Assembly (NCBI GenBank): GCA_026419785.1
Contig: JAODTK010004521.1
Span: 426,001-490,000 of the forward strand
Length of the DNA: 64,000 nt
Reading direction: 5' to 3'
Origin: Sclerodactyla briareus
Lineage: Eukaryota > Echinodermata > Holothuroidea > Dendrochirotida > Sclerodactylidae
In this document: in pieces, positions 1 through 64,000 of the stretch
Position numbering within the stretch: the first letter of the stretch is position 1
How the letters are laid out: each line of letters starts with the position of its first letter
The notes under the pieces: generated by a model
What the model saw: only the letters and a program-made list of their open reading frames with translations
What the model was told of the DNA's origin: nothing
Database searches by the model: none
Translations under genes and position numbers: made by a program

Positions 1-3000
1 TCCAGGCTACAGTCGGTAGCATCAATTGGCCATAGTAAATCGGCGACCCCTATGAATACTGAATCCCCCACCTTCCTCCACTCCTCCCACTAAAATCCTA
101 GCTACGCTACTGAAAGTACTCAACATTACTATTTCTGGCAATTTGAGTGACCTATTTCTCCGAAACTTGCTCAACGTTCATTCCAATCGATGATTGGCTC
201 CGTCTAGGTATCCCGGCCGAAATCATCACCCCATTTCAATTTCACACACTGTGTGTGCGTAGTTTACATATTTCACTTTGCTGATAAATATTAATGACTG
301 TTTACGCGTGACTTGTAAACTGCATGTCAGGTTCTTGGTATTTTATTTGAAATTCAAACATTGCTGACATTCTTTCCTGCGTAAAAATATAACGAGGCGT
401 AGATGCTGTGTGATATATCTATTTGCCTCTATCCGCAGAGGTGAACCTCAACTTCTTTCTTACTGGAATTGCACATCCATATTTTTGGCGAATTGGGCCC
501 CCCCGGCGTGTCTTTCGGCGATCTATATTATAGAAAGCAAGACATTTTCGGGGGAGGTGCGCTACACGCGCCAGGGAGTAGGCATCGAAGGATAGCAAAT
601 GAATAACAAGTAGTAAAGCTTGCTAAGGATGTGCGCAAGTTCAGGGGCAACACATCAGGAGGACATAAGAGTAATGCCATCAGGACATGCCTCAATAATG
701 CAACTATTGGTGTTTGCGACCTGGCGAGTGTGAAACAACGTTCACTAAAGCTGGCAAAGATGGAGGAGGATGAACATCTTTATCATAGTGGAATAGAAAG
801 AATAGCTCGCCAAAAAAAGTCTTAGCTTTAGAGGTGGCATAACGGACGCAAAGCCATCGAGGTTTTAGTATCGGCTTGTTTCACAGCAGTCAACCTCATG
901 ATCAGACTAGCTGGAAGAGAGGAGATTCGCCCATTGCCCAAGATAGTCCACGAGACCTTCCGGACACTCTAGGAGTCAGTACAATTAGGGTTTCGCGACC
1001 CACCACGGCGGCAAACATAATAAGACTTTGAACAATCTGAACAGGAGGAAGTGGGTACATGTGCGGTTTGTTGGTTATTTGTTAAGGATACTCTCTGTAT
1101 TAATGCAATAATACATAAACGCTCTGGCGGAAAGATCCTCACTGTTCTAAATTCCCAGGTTTGCTCCGATCGCGAACTTCTTTCACTGTCTTAAACTCCC
1201 TACTGTTCATAGAAAACTCGTCGCATAATTCAAACATGTTTAATCGAACCCTAAACAGACACCTAATGCTCTGATAAGTCTTCCATACATTCTTGTCTGT
1301 CTGCAGCTTCTTTCTTCTGCTATGTGTTTGGTTCATTCGTGTCGTTCTACGTTTCTGTAAGGTGAATCCCTACGAAAGCAGGGCATAGGCACTGAAGTGC
1401 CACCTTCCTTTTGGGATAATAGCAAAAGGCTGGCTCTTCCATAGCCCCCATCATTCAGTTTGTTTACTATGGGGTCCGGATAACCCCACACCCACTCACG
1501 CTCTCATGACCCAAGTGCAGAGAATGAATGGAGATGAGTATTTTAAGTAGAATGAATATGAGCACGTTGCTTCGTTTCACACACGTTGCATCATATTGCT
1601 TCTACGCGCTTCCTAGATTTTTTTGTCTTACGGGTGATGTATAGAGGGATTCTATTGCAGTTATTGTACTTCAAACTCGGAGTTGGAGATCTCACGCGTG
1701 TTGCACGATATAAAAAAAAAATCGTAATTTAGGAATAACTTATATCGTATACTCTCACCGCGTCACCAATTATCTGTTATTAATTGTTTTGTCTCTCTCA
1801 AGCTGGTACGGCTAGATTGATCAAGCCTCAACATATTTCCTTCGCAAAAAAGACCACATAACCACTCATTATATTGAACCTCCTCCGAAACAGACTGAGT
1901 CTCGAAGAAAACAAAACATCTCATTTAAAGAGAACAAGAGAACTGTCGAGGTGTACTAGCTATGATTTGGCCTTTTTTGTTCAAAATTTAACGTTACGGC
2001 AATAAACCGCGCACTTTCACAGAAATCATACATCATAATTGAAGTTCTACTAACTTTGCGACTGTCATATGCAAACTTGGAATTGATCGGCGGTCAACTT
2101 TCCTCCTTTCTACTTATGAATTACCTGCCACGCCTCATACTTCCAAAATCCTCACTCTACATTCAACACATTCAACCTCTCTCCAAGACCTTATCCGATT
2201 CTCGATACGCGCCTGGGTTTCGTCTTCTTTGTCAGGCCAAGCTTGCATGGCCGGCATGGGGTGTAATTAAAAATACAATTTCCGATGGAAGTTGATATTA
2301 CGGAGGAATGACTGTATAATGATGTGAGACGTCCATATAACTGGAACTCATGTTTAAAAGACGCATATTGCTCTATGAGGAGTCATTGTCAGTTGTCACT
2401 GCCTTCCCACACGGGATAATATGCAGCGAAATATTGAGAGTTAAACTTCGTGTCTGCTGGATGAGCGCGAGCAACCACCAGGGGTTTCAACAGTATTTTC
2501 TGTTCAGTTGTCGTGGAGGGCGGAGGGGGGGGGGGGGGGAGGGGTTGTTATAGGGAGCTGAGAGACAGAAAATAATTTCTTTAACATTACCAATGCCAGG
2601 CGGAACTTGCGGAAGACATGATACGAAGACATACCATACATAATACATTCAACATATATACATCATGTCCATGACAGGCACTTTTGGGGCAGAAAAATTT
2701 TTTAAGTTTATGAGAGACTACGAGATTACGCTATTACTTCTGTTAAAAATGCATGGGTGCAATACCTTCACTGCTCACGGTGGCTGTACGGTACATAATG
2801 AGGGCGGTGTAGGAGAGGGGAGGGGGGGGGTTGGCCCGATGACGAGAGTGGAGAGCGAAGCTTATTACTGGCAAAGATGGAGCGAATTTCAGTATAGAGT
2901 GATTTTTCTGGAGGAGGGGACCGAGGGATGTGGGAATGGATCTTAAAGGGTGCCCACCACCCCCTGGCCATTAAAGAGGGGCGGGTGAAGTGGGAGCGAA

Positions 3001-5390
3001 TGAAATTTTATTTTTCTTTTATTTCTTATCCATCCTCATTTGTCCTGTCAGACAAATATTCTGAATGTTTAGGTCACGTACGGTACACCTCCCCCGCCAA
3101 GTGTAACCTGCGCGCGCAAGTTGGTATTTTTTGGGACTTGTTAAATGGAAAAAAATGGTATTAGCTCAATAACTGAAGAATATATCTGGATCAAAGGGAT
3201 AACGTGTCCTTCCCAGCTGGTTATTCTCCCATAATCGTGAGTCTGTAAGAGGGCCATACTCTGGAGCCTATTGCATAAATCACTTGCTGGCTCACGATGA
3301 TGCGCGACCAGAAAACCGATCCGAAATTTACTCAAATTACCGAACTAATGAACGGTAGTTTTTGGATTTTATTTTCATAGTGACAAAGGACAACTGTTCT
3401 TCTCTCTACTAGAAATTCCTTGGTAGGAGAGGGTGAGCGATTGAAAGTAGCTGAGAAAATACGGCCCATGGCTTAGCTGCGATACCCCATTGGTCCCAAC
3501 GTTTTGATTCGCTGTCTTATGAAGCGAATTTTAAACCACCCTCTGCACCAGTGTAATGATAAGAAGAGGGACTTCTTTCTCTTCGGATCATTTCGAAATA
3601 GGATACTCATTGTGTATAGTTCCCTCTTCGATATAATCACTAGAATATCAATTAGAGGTATAGCCTACTTCCATGTTCATATTCAATAATTTTCATCACT
3701 CAGAAGATTTGCATAATTCGTCTATAACTGAACGATAAGAAGCGGAAGCGAGGAAGGAAGTGGTCGCAGAACAACCATTCGATTCCATACAGTGACGTTT
3801 CCTGAATAGAGTGCATAGTTTCCAGTAGTTTTTTAGTATGTCAGGTGGAATCGTTTCCATAAGTCTATGAATCTACTCGTCGCTCTGCTTGGTATTTTGA
3901 CTTCTAACGGAATGTATCCCCATATCCCCTAGCATGCCTTGTATTTTAAGCCATGTATATATTGATTCGTGGTATAGACGTATTTAAAGTGATAGGGCAG
4001 TGGACTGTTTTGAAAGCGATGGGGGAATGTGCGGCATCAAAGATTATCAATTCTACATGTAACTCATAGCAACTTACAGCTTTGCATACACGGGGACATG
4101 TTTTTTCTTCTTTATCTCCTTGAAATACATTAGTTACCATGTCACAGTGTTAATTGAAACACGGTGTTGATGACATTTAAATGGGACTAATTTGAAAAGT
4201 TTTCCAAAAAATATTTTTCATCAAACTGGCGACTGGAATGACGATTGGTTCCATAATAAATTATGACATGAGCCACAAGTCTCAAATCACAAGATTTCAA
4301 GTTGATACTAGTGGTTTTATTAGGAGTGTGAATTCGCAAGACATTACCAGCTCCCGCGAGATGTCTCATTTTGCTACGAATTTCGGCGGGCGGGCTCATT
4401 AAGTCATGTCTATGGACTGACGAATTCAATGATGACAACAAGCCAGGGGGAATTATTCATGGAACTAATATAATACAACTGCAGCTTGGAGATACCATGT
4501 GGATTACATCGTCTAGATGCAAACTAGATCTAAGGCGGCCCTATGTCCAAACCATTTAAATGTGATGTTCCCAAGGGGAGTTTCGGCCATCGCAGTTCGT
4601 GTTCATTATGCCGAAAATAGGTCGAGCCCCGCCTTTACCCGCTGATGTTAATTGAGAAGTATTATATTTTTGTATTCATTTGTTCCATCGTGTTGAAATA
4701 CCTTAATATTTCCGATCTGAAGTTCTGTTGCCTTTCTTGCACCAGAATATTAGAATAACCATCGAAACCTACAGCCTACTACAGCCCCCCCCCGAACAGA
4801 TGATTCTTTTCAGTGCACTCATGCGTGAATTTCAATGAAAACAGAAATATCTGCAGGATTGGCGATATGACATCAATCAGTTTGCGTGATTTGATTGCTT
4901 TTCGACCTGCACAATACACAGTCATGCTCTGTAATGGAAAATCTCTCTCTGTAATTGGAAAATCGTATAATGTCGTACTAGACGTAATGTTTTTTCTCTC
5001 GAGCTCCTATATTAAGCCATCCTTATCATTCAACCATGCCTTGTCCTTCACTGTTTGATAAAAGTTGAATTGTGCTGCAATGATTTTTTTATTTGCATAA
5101 ATTTTTCAAACTTCCCATCTTTCGAGGAGAAATCAACATTTCCTCCAACAACTGGAATGGCCTATAGTACATTGGTTGAGTTAGATTATGAATAAATTTA
5201 GCCGTTGTTTTCTGTGATAATTCTCTGGGCGAATGGCTCAGTTTAGACTGAATAGACCTCAGCGTTAGTACCTATTTTCGCCGATGAGTCCGTTAAGCAG
5301 TCACTCCAAGCAAACACTCCCCGTAATGACGTCGTCATTTGAACCCGAACAACGATCTAGTTAGCCTTTATGCCTGAGATCTCATTGTTA
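1..5390. other. No gene recognised; AT-rich spacer with G-runs
   Basis: I see no conserved protein motif, no convincing exon and no RNA gene here. Open frames are all under 100 codons and overlap on both strands, as expected by chance. There are two strong G-runs, near 2523-2542 and 2817-2830, of the kind found at the ends of old invertebrate repeats. The first 150 bases have the look of a repeat edge, but this could not be assigned to a family by eye. Confidence 0.6.
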
Positions 5391-5397
5391 GCTACAA

Positions 5398-5462
5398 AGC
5401 GCGGTGGTTTAGTGGTTCATGTGCAGTGCAGGCGAACATCTGGGCTGAATCCACTTTCAAGT
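5398..5462 (+). other. tRNA-like sequence, possible SINE head
   Basis: The stretch contains TGGTTTAGTGG, an exact fit to the polymerase III A box, and about 35 bases later GGGCTGAATCC, which matches 9 of 11 positions of the B box. A T-run follows directly, as at a polymerase III stop. The cloverleaf stems do not pair well, so this is more likely a decayed tRNA-derived SINE or tRNA relic than a working tRNA gene. Confidence 0.3.
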
Positions 5463-5464
5463 TT

Positions 5465-7490
5465 TTTTTTCACTTCATCACAGAAACTCGCCGACTGACC
5501 TTAAGACGTAAATCCTATTTTTGTACATTTTCAATATACCGATGGCAGTCATTCTAAGTAATATAGTTTAGCACGCCCCTCATATTCTTTTTTTTAAAGC
5601 TAATTCACAACGGGGTAACCGCTCTACGCGAACCGCAGTATCTTACGATCGAATAGGTGAAGAACAGCTGCAGTCCTTTGGATAACACCGCTTAATAGGT
5701 GGGAGAATGGAAACTGTTCTATGCCTAGATCCACCCGACCCCACCCCATGTCAATACTAAGGTTTTCCTATGTGAGTTATTGGCATTCAATTTTGGACAA
5801 TAAGAAGATGAATTCGGGAGAATCCCAATTGCACACTACCGCTGAACGTCACACATGGACAACTAAGGAAATTATGTTATGTTTTGTTATGTATTTAATA
5901 TTTTCCATTTGTTGAATAAGGTAACATTTAACAGAAGTTCTTTGTCTTCTCTCCCCAAAGGGCCATCAACACCTCCCAAACCACTACACACGCAATCCTC
6001 CCCTTGGCAATACTTTCAATGAACTTAATGTTTGAATTCAATGGGGAAGAAAACAACAAAGAATAGTTTGCAGGGTTGTGCAAGTATGACATTGATTATC
6101 TTTGCATGATGGGATGCATTTCGAAGGGTCTTGTCGCAATACACATGCTTCACATACACAAACTTCACAATGACGCATAACTCCGTGACCTTTCCGATTT
6201 AAAACTGACGCATCAAGTTTTTAACCAGCTATTAAATTAGCCCCTGTATGAATCATCCTGCAGCTGTTCTTTAATGTCAATTACGTATGTCATGGTTTTA
6301 TTACTCGACTCCCGAATGAGGATCATTCCCATGGCTATATAGCCCCTGGTATTAGTGCGCTGATAAAACAACGAGAAAATGAAGTCACATGAAGTTCCTA
6401 ATTTTTTCCTTCAGAGTTTGCGCCAACAGAAGGGACGAGATAATTGAGTGGAGTAGTTGTTTAAGAACAGCGCGGTTTTAATGGGCAAACCGGTTCCGAT
6501 GACCGAATCGACATTAACGCAGAATCAAAGTAATTGGAAGTCTTACTTATGAAAGTAATAACTGTCTGCAGTCCCATTTATATATTCATGACTTCATCCC
6601 CCTCCGACTTATATAATCTTCTGTGGCGTTTCGCCCAATTGCAGCTTTTTAGACATTCCAATCTTAATGTCATTTTCACCATGGGGCTCCGCTTTTGTCA
6701 ACATGACAACATGACATTGGAGCTAAAATTTACAAATCCCCATGTTTTTCTATTTTGAAGGTAACCCCATGAAACTCTCCAGATATTACGCAATTCTCAA
6801 GTGACTCCTCCTCAAGAGGACAATTCGCAAAACCAACAAAGTTGATACGTTAATCCTGTTTCCGAATTGGTGTGTGCATCTTGGCAGGTATGGGGTTGTG
6901 AAGTGACTGTGTGAAACATTTTACTGGCGGTGGAGCCTAAGAAATAGTATCGAGTGAAAGGAACAGTTGTACGGCGAGCACTTCTGTGACTGAAGTTCAC
7001 AGTTAATCGAATTGTTTTTGTTATGCATTTTTCAATGAATGCGATTTGTCTTTGCTTCAAATTGTTAGCTTATGTTAAACATATCGTACGTAACCATTAG
7101 CAAGCAGGCATTATTGATGTCAATGTCACTGTCAGGCCGTACAAAATGACTATTACCATACTCTAGATTTCCTCCCTGCTGAGTTACATATTCCTATGCC
7201 TCTTATGCGTGGGATAATCGATTCACCGGTAATCACACTCCGCTTCCAATCGCCCTGTAACTCTCGGGCCAATTCCCACGAAAACGGTAGAAGCGATCAT
7301 CTGCAGGAAGCTCTTAATTTTCTGGTAATTCACAGCTGTTACAGCGATTGCACCGATGGATTTTGTAGTTTATAATAGCCAAATGTTCTTGATGCTAACA
7401 GAGATTAGTCTTGAGAAGCTTCTTGAAACTGTAAACGATTGGAGAAGACTTGATATCAGCGAGCAACCTGTCCCATATACCGACAGCGGA
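5465..7490. other. No gene recognised
   Basis: Only short overlapping frames are present. No domain motif, splice-framed exon or repeat family was recognised. Confidence 0.55.
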
Positions 7491-7499
7491 ACATTGGAC

Positions 7500-8450
7500 T
7501 AATGTCGGGCAGAGTCCGACGGTGGTGGCGGATTGAAGATCTCAAACATACGGATGGAAAGTACTGTACAGGGACACAGAAAGAAATGCTGGAGCAAAGT
7601 TGTTCAATAATTCTCAGGTCTCAGGTCTAGGGTGACAGGGGAGAGATTTTAAGAGAGGATTTGTTTGAAAATTGATAAGTTGGCGAAGGTCGGTAACGTG
7701 ACTGTTGAAACTCATGGTAAAATTGAAGATAAAACAGAAGAGCCCAAAGTTATGGTTATACCATGGCATTCGAGTCCTCACAGGCCATAGACATGTTGAG
7801 GCAGGAGCCAGTTCGTGACTCACCTCCGTAGTAATGGAGACGTAACAATAGAACAAACCGTTCGACGGTCTTGATGGAAGGCACATTGGAAGGGTGTGAG
7901 CCGTGAGAGGTGGGTAGACCGCCGATTTTTTTTAAAATCAATTTCGTAATAGTTTCCGTTTCCTTGACAAATGCGCCGAGGTTGCAAAACATGTTGGTTG
8001 AAACGAATATGTTCTAATGGACTCATGGTTCTCATGTGACACCAACTTACGAGCTCATCATCCGAGCAGAACAAGAGTCTGTTGCATGACCGTGATGTTG
8101 GGTTGGTAATGTCACAAGCTATAGCATATATCAGCGGATATATTTGAGGCTTAGCGTTTCACTAGCTGTTTCATATCCCAGCTAATGTCCACGTCGCCAG
8201 CTGGTAGCAACATAAGATAAGATGCTGAGATCATCGACAAGCTTATCAAACTCATCCAGGAAATGTGAGATTCGACACAGTCTGTAGCAGACGACGGCAG
8301 AAGAAACAGAGCAACGTGTTTAGCATCGTCAGTGATGGGAATACTATCCAGAGGCGTTCAGTAGAGGGTGTTGAAGCTGTTATTTAGCAAATATTGCAGC
8401 AGCATGTGTCCAGGGAGCCCATTAATTGTACTTATTGGCAAATAGGGAGG
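7500..8450 (-). mobile_element. LINE remnant (endonuclease part), L2/CR1-like
   Basis: Read on the minus strand, short pieces resemble the apurinic endonuclease region of L2/CR1-type non-LTR retrotransposons. FLDEFDKLVDDLSIL (about 8235-8280) is followed by AGDVDISWD, corresponding to the family GDFNIHWD motif. Some 100 bases on, VTLPTQHHGH and then LFCSDDELV match the family block PTHxxGHTLDL near the end of the endonuclease. The pieces lie in more than one frame with stops between them, so the copy is dead. No reverse transcriptase follows clearly below 7600. The assignment rests on motif order, and the subfamily is uncertain. Confidence 0.45.
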
Positions 8451-8454
8451 GTGT

Positions 8455-11400
8455 TGTCATTTATGAGGTCACTTTTCTTAGTTCCAGTCACAACCCCCTC
8501 CCCCCCTCCGCCCTAGACGGATCTCTCGTTACGCGCCTGTTACTATCAAAGTAGGTTGTGCGGTGTTCTGCTCTGACCTGGCATAGCCTCAAGGAGTTTG
8601 TAGAAGGCAAATCAGAATTTTAGTACTTCCAAATTCTCCCTGTTTCTGTAACCTGGTGGTTCTTTGGCAAGTTGTGCTGGTTCCCCGAGCAAAAATTTTC
8701 CAGGAACTAACTCTAATTAGGAATTCCCCATCAATGCACATCCTCTCTCCCAATTCCAGTGAGACCATGATTCCTCAAATACTGAGCTGATCGTGTTAAA
8801 TTTACGAGGTTCATGTTACTGACAATCATCATTTTCAGCTGATTTATCTCCTACGGCCTTCCTCGCACACTCAATAAATTAGATTTGAAATTAGAGAGAG
8901 TACCATCATTGATCACGGATGAGAGAAATATCACTGAAATAATAATCAAGGGTCTAAATCGTGGTCTCGAACTCTCCTTGTCTTCACAAATTTACAGGTC
9001 TCGCTTCCCGCCTCTCGTTATCTACATAACCTACATTTGGGTCTCCATAGCTCTCACGCACACGAACATTTTTTGTCTCTATCATCAACTAACCAACCAA
9101 CCAACCAACCAAACCTGAGTTTTTCGCCTTGCAGGACTTGAGTGGGTTCATTTGATGTTTGTACTAATTCACTGGAATGTCCAAGTAATTGAAGTAATAA
9201 CGAGCTCAATGTCTGCCAGTTACGTTTATATTCATGACATTTATCCATATAGATTAGTCTTCCTTGACGTTCCTTGTTACTCCAGCCATCCAAACCTTGA
9301 AGTGTATTCACCTGGGCTCCAGTTGTTAATTAATCAAAAATGACAACTTGAATCATGAACAAAATAGAATATAGAAGTTCCCAAGCGCATCCAATTTGAA
9401 AGCTAATCCAACGAAACTCTTCAATATATCACGCCAATTTCCAAGCAACCTCCTATGTAGAGAGGAACCTGCTTTTGAGAGCGAAAAACGGAGAGAACCG
9501 ACAATGTTGTAAATGATGAATCTTAAACCGCATTGTATGCAACTGGGCACTGGCAGGTATGATTACTCACTGTAGTAAGAGACATATTCACTGGCCTGCT
9601 GGCGGTGGGACTCGAGGGAAGTGATTGTAGTAGGAGGAACAGAATATGACAGTTAACTGGAATTGGCTTTCATGCGTTCTCCTAAATGAATATTGGTGAT
9701 TTATTATTTATTTCAATATAGTTTTTGTTGTGTGGATATGGACTCGTACGTAACAATGAAGCAGAATACACAATGGATGTCAGATGGGTCAGCGCGTCCC
9801 ATGACAACAGAACAATGATATCAATCATGTAGCAACCTCTTAGTTGATATGCTTATATGACACGTGACAATTTGGTTTCTTCCCTAGGCGAACCCCCTTC
9901 TCCCAGCTAAAGTAAAAAAAAAATGGGCGTTTCTCAACGCGAGACAGGGAATGCCGATAGTTTGGATGTAGTTCTGTCTGTTTGTGTTCTGTTTGTGGCG
10001 TGTACCGAGGGTTGTTTTGATCTGTGTCATAGTCCTGACGAGTCACAGGAGGAACCACTCCCGACTTATCCTTAATTCTCGGGTCTTTCGATTTGACAAA
10101 CTGCTGTCGATAGATCCGGTGCGGTGGCGTCCTAATTGCTTGGAAGGATTTCCGCTGTAGAGAGAAATCTGTCGCACCCTAACGCATGCTCTTCTGAAAC
10201 TCCAATCCTGTTTTCACAACGTTACAGGACAGATTTGACATATCCAGGTCGCCGTGAAACGGGTTAGTGACTATTGTGTCTATTTTATGAAGCATACTTC
10301 GAACTATAGGCTACCATTGGGATCAACCTCGTTTTTCGTCATATCTATAACGAATATACCAACAGTTCAGCATGTCATCAGTTTCTTGGATCCCACGCTG
10401 ATAAACCTCATGTCACAAATCACACACACACACACACACACAAACGCAGGACACATGTGCGTCTCTGCATAGAGATTATCCTATCAAAACTGCCATGCAC
10501 CTCTCCTCGGGCAAACAATTCTTGCCCATTCTTTTCTATTCTTTCAGGTACAATGGGTATTTAAATATGATTATCGGTATGTTCTGTTCATTACATCACA
10601 TCACATCCTCTTTTCACAAGTGTTAGTTGGAACGCAATCTGAGGCATGACCATGGAACTGGAAACCTTGGCTTCGATCAAGGAAATGTTGTTCCCTGAAT
10701 AATGCCCCAGTGCACATACGTCACTGGGAGGGAGATATGTGTAATGGTCTGGACGTACACACCCCTGGACACACTAGTTCGCCTCTGCCGCTTGCAACGT
10801 CATTCACCAAAAGATGTGTACACTCATACTAGTTTATAGATTTGTCCCTTCCCCCAACAAACACCAATGCGGTAGGACAGGTACTGCACGAGGCGGGATT
10901 CCATAGATGCGTATGCGTGTCCAGACTGGATGTGAAAAGCACATATTTACGGAAACGTACGCTTGTTTCAGAAGAGGAACACTGCAAGTTTATGCGAAGA
11001 GACCACAAAAATGCAGAAGTTCATGCATATTTTCGTTGATTGGCTTTTCAAGATATCATACCATAGAATACATTTGCGGTGATAGCGCATCTGTATTGGG
11101 CTGTGCAACTCTCCACTCCTGTGAGCATTCATCTAGATGATGTATTATTTCCGACTGGGCCTTTGCTGCGCATCACCTAAATGTTTAGTAGGCCTAGGCC
11201 GGTTGCCATCTCCCATCTGGTGTTGTGTGTGCATCTGCTAACGACGGGGCATCTGCCAGCCTACCCAGAGTACAAAAACACGTGGTCCATTCGAAGGAAT
11301 ATCGATAACAAACACTGAATGTTTTTACACGTAATTATACAAATATGGTACTATCCAGTTTAATTCCAAGAATCGCAAACCAATACATTTCATTACTTGC

Positions 11401-12635
11401 ATTACTACATGCCTCCGGTTCGAATAGCGCCTTTCGATAGTTAGCAATTAGGCACTCTACTGACAGACGGTGAATTATTATTTCGGAAACTCGCTCGACT
11501 GTACGAATATCCTTCATGGTTAGTACATCCTAAATAGGAAATGGAGGATACAAATCCTTCCAAGCGATACAAAAGGAAAATAACACGAGTCAAGATATCA
11601 AGTACGTTCAGCAATTAGATACGGTAATTGACAGAAAGTTGCTGAATGATAATGATTTTATACCTACTATATACATTGCGCCAGGACTCGAGTACAAAAA
11701 ACTACCATAATTTGGGGGAAAAATAAGCACAGCTTTAACAGAGGTGAGACAAAAATATTTTTGACAAGTTGACTAGAACATGCCCCAAGGTTTTTTATAC
11801 TTCCAATAGAGGTTTATTGCAAATTCTAGCAAAATGTGTGTCTTTCCTCTTCCAGTTGGAAGTGTAATGTACGCCTGTAAGCACTCAGAACACCCGTTCA
11901 ATTTTTTTTTTTAATTCAATTCTATAGATTGCAATAGATAGTGTATACAAATAGCTTAGCTATTCGTTACCGATGGGCTTACTTCGTCGTACATGTTCAG
12001 CTACAATCCTCGCCAATAAAAAAACAATGGGACACCCCCGCACCCACGTAAAATGTTGGCCTTCGGGACGCGTCCTGTATCCAACATTAAAATGGGAGTG
12101 GGGGTCTTTTCACCGGGGATTTCACCGGGGATGTGAACATGATGGTCCGGTCTACTCGTTTGACTGGAATTGTACCATCATTTTTGGCGAGGATTGTAGC
12201 CCCAGCAACCAACGAGTGAGGCTCCTTCTCAAAATTGACGCAGGTAGGCTATGTAGCCACTAGAGATGAACAATGACTCTATGGTGAGCTATTTCTACGT
12301 GCGAGGACTGTAACACCAACTTCCCGCATCCGCCGCCCTACCTATTAAGCATACACGAAGAAATGTTCCCCGCACCCGTTTTGAAAGGCGATTGCACTCC
12401 TTGCGTTGATACTACACGTACACATATTGTCGCTTTTCACATCCACACGTTGCCTACCTCTGTTCGCTCCGCAGCCTCCGCGGTTAGAATAACAACCAGA
12501 AAGCCAAAAGGCTAAGTGATTCCTTGACTCTTTCTGGACAACCTATAGCTAGACACAAGGACAAATGGGAGATTGTACCATCTCTTTGATGGGAAACTAA
12601 CATCTGTCAAATTCCCCATTTTTTCCAACCAACCG
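8455..12635. other. No gene recognised; two short microsatellites
   Basis: The stretch holds a (CCAA)n run near 9090-9113 and a (CA)n run near 10421-10442. The open frames are short and show no family resemblance. The C/G-rich sequence near 8485-8525 looks like a repeat end, but no partner end was found. Confidence 0.55.
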
Positions 12636-12639
12636 ATAG

Positions 12640-13175
12640 GGGTCCTATACTCTTGTTAAGATAGCTTACATACAATTCGGAGGATTTCAGACTTTGACCT
12701 CTGCAGGTGACCTCAAAACAGTAGGGTTCATGAACTCATCATCGGGAACACACATACCAAGTAGAGCTTCATCCATTCAGGTGGGGTCGAGTTATCATGT
12801 TCACAAGCCATAATTGGCCAAAATATTGACTTTTCCCATATTTTTCATTTTTCGACCAAATTCACCCCTGACCTATACCAAAACAATAGGGTTTCATGTC
12901 GCCCCATAGGAAAGCGACACAACCTATTTGGACAACGATCAGACCACCAGTATGACGGATTGACTTATGGTGACCTCAGACGTTCTCTGACCTGACCCCA
13001 AGACAACAGGGTTCATGTACTCTCCATGGGGAACACACACACTAGGTATGAACTCCATCCATTCAGGTGGGGTCGAGTTATCGTGTTCACAAGTCAGCGT
13101 TACATACACAAACATACATAAACACAAACTGTCATGACTGTATAGATTCCTCTGACTTCGTCAAGGAATAAAAAC
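12640..13175 (+). repeat. Dispersed tandem-subrepeat family, tail portion
   Basis: The block contains two subunits of roughly 270-300 bases. Each carries a phrase like 'gggttcatg-actc-tc', then 'catccattcaggtggggtcg' and 'agttatc-tgttcacaag'. Spacers are rich in TGACCT / AGGTCA half-sites. It ends in a tail with 'catgactg-atagatt' and 'aaggaataaaaa', which recurs at the end of the 45.3-46.4 kb copy; a partial form occurs near 33.55 kb. No coding capacity is seen, so it is probably a non-autonomous element or a dispersed satellite. Confidence 0.6.
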
Positions 13176-13323
13176 TGTCGGTTGCTGGCACATTGTTACA
13201 CATACCAAATGCTATTGCTTGTCGGTTGTAGCTAGTACGGGGACGTTTTTCTCTTCGAATAGTTTCATACACTTTCCAGCATTTCCTTCAGTTGAGAATT
13301 ATTATTTCATCATTATATCAATA

Positions 13324-13353
<30 letters not shown>
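13324..13353. repeat. (ATT)n microsatellite
   Basis: About ten tandem ATT triplets. They account for the tyrosine run in the open frame that crosses them. Confidence 0.9.
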
Positions 13354-13354
<1 letters not shown>

Positions 13355-13489
13355 AAAGGTGGTGTCAGAATGTTATATCTCTGACACTTGCGCAGGCCAG
13401 GAAGTAGACCCATTGCAAATATCACCTCAAAAGCTAAGAACTTTCACAGGTCATACCCTCTGAGACGTCCAGTCGCCATAAAGTTTAAC

Positions 13490-13549
13490 CGAGTGATTGG
13501 CACAGTTGGTAGAGCGTCGGCCTTCCACCCGGTAGCACATGTACATGTG
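13490..13549 (+). other. tRNA-like A box plus 16-bp palindrome
   Basis: TGGCACAGTTGGTAGAGCG has the D-arm and A-box shape of a tRNA and is followed by a TTCCA-containing loop, as in a glycine tRNA. No B box follows; instead there is a perfect palindrome, GCACATGTACATGTGC, at about 13534-13549. This fits a tRNA-derived SINE head or a decayed tRNA copy, not a working gene. Confidence 0.3.
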
Positions 13550-13653
13550 CCCTTCTCGCTGGACACTCAGCACGAGGGATTGGAGAAGAGACAAATGAGG
13601 GGTAGGCACTTTGCAAGATGCCGTCTGCGTGTGATCACCCCCACCCCCACATT

Positions 13654-13830
13654 AAGGTACCGTCAAAGAGGCATTGCATTATTTCGTGTACCTGGTGAGG
13701 GATTCGCAGCTATCAATATGTGCATATCCAGGTCTGCATCTTGATGGCCTACGAATGGGTCGATCCTCTGCTCGGCAATTATACCATGGAAAAAGTTTAT
13801 ATATAGCTCCATGGTTAATGCAGCTGTCAA
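13654..13830 (+). repeat. Head of the dispersed subrepeat family
   Basis: The sequence begins AAGGTACCGTCAAAGAGGC and matches the start of the copy at 45296 for about 150 bases, including 'ggattcgcagct' and 'gatcctctgc-cggcaat'. In the 45 kb copy this head forms a clear hairpin (AAGGTAATGCC with GGCATTGCCTT). Here the hairpin is partly eroded and the subrepeats that should follow are missing. Confidence 0.6.
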
Positions 13831-13834
13831 TCTA

Positions 13835-14685
13835 CGCCAAACAGATTATTGCACAATACCTATGCTTGAATGAGAGGATGAATACGAGGGTGATGAGGTT
13901 CTTACGTCGATTTAGGTTGATGCTGATCGTAGAGGGCTGAGAAAACGAGGCGTTCAACTGAGGTCCTAATAAATGCAATGAGAAAACCGAATTAAGCATA
14001 AGATTTTGAATTCATATTAGTAAACATCTCTAAATGAGAATACACTCGTGAACAGTGAAAGTGTTATTCTCCTCTCAGACAATTGATATATTATTATTAA
14101 TATTTTTACATACATAGGCGGGGTTTATATAGATTGAAGCCATCCCACAGCGACAGCTGAACCGAAAGTCATCTCGTGGGAAATCATCACCTCGATAGAT
14201 CAGATGAGAACTTGTTTAAACAAAGTTAACATCAAAAGAGGAGATGGAAGGAAAGAATGAATACGAAATATTATTACACTGTTTGCACATATACTCATGT
14301 AAAGTCCCCTGGAGCAATAATAAAATGCGATTAGTTCACATGGCATTGATTGTATCGACTAATGAAATGAAATCCGTTTAGCATAGAGGTATAATCAAGC
14401 CTGATATAACCGCTTTCAAAACTAGCTGGATCGTCCAATGGATACAGCGATGAATTCCCATGCCAGTTTTTAACTTGTTCGTCTAGGGTGAACTAAATCT
14501 GGATCTCACACGTTGCACGCTCCATTGGAGGGGGGGACGGAATCGGCGCGTCTTCTTGTCCAACGTGGTGTCTCTGTTTTGAGAACACGATATTCCCGTA
14601 AACTATATTTTTATATAGGGAGTCGACTCCGATAAGTTTTTTTATCATCCATAGACCGCCGTCCTTCAGTACTGGCTTGTTCTTT
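13835..14685. other. No gene recognised
   Basis: AT-rich sequence with no recognised motif. It may include the 5' part of the LINE that is clear from about 14690, but this could not be read. Confidence 0.5.
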
Positions 14686-14689
14686 AATG

Positions 14690-16810
14690 AATTTGCCTCA
14701 TTTCTCGATATTTTTTCACGGTCCATGAAGGAATTGTTGCTGGCGATTTTAACATCCACGTGATGACTCCTAAAACTGTGACGGGGTTCGTGTTTGTGAC
14801 CTCTTTGCCTCATTGACCCTGAAACAACAGGTTAATGAAAGCACTCACCGTCACGGTCCACTCTTGATTCCCTAATCTCTCGCAAAACTTCTTTTGTTAT
14901 AATCTATGTTCATCAAAATTTTGGTCTACTTTCTGATCATAACGCCATTCTTTGTTCACTTGACACAACCACGCAAGGAAGTTTGCTATGGCAAACCGGA
15001 GACATGATACCGAAGGTCCTTTAGTGACAACGCTATACGGTTGCGCACTCTATACAACATGGCTTCTAACTTACCGCGCTCGTTGATCAGTGAAATTACT
15101 GTCTTCGTGAGCTCTAGACCTACCATGCTCCGGAATTGAAGCTGAAGGTCACTTTGCGTCCCAACGCTCCATGGTACGATGATAGTATCGAACATTTTTT
15201 GGACAAAAAGGAGTACCAAGCGCCAGTTTGAGCGTAGGTGGCTTAAATCAAACTTGGATATTGATGAGGATGCCTTTCTAGATTACTGTTAGTTATATAT
15301 TCAAGAGCTTGAATCTACAAGGTGTGGTTACTTTCCTTCACAGCTTGGAGATTGTGATGATTACAGTTTCTTCAGTGCTGTAACACTAAATCTGAAAGGA
15401 GTTTGCCTGATAATACTTGTTCTAGGGTCCTTGATAACCAATTTGCGGAATTCTTCTCTGAGAAGCTCGACAAAATTTGTCAGGATCTAGACAAAACACA
15501 GGTGGTAATCAGCCTATAGAAGTTTAATTGGCTCTATGCCATTCGCAGAGTTCCGAGAAATTTCTCTGGCGATGCTAATCAGTTGTGTCATGAAATCTCC
15601 AAAGGAAACTTGCTCCTGGACCCATATTGACATATATGGTATCTACTTGCATGACGCTACTGCTGTGGTTACTGCATTTAATATGTCACTTGCTTCAGGG
15701 TAAATGTCCGTCAAGTTGAAAAATGCTACACGTTGTGCCCATCCTGAAGAAGTGTAATTTGAAGCATGACATCTTAAAAAATATCGACCAGTCAGTCTTC
15801 TGTCTTTCTCTCCAAGGTCATTGATCAAATACAAACCTTATTTTATCATTGCATTAACTCACCATTGAATTCCCTCAGTGCCTGGTTCGGGTGTCCATCA
15901 AGGATCGATTCTCGGTCCTCTCCTGTACACTTTCTACACCGGCCCAGGGTGACATATTCCGTTCACACCATGTGGACCACATGATCTATGCTAATGATAC
16001 GCAGTTGTACCCTTCCTTTCATCTTCTGCTCGCTCACTGCTATCAGTAAGACTGGTATCAGCTGCCATGCATTGGGCTGCCTGTAAATAAGCGTGAAATA
16101 AAGAACTCCCCCAGACCCAATCATTCTATCACCCAGACACCGTGGCACCAGCAACGTTACGGGTCCACCAAAAGTACAGTGATCAGTAATTACAGTTGCA
16201 TCGCACATCCGCAACATGTTCAATCGGCTGGTATGCGTATCACAAAATTGGACAGATGCGGAAATATCTTGTCGACTCAGGATTCGAGGATTCGCTCATG
16301 CTTTTGTATCATCTCTTTTAGACTTAGCAAATAGCTTACTCACTTGGTCTCCTCTGTCTGAACTTCAGCATATCCAGAATGTAGCAGCCAGAATTGCCAC
16401 TTGTACCAGCCCATGCAGCATATCACTCCAGTCCTGCAAAATCTTCAATTGGCTTCCAGTTTGGCTGCTCCGAATTTCTTCAATGTTCGGCTTGTCATAT
16501 GGTAGATTGTAAGATGTAAGGTGATTCGACAGCTTATCTACAAAATCTTGAAATCTATGTTCCTGTACGCAATCTTCGTTCTCCACGCAGACCCTTTCTC
16601 ACAACCCAGAATTCGAACTAAAACCTACGGTGAACATGCTTTCTCCTGGTTGGGGGCTTCTCTCTGGAATGCCCTTCCAGAGGATATTCGCACTCCCCAG
16701 ATCAGCTCCTTCAAGAAAGAGCTGAAAACTCATCTGTTCATGCTTCACTCCTGATTTTCTTCTCTCCTTCGTTGTGAAGCGCTCGGATATTGCATTAAAG
16801 CGCTAATAAG
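14690..16810 (+). mobile_element. LINE of L2/CR1 type, 5'-truncated and decayed
   Basis: A non-LTR retrotransposon remnant with domains in the correct order. Endonuclease: GDFNIHV at 14742, a block like STHRHGPLLDS near 14840, and LSDHNA near 14927. Reverse transcriptase: a piece like KNYRPVSLLS near 15775, GVHQGSILGPLLYT near 15890-15930, and the catalytic box read as YANDTQL at 15987, where the family has YADD, so a catalytic aspartate is lost. C-terminal region: LQHIQNVAARIAT near 16365, then RTKTYGEHAFSWLGASLWN near 16615-16670 and SFKKELKTHLF. The reading frame changes repeatedly. The 3' end runs into an AT microsatellite. Its last ~160 bases are repeated at 21800-22020 because the tandem-duplication breakpoint falls inside it. 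Confidence 0.8.
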
Positions 16811-16929
16811 CACCGCTTATATATCGGATATATATATATTTCACTATATAATTATATATTATGTTATACATTTCATGTATTATAATTATAATTATGTGGA
16901 GACATACTTTGACCTACAATTGACCATTT

Positions 16930-17350
16930 GATCTCATAGGGCTCGAGACATGTGTGGGCAATTCTTGTGGCGACCAGAATCGTCTTCTGAGCAGGCAAAC
17001 CAAAGTCAGTTACAATGATACTAAAAACACTGATAGTACACGCTATCTCCAGTTATGTCCTCTGTAAAAGGGGTAAAACAGCCTTTCAAATCGTCTATTT
17101 TTTCCCCGACGAAACATTTAAGTGGGTTGGCGTAATGGTAAATTTTTTCTCGTCTTGTTCATGCACATTTGGTGCCCTACTTTGACTCTTTTGCCTTTGA
17201 CTTATTTGTCCTAATGAGTCTTGTGACTTTCTGGTCATTCTTCGACGACCAGACTCGTCCTTGTTGCAACAACAAATAGTCGATTGCACTGACATACTAG
17301 ACACTTCTATCACACTCTAATCCACAGTTTGTCCATGCAAAAGGGTGAAA
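16930..17350 (-). repeat. Dispersed subrepeat family, minus-strand copy
   Basis: The reverse complement contains two units opening with a phrase like 'ctgttttacccctttt'. They continue through the 'gt-tgacagaag' region and an AGGTCA-rich stretch containing 'gacgagtctggtcg'. Both units align with those at 45491 and 45780. Unit spacing is about 270 bases. No protein is encoded. Confidence 0.6.
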
Positions 17351-18339
17351 GCTGATGAATTTCATGTTCGACATCGAGTTCTCGTGCACTGGAACATTTT
17401 GGAGAACTGGCGTAGAGGAAGTTCTGTTCTTCTGTATGGCTACCACTAGAACCCACGAACCTGAGCTGACACCTTTCAAATTGCGACGTGACTGCCGTCA
17501 GTATTTTATTCATAGCCAAAGTGAGGCATCAAGATTGAAATTAACAGGAAAAATAAAAAAAAATTTATTTTTTTTTTTTTCCATGCATAACATATAGACC
17601 AATTAAAATCTAATATTCAGCGGGAGAACAGCAGGTCCCGAGGTATGAAATGATAGTTGAAAAACGTTTGGTTTAACAGCGTTCTATTCAGTTCTTAGCC
17701 AAATCTTGGGGGCCTCGATTTGTTGTAGTCGTAAACGGTATACGACACTGTCAACTACTTCATTAAGGGACACGAAAAAGCGCGATCATCATATCTGTAA
17801 ATGTTCCAAAATCGTTAACTATTATTGTGAGAAAACAAATACACCAGCGCGTGAATATGTTTTTCTGATGAAACAAGTATTAAATTGATACCTAGCAAAT
17901 AATTACAAAAACGGAAACTATACTGCTTTTCTAGTGCATTATACTTTCCTATTGAAGTTACATCCACCAGACAAAATGATAATGTCCGGTTTTCCCTCAG
18001 TTCCTCAAGCACAGGCGTTTTTCCAACAAAGCCCTCATCCTACTTGAACAAAAAAAGGCACCTCATCTGAATTTTAATTCCGATATCAATGTACAATCAA
18101 CTATCACAGAATTTTCTCGATTGAGTGCCAACTGAATCTTTTCTTAAGTTTATTGTACATGGCTATTTCAACTTCAACTGCACAGACTACACAAGATCTG
18201 AGACCGACCCTAATGCACGCGCTTTCAGCGCTCCGCAAAAACTGTGCTTCAGGATTCATTGTACGAAGTCAAAGTACAGTTCTCGAACGGTGTCATATGA
18301 GGTTGTGTTGGTCTGTCCCAATATGCAACGCGCGAAGGT

Positions 18340-18740
18340 TTTGTTTGTTTACGCGTAAACGTTTCCGTTACGCGGAACCTTTTACCTTACGCCTGAACGT
18401 TTTCGATACCCGTTAAGAACTTCATTTTCAACCGAAAACCAACCGTCTCCAAAATCATAGGTTCCATGTATTTCTCGTAAGGAACATATAACCATCAATC
18501 GTATCCTTCAACGCGTGACAGTGACGTTCAAGCGAACGGAACCTTATATACCCGTAACTAAACTTTCACGCACAACTGAAAAACCTTAACGCGAATGCAT
18601 ATTATGGCAGAGAACCACTCTCTGAATAGAACACCGTTCGAGAACTGCGCGTTGACATTGTTGCAGTTGATCATCAAAGCAAACTCTGTCAATTTAACGT
18701 ATATTTCTCTAGCTTATGGGAAAGTGTCCGCGTAACGGGT
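18340..18740. repeat. TTACGCG-motif cluster (copy 1)
   Basis: At least eight ACGCG or CGTAACG motifs lie within 400 bases of otherwise CpG-poor DNA. The first few fall on a rough 20-26 base rhythm (TTACGCGGAACCTTTTAC, then TTACGCCTGAACGTTTTC). The cluster is kept in the second copy at 23660-24040. It could be a degenerate minisatellite or a promoter-like CpG patch; no gene is seen next to it. Confidence 0.5.
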
Positions 18741-20224
18741 CGAAATATTAAGAATATGTCCGTTTGACAACCATCCCAGTTCGAGCTCAGCATTAATTAA
18801 TTAGCTCTCGTGTTGTTGATATTTCACGTCCAGAATGGTGTTTCTGCCAGACGTAATCGAACTGTATTCGTTAATTAATTATGTGTTGTTTTTGTGCTCC
18901 GTAATGAATCGGCCGCCTTTTCGAGTTTTATTATCAGCGTATTCTGAAACAGATGTTCCAGAATATTGCACTATGGCATACTAACTCATTTGAAACAAAA
19001 AATTTAGACGGCGGGGCTTATGTAGAATAATTCCCAGAAAAAGAGTAAACAAAATCCATGTGTCACGAGTTACAACATAAAGCGCCTCCTCACTTGGTGT
19101 TTTGTGGTCTCTGAGAGGAAATTGAACAGGGCACACAATACTTGGTCTGATGTCCTCCCAGTTAAGATAATAGCTCATGTTGCTCGGATCCATACGGCCA
19201 ACCAAACGCGATTCACGAATCACACGCTGCATGTGCTTGCGCAGTCGATGAAACGCTGATTTATATGCTAACTACCTATCGGAATATTATTTGAGAAATT
19301 AAATGAAATTCACACACCTGTATGATCCATCTGTCACAGCGAGAGCCAGCCATATATGACACTAATGTGGTCGCCTAATTGAGATAGCAATTCTGTTTCG
19401 AGATAAATCGCTAAAATCGCCAAAGCAAATAAGTAGCAAGCGGATTATATACTCAATTCAATATGTGAAATGATAATTGGAAAATTATTCATCTATATGA
19501 TTTTGCTTATGGTGCGTCGATCTTGAAACCAGGGCAGTATATCCACCCCTGCCACATGAATTTGGGTTTTACATTTGTAGAGAGTATTCATCAAGGTGTT
19601 AGTATGAATGTTGGAAAATCAATCCTACCCCCCTATTCATTCTTCCGTTATCCATCGAAGTGAACCTCTAGACCTGAGGATAGGTGATGAATAGCTTGTA
19701 GAGTAGGTTCGTTACAACAGCACAAAACCCCTAGAAATGTTTGATTTAGTTTCTCTTGAATGATTTGAGACAATGAGTAACTGCCGCAGCACTTCTGTCT
19801 TAGTTTTTCGTCGTTTCAATTCAAATTCAATTTTCTTCACTTGCACTATGTCAAAGATCACACCATGCCGTGTATATATTACCGCCATGTTGTACAATGT
19901 GATTGACTATCAGCAGGAAAAGCACGTACTCAGAGCCCAAACTGTCAATAGCCGTGAAACAGTGAACGGAAGAATGAATCTCATATGGAAGCGAAGCGAT
20001 CAATTACTTCCGAAAAACGAAGGCGAGTTATATAGATTATGATTTAAGAAGGGGGTGGTGGTGTTCGATTGTCAAAGTGTGACAACCTATATTTCGAAGT
20101 GGGAAACAACCCGTTAGTTCTAGAAGTCACATTATGTTCATGTCGTTTGCCATGCGGAACCAGGCTGAGACTTCAAACTCTGAACAATATATAATGCAGT
20201 GGGAGATGGGAATGTCAATAAACT

Positions 20225-20890
20225 GACGGTAAAAGATCTTTTCAGTTGAAAACAGGTTTGCGCTGATCATGAGAAGACTAAGTTGATCTACTTCTCGTCA
20301 CACTTAGTAACTCTCCTTGGAATCCCCCCAGCAAAGTCGCAAATTGAAAGTCTGTGTTGAAACCGGTATCATAAAGCTCGCAATTTAGGAATGATTATGG
20401 ACTTTCTTAGAAGGTAGTCTGACAAAACCAATTGAAAACATCCCTGCATGCCAATGTAGAATATAGGGAAACATTAGCCAGTACCTCGATCAAAAGAACA
20501 CCACATGCTGATCACTGCTGTTGTTACCTACCTGAGGTGATGATGGTAATTCCTCGTTATTTGGTCTAACTGGACTATCTTATTAACAAGATTCAGTGAG
20601 TGCAAAACATTGCTGCTCGTTTTATTCCCTGTGTTCATTCGTCATGAACTATCACTCATGCTTCAAGCTCCAAGTGAGGCAGAGAAGCTTTTAAGATCCT
20701 TCTACTCATGTATAAAGCCAATCAACTCTGGCTCCTAGTTTTCATCTCAGAGCTGTTCAGCTGCATTTTCCTTCCAGATCCCGAAGGTCCTCTTCCAAAC
20801 GACAGCTTGAAGTCACGTTCGCCCATCCACCAAGTTTCACGGTTATGGCCAGCCGTGCTGGACATTCCCCCATATTTGTCTGTATGATTG
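20225..20890 (+). mobile_element. LINE 3' fragment (RT end and C-terminus)
   Basis: The fragment reads TKLIYFSSH just after where the YADD box should be. It continues with a piece like RNLGMIMD, then VQNIAARFI near 20610 and ILLLMYKANQ near 20700. It ends with a C-terminal block like SRLWPAVLDIPP. These match the L2/CR1 LINE C-terminal half in order. Frame breaks and the missing 5' part make it a dead fragment. The second copy is at 25625-26250. Confidence 0.65.
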
Positions 20891-20894
20891 GTTA

Positions 20895-21275
20895 TGTGAT
20901 ACGTGGATATATTCGATATATACGTGGATATATTCGATTTTCATCCGTGCATATATTCCGCTGCTGTGATTAATTGGATTAATACTGTATATATTCGAAT
21001 ATAAGTGCATATATTCGATTTCAATACGTGGATATATCGACTATACAGTGGCATATATTCGAATATATACGTGGATATAGTCGACATATATAACGGGATA
21101 TTTCGAATATATCGGGGATATATGCGATATATAGGTGCATATATTCGCCTATATACGCGGATATGTTCCGAATATATTTATGTGTATATATTCCTGATCG
21201 CTGATTGGTTTGTGATTTAATCGTGCATATAATCGAATATATAGGTTGCTATTTCGAATATATACGTGAATAAAT
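20895..21275. repeat. Palindromic minisatellite, ~22-24 bp unit (copy 1)
   Basis: Units follow GTGGATATATTCGAATATA with GTGCATATATTCGAATATA variants. Each contains the self-complementary core TATATTCGAATATA, so single strands could fold at almost every unit. The array is about 380 bases here and about 235 in copy 2, so it has changed length since duplication. Confidence 0.8.
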
Positions 21276-21279
21276 ATGC

Positions 21280-21790
21280 TCGGGCATGTCCTCACGCTTT
21301 CAATACGGTGACCGTTCTTCTCGCGCCTCGCTGCGCTTCCTTGTGGATACCCTACCTGACTCGAATCCAAACCCGTGAACACCATGCCAACACCGACGGC
21401 ATCCCCTGGCGAGAGGCTGTCCATGCTCCCCCCCAACTGCGAGTGAGTGTTTGCTGACAGAGCCTCGTCAATAGAGGAGACGAGTGAGGCAGAGGGGCTG
21501 AGGAGCAGGAACACGTAGGTGGGGTCCGTCTGGCTATGACTCTAACTCACTTCAAGTATCGTATTACCGTAAAACGTTTTCTTTCACTCAGCACTTTCTG
21601 TCTGACTGATTCTCCTGTTATTTTTATTGTTTGGTTTTGTTCACTGTTTTTTTTTTTTGTCCTCTGGTTATTCTCTTCTTTTTTTATGCTATAGTTGTCG
21701 TTTTGCTCTGTAAGGTATAGAGGCTTTTTGCCTAGCGCGCTCTATCGTTCCTTCATAATTTTTTAATTTCGAGGGAGGGCCGGAACAGTT
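21280..21790 (+). mobile_element. LINE 3'-tail sequence (copy 1)
   Basis: A C-terminal piece corresponding to FKFRLKTFLF in the second copy is followed by a 3' UTR ('agaggcttt', 'gcgctcta') ending in a T-rich stretch. The layout resembles L2/CR1 3' ends. The minus-strand frames of 121 and 163 codons over this segment and its copy are antisense to it and are not taken as genes. Confidence 0.45.
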
Positions 21791-21799
21791 CAAATGTCG

Positions 21800-22022
21800 C
21801 TGGGTGGGGGTTTGGGGCTTTTCTCTCTGGAATGCCCTTCCAGAGAATATTCGCACTGCGAAGTACACTCCTGTCAAGAAATAGCTGAAAACCATGCTGT
21901 TATCTGCGTCATAATTTTCCTGATTTGCCCTCTCTCCTTCGGTTGTGAAGGCGCGATTCGAGATATTGCATTATTAAGCCGCTATATAAGCAAACCGCTT
22001 ATATATATATATATATATATTT
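21800..22022 (+). mobile_element. Duplicated LINE 3' end with (AT)n
   Basis: Matches 16650-16850: 'ctctggaatgcccttccag', then 'gatattgcatta' and 'aagccgctatataagc', ending in a (TA)n run near 21998-22020. It is not an independent insertion but the left edge of duplication copy 2. Confidence 0.8.
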
Positions 22023-22079
22023 TCATATAATATATATTATAATATATGTTTTCATTCATGTATTATAATATTATTATTG

Positions 22080-22580
22080 TGGGACCTCTTTGCCTCATTT
22101 TTGCACCATTTGATCCATATGGCTCGAGACATTGGGGTCATTTCTTGTGGCGACCAGACTCGTCTTCTTGCAAACCAATAAGTCAATTAAACTGACGCAC
22201 TAAAACACTGCTCGACATTACCCGCTATCTCCCAGGTTATTCCCTCTGTAAAATGGTGAAACAGCCTTGCAAATCTTCATATTGTTTTCCCCTACGAAAC
22301 ATTTAAGTTGGTTGGCGTAATGGGGCCATTTTTGTTCGATCTGTGCATGCTACATATTTGTGACCTACTCTTTGACTTCTTTTGAACCTTTTGACCTGAG
22401 TTGGTCCCTATTACCCTTGACCTTCGGTCATTCTTCGGGCGACCAGATGCGTCTTGTTGAGTACAAACAAATAAGTCGATGCAACTGACATACTCAGACG
22501 CGCGAACCTTCTATCATCACACGCATCCACATTAATGTCCAACGCAAAAGGTTGAAAAAAGCGAGGGGGGGGGGTTTGAA
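22080..22580 (-). repeat. Dispersed subrepeat family, minus-strand (duplicated)
   Basis: Copy-2 equivalent of 16930-17350. The reverse complement carries the unit openings near 22262 and 22555, and the 'gacgagtctggtcg'-like stretch between AGGTCA-rich spacers. A G-run interrupts the second unit near 22565. Confidence 0.55.
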
Positions 22581-23659
22581 AGGCTGATGACTTTCAGTGT
22601 TCGCCAATCGAGTTCTCGGCACCTGGAAACTTATTGGAAACTAGCGTAGAGGGAATTCGTTCTTCTGTATGGCTAGCCCCCACTATACCCAACAACGACT
22701 GCCAACTTTTTCAACTGGCGACGTGACTGCCTGTCAAGGTTTCTATTCATAGACAAATTGAGGCATCAAGATTGCATAGAGATATATTTCCTGAAATACC
22801 TTAGAACCATTAAAATCTTAATCTTCTAGGAAGAGAACAGTCCACGAGGGTATGTAAAGAATTTTGAAAAACGTTGTTATAACAGCGTTCTATGCAGTTC
22901 TTAGCCAAATATGGCCTCGATTTGTTGGAGTCGTAAACGTATAGCGTCACTTTCAAACTCCTTAATGGACCGAAAAAGCGGCGATCAGCATATCGTGTCA
23001 ATTTCCAAAATATTACCTCTTATGCTAGAAGAACAAATACACTATCTAGTGAATATTTTTTTTCTGAGACCCAAAGTATTAAATCGAACCTAAAACCGCT
23101 GAAACTATCCTGTCGTTTTTTCTGTGGCAATTAATTCATATTGAGTTTAAAATCCCCCAGGACAAGGAACAGCTACCAGGCGAAAAAGGAAGGGAGGGGG
23201 GGGCGGGGGGGGTAAAAAAGGAAGGGGGGAAAGGCAAAAACAAAACCAAACAAAAAAAAAACAAAACAAAAATATGATAATGTCCCCGGTTTTCCCAGTT
23301 CCTCAGCACAGGCGTTTCTTCTAACAAATCTCTCCTAATTTTGAACAAAAAACACCATAATATTTTTTTCCGATACAATGTACAATCAACTAATCCACAG
23401 ATTTTCTCTATTGAGTGCCAACTGAATCTTTTTCTTAAGTTGATTGTAACATGGCTAATTGCAAACTTCATCTAGACTGCACAGACTACACAAGATGCTG
23501 AGACCGAACCCCTATGCAAGCGATTTTCATCGCTCGCAAAACTGTGCTTCATGGAGTTCATTTACGAACGGTGCAAGATTGAGCAGTTTAGCGAACGGTG
23601 TCATTGAGGTGTGTTCTGATCTGCCAGAGGGTATGCAAGACGCGCGAAGGTTGTTTGGG

Positions 23660-24040
23660 GGTTGTTACGCTATAAACTTCGTTTACGCGGAACTTTTACC
23701 CTACGCCTGAACGTTGGTAGATACCCGTTTAAGAAATTCATTTTCACCGAAAACCAACCGTCTCCAAAATCAATAGAGTTCCATGGAATTCTCGGTAAGG
23801 ACAACACCATCAATCGATTCCTTTACGCGGACAGTGACGTTTCACGCGTAACTGAAACCGATATACTCGTAACGAACTTTCAACGCACAACTGAAAACCT
23901 GAACGCGAATGCTATTATTGCAGAGACACTCGAATGCAACACCGTTCGAGAACTGCGCGTTGACAGGTGCATCGAGCACAAAGCAAACTATGTCTAATTG
24001 GAACGTATATTCCTCTATCTTATGGGAAAGTGTACGCGTA
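23660..24040. repeat. TTACGCG-motif cluster (copy 2)
   Basis: Same motif series as at 18340-18740: TTTACGCGGAAC, CTACGCCTGAACG, TTTACGCGGACAG, CACGCGTAACTG, AACGCGAATG, CTGCGCGTTGAC and GTACGCGTAACG, in the same order. The CpG-bearing motifs survive well although the surrounding bases contain many indels. Confidence 0.5.
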
Positions 24041-25624
24041 ACGAAGTCGAATATTAGAATATTTCCGTTTTTGACAACGCTCCGTCCAGTTTCGCGCTCA
24101 CATTAATTTCGCTCCGTGTTGTTATCATTTCAACGCCAAGATGGTGTTCTGCAGACGATAATCGATTGTATTCGTTAGTTAATTATGTTGTTTTTGTGGC
24201 CTCCGTCTAATCGGGTCGGGCGGGGCCGACTTCCGATTTTTATTCAGCGTATTCTGAAACCAGGGATGTTCCAGAATATTGCACTATGGCCTACTACCAT
24301 CATTTTGAAACAAAAAATTTAGAGGCGCCGGGGCATATGGGAGAGAAATTCCAGAATCAGAGTAAACAAAATCCAAGTGTTCAACGATGTTACACACATC
24401 AAGCGCCTCCTCCTCACTTGGTGTTTGTGGTCTCTGAGAGGATATTGAACATGCCCACAATAAAGCGGGTCTGATGTCCTCTCCCGTTAATATAATAGCT
24501 TCCTGGTTTCGATCCATACTGGCCAACCAAAACCGATGCATAGCAAACGCGTGCATGATGCGCTTGCGCATCGATGAAACGCTGATTCTATCGTGCTATA
24601 GCTACGCGATGCTGATATTAGTTGAGAACATAAATGAAGAAATCACACGCCTTAGTGATCTCTGTCCAGCGAGATCCAGCCGATATGAACAATGTGTCGC
24701 CTAGTTGAGATATCAATTCTTTGTTTCGAGATAAATCGCTCATGAGAAGCGGGAAGCAACCATAGGAAAAAATGCAAGAGCGTGGATATATACATTCATA
24801 TGGTGAAAAGGGGGATAATTGAAAATTATTTTTTTGAATGTTTCATTCTAATAGATAATTTGCTCATGGTGCGGCTCGATCTTGAAACCAGGTGCGAGGG
24901 TACGTCCAGGCGCGCGATTCAACATGAAGTTTTTGTAAATTGTGGTAGTAGAGTAGTTCAGACAAGGTGTTAGATTTTGGCAAATCAAATCCTCCACCCC
25001 AGGTAGGTGTCAGGTTCTGTCCGTTTATCAGGGAAGTGAACCGTCTAGGACTTAGTATAGGTGAGAATATCTTGGAAGTATGTGTGCGTTTTACGAGACC
25101 CCGAGCTAGAAATTCTGGTGGTTGAGTTTAGTGGTGCTCTTGAATGATGGTTGAGACATGAGTAACTGCCTAAAGACTCGTCGTTAGTTTTCGTTTCATT
25201 CCAATTCAATTTCTATCACTTTCACTTACTGCCCAAGAATCACCAATCCCGTGTATATTATACCAGCCATGTTGGTATCCATGTGATTGACTATCAGCAA
25301 GAAAATAACAGTACTCAGCCAAACTTTCAATAGCCGTGAACATTGGAAACGAGAATGAATCTCCTAATGGAGATCGCGCGATCCATTTTCTTCTCTTTTC
25401 TATTCCGAAAACGAAGGCGATTTATATATGATTATGATTTAAGAAGGGGGTGGTGGTGTTCGATGATCAAAGTTGACAACCTATATTTCGACGTGTGAAA
25501 CAACCAGTTAGTTCTAGAATCACATTGCTGTTTCCTATGTGGCATAGTTAACGCATGAAACTGTTCATGTCGTTGCCAGGTAACCATGTTGATGAAACTT
25601 CAAACTCTGGAACAACTCTATAAA

Positions 25625-26250
25625 ATGCAAGTTTTGGAGATAGTAATTCAATAAACGGAGGTCAAGAATCTTTGTCAGTTAAATAACACGGCTTTTGTCG
25701 CTGAATGATGATAAACTAATTTGACTACTTCTCGTCAGCACTCTAGTAACTCTCCTTGGATCCGTACCATCAAAGTCGTCAATTGAAAGTCTGTTTTTGA
25801 ACCTGTAACTCAAGCTCGCATTTAGGAATTATTATGGACTCTTCCTAATGGCTATCAGTTCCAAACCATTGAAACACTCCCTGCATGCATAGAATGATAG
25901 GGAACATTGGCCAGTACCACAATCAGAAGACCACCACCATGCTTATCCATGCTTTTTACATCCCTGCATGCTGGATATTGTAATCCTTGTTATGTGTCTC
26001 CTGACTATCTATTACAAGCTTCATCAGCGAGGGCAAAACATTGCTGCTCGGCTTATTCCCGTGTTGGTTGCCTTCGTCAGGACTTATCACTCCACGCTTC
26101 AAGCTCCACGTAAGGCAGAGAAATTGGCTTGTTAAGATCTTCCTACTCATGTATAAAGCATCAATTGCATTGCTCCTAGTTTCATCTCAAGAGCTTGTTC
26201 AGCTGCCTGTTCCCTAATGTCCTTCAGATCCAGATGCCCTGCTTGCTTAA
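25625..26250 (+). mobile_element. LINE 3' fragment (copy 2)
   Basis: Duplicate of 20225-20890, with the same order of pieces. The 'aaacattgctgctcg' segment encodes the VQNIAAR block near 26035, and 'cctactcatgtataaagc' the LLMYKA block near 26142. It is more broken than copy 1 and shorter at its 3' end, where the minisatellite begins. Confidence 0.6.
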
Positions 26251-26254
26251 TTGT

Positions 26255-26485
26255 ATTTAATACGTGGTACTATATTCCGAATATTATCATTATTCGTTTA
26301 ATACGTAGATATACGCATATCGTCTATAATCGACTAATAGGTGCATATTTCGAATCTATTACGTGAATATATTCTAATATATACGGGATATATTCGAATA
26401 TTAGGTGCATATATTCGAATATATACCGGATATTCGAATATATAGGTTGCATATATTCCTAATATCTACGTTGATAAAATATGGG
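26255..26485. repeat. Palindromic minisatellite (copy 2)
   Basis: Same TATTCGAATA-centred units as at 20895-21275. There are fewer units, with more variants. Confidence 0.75.
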
Positions 26486-26489
26486 GAAG

Positions 26490-26985
26490 GTCCAGCACGG
26501 CTTTTCCATACACGGTCCGTTCTTTCGCCTCTGCTCGCTTCCTTGTGAATCCCCGCACCTGACTCGAGCCAACCCCGCGAACCCATGCAACCACCGACGC
26601 ATCCCTGGACGAGGCTGTCCTTCTCCCCCCAACTGCGAGTGAGTGTTTGCTGACAGATGCCCTGTCAATCGAGCGACGAGTGAGGCAGAGGGGCGAAGCA
26701 GGATCCACGATAGTGGGTCGTCGTTGGCTCTTACTCTAACACTTTCAAGTTCCGTCTTAAAACGTTTCTCTTCCCGCGCACGTTTCGTCTGACGATTCCC
26801 CCTTCTATGGTCTTTGTTTTGTTTTTCTTTCCTGGTTTTTGTTTTGGTCCTCTGTTTCTCTCCTTTTTTCTCTGCCTCGCATGTTTCTTTTTGCTCTGTA
26901 AAGCCGTCTAGAGGCTTTTGTGCATTAAGCGCTCTAATCAAGTCCTCCATACTTTTTTATTTCGAGGGAGTCCCGCATTCAATGT
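26490..26985 (+). mobile_element. LINE 3'-tail sequence (copy 2)
   Basis: Duplicate of 21280-21790. FKFRLKTFLF is followed by a T-rich 3' UTR containing 'tttgctctgtaaag' and 'gcgctcta'. It ends at the right edge of duplication copy 2. Confidence 0.45.
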
Positions 26986-27558
26986 CCTATTTCGGGCTAT
27001 TGAAGTATTAAATGGGATCGAAATTTACAATAGGCTTATCATGGTAGATCATTTGACGTAATTTAGACACATCAAATGCATAATATTAGATATCAAAAAT
27101 GTTTTTAATTGACTGCTCACAGTTTACCCCCAAAATAAAACCGCTTTTTTCGTTTCACTCTGCTGGTGTCCGAAAGATCTCCATCACTATATTTTTTCAA
27201 TAATAGGTTAAAGTGCCATATCATTTTAAAGAATAACGCTTGTGGCTCCTCACTCAATTCGTTTATTTGATCCTATTCCCACATTGAACCTTTAACTTTC
27301 AACCAATGCGGGCGCTACTGGGAAAGGTGGATTGATCAGTTGGATTTTTCACGCTTGGATTCAATTCAACCTACATATCAGGTCTCTTGACAAACATTGT
27401 TTTGTCATCTTCGTCCTTGAGCTAATTGTGAGTTAAGGCTCCCGAGGCAACGGCCTGTCTATAGGTGTACAATTTTTAAAATCAAAGTCCATACCACCGG
27501 AATCGACAGAAAATTAACTAGTTTGACTGGTCACATGATGTACAGATGGAGTTTTTAT

Positions 27559-27840
27559 TCAGAGAATAATTAACGGATACGAGGGCCCTTTGGGCAGAAT
27601 TGAAACCGGAGTGACGTCAAAATAGGCGCGTATCCAAACATCCAAGGCACTACCGAGGGATCTCGCCTCTTGGTATGACGTGAGAAAATGCTCGGCCAGT
27701 GGCGGCGATAACAAATGCACCGTGGATATAAGGTTATGGTGCAGCTTTCCACTATTTTTCAAGTGATCCAAGAAGCGAGAGATTTTCGAAATAGGCAACC
27801 TCGCCTTGCCTAAAGCATCGGATTGAATGCCGTGTCCTTC
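27559..27840 (-). CDS. Unrecognised open frame, possible exon
   Basis: I do not recognise this frame. On the minus strand it stays open for over 80 codons with a protein-like make-up: an amphipathic stretch around ISRFLDHLKNSGKLHHN, then HLLSPPLAEHFLTSYQEARS, then DVWIRAYFDV. It has no membrane segment, cysteine pattern or catalytic motif that I can name. No clear splice sites bound it, and a different minus-strand frame is open upstream (27752-28075), which may mean a frame change near 27800. It could be a host exon, a retroelement piece or chance. Confidence 0.2.
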   Translation of the reverse strand, partial: EGHGIQSDALGKARLPISKISRFLDHLKNSGKLHHNLISTVHLLSPPLAEHFLTSYQEARSLGSALDVWIRAYFDVTPVSILPKGPSYPLIIL

Positions 27841-27844
27841 CTCT

Positions 27845-30800
27845 GGGGTTGTGAAGACCGAACATCGTCCTTCCTCGCTTCTGCGCTAACAGAGGTCGCC
27901 GTGTCCGCTTAGATAGAACGAGCCTCGTGGCCTCCCCCCCCCCACTCCCCGTCCCCCCCGGTGAAAGCTGGCGACAGGCCTTTAAAGACATAGGCTCACA
28001 ATGCATTGTACACAATACGTCATCTTCGGGTACTCCCCACTGACCATCCTTCCCACTCCCTTCTCCAGAAAGCAATCACACATAGTCTTCGTTAGGGGCT
28101 CCGAAGGGGTACTTTATTAAAAATAATTAAAAATTATGGTTTGAAACCGATGTTGTTGTTTCTAAAATTAAGGGAGTAATAGACCTCGATAGATAAACAT
28201 TTATTGTCTCATGTTCCCAAAGAAAAACGAATTGATGTCGCGCCACAGTACAAACATGGGGTAAAAACGATACCGTAAAGTATATGGGCAAGTGAAAAAC
28301 ACGGAACCGAAATACCTAAGCAAATATACTGATAAAAGAATGTGGAAAGCGTGTGTTCATGTGTGGAAGTGATGTATGGCATCCGGGGATCCGATGTATT
28401 TTGACGGGGACCTGGAGTCCGGATCCGGACCTGTATTAGGAATGTCGAATCGCATGTTGGATCACTCCTAATTTTGGTGAGCCCTTCTGTAATTTTGCTC
28501 CTACAAAATCATTAAAGAGTGGGCGCGAGTAGGCCGATACAACCGTTCAGCCGACCGTCCTAACACGAGCCCATCCACTTTACTGTTTTTCCTGCTGCTG
28601 CGAAAGAATCAACTGAGGTTAAAGGTAAGAGCACTTTGAATAAGACCGATTGGTAAAAAGCTGCATTAATAGATCTTTCCATTTACATTCCTTCAATTTC
28701 CCGAGAAAGTCAGGAGGCGTGGGGAGCGTTCATTTCATGTCTTAGCATGGATTCCGTTAACTTTGATGTCGTACACGTCCCAAGATATTAAGTCCACCCT
28801 CTTAACAACTCCCCCATGAATCATCAGATACGGGGTTTGACGTGATTACCCTCTGCGGAGTTAAAAACATTTCTTTTAGTCTTGCCAATGGTTGGTTAAG
28901 CCCGGTTTGCTTTGCACCGCTTAGAAAATTTTTTTTTGCACTTCATCATAGAACACAGTACTATCATCACCATGGAGACCAGTCAAACAGTGTTCGTCAC
29001 ATATTTGATCATTACAATTGATTGCTTGGAGGTCTTGCAATCTTCGTGTAAACGAATAGGAACCTGGACATCCCACTTGGGGTCTGTCACAAGGTAGCTT
29101 GAGATCCATTGAATCACTCTGCATTTCACTTGCCATCCACAACTCTGTACTAGCTGTCAGGCCTAATGGTGTTGAAACCAACGAGAGAAATCAACGGAAA
29201 CGCTAACAACGTATTAGTCTTCACGATGCTGCACACTTGTTAAGGTATACACGGTACAGCATCATCATACCACGTTTACTCTGATGGCCAACTTCTTCGC
29301 ATCAATGACTCCAACAACCCTCTTAGTAAAAGCAGCTTAAAACACCCTTTCCAGGCACTTCATAACCTTCGAATTACAGTATGGGCCGATAATCATTTGG
29401 GACACTAACAGATATTTCTTTTTTGGAATAGAGAAATGATGATCCCTTCCATATATTGGAACTACGCCCTCACTAGGGTGCGCTTGGAAAAGCGGGGATG
29501 CACACGGTCGCCAATCGCTTACCGCAGGTTCTTATTACCTCATTGGAGCACGAAACAAATCTACATAAATTTTCTGTTATTTCTTCATCATACGGGACCC
29601 GTTCAATTAGGCCTAGGTATGAATATTAATTTCTTAACTTTATAAATACCCGTCCGTAGTTTTCATTTTGAATTCCCGCCAACGTAATTCTGTCGCCTGC
29701 GGATAATTCCGTGCCAAGAATTTCATCATGCGCAATTCAATGCGAAATATGCTTGTGTTTTTTCCAATATCCGCTAGCTGCAGCCATCAATCAAACAAAC
29801 ATATGGATATAGTGACAGAACCACTCTCCAGTGATACTTATCTTCCCATGATGAGTACTTCCTCAAGCGGTAAATCCACGTATGCAATTTCATTATATCA
29901 TATATCAGATCGAGCTTTTTATGATTTATCCGACCATCAAACGACCTAATTAAACGATTCAATGTGCCCCATTCCGCGGAGGGTATTTATTTCTTCAAGT
30001 GGTGGGCCTGTCCCTCTTAAATTTTGAATTCTTCAACACAATTATTGACATTGCAAAACTTGCCATATCGTTATGTCTTTGCTGAGAATAATTTGAAAAT
30101 GGAACTTTTCCTCGAATTGTAGGAAGTTTTTTTTTGCCTGGCGTCACGTGATAAACACTTATACCTCCTGGACTAATATACATTCACTAGGAAGACATTG
30201 AAGCAACGGTCCGAAGACTTTGAAACGCTTCATGCGCTTGTTATCTTAGTTGATTGCATTTCATTTCCGAGAGACCTCCATAAATATACTTTGGAAGAAA
30301 CCTTTGGAAAATCGTCGCTTGAGCAATGATCTCATTAAGGTATAGTCGTTACCAGGATATCTCATGTCACAGCCCCGGTATGCTGCTAGGCGATATCAAC
30401 AACCCCCCCCCCCCCCGGCCGCCATAGCGATTTCCAAATCCCACCCCCTTCCCCGGCCCCCATTTCTTCATTGGCAGAGAACAATTATCTAAATATACAT
30501 GCGAATTTGTGTAAAACTATATATTTCCCCCCACGCTAACGACATGCTGTTTCAGTCAAATTCCCGAAGGTCACATAACTGTTTGAGGTAGAAAGGGGCG
30601 GGGGCGTCTCATTCACCGTATCTAAGCATACAGCTCGTTTGAAAGAATACATATTATTTAAATCCCATTCCGGCAGCGAGTTTACTTTCAAACCCCTCCA
30701 TTCGTACTTTAACGACAATTAGAACAGAATTTGCAACTACCAGGGACCTTCTCTGCTTACATTACAAAATCTGAAGTGTCTTGTGACTACTTCATTGAGC

Positions 30801-31875
30801 AATAGGTAGGCTATTGTAATGATTCAGGCAAGACCGTCTCTGTGAATGCGCAGTATGCCTACAATGCTGAGGCCATACTTGAGACAGTCGATAGGCTCCG
30901 TAAGGTGGTGTCTGTGGTGTGATGCGTGTGTGGTGCGTGTTGTGGGAGCGTGTGAATGTGTGAGTGGTGTGTGTGGTGGTGCAGTGGGTGGTGTCTTTTA
31001 TAGTGTTAAATTCTTTTAATATCAGGCTCAAATAGACAATTCAAACCTGATATTGAAGTAAAGGTGCGTTCGTCCCTCAATTTTTACTTTTTCGAAGAAA
31101 ATGAACGGAGCATGTAATTTGCACTTGATTAGAACCGTAGCCAATAGTGTTTCCAGATGTCCTTCGACTTTGAATACTTTGCAATTTCCTGAGAGTCCGG
31201 TGGGACTGGAACTGTCACAAGAATGAAACCCATAGCTTACGCCTCCGGTGCTTAGTGGCCTGTCCTTTTAATGTTCGCCATAAAAAAAAAAAGATTTTTC
31301 TAAACATGAAAATTACCCATGAAGGGACGATCCCAGCGCAAGATATCTAAATGTCACTGATTGTGTCACTGACAATCATTGCCATCAAACGTTGTGTCAG
31401 TGTTTCGTAGTATGTTCGGGTTATGGAGTTGCAATTTTTTTTAAAGATTAATTAATTATCACTGCTAAGTTGGCATGTCGCAATTGGCAACATTGATGCC
31501 GTCATATTTACAAATTTTCAAGAAACGGTTAAAGAAATATTTCCTAACTTTTCCCTTATAATTGGTATAGTATGACATCATAGAAGCTTGCCCAGTTGCC
31601 AAAATGACCTATTAGATGAAATTTGGGAAGCCATATGTCCCAACCGAACAGTATAAACCGGAACCAAGTGATATTGGGATAGTTTTTTTTCTCTACATTA
31701 TAAAGTATCCGATTAAGGCTGAACTTTGCCTTTAATATTTCCTTCTAATATATAATGTGGTATTTTTATCTTGGTACTTTTTCAACTTTTACCACTTGCA
31801 TGTGTTACTGAAACGCACTGACTGATCATATATTATAAGCTATGAGATTCATTGAAACGGAGGGTGGCTAGATTA
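27845..31875. other. No gene recognised; simple repeats
   Basis: Contains a C-run near 27937-27960, another near 30404-30418, and a GT-rich stretch at about 30900-30990. A minus-strand frame at 28921-29181 has several cysteines (CDRPQVGC, CNDQICDEHC), which gives it an extracellular look, but no family was recognised and it is not called as a gene. The interval 27000-27558 is likewise featureless. Confidence 0.5.
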
Positions 31876-31879
31876 CCAC

Positions 31880-32402
31880 TTAGGCAATGCCTTCTCACTG
31901 ACTGTCCCCACATTGGACAGAATAGACAGAAGAGACATCAGCTTCCACTTTTTGCTCAAAACTTACCCCCTACTCATGCAACAATGAATACGTGCATGTA
32001 ACTTCATGGAACACACCCACCCCAGTTTGAACTTGATCCCACTAGGCCATTTTGGACTTTGCCTGATTTACAAGGAGTAAAGTGCTCACAATACCAGAAT
32101 TTCACAAGTTTCCACGCTTGCCAAACGACCCCCTACTCCTCAAGCGATAAATAGCGGTTCATGTAGCTCATCATGGGAAGCACCCCACCAAGTTTGAACT
32201 TAATCCCCTCTAGGCATGTTGGACTTTTGCCTGAGTTACACGGTGAAAGTGGCCCAAAATACCAGAATTTTACAATTTCCACTTTTTGCCCAAATGACCC
32301 TCTTACCCATACAACATCAATAGCGTTCATTCCTGTACTCCATTCATGGGAAACACATCCCCCAAGTTTGAACTTAATCCAATTTTTATAAGATTTTTTT
32401 TT

Positions 32403-32434
<32 letters not shown>

Positions 32435-33565
32435 TCCCATAGCATGTTGGACTTTTTTGCCGATTTTATTGGTAAGTGCCCAAATAATCCAAATTTTACA
32501 AGTTTCCACTTTTTGCCCAATTGACCCTCTACCCATCAACAATCAAATAGCGTTCATGTACTCATCATGAAGAAGCCCACCCACCAAGTTTAAACTTTAT
32601 CCCACTAGGTATGTTTGGCCTTAGCCTGATTACAAGGTAGGCGTTACATATACCATACACACGGACCCACTCGTGACTGCCATGATTCCCTTAGGACTCC
32701 CGTCTAGGATAAAAAATTGCTAATTTTTGCATTTAACTGCAAAATAGGCAACATTTTTTTGAGATTTGAAATTTGAGCTTTTGATCTCATCATCGATGTA
32801 TTTGACCCCGCTGCATCTAAAAAACGCCATGACAAATCCTATGAACCTCTTAACTGTAAGCTAACTGCACCAATTTTGAATACAACACTTTGTCCTCTGA
32901 TATCTTCGCACACAAGGTCATATGGGGTCAATTTATTAACCATTTCGATCAGAAGTTACCTTTGTGATCCTAAAATGGCAACGAAAATTCAATTCGGCCA
33001 AACCTAGCAAGGTCAATTGAGGTCACAGGTCAACACAGATTGGGGGTCAACGGGCGAATCACATTGGCGCACCTCCCCGCCTCGCAACATTCGGTTTCCC
33101 TGTTATGGCCAAAAATTGGTTTTTTTATATCCCTCTAATTGGACCTCTAAGTGATCTAAATGTCCTGTAGATGTGAACTTAGGTTCAATATGATCCCTCA
33201 CATTGAATCGCACCTATTCCCCAAAAGGTCAGCGAAGTAGGACCTTGCTAATTGGAGTTATTGCCCTTTTAAAATTTTCAGATTTTGGCCTCTCCCATTT
33301 GGCCTTTGGTGACCTTGACAAGCACTGAAAATAGGGATCACTCTCAACACACATGACGAAACTACAGGGCTGAATAGAACTTGCGTTTGTTTAGATCTTG
33401 ACCTCTGGTGACCTCAGACGTTCTCTGACCTGACCCCAAGCAATAGGGTTCATGTACTCATATCATGAACACGATACAATCCAGTGCGGAGTCGAGTTTA
33501 TCGTGTTACAGCCCGGGTTATACACGCACCCAACATACACACACACATGTCACAACTGCATATAT
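31880..33565 (+). repeat. Dispersed subrepeat family with a ~165-bp array
   Basis: Four copies of a ~165-base unit run from about 31945 to 32650. Each carries 'cca-caagtttgaacttaatcc' (near 32020, 32181, 32355 and 32578), then 'ttggactttgcctga' and 'ccagaatttt-acaagtttccac'. The third unit is interrupted by a ~50-base T-rich run at 32390-32437. Downstream, TGACCT-rich sequence leads into the phrase 'gacctcagacgttctctgac' (33412), which is also present at 12975, and into a partial tail near 33540. Nothing here is coding; the lysine- and phenylalanine-rich frames come from the T-run. Confidence 0.65.
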
Positions 33566-33870
33566 TCCCTCAACCGCACCTGCCAGTATCTTGTAGTTCT
33601 AGTTCGAGAAAATGATCTCGCTTCCACATTCGTAAATATTTCATCCGAATTAACATCGGTTCTGCATTGAATACCTGATACATCAACTGCGAAAGTCCTG
33701 TCCTTCTTTCTTCTTTACGATAACTATTGGACCAATATTTGGAGTTAGAGATTTAGTTGAGGATTCTTGGGCGATCATCGTTTCAACCTCACTCTAATAA
33801 TATTTCCTTCACTAGCAGTGGTCTGGCGGTTGTGATGCCGTGACCCAACAGGTTTGTGTCATCGGCGACC
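33566..33870 (-). mobile_element. Ty3/Gypsy LTR-retroelement fossil (reverse transcriptase part)
   Basis: On the minus strand, pieces of the N-terminal half of a Ty3/Gypsy reverse transcriptase are recognisable. A block like PIVIVKKKEGQ matches the family SPIVIVKKKDG. It is followed by SDEIFTNVEARSF, matching the NADEIFTK block, and then a piece ending RYWQVR, matching KGYWQV. It looks like a fragment of an internal region. No LTRs, integrase or gag were recognised, and the element is broken and old. Its left side abuts the tail of the dispersed repeat family. How far it extends to the right is not visible. Confidence 0.6.
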
Positions 33871-33874
33871 CTCA

Positions 33875-36800
33875 TTACTTCTTCAAGACAGGTTTTTGTT
33901 GGTCACACATCTGCGGATCGAAATTACTCCCAAACCCGGCACGCGCTTTGTGTTCGATTGCAACGGCTCGCGCCCACGCAGCAGCAAACAAGTGCGTTAA
34001 ACTTCCGGGGTGGATCGCAGTGCTATTAATCCATAGGGGGGGCTATCCCACGTTCTCGCTAATGTTATATTACACACGATACCCAAAGGGGTTTATACGC
34101 AAAATTATGCACATTGATGCTATATAGGGAGAAGAATCACACGTTTGCGTCGTGCAAATTCTGGCTCAACGCCAACAATAGGAAAAACGACATGTGCCAC
34201 ACTAACTCGAGCCTCCCGGGCCGTACAACGAGAGAGAAACAAGTGATGCACACGTACCCCCCTGTTTACAGCCCGGGGGGGGCGGCGGACAACCCCCACA
34301 AAATGCCATAAGGAAGATACTGAATCACTCGAACTGTCACACCCCCTGCGCCGGTGAACCAGGAGCGAGACCACGCCCCACTACTACTCAAAACATCACG
34401 GAAGTGTCGATCACAACACGGGGGGTGACTATATACCTGTGAGCTGCCAGTCCACCAACCTCCCCACCAACTCAAGACCAAGAAACAAGTGGGGGGGGGG
34501 TCATTGATACATCAAACCTCAAGACGCGACCCCGCGTCGTAAAATCAAATAGGTTTATCCTCCACAACAATATTCACCTTGAGCATTTGGGCGGTGTGTA
34601 GGGACACCATTAGGTTAACGATAAAACCTTATTCCCTCCTTAAACGTACTGAATGTTCGAATCGTAAAAATTACTGAGGATGAGAATAACCCGGGCCTAT
34701 TATCCCACTACTCGTTCTCTCTCAAACCCCAAATAGAAGAACTGTTTCAAATTCATTAACACAAAAAAAAAAAAAAAAAAAAAACAACATCAGTAAGGTA
34801 TTGAAAATACCAGTAATAATCTCCCGTAGTATCGAACGCTGGGGGTGCGAAAAAAATACTTGATCTCTGACTGTCATATAGGGCTCTGATTCTACGGGTT
34901 CGGGAATATCGACGATTGATGTTGCTCTATCTTTTTTTTTCAATGTGGAAGCGTATCAATACTACCGTTATTTTTCTAACCTCGACATAGCTTGGTAAAC
35001 CAGGAATCGTGCTTGTGCTCCGGGGATGTTGCTGTTCATCCTTCTGATGGCAGTGCATTTGTTTATACTACCATATACATCAGAGGGCGATTTGGGTCGG
35101 TGGCTGGTAGCGTTGTAAACCACAATTTTTGCTCTGATTATCGGATCAGGGGTGATGTGAGAAATTTCAGGGTCCACATTCCTCCTCGAACCATGCTCCA
35201 TATCTGCGCTTCTATATAATACACGGGGGTGGGCAGTTGAGATCAGATGCGCCTAAGTTGTGAGTTGGGACTTTGTCGTGTGCACTTGCGGGGGCGCCTG
35301 TTGCCTGGCAGGGTATGCCACAATGCGTCATCCCGTTGCCTTTTTCCTCTCTCTTCGAATCAGAATCGTTGACATTTTTCATTAGCCAAAAGTCATGGTT
35401 GAAGTTCAGGGGGCAAAAAACAAAAAAACCATCAGGACTTTACGGATGGTCGTTGTCATATCCGGTGTCCCTACCTACAAAAAACAAAAAACACACGTGA
35501 GTCTGCATTTCGCCAATGCTGCACGGTTTTAATGAACTGAAATTGTCCTTCGGGGAAACAGCCATCTGGCATTGGCCTCCAGATTAATTCCGTGGCTGAT
35601 GCCTGATCTGAAATTGCACTTCCGCGAATAAGAGCGATATTTCAAGGGAAAACTGTCGATATGGACATTGGGAATTACTTTATGGGAGACATTCCTGAAT
35701 TTTTCCGCAATGATGGGGCACCAATGGCCCTAGCCTTAGGCGAGGTTTCTATCCGGGTACGGGACGCGGACAATTTTGCGAGGGGCGGATGATCTTTCGA
35801 ATAGGTGAAAAATCATATATCTAGCTACGCAGTATCTCGACGCAGTGGTAGCACGCATTGTAATTGGAAGATTGTTCCATAATATTTTGATAATTTTTCG
35901 CCGCTATTGCAATTTATTAACATTTACCGTTCTTCGTGGTGAATGACTGAACAGCAAAACGAATCAAGAGAGACAGACTAGGTTTCCCTTGGCGGTGTTC
36001 CATCGCAGCACACCACAAAAAATAAACCTAGCTGGCAATGGTGTCATTTACCAATGAGTGAAATTTATTTATTTATTTATTTATTTTTATTTCATTTATT
36101 TATAGTTATTTATTTATTATTTATTTATTTATTTATTCATTCCTTCTTGATTTATTTTATTCATTTACTTCTTTTCATTTTTTAACTTACATACTGCCTG
36201 CTTCATAAAATCTCAGCAGCAGTGAAACCAATACAATTTGGCCAGTGTCTGGAGATTTTTGAAGAGGAGATTCTCTGATTTCTGGAATTAGTAGGTCAGT
36301 CTTGAGGAGCACTGAGCGGGATACTTCTGTTCATCGACTTGGACATTCTTCGTGTGGTTGTACTGGCTGAGACGAGTAGGGTTCATTGCCGATAGAAAAG
36401 CCAGGTCGCATGGGTGTAGAAGCGATACCTCATCTAATGTTTCAGAAGTCTTGTGATGTATACTACAAGCACAACGCATGTTGGCAAGTCTTTTTTGGCA
36501 ATCGGCATGTTTTAGTTTAAGTCCAGTTTGACAAAACTCGTAATGAGCAGAGTCGAAGTCTCCGAAAACGCCAGATTTGAGAAATCTTGCCTACGAGTTG
36601 AAGGTTTAACCGGTACCGGTAGGTTTTACTTGCTGGGTCATTGAACAACAGGGAATCAAACATCTGCAAGGTGTTTCCACGTGATCGTGACTGAAATGAG
36701 AGATTAAGACGAATAGAGATTGGCGTCTCGGTCTAACTTGCATGAACTGGAGACCCTGAATTAGTGGTGATTGATTCAGGTTTGTAAAATGTTCATGTTT

Positions 36801-37555
36801 CGAGGGCCTTTCCTTCCACTATTTCCTGATTTTCCAAAGTTACACCAATAGGTGTCCCATTGCCTCAAGCTTCGTGTAAACGATGTAGATTGGACAGTTA
36901 GGAATACTTACTTCTTCTCCCAGAGAGTTATTTATGATGGGAATACCTTCCTGAAGTGCTGTTCTGTCCAAGAGCGTGAATGCATTCAAGAACAGTCGTT
37001 GTTTGAAAATTTATTTTTCAAGAATTGTGGCGAGATTCTGTGAACATCTGGGGTGTTTCTTCTGGTTTTTGGGTTGTGTGCTTCGGGGGTCTCCTCCTGA
37101 GGATTTGTCCTTCCTGACCCTTTGCACTAACTAAAGAAAGCGAGTAACGTAGTGAACAAGAGATACAAAGGCAGTAGAGGCTGAATCTTTGGTTTGAAAG
37201 CTTGTGTAAAAATGAATATCCCAGTGTGTATATTATATGGCAGGTGAAGTCGCGACTGATCTGTCCCGATGGGATGTATAGAGTTTTACAAGGTGGACGG
37301 GGCCACGATGCGCCGCGCGGGAGACCATACCTCATTACATGTAGAGCGTATGATCGCGTGGAGACTCCTTCTCACAAGTACACTCTACCACACTGAAGCA
37401 TGTTTACTATGGCGAGGTTATTAGGTCTCTTCGTAGTTAAGAGTGGACTAATCTCTTTTTTCATCCCCCCCCCCCAGTGTCGAACCCGCTGCAAAAATCC
37501 AAACAGAACAAGGATATCCACCTTTTTGGGACCATAAGAGTATTACTTATTCTTC
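33875..37555. other. No gene recognised; simple repeats
   Basis: Contains a G-run near 34488-34500, an A-run at 34763-34784 and the TTTA array listed separately. The more GC-rich part (33900-34500) has overlapping frames but none was recognised. A minus-strand frame near 36288-36560 (ADCQKRLANMRCACS and onward) looks protein-like but matches nothing I know. Part of 33900-34500 may belong to the neighbouring Gypsy fossil. Confidence 0.45.
36063..36140. repeat. (TTTA)n microsatellite
   Basis: Imperfect TTTA tetranucleotide array of about 80 bases with a few single-base interruptions, trailing off into T-rich sequence until about 36185. Confidence 0.9.
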
Positions 37556-37559
37556 ATTT

Positions 37560-38130
37560 TTGTGGGCAGTCTCAGTTAGAATGACATGAATAAATTGGCA
37601 GATGCCGTAAGCATTAGTCGGTTCATTAAAAACCGATAACGAGAGGCGAATCTCTGGATGGATTATCATTTCGTCGGACAGTGTGACAAGAACTTCAGGA
37701 GCTTAATGTTAAGGGAAAACATAAGGAATGTTTATTGATTTGGGTTAAGGGTCAAAATAAAATTAGATCGTGATCAAAGAAAAATCCTGCAGAGCAAGGT
37801 CAATCCTACAAATATCTGATGTGTTATTGATGACTCAACGGCGCGCATGACATATGATTATGTGGTGAAGAGAGTACACCTAGATTGTATTGTCTCCATA
37901 CAATGAGTAAGTTTTCCATTGACAGCCGTATCCTCATTAACTTTTATAACTCGGTCATTGTGCGTGATGAGTACCTGCATACATGCGGGGTGGTAATGTG
38001 ACTGCCACATGATACGAAACGCATTGATTCTGATTATCAACGGCCTAATCGTATCTGGGAGGGATCAGCCCCAGTGGCGTTAGTACCGAGGCTATAATGA
38101 ATCAGCAGCCTACTTTCCTTACTACTACCC
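37560..38130 (+). mobile_element. LINE fragment, C-terminal reverse transcriptase region
   Basis: Pieces in order match the post-catalytic part of a LINE of the Rex1/L2-like kind: a block like LNVKGKHKE near 37705, then IDDSTARMTYDYVVKRV near 37827, a piece like SKFSIDSRILINFYNSVIV near 37907-37962, then CGVVM, KRIDS and NRIWEGSAPVAL near 38048. The family consensus is roughly 'YLGVIIDDxLTF..H', 'RLYxLRxMxxFxI' and 'FYxSVI'. Frame changes separate the pieces. The catalytic YADD box and everything 5' of it are missing. Confidence 0.65.
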
Positions 38131-38134
38131 GACT

Positions 38135-38885
38135 GGACAAATCATGAGTTGGTTTGGGGCTAGGTTTGATGAGGTAATTTGGTAAGATTCGGAAATTGCT
38201 GGACTGGTTAGAGGGAACTGCCAGTGATATCAGCATTTATCACCGGCCAGGATCCTTATGATGGCACTTGCTTGTCGTGATGCCTATTATCAGTGATATG
38301 CTGGATGGTTCAGGCTCCTTTACTCTTGTGGCAGGCGATCTATGTAGTATGACTGATAGAGATGCTTAAAGAATGATTCAAAATGCACTGGCGTGCGGGC
38401 GGGGGTGGTCTTCAGATTTGGCCCAGGAGATAAAACAAACGAGCACGACCAACTAATTACAGTCTCCACACCAGATATGCAGCCTCATTCCAACCCCATA
38501 CACCATAATATTTTGGCTCTCCTCACTCCTAGGTCGGTCGCCCCCCTTCAAATAGTATGTTTGGATTAGGTGTATGTGTGTGTGAAGGGGGGCTTACTTC
38601 AGAAAATGGATAGGCTCTCTTGAGATAGGGGTGAACATCTGCATTTACAGCGCTGCTTATTATTGGCGGGTACAATCTGCTCGATTATCATTCAAAGTTT
38701 GTTGCCAACGGATTTTTCCAGTGTACAATTTTGTTGTCTTTATTGCTGGGACCGCCCCCGCCTCTCTGCTTTTTTCATCTGGCAGATACTGTGATGTGGC
38801 TCAATCACGAGAAGGCCTACTATCAGAGTCATTAGACAAGTCCCAGGTATGAATATCTCTTCTACATAGTCAGGAATATCAGCCG
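38135..38885. other. No gene recognised
   Basis: Probably includes eroded LINE 3' sequence at its left end. The rest shows no motif. Confidence 0.45.
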
Positions 38886-38889
38886 AAAT

Positions 38890-40260
38890 TTAGCTAATAT
38901 GGTAAGAATTCCTACCCAAATATTGTTGTCTCCTCCAATGCGCCCCATGCCGCGCGGGTCGCAGGGTTCTCTTCTCGGGCGACACGGTTTAGTTGATAAA
39001 CACGAGAAGTCCTCGCCTCATCAGACCCTCTCAGCCAATACCAGTATCTCAACATCCTCCTCGATGTTGCGGCAGGTTGCGCCTTCCCCACTGGGGCACG
39101 TGCCAACCGACGTCCGGCGGCTGCGACGTCCGATGCGAGTCCTTGTGGTTCCTGGTCCTGGTGGACAGAGCCACACCGGTTCCGAGACGGTCAACAATGT
39201 GCGGCTTACCACCTTATGCCCGCCAAGTGCTTTCACCCGGCGGCCTGGAAGGGCGATGTCCTCTCCCCTCGTAGGGACGGTCCCTACGTGTGAGCGTTCC
39301 CTACCCAGGGTAATTGCCCCGTTGGCTCACTCATCGTGGTCCGGACCCTCGATCCGCAGATCGACCTCCTGATTCGGCCCACGATCCCTCGCATCTTGTA
39401 AGAGGCGGCTAAGCTTCGGTGGTCCACGGCCACGCGCGCCCCTGCGTCTCTTGCGCGACAGTGCTATCCACAGCGCTCCGAGCCAACGCAAGGGCATGAT
39501 TGCAGATGTTTCAAACATCTCCCGCAGGCAGTCCACGCTGATTACGTGCGATTCCCGCCGTGGTGGGCCGCTGATCACGGCTGTAATCCCATGGATGCCT
39601 CGGTAGGTAAATGCATGACCCCTCTCTATGAGGGGAAGAAGGTGTGGATCTGAATCACCGCTTCGCCATGGTGACGGCACATTAGCGGTTTCCCGGATGA
39701 GTCGTCCTTGGTGACAATGACACCATACGACAGCTCTTGCGGGGGATGTTCAACAGCGTCCCACGTGCTTCGTTGGTAGCAGACGAGGCCTCTCACTGAC
39801 GGGCTCGCCACACCACGGTCCCGTACAACCAGGCATAGGGCAAAACCCTTGGAGCTCCTTTCCCATTAAAACCTCCCCTCTGCTCGCGGTCCTCCGGGCT
39901 GCTTAAGTGGGTTATAAGCTGACAGTCCAGACGTGATCCACTTCTACCAGATCTGTCATTCTTAGCGAAGAACTAGTCGATTGCGTTCACACCGCAGGAG
40001 ATTAATCTCGCTCCCTAATACACACGAAGACAAAGCGCTGGTCCCCTTCGGCTTGCGCTGGTACATCGAGTGGACACGTTCGATCCGACATCATGATCAG
40101 CTTTCCTCCTGCTCGGCAAGCCGCATTACACCGGCTCCTAAAAATTCCATTACGCGCTGGATAAGGTGACTCGATCCAAAGATGACACGTTTTCTCCAAC
40201 GAGTCGGGGCCTCCACAGCTTCTTAAAAGCATGCATCCACATGCAAGAACTCACGAAGGA
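38890..40260. other. GC-rich island with overlapping frames, nature uncertain
   Basis: Base composition is clearly richer in G and C than on either side. Open frames of 157 codons (plus, 38899-39372) and 117 codons (minus, 39327-39680) overlap other frames, so neither strand is clearly coding. On the plus strand the right third (about 40020-40260) has a faint resemblance to the end of a DIRS-type reverse transcriptase, with a block like KSALVPSA before a long variable stretch. I treat that only as a hint. If it is a retroelement, it is an old broken one. No rRNA or tRNA sequence was recognised. Confidence 0.3.
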
Positions 40261-40264
40261 GTAG

Positions 40265-42120
40265 ACTCTGAGAAGGCCTCGAACACTAAATCTTAATGCA
40301 ACAAATAGTGAAGCATTCCAAACAGGTGCTCAGAGAATTGAGACATAGACCTCTATGATATTCACGAGTAATATATGGTCACATACACATACGGCTGAGA
40401 TAGGCGAAACAGTGATTGTACCAGTTATTTTGTCAAGGGGAGTACGAATGTTGCAAAACTCATTTCTGCAATTGATTCAGTATTAGGGAAAATCCATGGT
40501 TTGACCCTTTTCACGCCGTCGGACTGAGAAAGATGTTAATATAATCCATTCAGCCTTGAAACAATCAAGGATATTGGAAATAAATACCATTGTTCGATGC
40601 CTCATCTACCAGAAGAACTTCAGTCAAAATTACAGCACTTAATCATCCCCATTCTTGGAGAAAATAGTGAATGAACATTCCGTGCATTAAAAAAAAAACG
40701 TATATGTATATGTTTCGTCACAGGGCTAATTCCCGAAATTACGAATTTTGACCTAATACTGTCGTTTGAACTGAATTTCCCAATTTTAGTTCTTGTATCC
40801 AATAAATACAATAGATTACACCAGTATGGGTAGCTTGTGGCTGGAAAGGAGGACATGAATGATCAACTGAAACTTGAACGAGTTAGTTGATAATTTCGGT
40901 TACTAGTGTTGCATGTTACGGTACCCCTACTTCCAAAGGTTTGCTACGGGTCCTCCTAGGGGAGTTGAGGAGATTTTCTTTCAGATTAGTCATTAAACAC
41001 CTTTACCAACATATTGATCGAAATATTTGATAAGGAATTGTTCGCAGATTTCCCGCCAATGACCCTGAATACATGATACTTGGTCAGTGTTATAATTGAC
41101 TTGAAAGTTTCCTGGCGTGTTTGGGGATCTTAGGTCAACAAAGAGCCGTACGTAATGAGCCATTATGTGAAAAGAGGAAAATACATAACAAAATGGAAGA
41201 AGAGGCTTCATTTAAGATTAGGTTGATTGCAGTAGGTGGATCATACAGCATTGCACCATTTGGATAACTATAGCATGATGTTCAGTAATTTAAGGTAATC
41301 AGTCATCAAAGGAGAAGATAGCTATATATGAAGAACAAAAATTGTCCCCCAAACTGTAGGAAGCGTCGCACTTCTGGGATGATCGGAATTACATAATAAT
41401 TCATTCAGTGTTATCAATGACTCAGTGTTCAGGAATTTGAGGTCAAACATTCATGGCCGAGGTGCTCTCTAAGTGATGATACAAAATGCTCTCTCCAACA
41501 GATAAGCTGAATTGTCATAATATTTGGAATGTGTATCAGTCACTAGTGGTAATATGACTGGTTAAAAAATAAGTTTACTGTCATCGGAGGGGCCTTAATG
41601 AACTATTATATGGCAAATCAGCAAAAATGCATCCTCTATTGATTTGACTCAGATTTATTATTGATGAAACTCGGTGGGTATAAGCAGTCACAAGTTGCAT
41701 CCACAGATAGTTCAGGAGCCAAGGAAGGTTCAGTGGAGAATGCAAAAAATGAATTCTCCTTAAGATGTATGTAAAAAAAATTGGATTATTCATGATAATC
41801 GGTCAGTGTTATATTGTTATTATTATTATTATATTATTATCAGGGACGTCGATCCAGTTTGAAAAGTGGGGGGGGGGGACAAATCGAGTGGAAATGACCA
41901 GTCTAAGCGAAGCGCCCATTGGTTGCGCGAAGTACACGAAATTTTAGTTTTCATACCCTCCAGATCGCCGAAAACGGCACTGCCAGCTCGATTTAGGCAC
42001 CCATCTACATGGTGATTTGAGTAAAGACAGAAAAAAAAAAGTGTCATTGTGCATACTTGATGATTACCGCATATCACACATGGGTGTCTGTTATTCCTTT
42101 TATACTATGGCTTTGTTTGG
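40265..42120. other. No gene recognised; AT-rich with loose repeats
   Basis: Phrases like 'ggtcagtgttat' and 'tcagtgtt' recur between about 41080 and 41815 without a fixed period. A (TTA)n run lies near 41812-41840 and a G-run near 41868-41879. Confidence 0.5.
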
Positions 42121-42124
42121 TGGG

Positions 42125-42480
42125 ATCCAGGGGTGTACCCAACGGTCCATGGTGGGATCGAAGAGAAAAAACCATAGTCGTACGGGACCATTCCAATTTG
42201 GGAGCAGGAAAATTTTGCCCGAATTTCACAAGTTAGTTACGAAAACCACCAGAGGCGCGAGAAGCGCGCTGAATTTTTTTGCATGTTTTCCGGGCAGTTT
42301 ATTGGAAAAAGTCCAGCAAAAAATTCAGCATTTTTCACTTTGCCTTTTTCCTTCCAAATCTTCCACGAATTTTCGCCGAATTTTTCATCTCAGGAAAATT
42401 GTCCAGCTCTTCCCCTGGGGTCCGCACCTGGAATTAATGGACTTAAGACACTTTCCAAACGCGATATTGTTTGGTTAGAC
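42125..42480 (+). repeat. Degenerate dispersed repeat, copy A
   Basis: Contains a 'gaagcgcgctgaattttttt' phrase followed by 'tttccgggcagttt-ttggaaaa' and 'caaatcttcc-cgaatttt'. The same order recurs in copy B at 43260-43540. The 153-codon plus frame over it is a by-product of its T-rich, stop-poor sequence. Confidence 0.5.
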
Positions 42481-43259
42481 AAAAAAATTGAATCAGTCAG
42501 ACGATCATCAATTATGATTATCAATGTGAAAACCACGCAACCAGCTATACTAAAATGACCAGGTGCACGTCAAAAGTTCACAAGTTCAGTAGATTGGGCA
42601 ACTTCCCAGACTCCAAAAAGTTTAGTGGATTATTTCAGTTTATGTATATGCACCAAACCGAATTAAATAGTGATGATGCGTGACAAAAATCGGACCACCC
42701 AAATTAATAATAAAAAAATTTTTCATTTTACTTTGCCCAAATTGCTTATTTACAATGCGTGGTATTATTCGTCGGTTTGCATACTCGAATTATCCTGCAA
42801 ACCGGCCCGACCCAGTCTCTAATATTATAACTGGTTTGCCATAAGTTGGTTCTGTACGCATCCGTGATATACTGTACCATCTTACCATATTGGCGCCTAG
42901 ATTTACCAATAGCACCTAACTTGGGGTGAAAAAGAAATGAAAATAAATGTTTGTTCCGATTAGCGATATGCGGTTGTATCTGCTATAGACTATTTCCAAG
43001 GGTGCAGTCTCTGTGGGGTCGTGATCCCCAACTTTTTGGAAGTCCTCCATACATATGTGTTTTTTTACTCTTGACCACCCTCGACCCTCAACTTTCAGCC
43101 AGGAGAATTGCGCCTTGACTATTACGCAAAGCCAATGTGCTGCCAGTGCAAAGCTGTTGAGCACAGCAGTGAACAATTTGGTCCATGCAATGTTAGGCAA
43201 CTGCAGAATAATGAACTTGAAAGAAGAAAAAAAATGCTGATAAGCTGGCCTAGGCGTAG

Positions 43260-43540
43260 ACGGGACGTCTGAATTTGGGCCAGAACATGTGTGCCTAATA
43301 TGTTAAAGTCGAAACGACAAAAAGCAGTCCCGCGCGCTTTGAAATTTTTGCTTGTTTTTCGGTCGTTTGATTGAAAATTCAGGCCGGTCAGCAGACATTT
43401 GGGGCATTCCTTTCCACTTGGCCTTTCTTTCTGTCCAAATTTTCCCCGAATTATGTCAATTGGCCGATTTTCATCTTAGAATAAAATTGCGTTCTCAAAG
43501 GGCTACGCACTCGGAAGTCAGAGCCAGAAGTCAAAGCCGT
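43260..43540 (+). repeat. Degenerate dispersed repeat, copy B
   Basis: Collinear but diverged relative of 42125-42480: 'cgcgcgctttgaaatttttg', then 'tgtttttcggtcgttt-attgaaaa', then 'gtccaaattttccccgaatt'. Confidence 0.45.
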
Positions 43541-43544
43541 TTGG

Positions 43545-45290
43545 ATTTACAATTAGTAAATTGTAAACAAAACTATGTAGCCTAGACTCTGGACCAGGCT
43601 GGGGCGTACGTAACTCGTAACTCAAAATGATTTATTGGGTGAAGGTATTTCGCCATGCGAAATTATCTAGTGCCATGTGATTTCATGTTGCAAAGCGAAA
43701 GCAAACTTAGTACGTCTGAATTTATTAGAGCACTGTGAGAGGGGTCTCAGGGTTTTCCCGTCCCGTTTGAAAATGTTTTCAGCTTTAGGTTACAAATCCA
43801 TGCTTAAAATGTGATGTTGTGTGCCAAAATGTGCGGACCACGGGCAGTATTCTTTCTTCTGGTTAGTGGACTGAATCTACCTTCCAAGGAGACCACCTCA
43901 GTTGGGGTCTAGGAGAAAGGTTTGGAAGTTAGACTATTAGCCCATTCTGGAGAACCCAGGTTACAAAATTTTCGTTTGTCTCGTATCCGTTTCTTTCGGC
44001 GGAAATTTTGACTGAATATCACGAAAGTTGTTCGAATTTTGTTGAATCCCGGGTATAAGAATTTTAGAACACACAAAAGTCAAAATGGTGCCATTTTCGT
44101 CCACGGTCGGCCGGTATCGCCTATATTGCTTCAACTTCTAATGTGTAAAGCTCAAATCTCGATAAAATTTCAGAGCGCCAAATGATTCAGATGCCCTAGC
44201 TTGGACCAGACCTAGGAACCAGGTGCTCTGTATGGCCAAACATTATATGCCAATGATGTTAAGTACATGGCTCTATAGATTATCAGACTCTGACCTCTGT
44301 TGATCTTAGATGGGACCAGACCAGACCCAAATTAACAATAGGGGTCATCTCCTCTATCGAATCACCATACTTTGTTCAGTACTTATCGATCATAGTAATT
44401 CTTATTTTGTGGCTTTGACATCTGTAGACATTACACTACTTAAACAAGGCCCCAACAAAATGGATCATGCGCTCCATTATGATCAGCCTACATACGGGAA
44501 GGAATCCTTTACATGGGGTTACCAAAAACAATGGGCGTGACATACGCATACATGCCCACGATCCATCATAATTGTGTTGTCTGTGTAAGCAGTTTAGATG
44601 CCCCCCCCCCCAATATTCGTGAAAGTAAAAACTGTACAATCTAAATATAGTCACAGGAACTCAATTTGACACCAAACAGAATTGACCTCCATAATCAATC
44701 ACCAAACCAAAAGCATGAAACAATTTCATTTCAGACAGATATCCAACCCTGTTTACGTGCCTGTCTTTCGTCCCCTGCCTCCCAGGACCAATCCCCCTCC
44801 CTATGGTGATAAAAAACTGTCAATTTGTTCTATCCATTAGGCAGGAAGTTAAGAGATATTTTATAGAATGGCCATCGAACAAGATAGCTCTCCTAGTGGA
44901 TTTCGAAAAAGTGGGCCCTGCACAGGAGGCCACAGGCAAAATATCCCCTAACCTAATATTCAGGGAATAGGGGGGTCTTGGGGGAATTTGAAGATTGCAC
45001 AGTGCTCAATTTTTTGGCTATCGTTTTTTATCTGAGGATGGGGAATGTTTGGAATGTAGGCCGGTTGAGGGGTGGGAAGGTACATGTACGCTGTATCTCA
45101 TAGTAACATTTTTCCTATGGTATATACCATTCTCGAGAGATGGATTACAACAGCATACAATTTTCAATTATGGAATTGAACATCTAAGCAATCAGTCAGA
45201 ACAACTTTACTACTTCAAATGTTTTTCATCAGCTATCAACCTCCATTTTTTGTCAAACAGCCGGGACAAGTATGAGCCGCTTATATTTTA
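43545..45290. other. No gene recognised
   Basis: Contains a C-run near 44602-44612 and, near 44285-44350, a short piece similar to the TGACCT-rich dispersed family. The 98-codon frame at 44995-45291 was not recognised. Confidence 0.45.
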
Positions 45291-45295
45291 GCATT

Positions 45296-46400
45296 AAGGT
45301 AATGCCAAAGAGGCATTGCCTTATCCGTGTACCTAGTAAAGGATTCGCAGCTGACAATAGGTGCAGTATTCAGGTCTGAATCTTGCTGGGCCTTGAATAG
45401 GACGATCCTCTGCACGGCAATATACCATTAAAAAAAAATACATTGAGTAATAACTAAGCCACAGCCCGGCACTGAGACCCCTCAGCAGGGCTGTTTCACC
45501 CTTCTACAGGAACATAACTGGAGAACGTGTGACAGAAGGTTCTAGTACGTCCGGTGCAATTACTTATTGGTTGTTGCAACACGATGAGTCTGGTCTTCAC
45601 AAAAAAGTGACCCCAAAGGTCACGAAGTCATTGATCCAATGAGACCAAGGTCAAGTGAGGTCAAAGTATGTCAACAGATGTTGTTCGACTACAAGATTCT
45701 CATTAAACCAATTCCCAAAAAATTTCGTTGGTGAAGATAATATGAAAGAGTTGAAAATTTATCAGTGATTCAGAGGCGGCTGCTCACCCTTTCACAGGAC
45801 GACTAACTGGAAACGGTGTGATAGACGTTTTTAGTACGTCAGTTTCCAATTGGACTTATGGTTGGTGGCAATCAATACGGACAAGTCTGCGACATCACAA
45901 AAATGGCCCAAATGTCACAAAGGTCATTAGGTCAAATGAGGTCAAAAAGGTCATAGAGTCAAAGTAGCCCATCGGATGTAGTTTGCACGACGAAAAAATC
46001 TTATACCATGACCACCCCCTGTTGAAATGTTTCGTTGCGGAAATGTTTGAAAATTACTCTCAGTTACTGTGAATGACCTTGGCCGCGGACACCAATAGAG
46101 TTCTTCGCTTCATAAGCAACCACACGCAAGATTTCAATTTAATAGCTGCTTACCGTTCACCAGTTATCGTGCGAAAACGCTTCTTAAATATTTCTCTCTC
46201 CTGACTTGCCGACCTTCATTGGATTCTGAAAACAGAGAGGGGTGGTCTCTACACGGGGGACCACCTACCTACCCAACAATGAACTTCATACATGTTTGCC
46301 TTCTTCAGATACCGGTGGCAAACCATCGGTTCAAACGTCAAACACACACACATGACTGCATAGATTACTTTTAGCTTCGCCAAGGAATAAAAAGGTGGTG
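45296..46400 (+). repeat. Dispersed subrepeat family, fullest copy (~1.1 kb)
   Basis: Three parts. The head (45296-45440) opens with an inverted repeat, AAGGTAATGCC / GGCATTGCCTT, separated by five bases. The body holds two ~289-base subunits starting at 45491 and 45780, each with a 'caccctt-tacagga' opening, a 'ctagtacgtc'-like phrase and clusters of AGGTCA half-sites. The tail (to about 46400) ends 'gactgcatagatt' and 'cgccaaggaataaaaa'. No open frame of note. No terminal inverted repeats or target-site duplication could be fixed by eye, so its class is open. Confidence 0.65.
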
Positions 46401-46404
46401 AAGA

Positions 46405-47515
46405 ACTTATTATTATGTAGTATCGACAAGAGTTATAATGACCATGTACACGACAGACCTTTCATAGGTACTTTCTATGTATCGATTTTAAGGAAAAAAT
46501 GTACATATTGTTCACGGGTACCAAGATAAATTCATGCCTTCCAAAATGGAACACATCTTCTGTCGTCCCTCGCCCCCGTCATCAAAATGTAGGATGCCAG
46601 TAATGGGGAGTATGGAGTCTACCTGAAGCATTCGCCATATCCCATATGCCCCTGTGATGTCTTCAATTCGGAATAACAATATCGGAATATAACAATCTTA
46701 AAACGTCTGGGTGTGGGGTTGCGCCATATCAACCCATTCCCACCGGCGCAGTTCAAATCAATCTGTCGGGAATGACCCAGGTATTTCAATCAAGCTCATC
46801 ACGCTCTCTACAAAGAGGTAAGGTTAGAATAAATCATGATATATACACTCAGAGATAAACCTATATTCGCTGTTGATCCCATCTTTCACCCGACTGAAAT
46901 CTATAGTTCATCTAGGTGCAACTGAAGTCACAAACAAGTAAGCCAATGTAGGACAGCAGCATGTTAAACTGATCCTGAGTCTGATTCTGATCTGCACTAC
47001 ATAAATCAGTAATTAAATAATGTTGTTAATACTCTCCTAATTTATCTCCTTCAGACTCGGCGGCCCTGACGAGAGAGCAAGCAAAGGAGCCAAATCCAAC
47101 GCAATATGGACCTAAATATGATCGGCGCTTCCTCGGCTACCAGCGCACGTTGGATGCTTCTGGAGCTCTTGGAACGTGTTGTCCTAATTAAGTCTCGTTT
47201 CTACTAAGACCGATCTTTACGAATACTGCGCTCTTGCGATTGGGTGGTGGTAGAGATTCTGAATATGATCGACGACAAACTTCGCATGCCGCTTGTATAG
47301 GAAGAGGTATAATAAGGAGTAATCACGCATCGGTAGTGAATACTGTGCTGAAGGATGGAATGGAAATCGTTGCGTGAGGTGTTCGTCACGTCGACTGCAC
47401 GAACAGCTCTGCGTTTCAGAAACATAACACGATATTAGTGTCTAATTCGGCAGGAATACTGTCCCGATAGGGGCGAGCAATTTACATGTTGCCGTAAGCG
47501 CATCACCCCCACCCC
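46405..47515. other. No gene recognised
   Basis: Short frames only; no recognised motif or repeat. Confidence 0.5.
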
Positions 47516-47518
47516 TCT

Positions 47519-47544
47519 CCTCTCTCTCTCTCTCTCTCTCTCTC
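47519..47544. repeat. (TC)n microsatellite
   Basis: About thirteen TC dinucleotides in tandem. They produce the Arg-Glu run in the minus-strand frame that covers them. Confidence 0.9.
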
Positions 47545-47559
47545 CTACACATTGCGCTC

Positions 47560-47960
47560 ACGCCATAGAGGCATTGCCTTAAGGTACAGGGGATTCCCCG
47601 AGTGCGGATGTGGATTGCAGTATAACAATGCTGATTGCTGAATTCACTTGAGCATGATCTGTGTATATGTTTCCGTATGCTGTATCCGATTTGCTGTGAT
47701 GGTTCTATGGGGCCGCTCGTACCAATGCGGCGTTCATTCCGCATATCGTAAATGGATTCTATGGAATATATCACTCGTGAAACCGAACAACGTCAGTATA
47801 CATGAACTGCTGCATTACTATAGTTTATCAGCATCATTATTTAGTTATTTGGCTTTTTTGCTTCTCTATCAACGAGCGATCGATTTTACAATTTATATCG
47901 CACCCCACATCCGCACTCATGGAATACCCCTTGGTCTAGCGATTCTCCACAGGTGGCAGC
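47560..47960. repeat. Fold-back repeat with ~45-base arms
   Basis: The left arm at about 47578-47625 reads 'aggggattcc-cgagtgcgg' and continues 'atgtggattgca'. The reverse complement of about 47895-47942 reads 'aggggtattccatgagtgcgg' and then 'atgtggggtgc'. The arms are separated by about 270 bases. The left end also touches a scrap of the dispersed-family head ('gaggcattgcctt'). It may be a small foldback element or two opposed copies of one repeat. Confidence 0.5.
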
Positions 47961-47964
47961 TGCT

Positions 47965-49375
47965 GGATGCAGCGTGACACCATAAATAACGCAGTCACTC
48001 GAGTAAAAGAAATACGTATTCAATAACTGCGTTTGGTTTGCAGAGATTTATTGGCGGAGATGAAAAGGAGTGCCGTATCGACAAAGAATCATCATAGTGA
48101 AACGGAATGAGCGCTGAGTAGATGAAATTGCCATGTGTACCAATGCGGTATTGATTACCATGACGACAAAAGTATTTCAAGTCCCATAAGCATGAATTGA
48201 CCAGATATTCATTGGCCTCTCTAACCACCTGATCATACAGTTTAATCCTTCGCAAAAAAAATCATCCTTCTTCGCTAAACATTCATCTCGCACACCACAA
48301 CGTCTGGATCCATGGAATCCTATTTAGTGATGGTTCACAGCTGGCAAATAGTAACCTTATGCCAGTCTGGACTGATTTGTTCCATAGACATGATAAATAA
48401 AAATACGATGTGTCAAAAAAAAGCCCCCACACCCACCCACAATGCGTCCGATGCCAAACTTATAATGGTAAGTGTGGGGTCCATAGACAGATTACGACCG
48501 GTTGAATACGAATTATATTCACTAGGTGTCGCGCGAGGAGGAGATCATCAATTTAATCAAGAGCAAGTAATTAACTGGACATGTATCTGCTCTATTGGCG
48601 TACTGCCTTGTTCAACAAGGGGCTGAACAGACAGTTTCATGGCGAACTATGCGTTCCAACGACGATTCCCTTCCTAATTATTCATGAGTTGGCAAGGGGC
48701 ATCATATGACATATCTGCTGATCCGCGAAAATTGGATTTGGATCCAGAAGCGCATTCCACCCTCCAAGTGTTCAAAGAGTTGCCAGATCCACCGCGAGGA
48801 CGGGTCCAAATAGCGGAAACGCCAGGAGTAAACAACGCGCGGAACATAGTACAATTAACAGCGATCTTATATGAGACTCGAGCGTCCCGGCACCAAGAGA
48901 ATTCGTCAAATTTTTGAAGATTCCAAATAGCGAAATATTAGAGGAAATGCACTCAAATGGTCAGGTAGGGTGTGTACGAGTATATCAAAGATAGATCGAC
49001 TTTCAAGATTTCCCAGGCCGTCACGTCGCTGACATCGATCATGGACCGCGCTATATAAGCGGTCACTTGATTTAAAAACAATGATTCAGACGTAACTGAT
49101 GTATGCATCCATGTGCAGTTCCAATGCTACCAGCGCTATCACAAGTTCCGACACTTGAAGCAACAAGCTGCGTCACTGTCAAAAGCGCGTTTGAATCCCT
49201 CCTTCGAGGGGCGGTCGGCCATTTTTCGGTAAGTACTCACTCGTAACCATCCCCATTTCGCCTCGGTAATGTCCTCTCTGCATTAGTTCCGCGAAACTGT
49301 TCTATCATCGTGTTGTCATGCAACGTTCGATCTAGAAGCAGTGTCCGCTATTTACCAAGGGGTCCGGGATACCGG
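47965..49375. other. No gene recognised
   Basis: No motif recognised. A phrase near 47722 ('gtaccaatgcggcgtt') has a relative near 48136 ('gtaccaatgcggtatt'). A short inverted repeat, GACCGC...GCGGTC, lies near 49043. Confidence 0.45.
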
Positions 49376-49379
49376 TTAT

Positions 49380-51680
49380 AATATATATACTAATTCGTTC
49401 TGTTAATCGTGGTTGACGGTTTCTCTCAGGTAAAGTAAAATCCGTCTTGGTTCGAGAATTGTATATATCACTGCTAATGCGGGATATCAAAAATTTAGAG
49501 TTAATTCAATTAATAAATCGATCAATTATTGTTATCGATACCGGAAAGTATTTTATGATATCATAGAATCGTCACTAAGGTATCTGATAAAATGACCACA
49601 GAATACAACGACAGCAATATTGTGTAAGCAAGAGATAATTCTATATTTGATTATTCTGTACACTAATATAACGTTAGTACGCTTTCCCCTCTTTTCCAAT
49701 AGACATCAATAAAATTAAATATTAGCGAAATATTTGATGATATCATTTTTAAAACATTTATCTGAATGCCCAAAGTGGAATTCATTGCACTATCACCAAT
49801 TATTTTTAAATACAAGCGATACATCATGAATAGAATCATTACTGATATTAATATGAAGAAGTACTAGTATCGGGCGTTAACTAAAGACATCAAATATAAG
49901 GGATAGGAATATTGTATCATAAATAATTGCTAATTTACAAGCATTTTTAATATTGAAATTCAGTATTCATGATATCGGAAACGAATTCATGGCATCGAAA
50001 TTCACAAACATCGGCAAATTAATTGTGAATAAAAATACAGATTCGCAACGTAATTCATGACATTGAAAATTAAGTATGACATTTCGATAGTTATCGGAAT
50101 TGTTAATACCTGAACAATATTAATTGATGACATCATGAAATGGACATCGCATGCCGGGTAAACCGCCAACATGTATATCCCCAATCCGAATCAATCATAG
50201 GGTGACTGTTCGCGCTGCGTTTTTTGTTTTTGTTTTTTAAGAAGGGGTCGGGACTGGTTCCAGTGCACACACCATGACCACGAAATATGCAAATATGCAG
50301 TGAAATCAGTTATTTGCGAAATTCTAACTAGAAGGGGGTTGGTGGGGGTCCTATGCGGACAAAATTATGGTTCTGAAAATCGTTCTGTTCCCAAACGTGC
50401 TCAACTGGAAGGATATCATTTACCCGAGAAGCTGCCAAAATGGGCCGATGTTGGGTTCGATAGGGTAGAAATAAAGTTGGTATCAAAACAATCGCCACGC
50501 CTCGAAACGCGCAAATCAGCGGAAAAAACTGCTTGTAAATTTCGCCAAAAAAATCCAAAATGCCGCCCTCAGATAGGCGAGTGACACTCACTTCTCGACC
50601 CATTCAAGATTTATCGGACGATCACGTGTGCAAAGTTTCAAATGGATCCAGTTAAAAGTAAGGCACTAGGGAGTAATTGTACAAAACACTATCAATTCAG
50701 TTCCGTTGAATGAAAATCAGAGACGCTGCCGCCAGAGTGTGTGGCGGCAGCGGACGCCCACATTCGAACTCATCCGTGATTCACATGTATGCAAAAAGTT
50801 TCGTGGAATCGGACATGTGTTAGAGGCGATTGCGTTAACACGGAAATCTTTCGGCGGGCCGGGGACAAGGAGGGAGGGGGTTGGGGGGAGCGGCAGCCGG
50901 CAAGACCTGCCGAATGCGACAACTAATACCTCCCAAGTGGGGATATAATTACGAGTACTAGCAATCATTACAAAACATAAAATAAATAATGATACCAGCA
51001 ATTAACTCATGGGAACAAAAAGTCACTGTTACCAGTATTCAATTGATAACCCAAGAAATACTTGGACAGTAACGAGTATACAACAATTTCTGAAATATGA
51101 ATACTGACATCAAAAAGTGATTACTTCGAATAATGATTGATATTGGAAAAGTCATAATGTTCCATTTTGACAATCTTCATAACACCATTATTTGCCTAAA
51201 ACTATCGCATTCAATGTGTTTATTCATATCACACTTAATCAATGACACAAAGTAATGTTAATGGCAGAGAATTACCGACACTGAATATTTATTCAAACAA
51301 GCAATCGTTCGATTATATAAAAAAAATTGCTTATACCAGCAAATAATTCACCACTCAATCGCATAATTACTCGACATGCGACCCAGCGTTTATGTATGGA
51401 ACAAAATTTATTATCAAAAACTAGTTAACTGATTGAGGATATGACATCATTATCTTGAGACATGAACTAGTTATAGTTGCGATGGTGTTATCAAAATGCA
51501 GAACCAAATTGTGTTTATTCTAATACCAATTACCCTTTCATGGAAACAGCTGCTATTTGTTAACATGAAATAGTCCTTGTAAGAAATGTAAATAATACTA
51601 AATTATTAAACTATACCAATTACACGATAATGACGACCCAACCGCTAGAGAGGATAAGTGGTTTTATGAGAATGCATACG
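49380..51680. repeat. AT-rich field of degenerate ATGATATCG-type repeats
   Basis: Phrases such as 'attcatgatatcgg', 'aattcatggcatcg' and 'aattcatgacattg' recur at intervals of roughly 20-40 bases, with looser forms ('atactgacatcaaaaa', 'gatatgacatcatta') to about 51450. This looks like an old satellite-like array worn down beyond a clear unit. No coding sequence is seen. Confidence 0.4.
50215..50945. other. GC-richer block lying inside the AT-rich field
   Basis: Composition changes sharply at about 50215 (T-run, then 'aagaaggggtcggg') and back at about 50945. Inside are the phrases 'cacgtgtgcaaagtttcaaatgg' and 'cacatgtatgcaaaaagttt', which resemble each other and suggest an inserted repeat. 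Its ends, and any target-site duplication, could not be fixed. Confidence 0.35.
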
Positions 51681-51684
51681 ACAA

Positions 51685-52125
51685 CAGCTATATTAACGCC
51701 TTGTGATTTACTGCCATTGGCGAAAGTGTGGGTCACTACGCAAAAGTCTTAGCATCGAGGATTTACGTGAAGAGCCCCAGGGTATAATAGTGAAGGTGAC
51801 GGGATTGGGGTTTCTAATCAAAGTTAGCAGTAGCTATAATGATCAACGACTGACCATTTTTGTATTGAGATGAAACTAGGTGAACTTTCCTACAACCATG
51901 CCAATTGCCTCGGCTTGTTCAGCTCTATTCTAGTGCGCTCCTTGCATACAACATAGCGCCCCAACCTTTTCATTTGCTTCAACGAGTTAATCGGAGCGAG
52001 GGCAAAATAAGGCACAGAGGTGTTGTTTGTTTATCCTCTTTTCGAATGATGGAAAGACAGTATGAAATAAACCTCTTCTCAACAGTGACCCTCCATCAAA
52101 ATTGAAGAAAGAAATATGCGAATGA
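51685..52125. other. No gene recognised
   Basis: Nothing recognised. Confidence 0.5.
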
Positions 52126-52129
52126 CCCA

Positions 52130-52620
52130 CACATTTATTACTTCAGGGACTCGACACTTCTGCGGAATCTTTCGGAAAACAAGAGTGGACCATGATCCAC
52201 CCAAGTTTCAATGAAAATGCAGCAAACAAACAAATATGTGGAAAATTATGTATATTCGGATCTACTCAATTGTAGTTTACTACGGCTGATTGGCAACTCG
52301 GCTGAAATTTGCACAATGGCAAACTTGTATGTTTTTATGTCATATAACGGTCTCAAGATATCTGTACACAGGCTTCGGGTCCTTCCTTTAATATGCGAGC
52401 AGTCCATGCAAATTGAGTTCGTGCGTTCGAGAGTCCAAAGCCACACAACGAAACCCCCCCCGATCCCCTCCAAATATATATGGCGCCACATGAAGAAAAA
52501 AGACAGACGGACAGAAAAGACAGACAGACAGACAGCAGACAGACAGACGACAGGACAGACAGACAGAAAAAAGTGACCTACTATGACTCGCTTGTACAAT
52601 GTTCCAGATGAGACAGGAAG
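52130..52620 (+). repeat. Interspersed repeat ending in (GACA)n
   Basis: Non-coding-looking sequence with phrases like 'cacccaagtttcaatgaaaat' and 'gattggcaactcggctgaaat'. It leads into an imperfect GACA tetranucleotide run at about 52503-52567 and then 'aaaaaagtgacctactatgac'. A body plus (GACA)n plus short unique end is a layout common to short interspersed elements in marine invertebrates. The 121- and 117-codon frames over it are tetranucleotide artefacts. Confidence 0.4.
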
Positions 52621-52624
52621 GCGC

Positions 52625-55010
52625 AGTAGTGAACTTGCCCTTTTGGCCAGGTGCGGGAGCTAGGCCAGAAGGGTGAAAGCCGTTTCCCCCGACGTAGGGA
52701 CTAATTATTATTCATGAGGTCGCCACTCATTCGTCGAACAAGAGGAGGAACATTGCAACATTGATTGGGAAATCGTCCAGGAATTCTACACAGGCCTGCT
52801 GCCCAAACCCCAAGAAACGAATTATTGATTAAGACAAAAGTTTGCCCAATTTATTTTAACATTATTGTCGGCGCTTTTTAAACAGTTCACGGATTAGTTG
52901 ACGGAGATTTTTGGAAATTGCCAATGGTTCCCGAACGAACAGATCCCGGCCCAGTCGTTTTATTGTCACTCAATCATACCCTGCCACATGGACTCGCGCA
53001 CACATACAGCGTTGTGACCATGTAGCCTTCACCTGCTGCCAGCGGTTTGCCGCGGTTAATTTGATGCTCACTGTAGACTGTGTGCAATCACGTGTAGTAA
53101 ACACTGCAGGGTCTTGTGTGCATGCCTATTGAGTGCTTAGTTTCAGTCCGGTTGAGCCCCGTTGTTGAGTGGTTTCACACTCCGTGGAATTGGTAGCCAG
53201 GCGATAGTACGCGGAAGTCTCGCAGGCCTAAGTAGCTTATTGTCTTTTCGCGACTTATTCGGGTATTTATTCTGAACTGTAGCATATAAGTTATTCTGAG
53301 GGGTTAGCCTAATACTCGAAACTCTAAGGAGGTAACGCTGTTTTTGTAGGGAAATCCAAGGTTGGTGAAACGACTGTACTGCAGTTATTCGCCCAATGAC
53401 GTAGCAACGTAGCGACCATTACCGTAGGTTTTCGCTCCTTCGGGTGAATTCCCACTTTCACCCGGTTGGCTAGCTCCGGCACTGTTGGTGCATAAAATAA
53501 ACAGGAGCAACGATGTGCATTCCTCATGAGCATGTTATTGAAAGTTTTCTGAGTCGGACATATATAATATTCATATATAATTATATATAATTATAGAGAT
53601 TATATCGTAATATTCCTATTTTTTGTTGGTGCTTTTATTTTTTTTTTTTTTTTTATTTTTTTTTTGGTTTACTTTTTATTTTCTTTTTTTTTTTTTGTGT
53701 GTATTTTGTTTCAGCATAATAACGAAGAAAGAGGACATACCCCCTTACAAACTGAACACAAGAACGGGGTTTTTTCAGCAAGACTGCCTCGAAAAGTTAT
53801 TTTCCGATTGGAATAGTTGATATTGATGAACTATCATATTGTTGGAGTTGGGGATTGGAATCAGGGTTTTAGAGGGTTAGTGAAGTTCAACACAGATTAT
53901 TTCCCCAGACAGTGTGCGGTTTTTACAGAAGGTTTTAATTAAATTACAAACAGGTACTGTTCGTGGATCAGGAGAAATTTGCTATATTATCCAGTCAGGG
54001 TTGTTTAGTTGTTGTAGTTGTTTGCTATGACTATTTTATTATATCCCCTACAAACACACAGTTTGCATTCCTTTAATTTAGGGGTTTGTGGAAAGTCTGT
54101 CTCCCAATTTTGTTCAAACACGCGGCAACATAAAATAGTACCTTTTCACGCTCCGTAGTCCAAATCCATCACAAATACAAAGTATGGATGCCTCGTAATA
54201 AACTCGTTTAGCACATATGGAACGATGCAAGTTATTCGGATACGGGCGTTCGGATTTCATCATGAAATATCAGAATATGATCCCGTCACCGATCAATTTC
54301 CGGAGATTGTGTGAGGTTTGTTTCGATTGTATGGACGCACATTAATCCACTTAAGTACGACACTTCGAATCGCCTTATCTCTATTTGTTCAAATCGACAC
54401 TTCGAGGAAAAAAAAAAAAAAAACACTTCCCAATCGAGACAGTCAAAGGGAGTAAACAGGGAGGTAATCTAGATGTTATCACCTTGATGCAAGATCCATT
54501 GTAGATATATGAACATTCGGGGGACAAACATTTAAAAGCTGCTATCAAACAGTCGCTTATTTCCAGTCTGAAACACATCTTAGACGGCATGTGTTTTTTC
54601 AGAGGAGTCGAGTGAGTCGAGCCGAAATTCGTTCTTTAGGAGTAGACATTTCTCTTCAGCTCTGATTTTTTTTAAGGGCTAAATGCATGCGATGAGTTAT
54701 ATAAAATTCGGTGGATAAGGCGACCTCAATCCTGGAAGAATGAATCACCAGGCAAGTCAATTACTGCCTGTCCAGTCATCCTTCGTCATGTTCAGTACAA
54801 ATGATTATCGATCTCGACTACATACGGTAACGAGCGGAAACTTAAGAGTCAGACTAAAAAATATTCGATCCCCCTCAGGGGTCGATATCAGCACGAAAAA
54901 GCGCTGGTTCTTGATATATTTATTCAGACCGGAAAAAAAATGATTCCAGATGAATACATTCATGATAAGCTCAGTTCTTGCCCGAGAAAGATACCCATCT
55001 GCGGAAGTAC
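52625..55010. other. No gene recognised; T-rich tract
   Basis: Contains an AT-palindromic stretch near 53560-53605 and a T-rich tract at about 53636-53697. The part nearest the receptor (54600-55010) would be its 3' flank. No clear poly(A) signal was picked out. Confidence 0.45.
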
Positions 55011-55017
55011 TGTCAAC

Positions 55018-56120
55018 TTAAAGACAATCTCCCGGAGAGTTACGTCGTTTTGCAGAAACAACACGCATAGTCGGAAGCACCTTCCGAAAGTTCAAACTGA
55101 GAAGGGTGTAAGGAATGGATTAAGGACAGCTGTTAGTACGACAAACAACCACAGTAGACCCCAGATCGGTAGCTTTATGACCAGTTCCTTTACGGGTGTA
55201 GATAAACATATGCAGGCCCAGAACGGTAGATAAACAACCAATAAATTATCACATGAGGAATATGATTTTAGCGACTCGCCTCTTGGATCGTCTCCCTTCG
55301 GCCACCCCCGTTTTGCGGACAGGGGTGACCGACCTGAGGACATGATTAGCAACAGGGACTATAGACTAGAAACACCACTATCGAGGGCCGCAGGAAAGCC
55401 GTTGAAGAACATATTGGACATGTAGGACGGCATGCCAAGTTCACCTCCGAGGGTCCACCGACAGGAGAGCTGGATCGGCCATAGGCAGTTCGCTTCCTGG
55501 TCGACCTTCTTCATCCCGATGAGCAGGGTACGACGAGACCCATCGACGAAACACACTGCCAGGATCAGCCTACGGGCGCACACGGGACCCCTCTGGTAGA
55601 GGACTGCATCGGCATGGACCACTGCGACGTATCGCCGACGCTCATCACGCCCAGGATGTAGGCACTCACGTGCATGGTGAGGAAGTCCATCGTCAGGATC
55701 AGCCGGCAACCAAATAGCGCCGGAAAATCCATCCCTTCGTGTTGTAGTTAGTAATCGTGTAGAATACCGACCCCGTGATATAGAGGAGGTCCGTGATACT
55801 GAGGTAATGATGTATTTATTCAGCGTGTTCACAGTGGGGCTTCGGCTGGGTCGGAGGGAGAGAAGCAACCATAAGTTGGCAGTCAACCCGACGATTATAA
55901 TCAGGATGAACCCGGCGATGAGCAAAGCTCGAAAAGATAAAGGAGAATCCGTACTTGCCGCATCTTCGGAACACCTCGATTCGACAGTTTCATTCAGGAG
56001 ATGAGTATCGGGCGACATAGCCAAACTTTGACTTCCGAACGAAACGTTTGACTCTTCTGAGAACAGAATGGAGCAGCTGTTTCCCTGAAAAGCTAATTCG
56101 ATCGTCGATGAAACGTCCAT
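55018..56120 (-). CDS. Urotensin II / somatostatin receptor-like GPCR, intronless
   Basis: A class A peptide-type G-protein-coupled receptor acting at the plasma membrane. The start is the ATG at 56120, with an in-frame stop just upstream. The N-terminus (~62 residues) has N-glycosylation sites at N25 (NVS) and N43 (NET). TM1 is about residues 64-89 (FILIIIVGLTANLWLLL). TM2 reads YLSITDLLYITGSVFYT, keeping the helix-2 aspartate; TM3 reads GCRLILTMDFLTMH, then VMSV and RYVAVVHA. Loop 2 has NCLWP with the disulfide cysteine. TM5 and TM6 (VVYLPFWACICL) follow, then TM7 (LLWLFVVLTAVLNPFLTPF), with NPFLT in place of NPxxY. The basic tail ends at the TAA at 55018-55020, giving about 368 codons, close to human UTS2R in size. 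TM3 and the following loop closely match UTS2R as I recall it. About seven frame changes interrupt it (after TM1, before and after TM3, in TM4, in TM5, before TM6, after TM7). The acidic residue before RY falls on one and cannot be read. Sequencing indels seem likelier than decay because motifs are intact; a young pseudogene is possible. Confidence 0.8.
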
Positions 56121-56129
56121 CTTCACTCA

Positions 56130-57445
56130 CTGGAACTTGGAATATTAGTCACTATTCATGAATTCTAGGATTGTACCCAACCTCGAAAAAACTACACAGG
56201 GCCTAGTTCCAAGCCAAAAACACGTTCGTCAAATCGGTCGAATTTGACATGACTTATGGAAGCAGATATCCGGCCTGTATCAGTAAGTCATTCGAAAGCT
56301 GCAATATGCCATGTTGCTATATTTCACGTCTTTCTCTATGATTCGACCTCGATCAAAACTCCATCTGGCTACTGCGAACTCCGGAAAATATAGAGAGAGA
56401 TATAACAGGTGTATCCAAGGTTTGCTATCTTGATAACTGAGACGTATGTCAAAACTGTGTGCGAGTGAAACACGGGAAGAACGAGGGATGGGTGGCGCTC
56501 TATCACTTATAGGCATATGATGTGAAGATACCAGGTAGGGAGAGTGCATGCTTCGTGTTTCGTCAAACTATTCCTGGATTCAGCTCTAACCTATTTATCA
56601 TACTAACATGGGCAATTCCGTGTTGCATCGATGAATGCGTAATGGAAAGTGAATCTGTGTGACCCTCAATTTTAAAGAGTGATGTTTACAAACTCGGCAC
56701 CAACGAACATGGCTTGCGTGAGGGTTCATATAGACTTTGAAGCGAAACCTTCTCAAAGTGAAATAGTCGTGTTCGCCGGTATCTAGTAACGTAGCCAAAG
56801 TGAGGGGATGGAAGAAAGATGTCCCCTGGAAGATGCTCAGGGGTAAAATTGGGAAGATGAATGAGGGCAACGAGAAATGAATGAAGAGGAAAGTGGAAGA
56901 GGGAAGTAAATGAAGAAGAAGAGAGAACCACAAAAATAATGAGAAAGGGGATGGAAACAATGAAAGAAGGAGTTTCATCCAGTGACTGGGAAATGCATTA
57001 TCTCGTCACTAATTGGCTTTGTGAGTGGCATAGGAATGTCCCCCTGGCCTCTCCAGAATTCTGTAATACTTGAGGGAGCACGTGCCCTTCCAAAACCTCT
57101 CCCAGTGTGACGTGGCCCCGGAATGGGACTTGGGGATTGAGAAGATACTTTCCAGTGGAGGTATTCAACTGCCAGTTAAATTTTGAAGTGCAAAAGTTGG
57201 ACGGTGGAGAATACAGAAAATGATATTGTTCATAAGGTGTAACTTGGACATAGGCGTGCAAGAAAAATGCGTGAAAGTCGGTCAGAGAGAATTCAAAAGT
57301 CGAAATGACAGAACTGCTCGAATTTTCCTAATGAGTATCCAGATTTGTGATCGAATGCCCGAAAAAGGCATTTTGTTTCATGCGCCTCGCGCACTATAGC
57401 GTGTTTAAGTTTGGGAGAAACCTCAAAAACACGCCCTGGAAGGAG
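56130..57445. other. No gene recognised; receptor 5' flank
   Basis: This is the upstream side of the receptor gene. No TATA box or initiator was convincingly identified. A purine-rich tract at about 56800-56965 makes a long but low-complexity minus-strand frame that I do not take as coding. Confidence 0.5.
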
Positions 57446-57451
57446 GATCTA

Positions 57452-57972
57452 AAGCCTACCTCACACTATGCGGAGTTCAAAACCGCAATGCTTACGATCA
57501 CCGCTCGCGGTCACCGCATGCGGAATTTTTGACCGCTTGCGAAAGCTTACGCTCGACCGCGCAATCAACCGTAAGCTTTCGCGAGCCGTGACCGTATTGT
57601 TTGTGATACATACTAGAGAAAGTCGCCGAAGGGATAAATTTCATTTCAAAGGTATTGTGTCATGTGAACGCTTTCCAAGAGCTACTGACGAAAGTTGGTA
57701 CACTCAAAGTATAAACGGTACTACTTCCACTCGCCCAACTTCGAATTGAATTATTGCCGTACAAAAGTACTTGGCCTTGCGAATCCCTAATTTTAAACTC
57801 GTTCAAAACATTGCAATCGAGTTCGGCAGGCTTACGGCGGGTTGGCCACTCGCTGCGGTAACTTGGCTGCGGTCATCGCCTCACACTTTGCGGTCACACG
57901 AGAATATCGGCAGACCGCAAGCCTGTCGCAAGCCTTGCGGAGAACGAATTCCGTACAGTGTAAGGTAGGCTT
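57452..57972. mobile_element. MITE, 521 bp, with 28-bp TIRs and TA target duplication
   Basis: The left end reads AAGCCTACCTCACACTATGC and the reverse complement of the right end AAGCCTACCTTACACTGTAC. Over 28 bases the two differ at four positions, all transitions. TA dinucleotides flank both ends (57450-57451 and 57973-57974), as made by TA-targeting DNA transposons such as Tc1/mariner relatives. The interior has no transposase frame. It does hold a perfect 13-base inverted repeat (GCGAAAGCTTACG / CGTAAGCTTTCGC, about 57538-57582) and many GCGG/CCGC subterminal motifs. It is therefore a non-autonomous element. Confidence 0.8.
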
Positions 57973-57979
57973 TAACCCC

Positions 57980-58425
57980 CGATCGAGGGTGCCATTTCTG
58001 TAGTTACCCACAACACCTTTTCGCCTGTCTAACATACAGCTGTGTGATCGAATCTTTCGAAACAAACCCTGGGAAAACGACCATTTTTGTGAGATAATCT
58101 AGTAACAGTTCTCTTTCTGAAGAATAATTATCACGAGCAATCGACCGTGATCTTCCCTATTTTCATCGTGGATTTTGTTTAGATGGCATTTAGAAGTGGA
58201 ACATTACCTTTGATGTCGTGTAACGGTCGTCTCTTCATTACGCATGATTCGATCAGTGATAGGATCAGCTCATCCTACTGCCGCGAAAATTCTCTACTGT
58301 ATGCGCACAAACATTAGCGACGCCACATGCTGTGTGCAGCTATGTGGCCATGTTTTGCGCCTCAGCTCGCTGTACGCGGGCTAATGCCCGTATGGCAAGC
58401 CATTTTAACATTACCCTTCAATCCA
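57980..58425. other. No gene recognised
   Basis: Nothing recognised between the MITE and the minisatellite. Confidence 0.5.
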
Positions 58426-58429
58426 CTCA

Positions 58430-58860
58430 GAGAAGGTATTCCACTTAAGTTGAATACACTCCACAGTCGAATTCAAATTCACTCATGTCGAATTGAATTC
58501 CACTCAAGTCGAACTCATTGCACTTGAGCGTAATTCAATTTCACTCCAGCTACATAGAATGCTTTTTCACTTAGTTAATTATATCATACCTAAGTCTAAT
58601 ACACTTCTACTCAAATCGATTCAATTTAACCTAAGTCGAATTCTATTACACTTACGTTGAATGCATTCACCTTACGTATTACACTTAAGTCGAATTCAAT
58701 TTATTTAGGTCGAATTGTATTACACTCAAGTCGAATTCATTCAAATTAAGTCTCTATTCGGCACTTAATTGAATTGAATTCGACTTGAGTGTAATTACCA
58801 TTGACTTAAGTTAAATTGCATCCAACTTAAGTCGAAGTGTATTCGGTGATATATTTCAGA
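58430..58860. repeat. ~22-bp minisatellite that reverses direction
   Basis: Variants of CACTTAAGTCGAATTCAAT repeat from about 58430 to 58750. After a short spacer the units run as the reverse complement (GAATTGAATTCGACTTGAGT) to about 58850. The turn-round at 58719-58750 and 58765-58797 forms a near-perfect hairpin of about 30 bp with a ~15-base loop. EcoRI-type GAATTC cores recur throughout. Non-coding. Confidence 0.8.
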
Positions 58861-59163
58861 ATTCAGAGTATTGCATATTGTTACACCCAGTAAATTGAAA
58901 ATGCAATAAAGGTTGGGAAGTTCCATACTGTGGTAGAATCCATCAAATCGCGTCCCGCTGCAGGCTACATACCCACAATTTATCGACTACGTTACCAAAA
59001 ATTTTTTCATTAACCTTTGAATGGAACTAAGCAGCCCTGTACAACCGAATTGAAAGGGCATTGTTGGATATGAGATTAAGGGTACTTATTTTCAATCCCT
59101 TTCCAGGACATGTATTCTCTAGTTGGAACTGTTATTATTTGTACGCCTTCATCAAACAATTCG

Positions 59164-59592
59164 TTACAGTCGGCCTAACAATCTACTGCTTTGGGCATCG
59201 TAGCCTGGGTAGGTCTGAAATCCAGCAGATAAGCTAAGTGCATGCCATCCTAGCGCTGAGCTAATGGTGGATGAGGTACGTCCGAATGTCGCTATTCCAT
59301 CGGATATGAGAGTAAAGGTACCATTGCCACAGAGACGCACAGGCACTGAATACCATGCATACGGATGCGAGTAATCGAGTGGTTCCCTGTGCTCTTTACG
59401 TCCGAGAGAACTCGCTAACAGGACAGTTCCGTTTAAAACACAATTAAAGCCACTCAACGCTGTCTCACTAGCTATTTCTGAATCGGCCCGAAATATTGCC
59501 GACTTCCTTGGCAGAGACCGCGGACCTAAAATTAGGGTTAGAGCCCTCCGAATTAGTCTTTGTTGGTGCTTGTCGTGGCGTAGGGTTTCCAC
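59164..59592 (-). CDS. Unrecognised 142-codon open frame
   Basis: Not recognised. The frame stays open over 429 bases on the minus strand. Its middle looks protein-like (NCVLNGTVLLASSL, then HPYAWYSVPVRLCGNGTFTL) with two N-glycosylation sequons and two cysteines, so an extracellular exon is conceivable. Its first part overlaps, antisense, the start of the plus-strand LINE at 59560. There is no hydrophobic signal at its start and no clear splice acceptor. Chance, an antisense LINE frame or a host exon all remain possible. Confidence 0.2.
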   Translation of the reverse strand: METLRHDKHQQRLIRRALTLILGPRSLPRKSAIFRADSEIASETALSGFNCVLNGTVLLASSLGRKEHREPLDYSHPYAWYSVPVRLCGNGTFTLISDGIATFGRTSSTISSALGWHALSLSAGFQTYPGYDAQSSRLLGRL

Positions 59593-62565
59593 TTGCCCCT
59601 ACCTTGTCCTCACCGTCTTACTACCCTTATCATGTTTATTCAGTTTTCTCAACACACCTACTGCAGCCCCTCACGTGACATCTGTTCCTGTTTTTCTTTC
59701 TGTGCGCGAATATACGGTCTCCCGCAATCTCACCATGTCCAACCACTCCTTATGGCTCAGCATCCTCATCTACTTTTTAACTAAACACAGATTATAACCT
59801 CTTGATTCATCACATCTCCAGTGTCCCAACTATATTCTTCATGATTGTGTCATTTGAAGGCTGGAGTGTTGCTTTGTCCACCCAGCCCCTGCAGCCGCAC
59901 TTTCGGAGGGGATCTCTGTTGTGAGACTTTCCTTCTCTGGCTCAAAGTCCTCTTCCTCGCTTAACTCGTGTTCGGTTTATGTTTACGTTCGCCCAATTGG
60001 TAAGATCACGAGGCTCTAGTCTCGCACTCACACTCTGTTTTGAATCACTAATGCAACGATACAACGACTGTGGAATTGCTATACTGGGGGATTTCAATGT
60101 GAATAATGCAAGAATGGCTCGACACTCTACAGCTCTGAATAGAGCTGGTGTCGAAGCTGATTCTTTTGCTATTACCAATGGTCTCACCCAGCTCATAAAT
60201 TCTCCCACCCGTATCCCAGAGCGGGCCTCGGACTCCTGCTACTTTTTGGATTCTTTTCCCTCACTACTCAGGCCCTTATTTACAGTCCATCAACTGTCTC
60301 TGCCCCTATTGGCTCCTCTGACAATTGCCTCATTACCCTCTCTCATCCATCTAACTCCTTAATGCAAGCTCCCACCACAGGCAAAACTCTGGAACTACGC
60401 CAAAGCTGACTGTTTTGGTCTTCGGGATTTTTTTTCCAGTCGTTCCCTTGGGATGAAACTCCCTTCTCATGCCCTCCTACCTCTGCTTCTGTCTAGTTTC
60501 GGAAATCTATTCTTTTAGGGATGAACACTTTTATTCCCGACACTTTAAGATCAGGCTCCTCTTCATGACCTTCATGGTCAACCATCATGTCTACCTTTCC
60601 GTCCAGAGAAAGAACCGACTTTCATCGAGCTTGTCTATCTTCTCCTTCACCTTATTCCCGTCAAGCCTATGTTACTGATCGTAATGTGTGCCTTCGACAT
60701 CGATGAGGCAAACATTCTTTCATTTCAACGTATGGCTAATAACTTTCATCCGCCCTCTGTAGTCGTTCATTTTGGGCGCCTGCCTAATCTGTGTCCGCAT
60801 AACTTCTGTACTTCCAAATTCCCTCCGCTGGTCACACCGGATGCTCTTGGCTAGTGATGCCACCTCGATCTAATACTTTTGCCGATCTATTCTCTCCTAC
60901 ATTCATCACTAGAACACAGATCTCATTACCTCCCCTCCATCGTTTGCCACTTTAAATGAAACGATCTTGGAGGTGGTTTTCACCTCGCATGGTCCCCAAA
61001 CCTCAATAGTTTATACATTATAAGCTCTGTTCTGATGCATCCTCCTATAGTCCTCCTGAAGTGTGCCCCCAACTTGCGCCTACCTAGCAGCTTTACCGCC
61101 TTGTTATTCTATGGGATGCTAAACCTTCTGTGTGGAACATGCCTCATGTCTGCCCCGTCCCTGAAAAGGGGGACAATCACCCCTCCAATTACAGACCCGG
61201 ATTGCCATCCCCTCGGTCCTCTCCAAAGTTATGAACTAGAATAACAAGCATGTTTTGACTTTCTTGTTTCACTCTCTCATCAGACCACCATATGGTTTCC
61301 GCATGGCCGATCTACTGGGGACTATCTTTTGTCACCAAACAGTGGGCCCAAGCCATTAGTTTTTCGGTTAAATTAGGGCATTGCCCTTTGCTATCTCTAA
61401 GAGGAGGGCTTTGACCGTGTTGGCACCCGGCCATCCTTCCAAATTAACTTCATTTGGTTTCAGCCCCCTTCTAACCTTTGTGACTGCCCGTTTTCTTTTT
61501 TCCGGTCGCTCTATCTGGTTAGGTTTGATGGTGCGCTCCGTCAGAGAACCTTCCTATCAAAATGCTGGGTTCCTCAAGGTTGGTTTTTTCCCTCTCCTAC
61601 ACTCTTTTCCTCATTTTTATCAATGATCTTCTTAGCTCTCCCTCCTATAGTATTCACGTCATTTGCTGATGATTCTACCTTCACCACTCTCTGTGCTTTT
61701 CCCTCGACCCCCGGAAGCGGAACGATTTTGTCTACAACCGTTCCTATTGCCAATCAGCTGAACAATGACTCATCTATTTTGAACTGGGGCAACTGCTAAT
61801 CTGGTTCCTTCAACCAATCTAAACTCAGAACTGCTATTTCTGGTCCGGCGTGTTTCTGATGCACCACTATTTCCTGCTGACTCAGATTCTCCCTCATTCT
61901 ACTTCTCTTATATCCTGGTATGGAAATCAGCAAACCGTCCTGGAACTCTCATTCCAGTCATCGCGACTATGCTTCTAGATCAAGTTTGGGCTTCTTATTT
62001 CGCACAAGAATACTCCTTCCCCCACAACAGCTACTTCGCGTTAGCAAGCCCAAATTCGCTTCCCTAATGAATTAGGTTGCCATATTGGGGTTGGGCTTCG
62101 CCCTCCTCTCTCAGTGTCCTTAATCGTATCCAGAGAAAGCTTCGTCTCAACAACGATGATCATCTTCCTCCTCACTCAACCTCTATCCCCTCGCAGATCT
62201 GTATCATCTTTCTGCCTCCTTTACCGTTATTGTTAGGTACAATGTTCGTCTGACTTGGGGATGCTGTTCCTCTTTACTCGAGGTTACTCGCAATACTCAC
62301 TCTTCTTCTTCCAGGCACCCGTTTCGGTCACATCTTCCACGTCATCGCACCGGAAAACCTATCTCGCTCCTTTTTTGACTCGCACTTCGCGTGCCTGAAT
62401 AGGCTTCCTCGGGAGTATTTCTCCTGATTTTGACCTCCGCGGTTCAAGAGTAGAATCAACAAGCTGGATCTCTCCTTTTCTTTTAGGTTCTTGTGCTTGG
62501 GGGTTGCTTGTTGTTTAGCAATTATGGGTTCGCCTTCCTCAGGCACTTTGTTTTAAAGAAAAAAA
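59560..62565 (+). mobile_element. Long LINE copy (Jockey/CR1-superfamily type), decayed
   Basis: Domains run in order on the plus strand. Endonuclease: weak N-terminal blocks from about 59690, then IAILGDFNVNNARM at about 60078 and AITNGLTQLINSPTRIPERA near 60170-60230. Linker: VQRKNRLSS near 60600. Reverse transcriptase: EKGDNHPSNYRPGLP near 61155-61200, then WHPAILPN and LTSFGFSPLL near 61420-61470, CWVPQG near 61562, and the catalytic box SFADDSTFTTL, with both aspartates intact, at 61658-61690. C-terminal: LNRLPREYFS near 62395. It ends in an A-rich 3' end ('gttttaaagaaaaaaaaagc', about 62550). Frame changes and stops are frequent, so it cannot be active as read. The exact 5' end is unclear. 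Confidence 0.75.
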
Positions 62566-62569
62566 AAGC

Positions 62570-62648
62570 CCGGGGACTGTTTTTATGAGGGTTGACTTCA
62601 CCCGCATATTCTGCTACGATATCCAAGCAACTCATTCATGCACTCAAC

Positions 62649-62680
<32 letters not shown>

Positions 62681-64000
62681 CGGATCCCGGCGCACGCCCG
62701 CTGCGGAATCGTCATCGGGGACTGAAATGTTCATGGTGATTCAAGTCATTCATAGGTCTTCAATTATACCAGACTTGACGTTTCCCTAAGTAATAGCGAT
62801 GTGAGTCAGGAAAAAAATGTAAACAGAGAAATAGAAGTCGAGTTTGGGGGATGACGGACTATTTCAAGACATTTAAAGTAATTTTCTCTTTGAGAAATTA
62901 CAGGCAGGATATTCAGGCTTGGTAATGCGGCCGCCTTACTTAAAGCATCAGGAAGCGCCGGGTTGTGAAACGCGCCAACCGATGGTGTTCCCTAGTTATT
63001 GCCCGTCGAGCGTTATAAAGACAATATATGGGTACATGAAAAGGGGGAGGCATGGGAGATTACAATGGTATAAAGGGCACACCCACAATTTAGATTTTTT
63101 AAACCGGTGCTCCGTCATTCGTTTGATCACTTCAATTGCCAATTGTCACCAAAACTGTGACCTACGGAAGGGGCGATCTCCAGAATAAAACAAATGTGAT
63201 GAGGAAAGGATGATAGATAAGTACATGAACGGATGAAAAATGTTAACCTATTAAACATACTGCTGGCTGCGGTGACACTTTATTCGTGTAGAGGTCCAGT
63301 GTATTTGTTTTTTCCGTACATACTCAGATTATCTGGGTCGATGTATTGATGTTTTTTTTCCTTATTAAATGGTTTTAGTCGACTGATAATTAGCTAATTT
63401 AAGCATGGTGACTCGAACGAAAAATGGTCACTTGATCAGTAACAACTGTGCAGCAAGGCGACGTTAATTTTGTATACAAATTCACAGTATAGCAGGGGCG
63501 TGGTTGTAGCTACTCAGTTCCCTGAGGTAGGTACATATATGAGGGCTGAACTCAACAACCAGGGGTATGCGTTCGGTGACAGCCCTTCCTTGTAGGATAG
63601 TAAAAATCGTTGCGTGCACATTATGGCTTTTCTGGATGGCCGCTCTAATTATTGCCGTAGGGTACCCTTTGTACAAGAAGTTACTGTGCGAGGCGGCCCG
63701 ATTCAATGACGTAGTCATCAGTCTCAGAGCAAATTCGACAAAGCCTAAGGCACTGACTGTGAAACAATAGATTCTTCAAACTGGTGGGGTGTGGCACTGT
63801 TGAAATTCAAAAACTGATGGTTGTCAGTGGTCTATAATAACTATGGTGGTAGGGCGTTGGATTTTCGCGGTCGAGAACATCTAAAAATGAATTTCGATAT
63901 TTCGGGAAATTGTGGCATGTTATTTGATTCTTCAAGCGTGTCGCTGCCATGGGGCTAATTAAGAAATGTCGTCGTGACCTGTAGTAGTGGATGGTTTGTA
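62570..64000. other. No gene recognised; A29 tract
   Basis: An uninterrupted A-run of 29 bases lies at 62652-62680 and could be the poly(A) tail of a short retroposed sequence starting near 62580. A 67-codon plus frame at 63567-63770 has one hydrophobic stretch (TLWLFWMAALIIAVGYPLY) but no other support. Nothing else was recognised. Confidence 0.45.

Follow-up and report, generated by a model that had tools for sequence, protein, structure and literature searches.

The window, that is, the whole stretch of 64,000 nucleotides of Sclerodactyla briareus DNA analysed here, carries on its minus strand a class A peptide GPCR that can be read from an ATG to a stop codon when the three frames of that strand are combined (Table 1). 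The coding region is a single exon with no intron-sized gap, the alignment with UTS2R running from 55955 to 55084. By their class A residue numbers, N1.50, D2.50, C3.25, D3.32, the RY of E/DRY and the cysteine of the second extracellular loop are readable in sequence order, followed in the second half by P5.50, Y5.58, P6.50, N7.49-P7.50 and Y7.53. From N1.50 to Y7.53, only W4.50 of the class A set cannot be read, at a point where the frames change. The original prediction, which gave no strand, had described an intronless receptor with its landmarks in order, starting at an ATG with an upstream in-frame stop, ending in a basic tail and showing no more than about a third of itself in any one frame. 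All of these landmarks were recovered on the minus strand, the single exon agrees with the description, and the estimate of a third is a fair one, the longest coherent single-frame piece covering by eye some 300 of the 1103 bases.

Table 1. Features of the receptor locus and of the tandem duplication, in positions of the window.
Feature	Coordinates	Strand	Remarks
Coding region, class A peptide GPCR, single exon	55018..56120	-	three minus-strand frames
Start codon	56118..56120	-	in-frame stop 56129-56127, two codons upstream
N-terminal tail, frame 1	55986..56048	-	N-glycosylation sequons NVS (56048-56040) and NET (55994-55986)
TM1, frame 1	55854..55934	-	N1.50 within TANLW
TM2 and extracellular loop 1, frame 3	55723..55803	-	LSITDLLY...GWIF, D2.50
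TM3, frame 2	55637..55711	-	C3.25, D3.32-FLTMH
RYVAVVH, frame 1	55614..55634	-	acidic residue of E/DRY falls at frame change
TM4 and ECL2, frames 1 and 2	55476..55580	-	conserved Cys in ANCLWP; W4.50 unreadable
TM5, frame 2	55361..55396	-	FLRPSIVVFLVY, P5.50, Y5.58
ICL3 and TM6, frames 3, 2, 1	55182..55320	-	basic SKRRVAK, then YLPFW (P6.50)
TM7 and basic tail	55018..55152	-	TNSC (frame 3), LNPFL (frame 1), YTLLSLNFRKVL...AKRR and stop (frame 3)
Stop codon	55020-55018	-	end of basic tail, frame 3
AATAAA, possible poly(A) signal	54919..54924	-	downstream of stop
Tandem duplication, outside the gene	16648..26986 (16648-21798 and 21809-26986)		sequence-error yardstick

One landmark had been described as unusual, namely an NPFLT in TM7 instead of the NPxxY motif. 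NPxxY is present, divided between two frames: frame 1 reads LNPFL at 55124-55110, whereas the frame 3 stretch YTLLSLNFRKVL starts at 55110, with TNSC just upstream in that same frame, so that NPFL continues directly as YTLL. NPFLT was consequently rejected as a real TM7 variant; it is a frame artefact that arose because frame 1 had been read one codon too far.

Homology was assessed with our own local aligner, which sets DNA against protein and penalises frame changes instead of forbidding them, using the solved chain 9jfk_R as the UTS2R reference. In this frameshift-tolerant alignment the locus scored 210 against UTS2R, in comparison with a mean of 35.7 (sd 4.8) and a maximum of 55 for the same protein on both strands of 172 other 1400-base segments (180 were cut and the 8 overlapping the locus excluded). 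Additional UTS2R controls gave at most 48 in 40 dinucleotide shuffles, 52 with the reversed protein and 38 on the opposite strand, and with five receptors at 40 shuffles apiece, 200 in all, the highest score was 57. Moreover, the read-through obtained along the UTS2R path matched the Pfam family PF00001 (7tm_1) at 2.9e-28 and 99.5 bits, above the curated cut-off of 30.5. The same family went unmatched in the three raw frames and in a first read-through made by eye, and four single-frame pieces of the locus yielded only weak Pfam matches to zf-C3HC4_5 and DUF5848, below their cut-offs. With homology so far above the null, the locus is a class A (rhodopsin-type) peptide receptor.

For the subfamily, seven receptor types were compared, the path through the frames being chosen separately for each, and all of them were represented by vertebrate references. 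At a frameshift penalty of 10, UTS2R scored 210, KOR 187, GALR2 185, SSTR2 184, GALR1 142, MCHR1 139 and KISS1R 123. UTS2R was also at the top with penalties of 6, 8, 10 and 14 (283, 241, 210 and 170, respectively), with KOR as the runner-up (265, 218, 187 and 148). In this line, eight profile-guided read-throughs, one built with all seven references and seven leaving one of them out, all had UTS2R as their best match. Even the read-through whose profile lacked UTS2R scored 285 with this receptor versus 266 with GALR2 and 264 with SSTR2, and the narrowest margin, found when GALR1 was omitted, was 281 for UTS2R to 280 for SSTR2. In searches against the PDB, the by-eye read-through, whose path had been chosen with UTS2R in mind, found UTS2R at E = 1e-19 and SSTR2 second at 5e-14. 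When the path was that of SSTR2, however, SSTR2 came first with 100 bits versus 74 for UTS2R, which indicates that the choice of path biases the family call. Among the raw frames, frame 2 alone gave a single match up to E = 10, a weak one to UTS2R over TM3 (E = 0.13), and frames 1 and 3 gave no receptor match in the PDB. Residue by residue, the locus shares 11 of the 96 residues private to UTS2R, 10 of 75 for SSTR2 and 11 of 101 for MCHR1, proportions that do not discriminate. Asp3.32, read in frame 2 of TM3, is likewise common to SSTR2, KOR and MCHR1 and not specific to UTS2R, but NPFLYTLL and D3.32-FLTMH occur jointly only in UTS2R among the seven.

A phylogenetic view of the same question also places the locus beside UTS2R. 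In the tree with the read-through free of UTS2R, both grouped at 93/90 (unstarred), and in the one with all seven references in the profile at 96/94 (starred). With the UTS2R-free read-through, AU tests rejected the pairing of the locus with GALR2 (0.0078), SSTR2 (0.0005), KOR (0.0015) and MCHR1 (0.0006), and the tree, which holds vertebrate references only, did not pair it with SSTR2 or KOR, as a somatostatin/allatostatin-C placement would have it. Both the locus and UTS2R sit on long branches. When UTS2R was omitted, the locus grouped with the galanin and kisspeptin receptors, as UTS2R itself does in the absence of the locus, and a clade of the locus with galanin and kisspeptin receptors was not rejected (p 0.0625).

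Of the urotensin/somatostatin-type receptor announced in the original prediction, the wider assemblage of urotensin, somatostatin and galanin receptors is supported, and the finer call is partly so, UTS2R being the nearest of seven references that are only vertebrate. The search and the tree suggested at that time put UTS2R first of the seven and next to the locus at 93/90, but they are qualified by the read-through on the SSTR2 path. Membership in the UTS2R subfamily is probable judging from the alignments and the trees, and we would give the UTS2R-type call about two chances in three. There is a smaller yet real chance that the same intact gene, broken by read errors, belongs to a different subfamily of this assemblage as one of its divergent invertebrate members, be it allatostatin-C/somatostatin, galanin/allatostatin-A, MCH or opioid-like, and that UTS2R appears nearest only through the vertebrate-only references. 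The close scores of KOR, GALR2 and SSTR2, the margin of a single point in one leave-one-out profile, the preference of the SSTR2 path for its own receptor, the indifferent private residues and the long branches all speak for such a placement. On the other hand, the first place of UTS2R in every profile read-through, the four pairings rejected by the AU tests and the combination of TM3 and TM7 motifs found only in UTS2R speak against it. Returning to the UTS2R-type reading, such a receptor would be expected to bind a cyclic cationic peptide, with Asp3.32 contributing, and to signal through a G protein, as UTS2R does.

The surroundings of the gene offered little that could be recognised. CpG dinucleotides occur at 0.88 of expectation. 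An Rfam search at gathering scores and a tRNA scan found nothing, and none of the nine pattern matches of a viral contig scan was confirmed as a relative. A GC-rich island at 39001-40000 (0.56-0.63) overlaps the last part of an open frame of 178 codons (38836-39372), a tandem array with a 168-base unit at 32003-32655 adjoins a 42-base T-rich run, and the plus strand is pyrimidine-rich at 59501-62500, with a GC skew of about -0.22 to -0.29 and an AT skew of about -0.17 to -0.29. Pfam searches gave nothing convincing in six raw frames each of 38.0-41.0 kb and 57.8-62.7 kb, where neither the island nor the skewed stretch had a match, in one frame per strand of 1-15 kb and 40.5-55.4 kb, or in two plus frames of 15.0-26.9 kb, one weak match to OFeT_1 (E = 0.01) on raw translations outside the locus falling below the cut-off. 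Since no second broken gene was found in this way, a tandem duplication some 30 kb from the receptor served as the control for the quality of the sequence. Its two copies share a stretch at 16658-16738 and 21821-21901, translated in copy 1 as FSLWNALPEDIRTPQISSFKKELKTHLF, which we take to resemble the tail of non-LTR retrotransposon proteins, and in both there is a minisatellite, of about 21-43 bases, with ATATATTCGAATATATACGTG as its building block (20899-21193 and 26325-26471).

The two copies, about 5.2 kb each and ten bases apart, gave a global alignment with 4175 matches, 422 mismatches and as many as 515 gap openings, 356 of them single-base and 15 of 12 bases or longer, spread along the alignment so that every full bin of 300 columns holds 21-36 openings. 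Substitutions are also peculiar, with 105 transitions and 317 transversions, a number of transitions below random expectation (p = 0.0002). Under two gap settings the ratio of gaps to mismatches was 1.08 and 0.71, compared with 0.12-0.23 for simulated natural divergence and 0.00-0.04 for substitution alone under those settings; among these simulations, run five times per setting, the copies resemble those in which each copy received 6-8% indels and 3-4% substitutions. As for the receptor, its alignment holds 12 called frame changes, and a comparison with UTS2R-like genes simulated at identities of about 36-42% (24 runs per setting) sets its score and frame changes nearest to the means obtained with indels at about 3-7% per base, a loose estimate, as single simulated genes at 1.5-2% also fall to 210. 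Both estimates of the indel rate are of the same order. Because the tandem copies carry the same indel-heavy noise outside known genes, we infer that the gene is intact and that its frame changes are read errors. Sequencing indels, as first proposed, are therefore the most likely cause of the broken frames, and the window has the look of long-read sequence with little or no error correction. The data point to no particular platform, given that long homopolymer runs are in no shortage and that in 148 of the 356 single-base gaps the base is the same as an adjacent one. Since its differences look largely technical, the pair may have arisen by very recent duplication, or else be an artefact of the assembler. 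Real mutation may account for part of them, considering the 15 gaps of at least 12 bases and the 11 other repeat pairs of the window, shorter and mostly dispersed, in which the ratio of gap openings to mismatches ranges from 0.25 to 1.06.

That the frame changes exist in the DNA of the animal, and the locus is thus a true pseudogene, is unlikely, and we grant it only a slight probability. Its many frame changes, the unread W4.50 and the match to just 17 of the 26 columns in which all seven references agree would fit a decay of the gene, but an indel-heavy, transition-poor pattern like that of the tandem copies is not produced by simulated natural divergence. Moreover, over about 870 bases the closest simulations to the locus contain some 25-60 indels. 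Natural indels and substitutions occur at a ratio of about 1:8, and at that ratio the substitutions accompanying so many indels would leave the motifs little chance of persisting. A genuinely frameshifting organism was also considered and rejected, as the noise extends to the tandem copies as well, a stretch without any recognised gene. Finally, a chance alignment of noise, conceivable insofar as the frame path was picked to fit, is rejected as having a negligible probability, since equal freedom of path reached at most 55 in the 172 segments with UTS2R and 57 in the 200 shuffles, against 210 at the locus. Altogether, an ordinary gene in poor-quality sequence is the most likely explanation, and we consider it probable, by roughly two to one, that this is a single-exon class A peptide receptor nearest to UTS2R, intact as a gene, with its frames broken by uncorrected long-read errors.

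In methodological terms, the locus illustrates how noise in an assembly can hide a complete gene from annotation, and how an internal tandem duplication can gauge sequence error without any reads. Its biological significance is modest, another peptide receptor of a known assemblage, which would be useful for tracing UII receptors outside vertebrates. Earlier reports describe UII-like peptides in Aplysia (PMC3493602) and in the oyster (PMC8398477), and another presents UII-type receptors as a clade beside the SS/ASTC/opioid and MCH receptors (PMC7536072). With both the peptides and this receptor clade already known, the locus adds one more receptor at most. In our searches of the literature outside subscription papers, no title reporting a protostome UII receptor was found. 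We tentatively propose, as a possibility somewhat short of an even chance, an invertebrate urotensin II receptor that might pair with UII-like peptides such as those of molluscs, with a Tyr replacing the usual Trp at the 6.48 toggle.

Among known systems, UTS2R (9jfk_R) is the closest, having the top score of the seven, 96 identical residues of 269 aligned, the D3.32-FLTMH of TM3, an [F/Y]LPFW without Trp at 6.48 and the NPFL/YTLL of TM7. It differs in that the locus, at ~36% identity, has broken frames and a putative ligand. Such an identity is low for a vertebrate orthologue and, taken with the CpG ratio of 0.88, makes an invertebrate source likely. SSTR2, the only representative here of the somatostatin receptor 2/allatostatin-C receptor group, shares with the locus D3.32, the NSC ahead of the TM7 NP motif and the LSxNF(R/K)K that follows TM7, but it has Trp at 6.48 and NPILYAF, its score is 184 and the AU test rejects the pairing. 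GALR2, in turn, has the same FLTMH in TM3, but Ile instead of Asp at 3.32, WMPHH, NPIVYAL and a score of 185.
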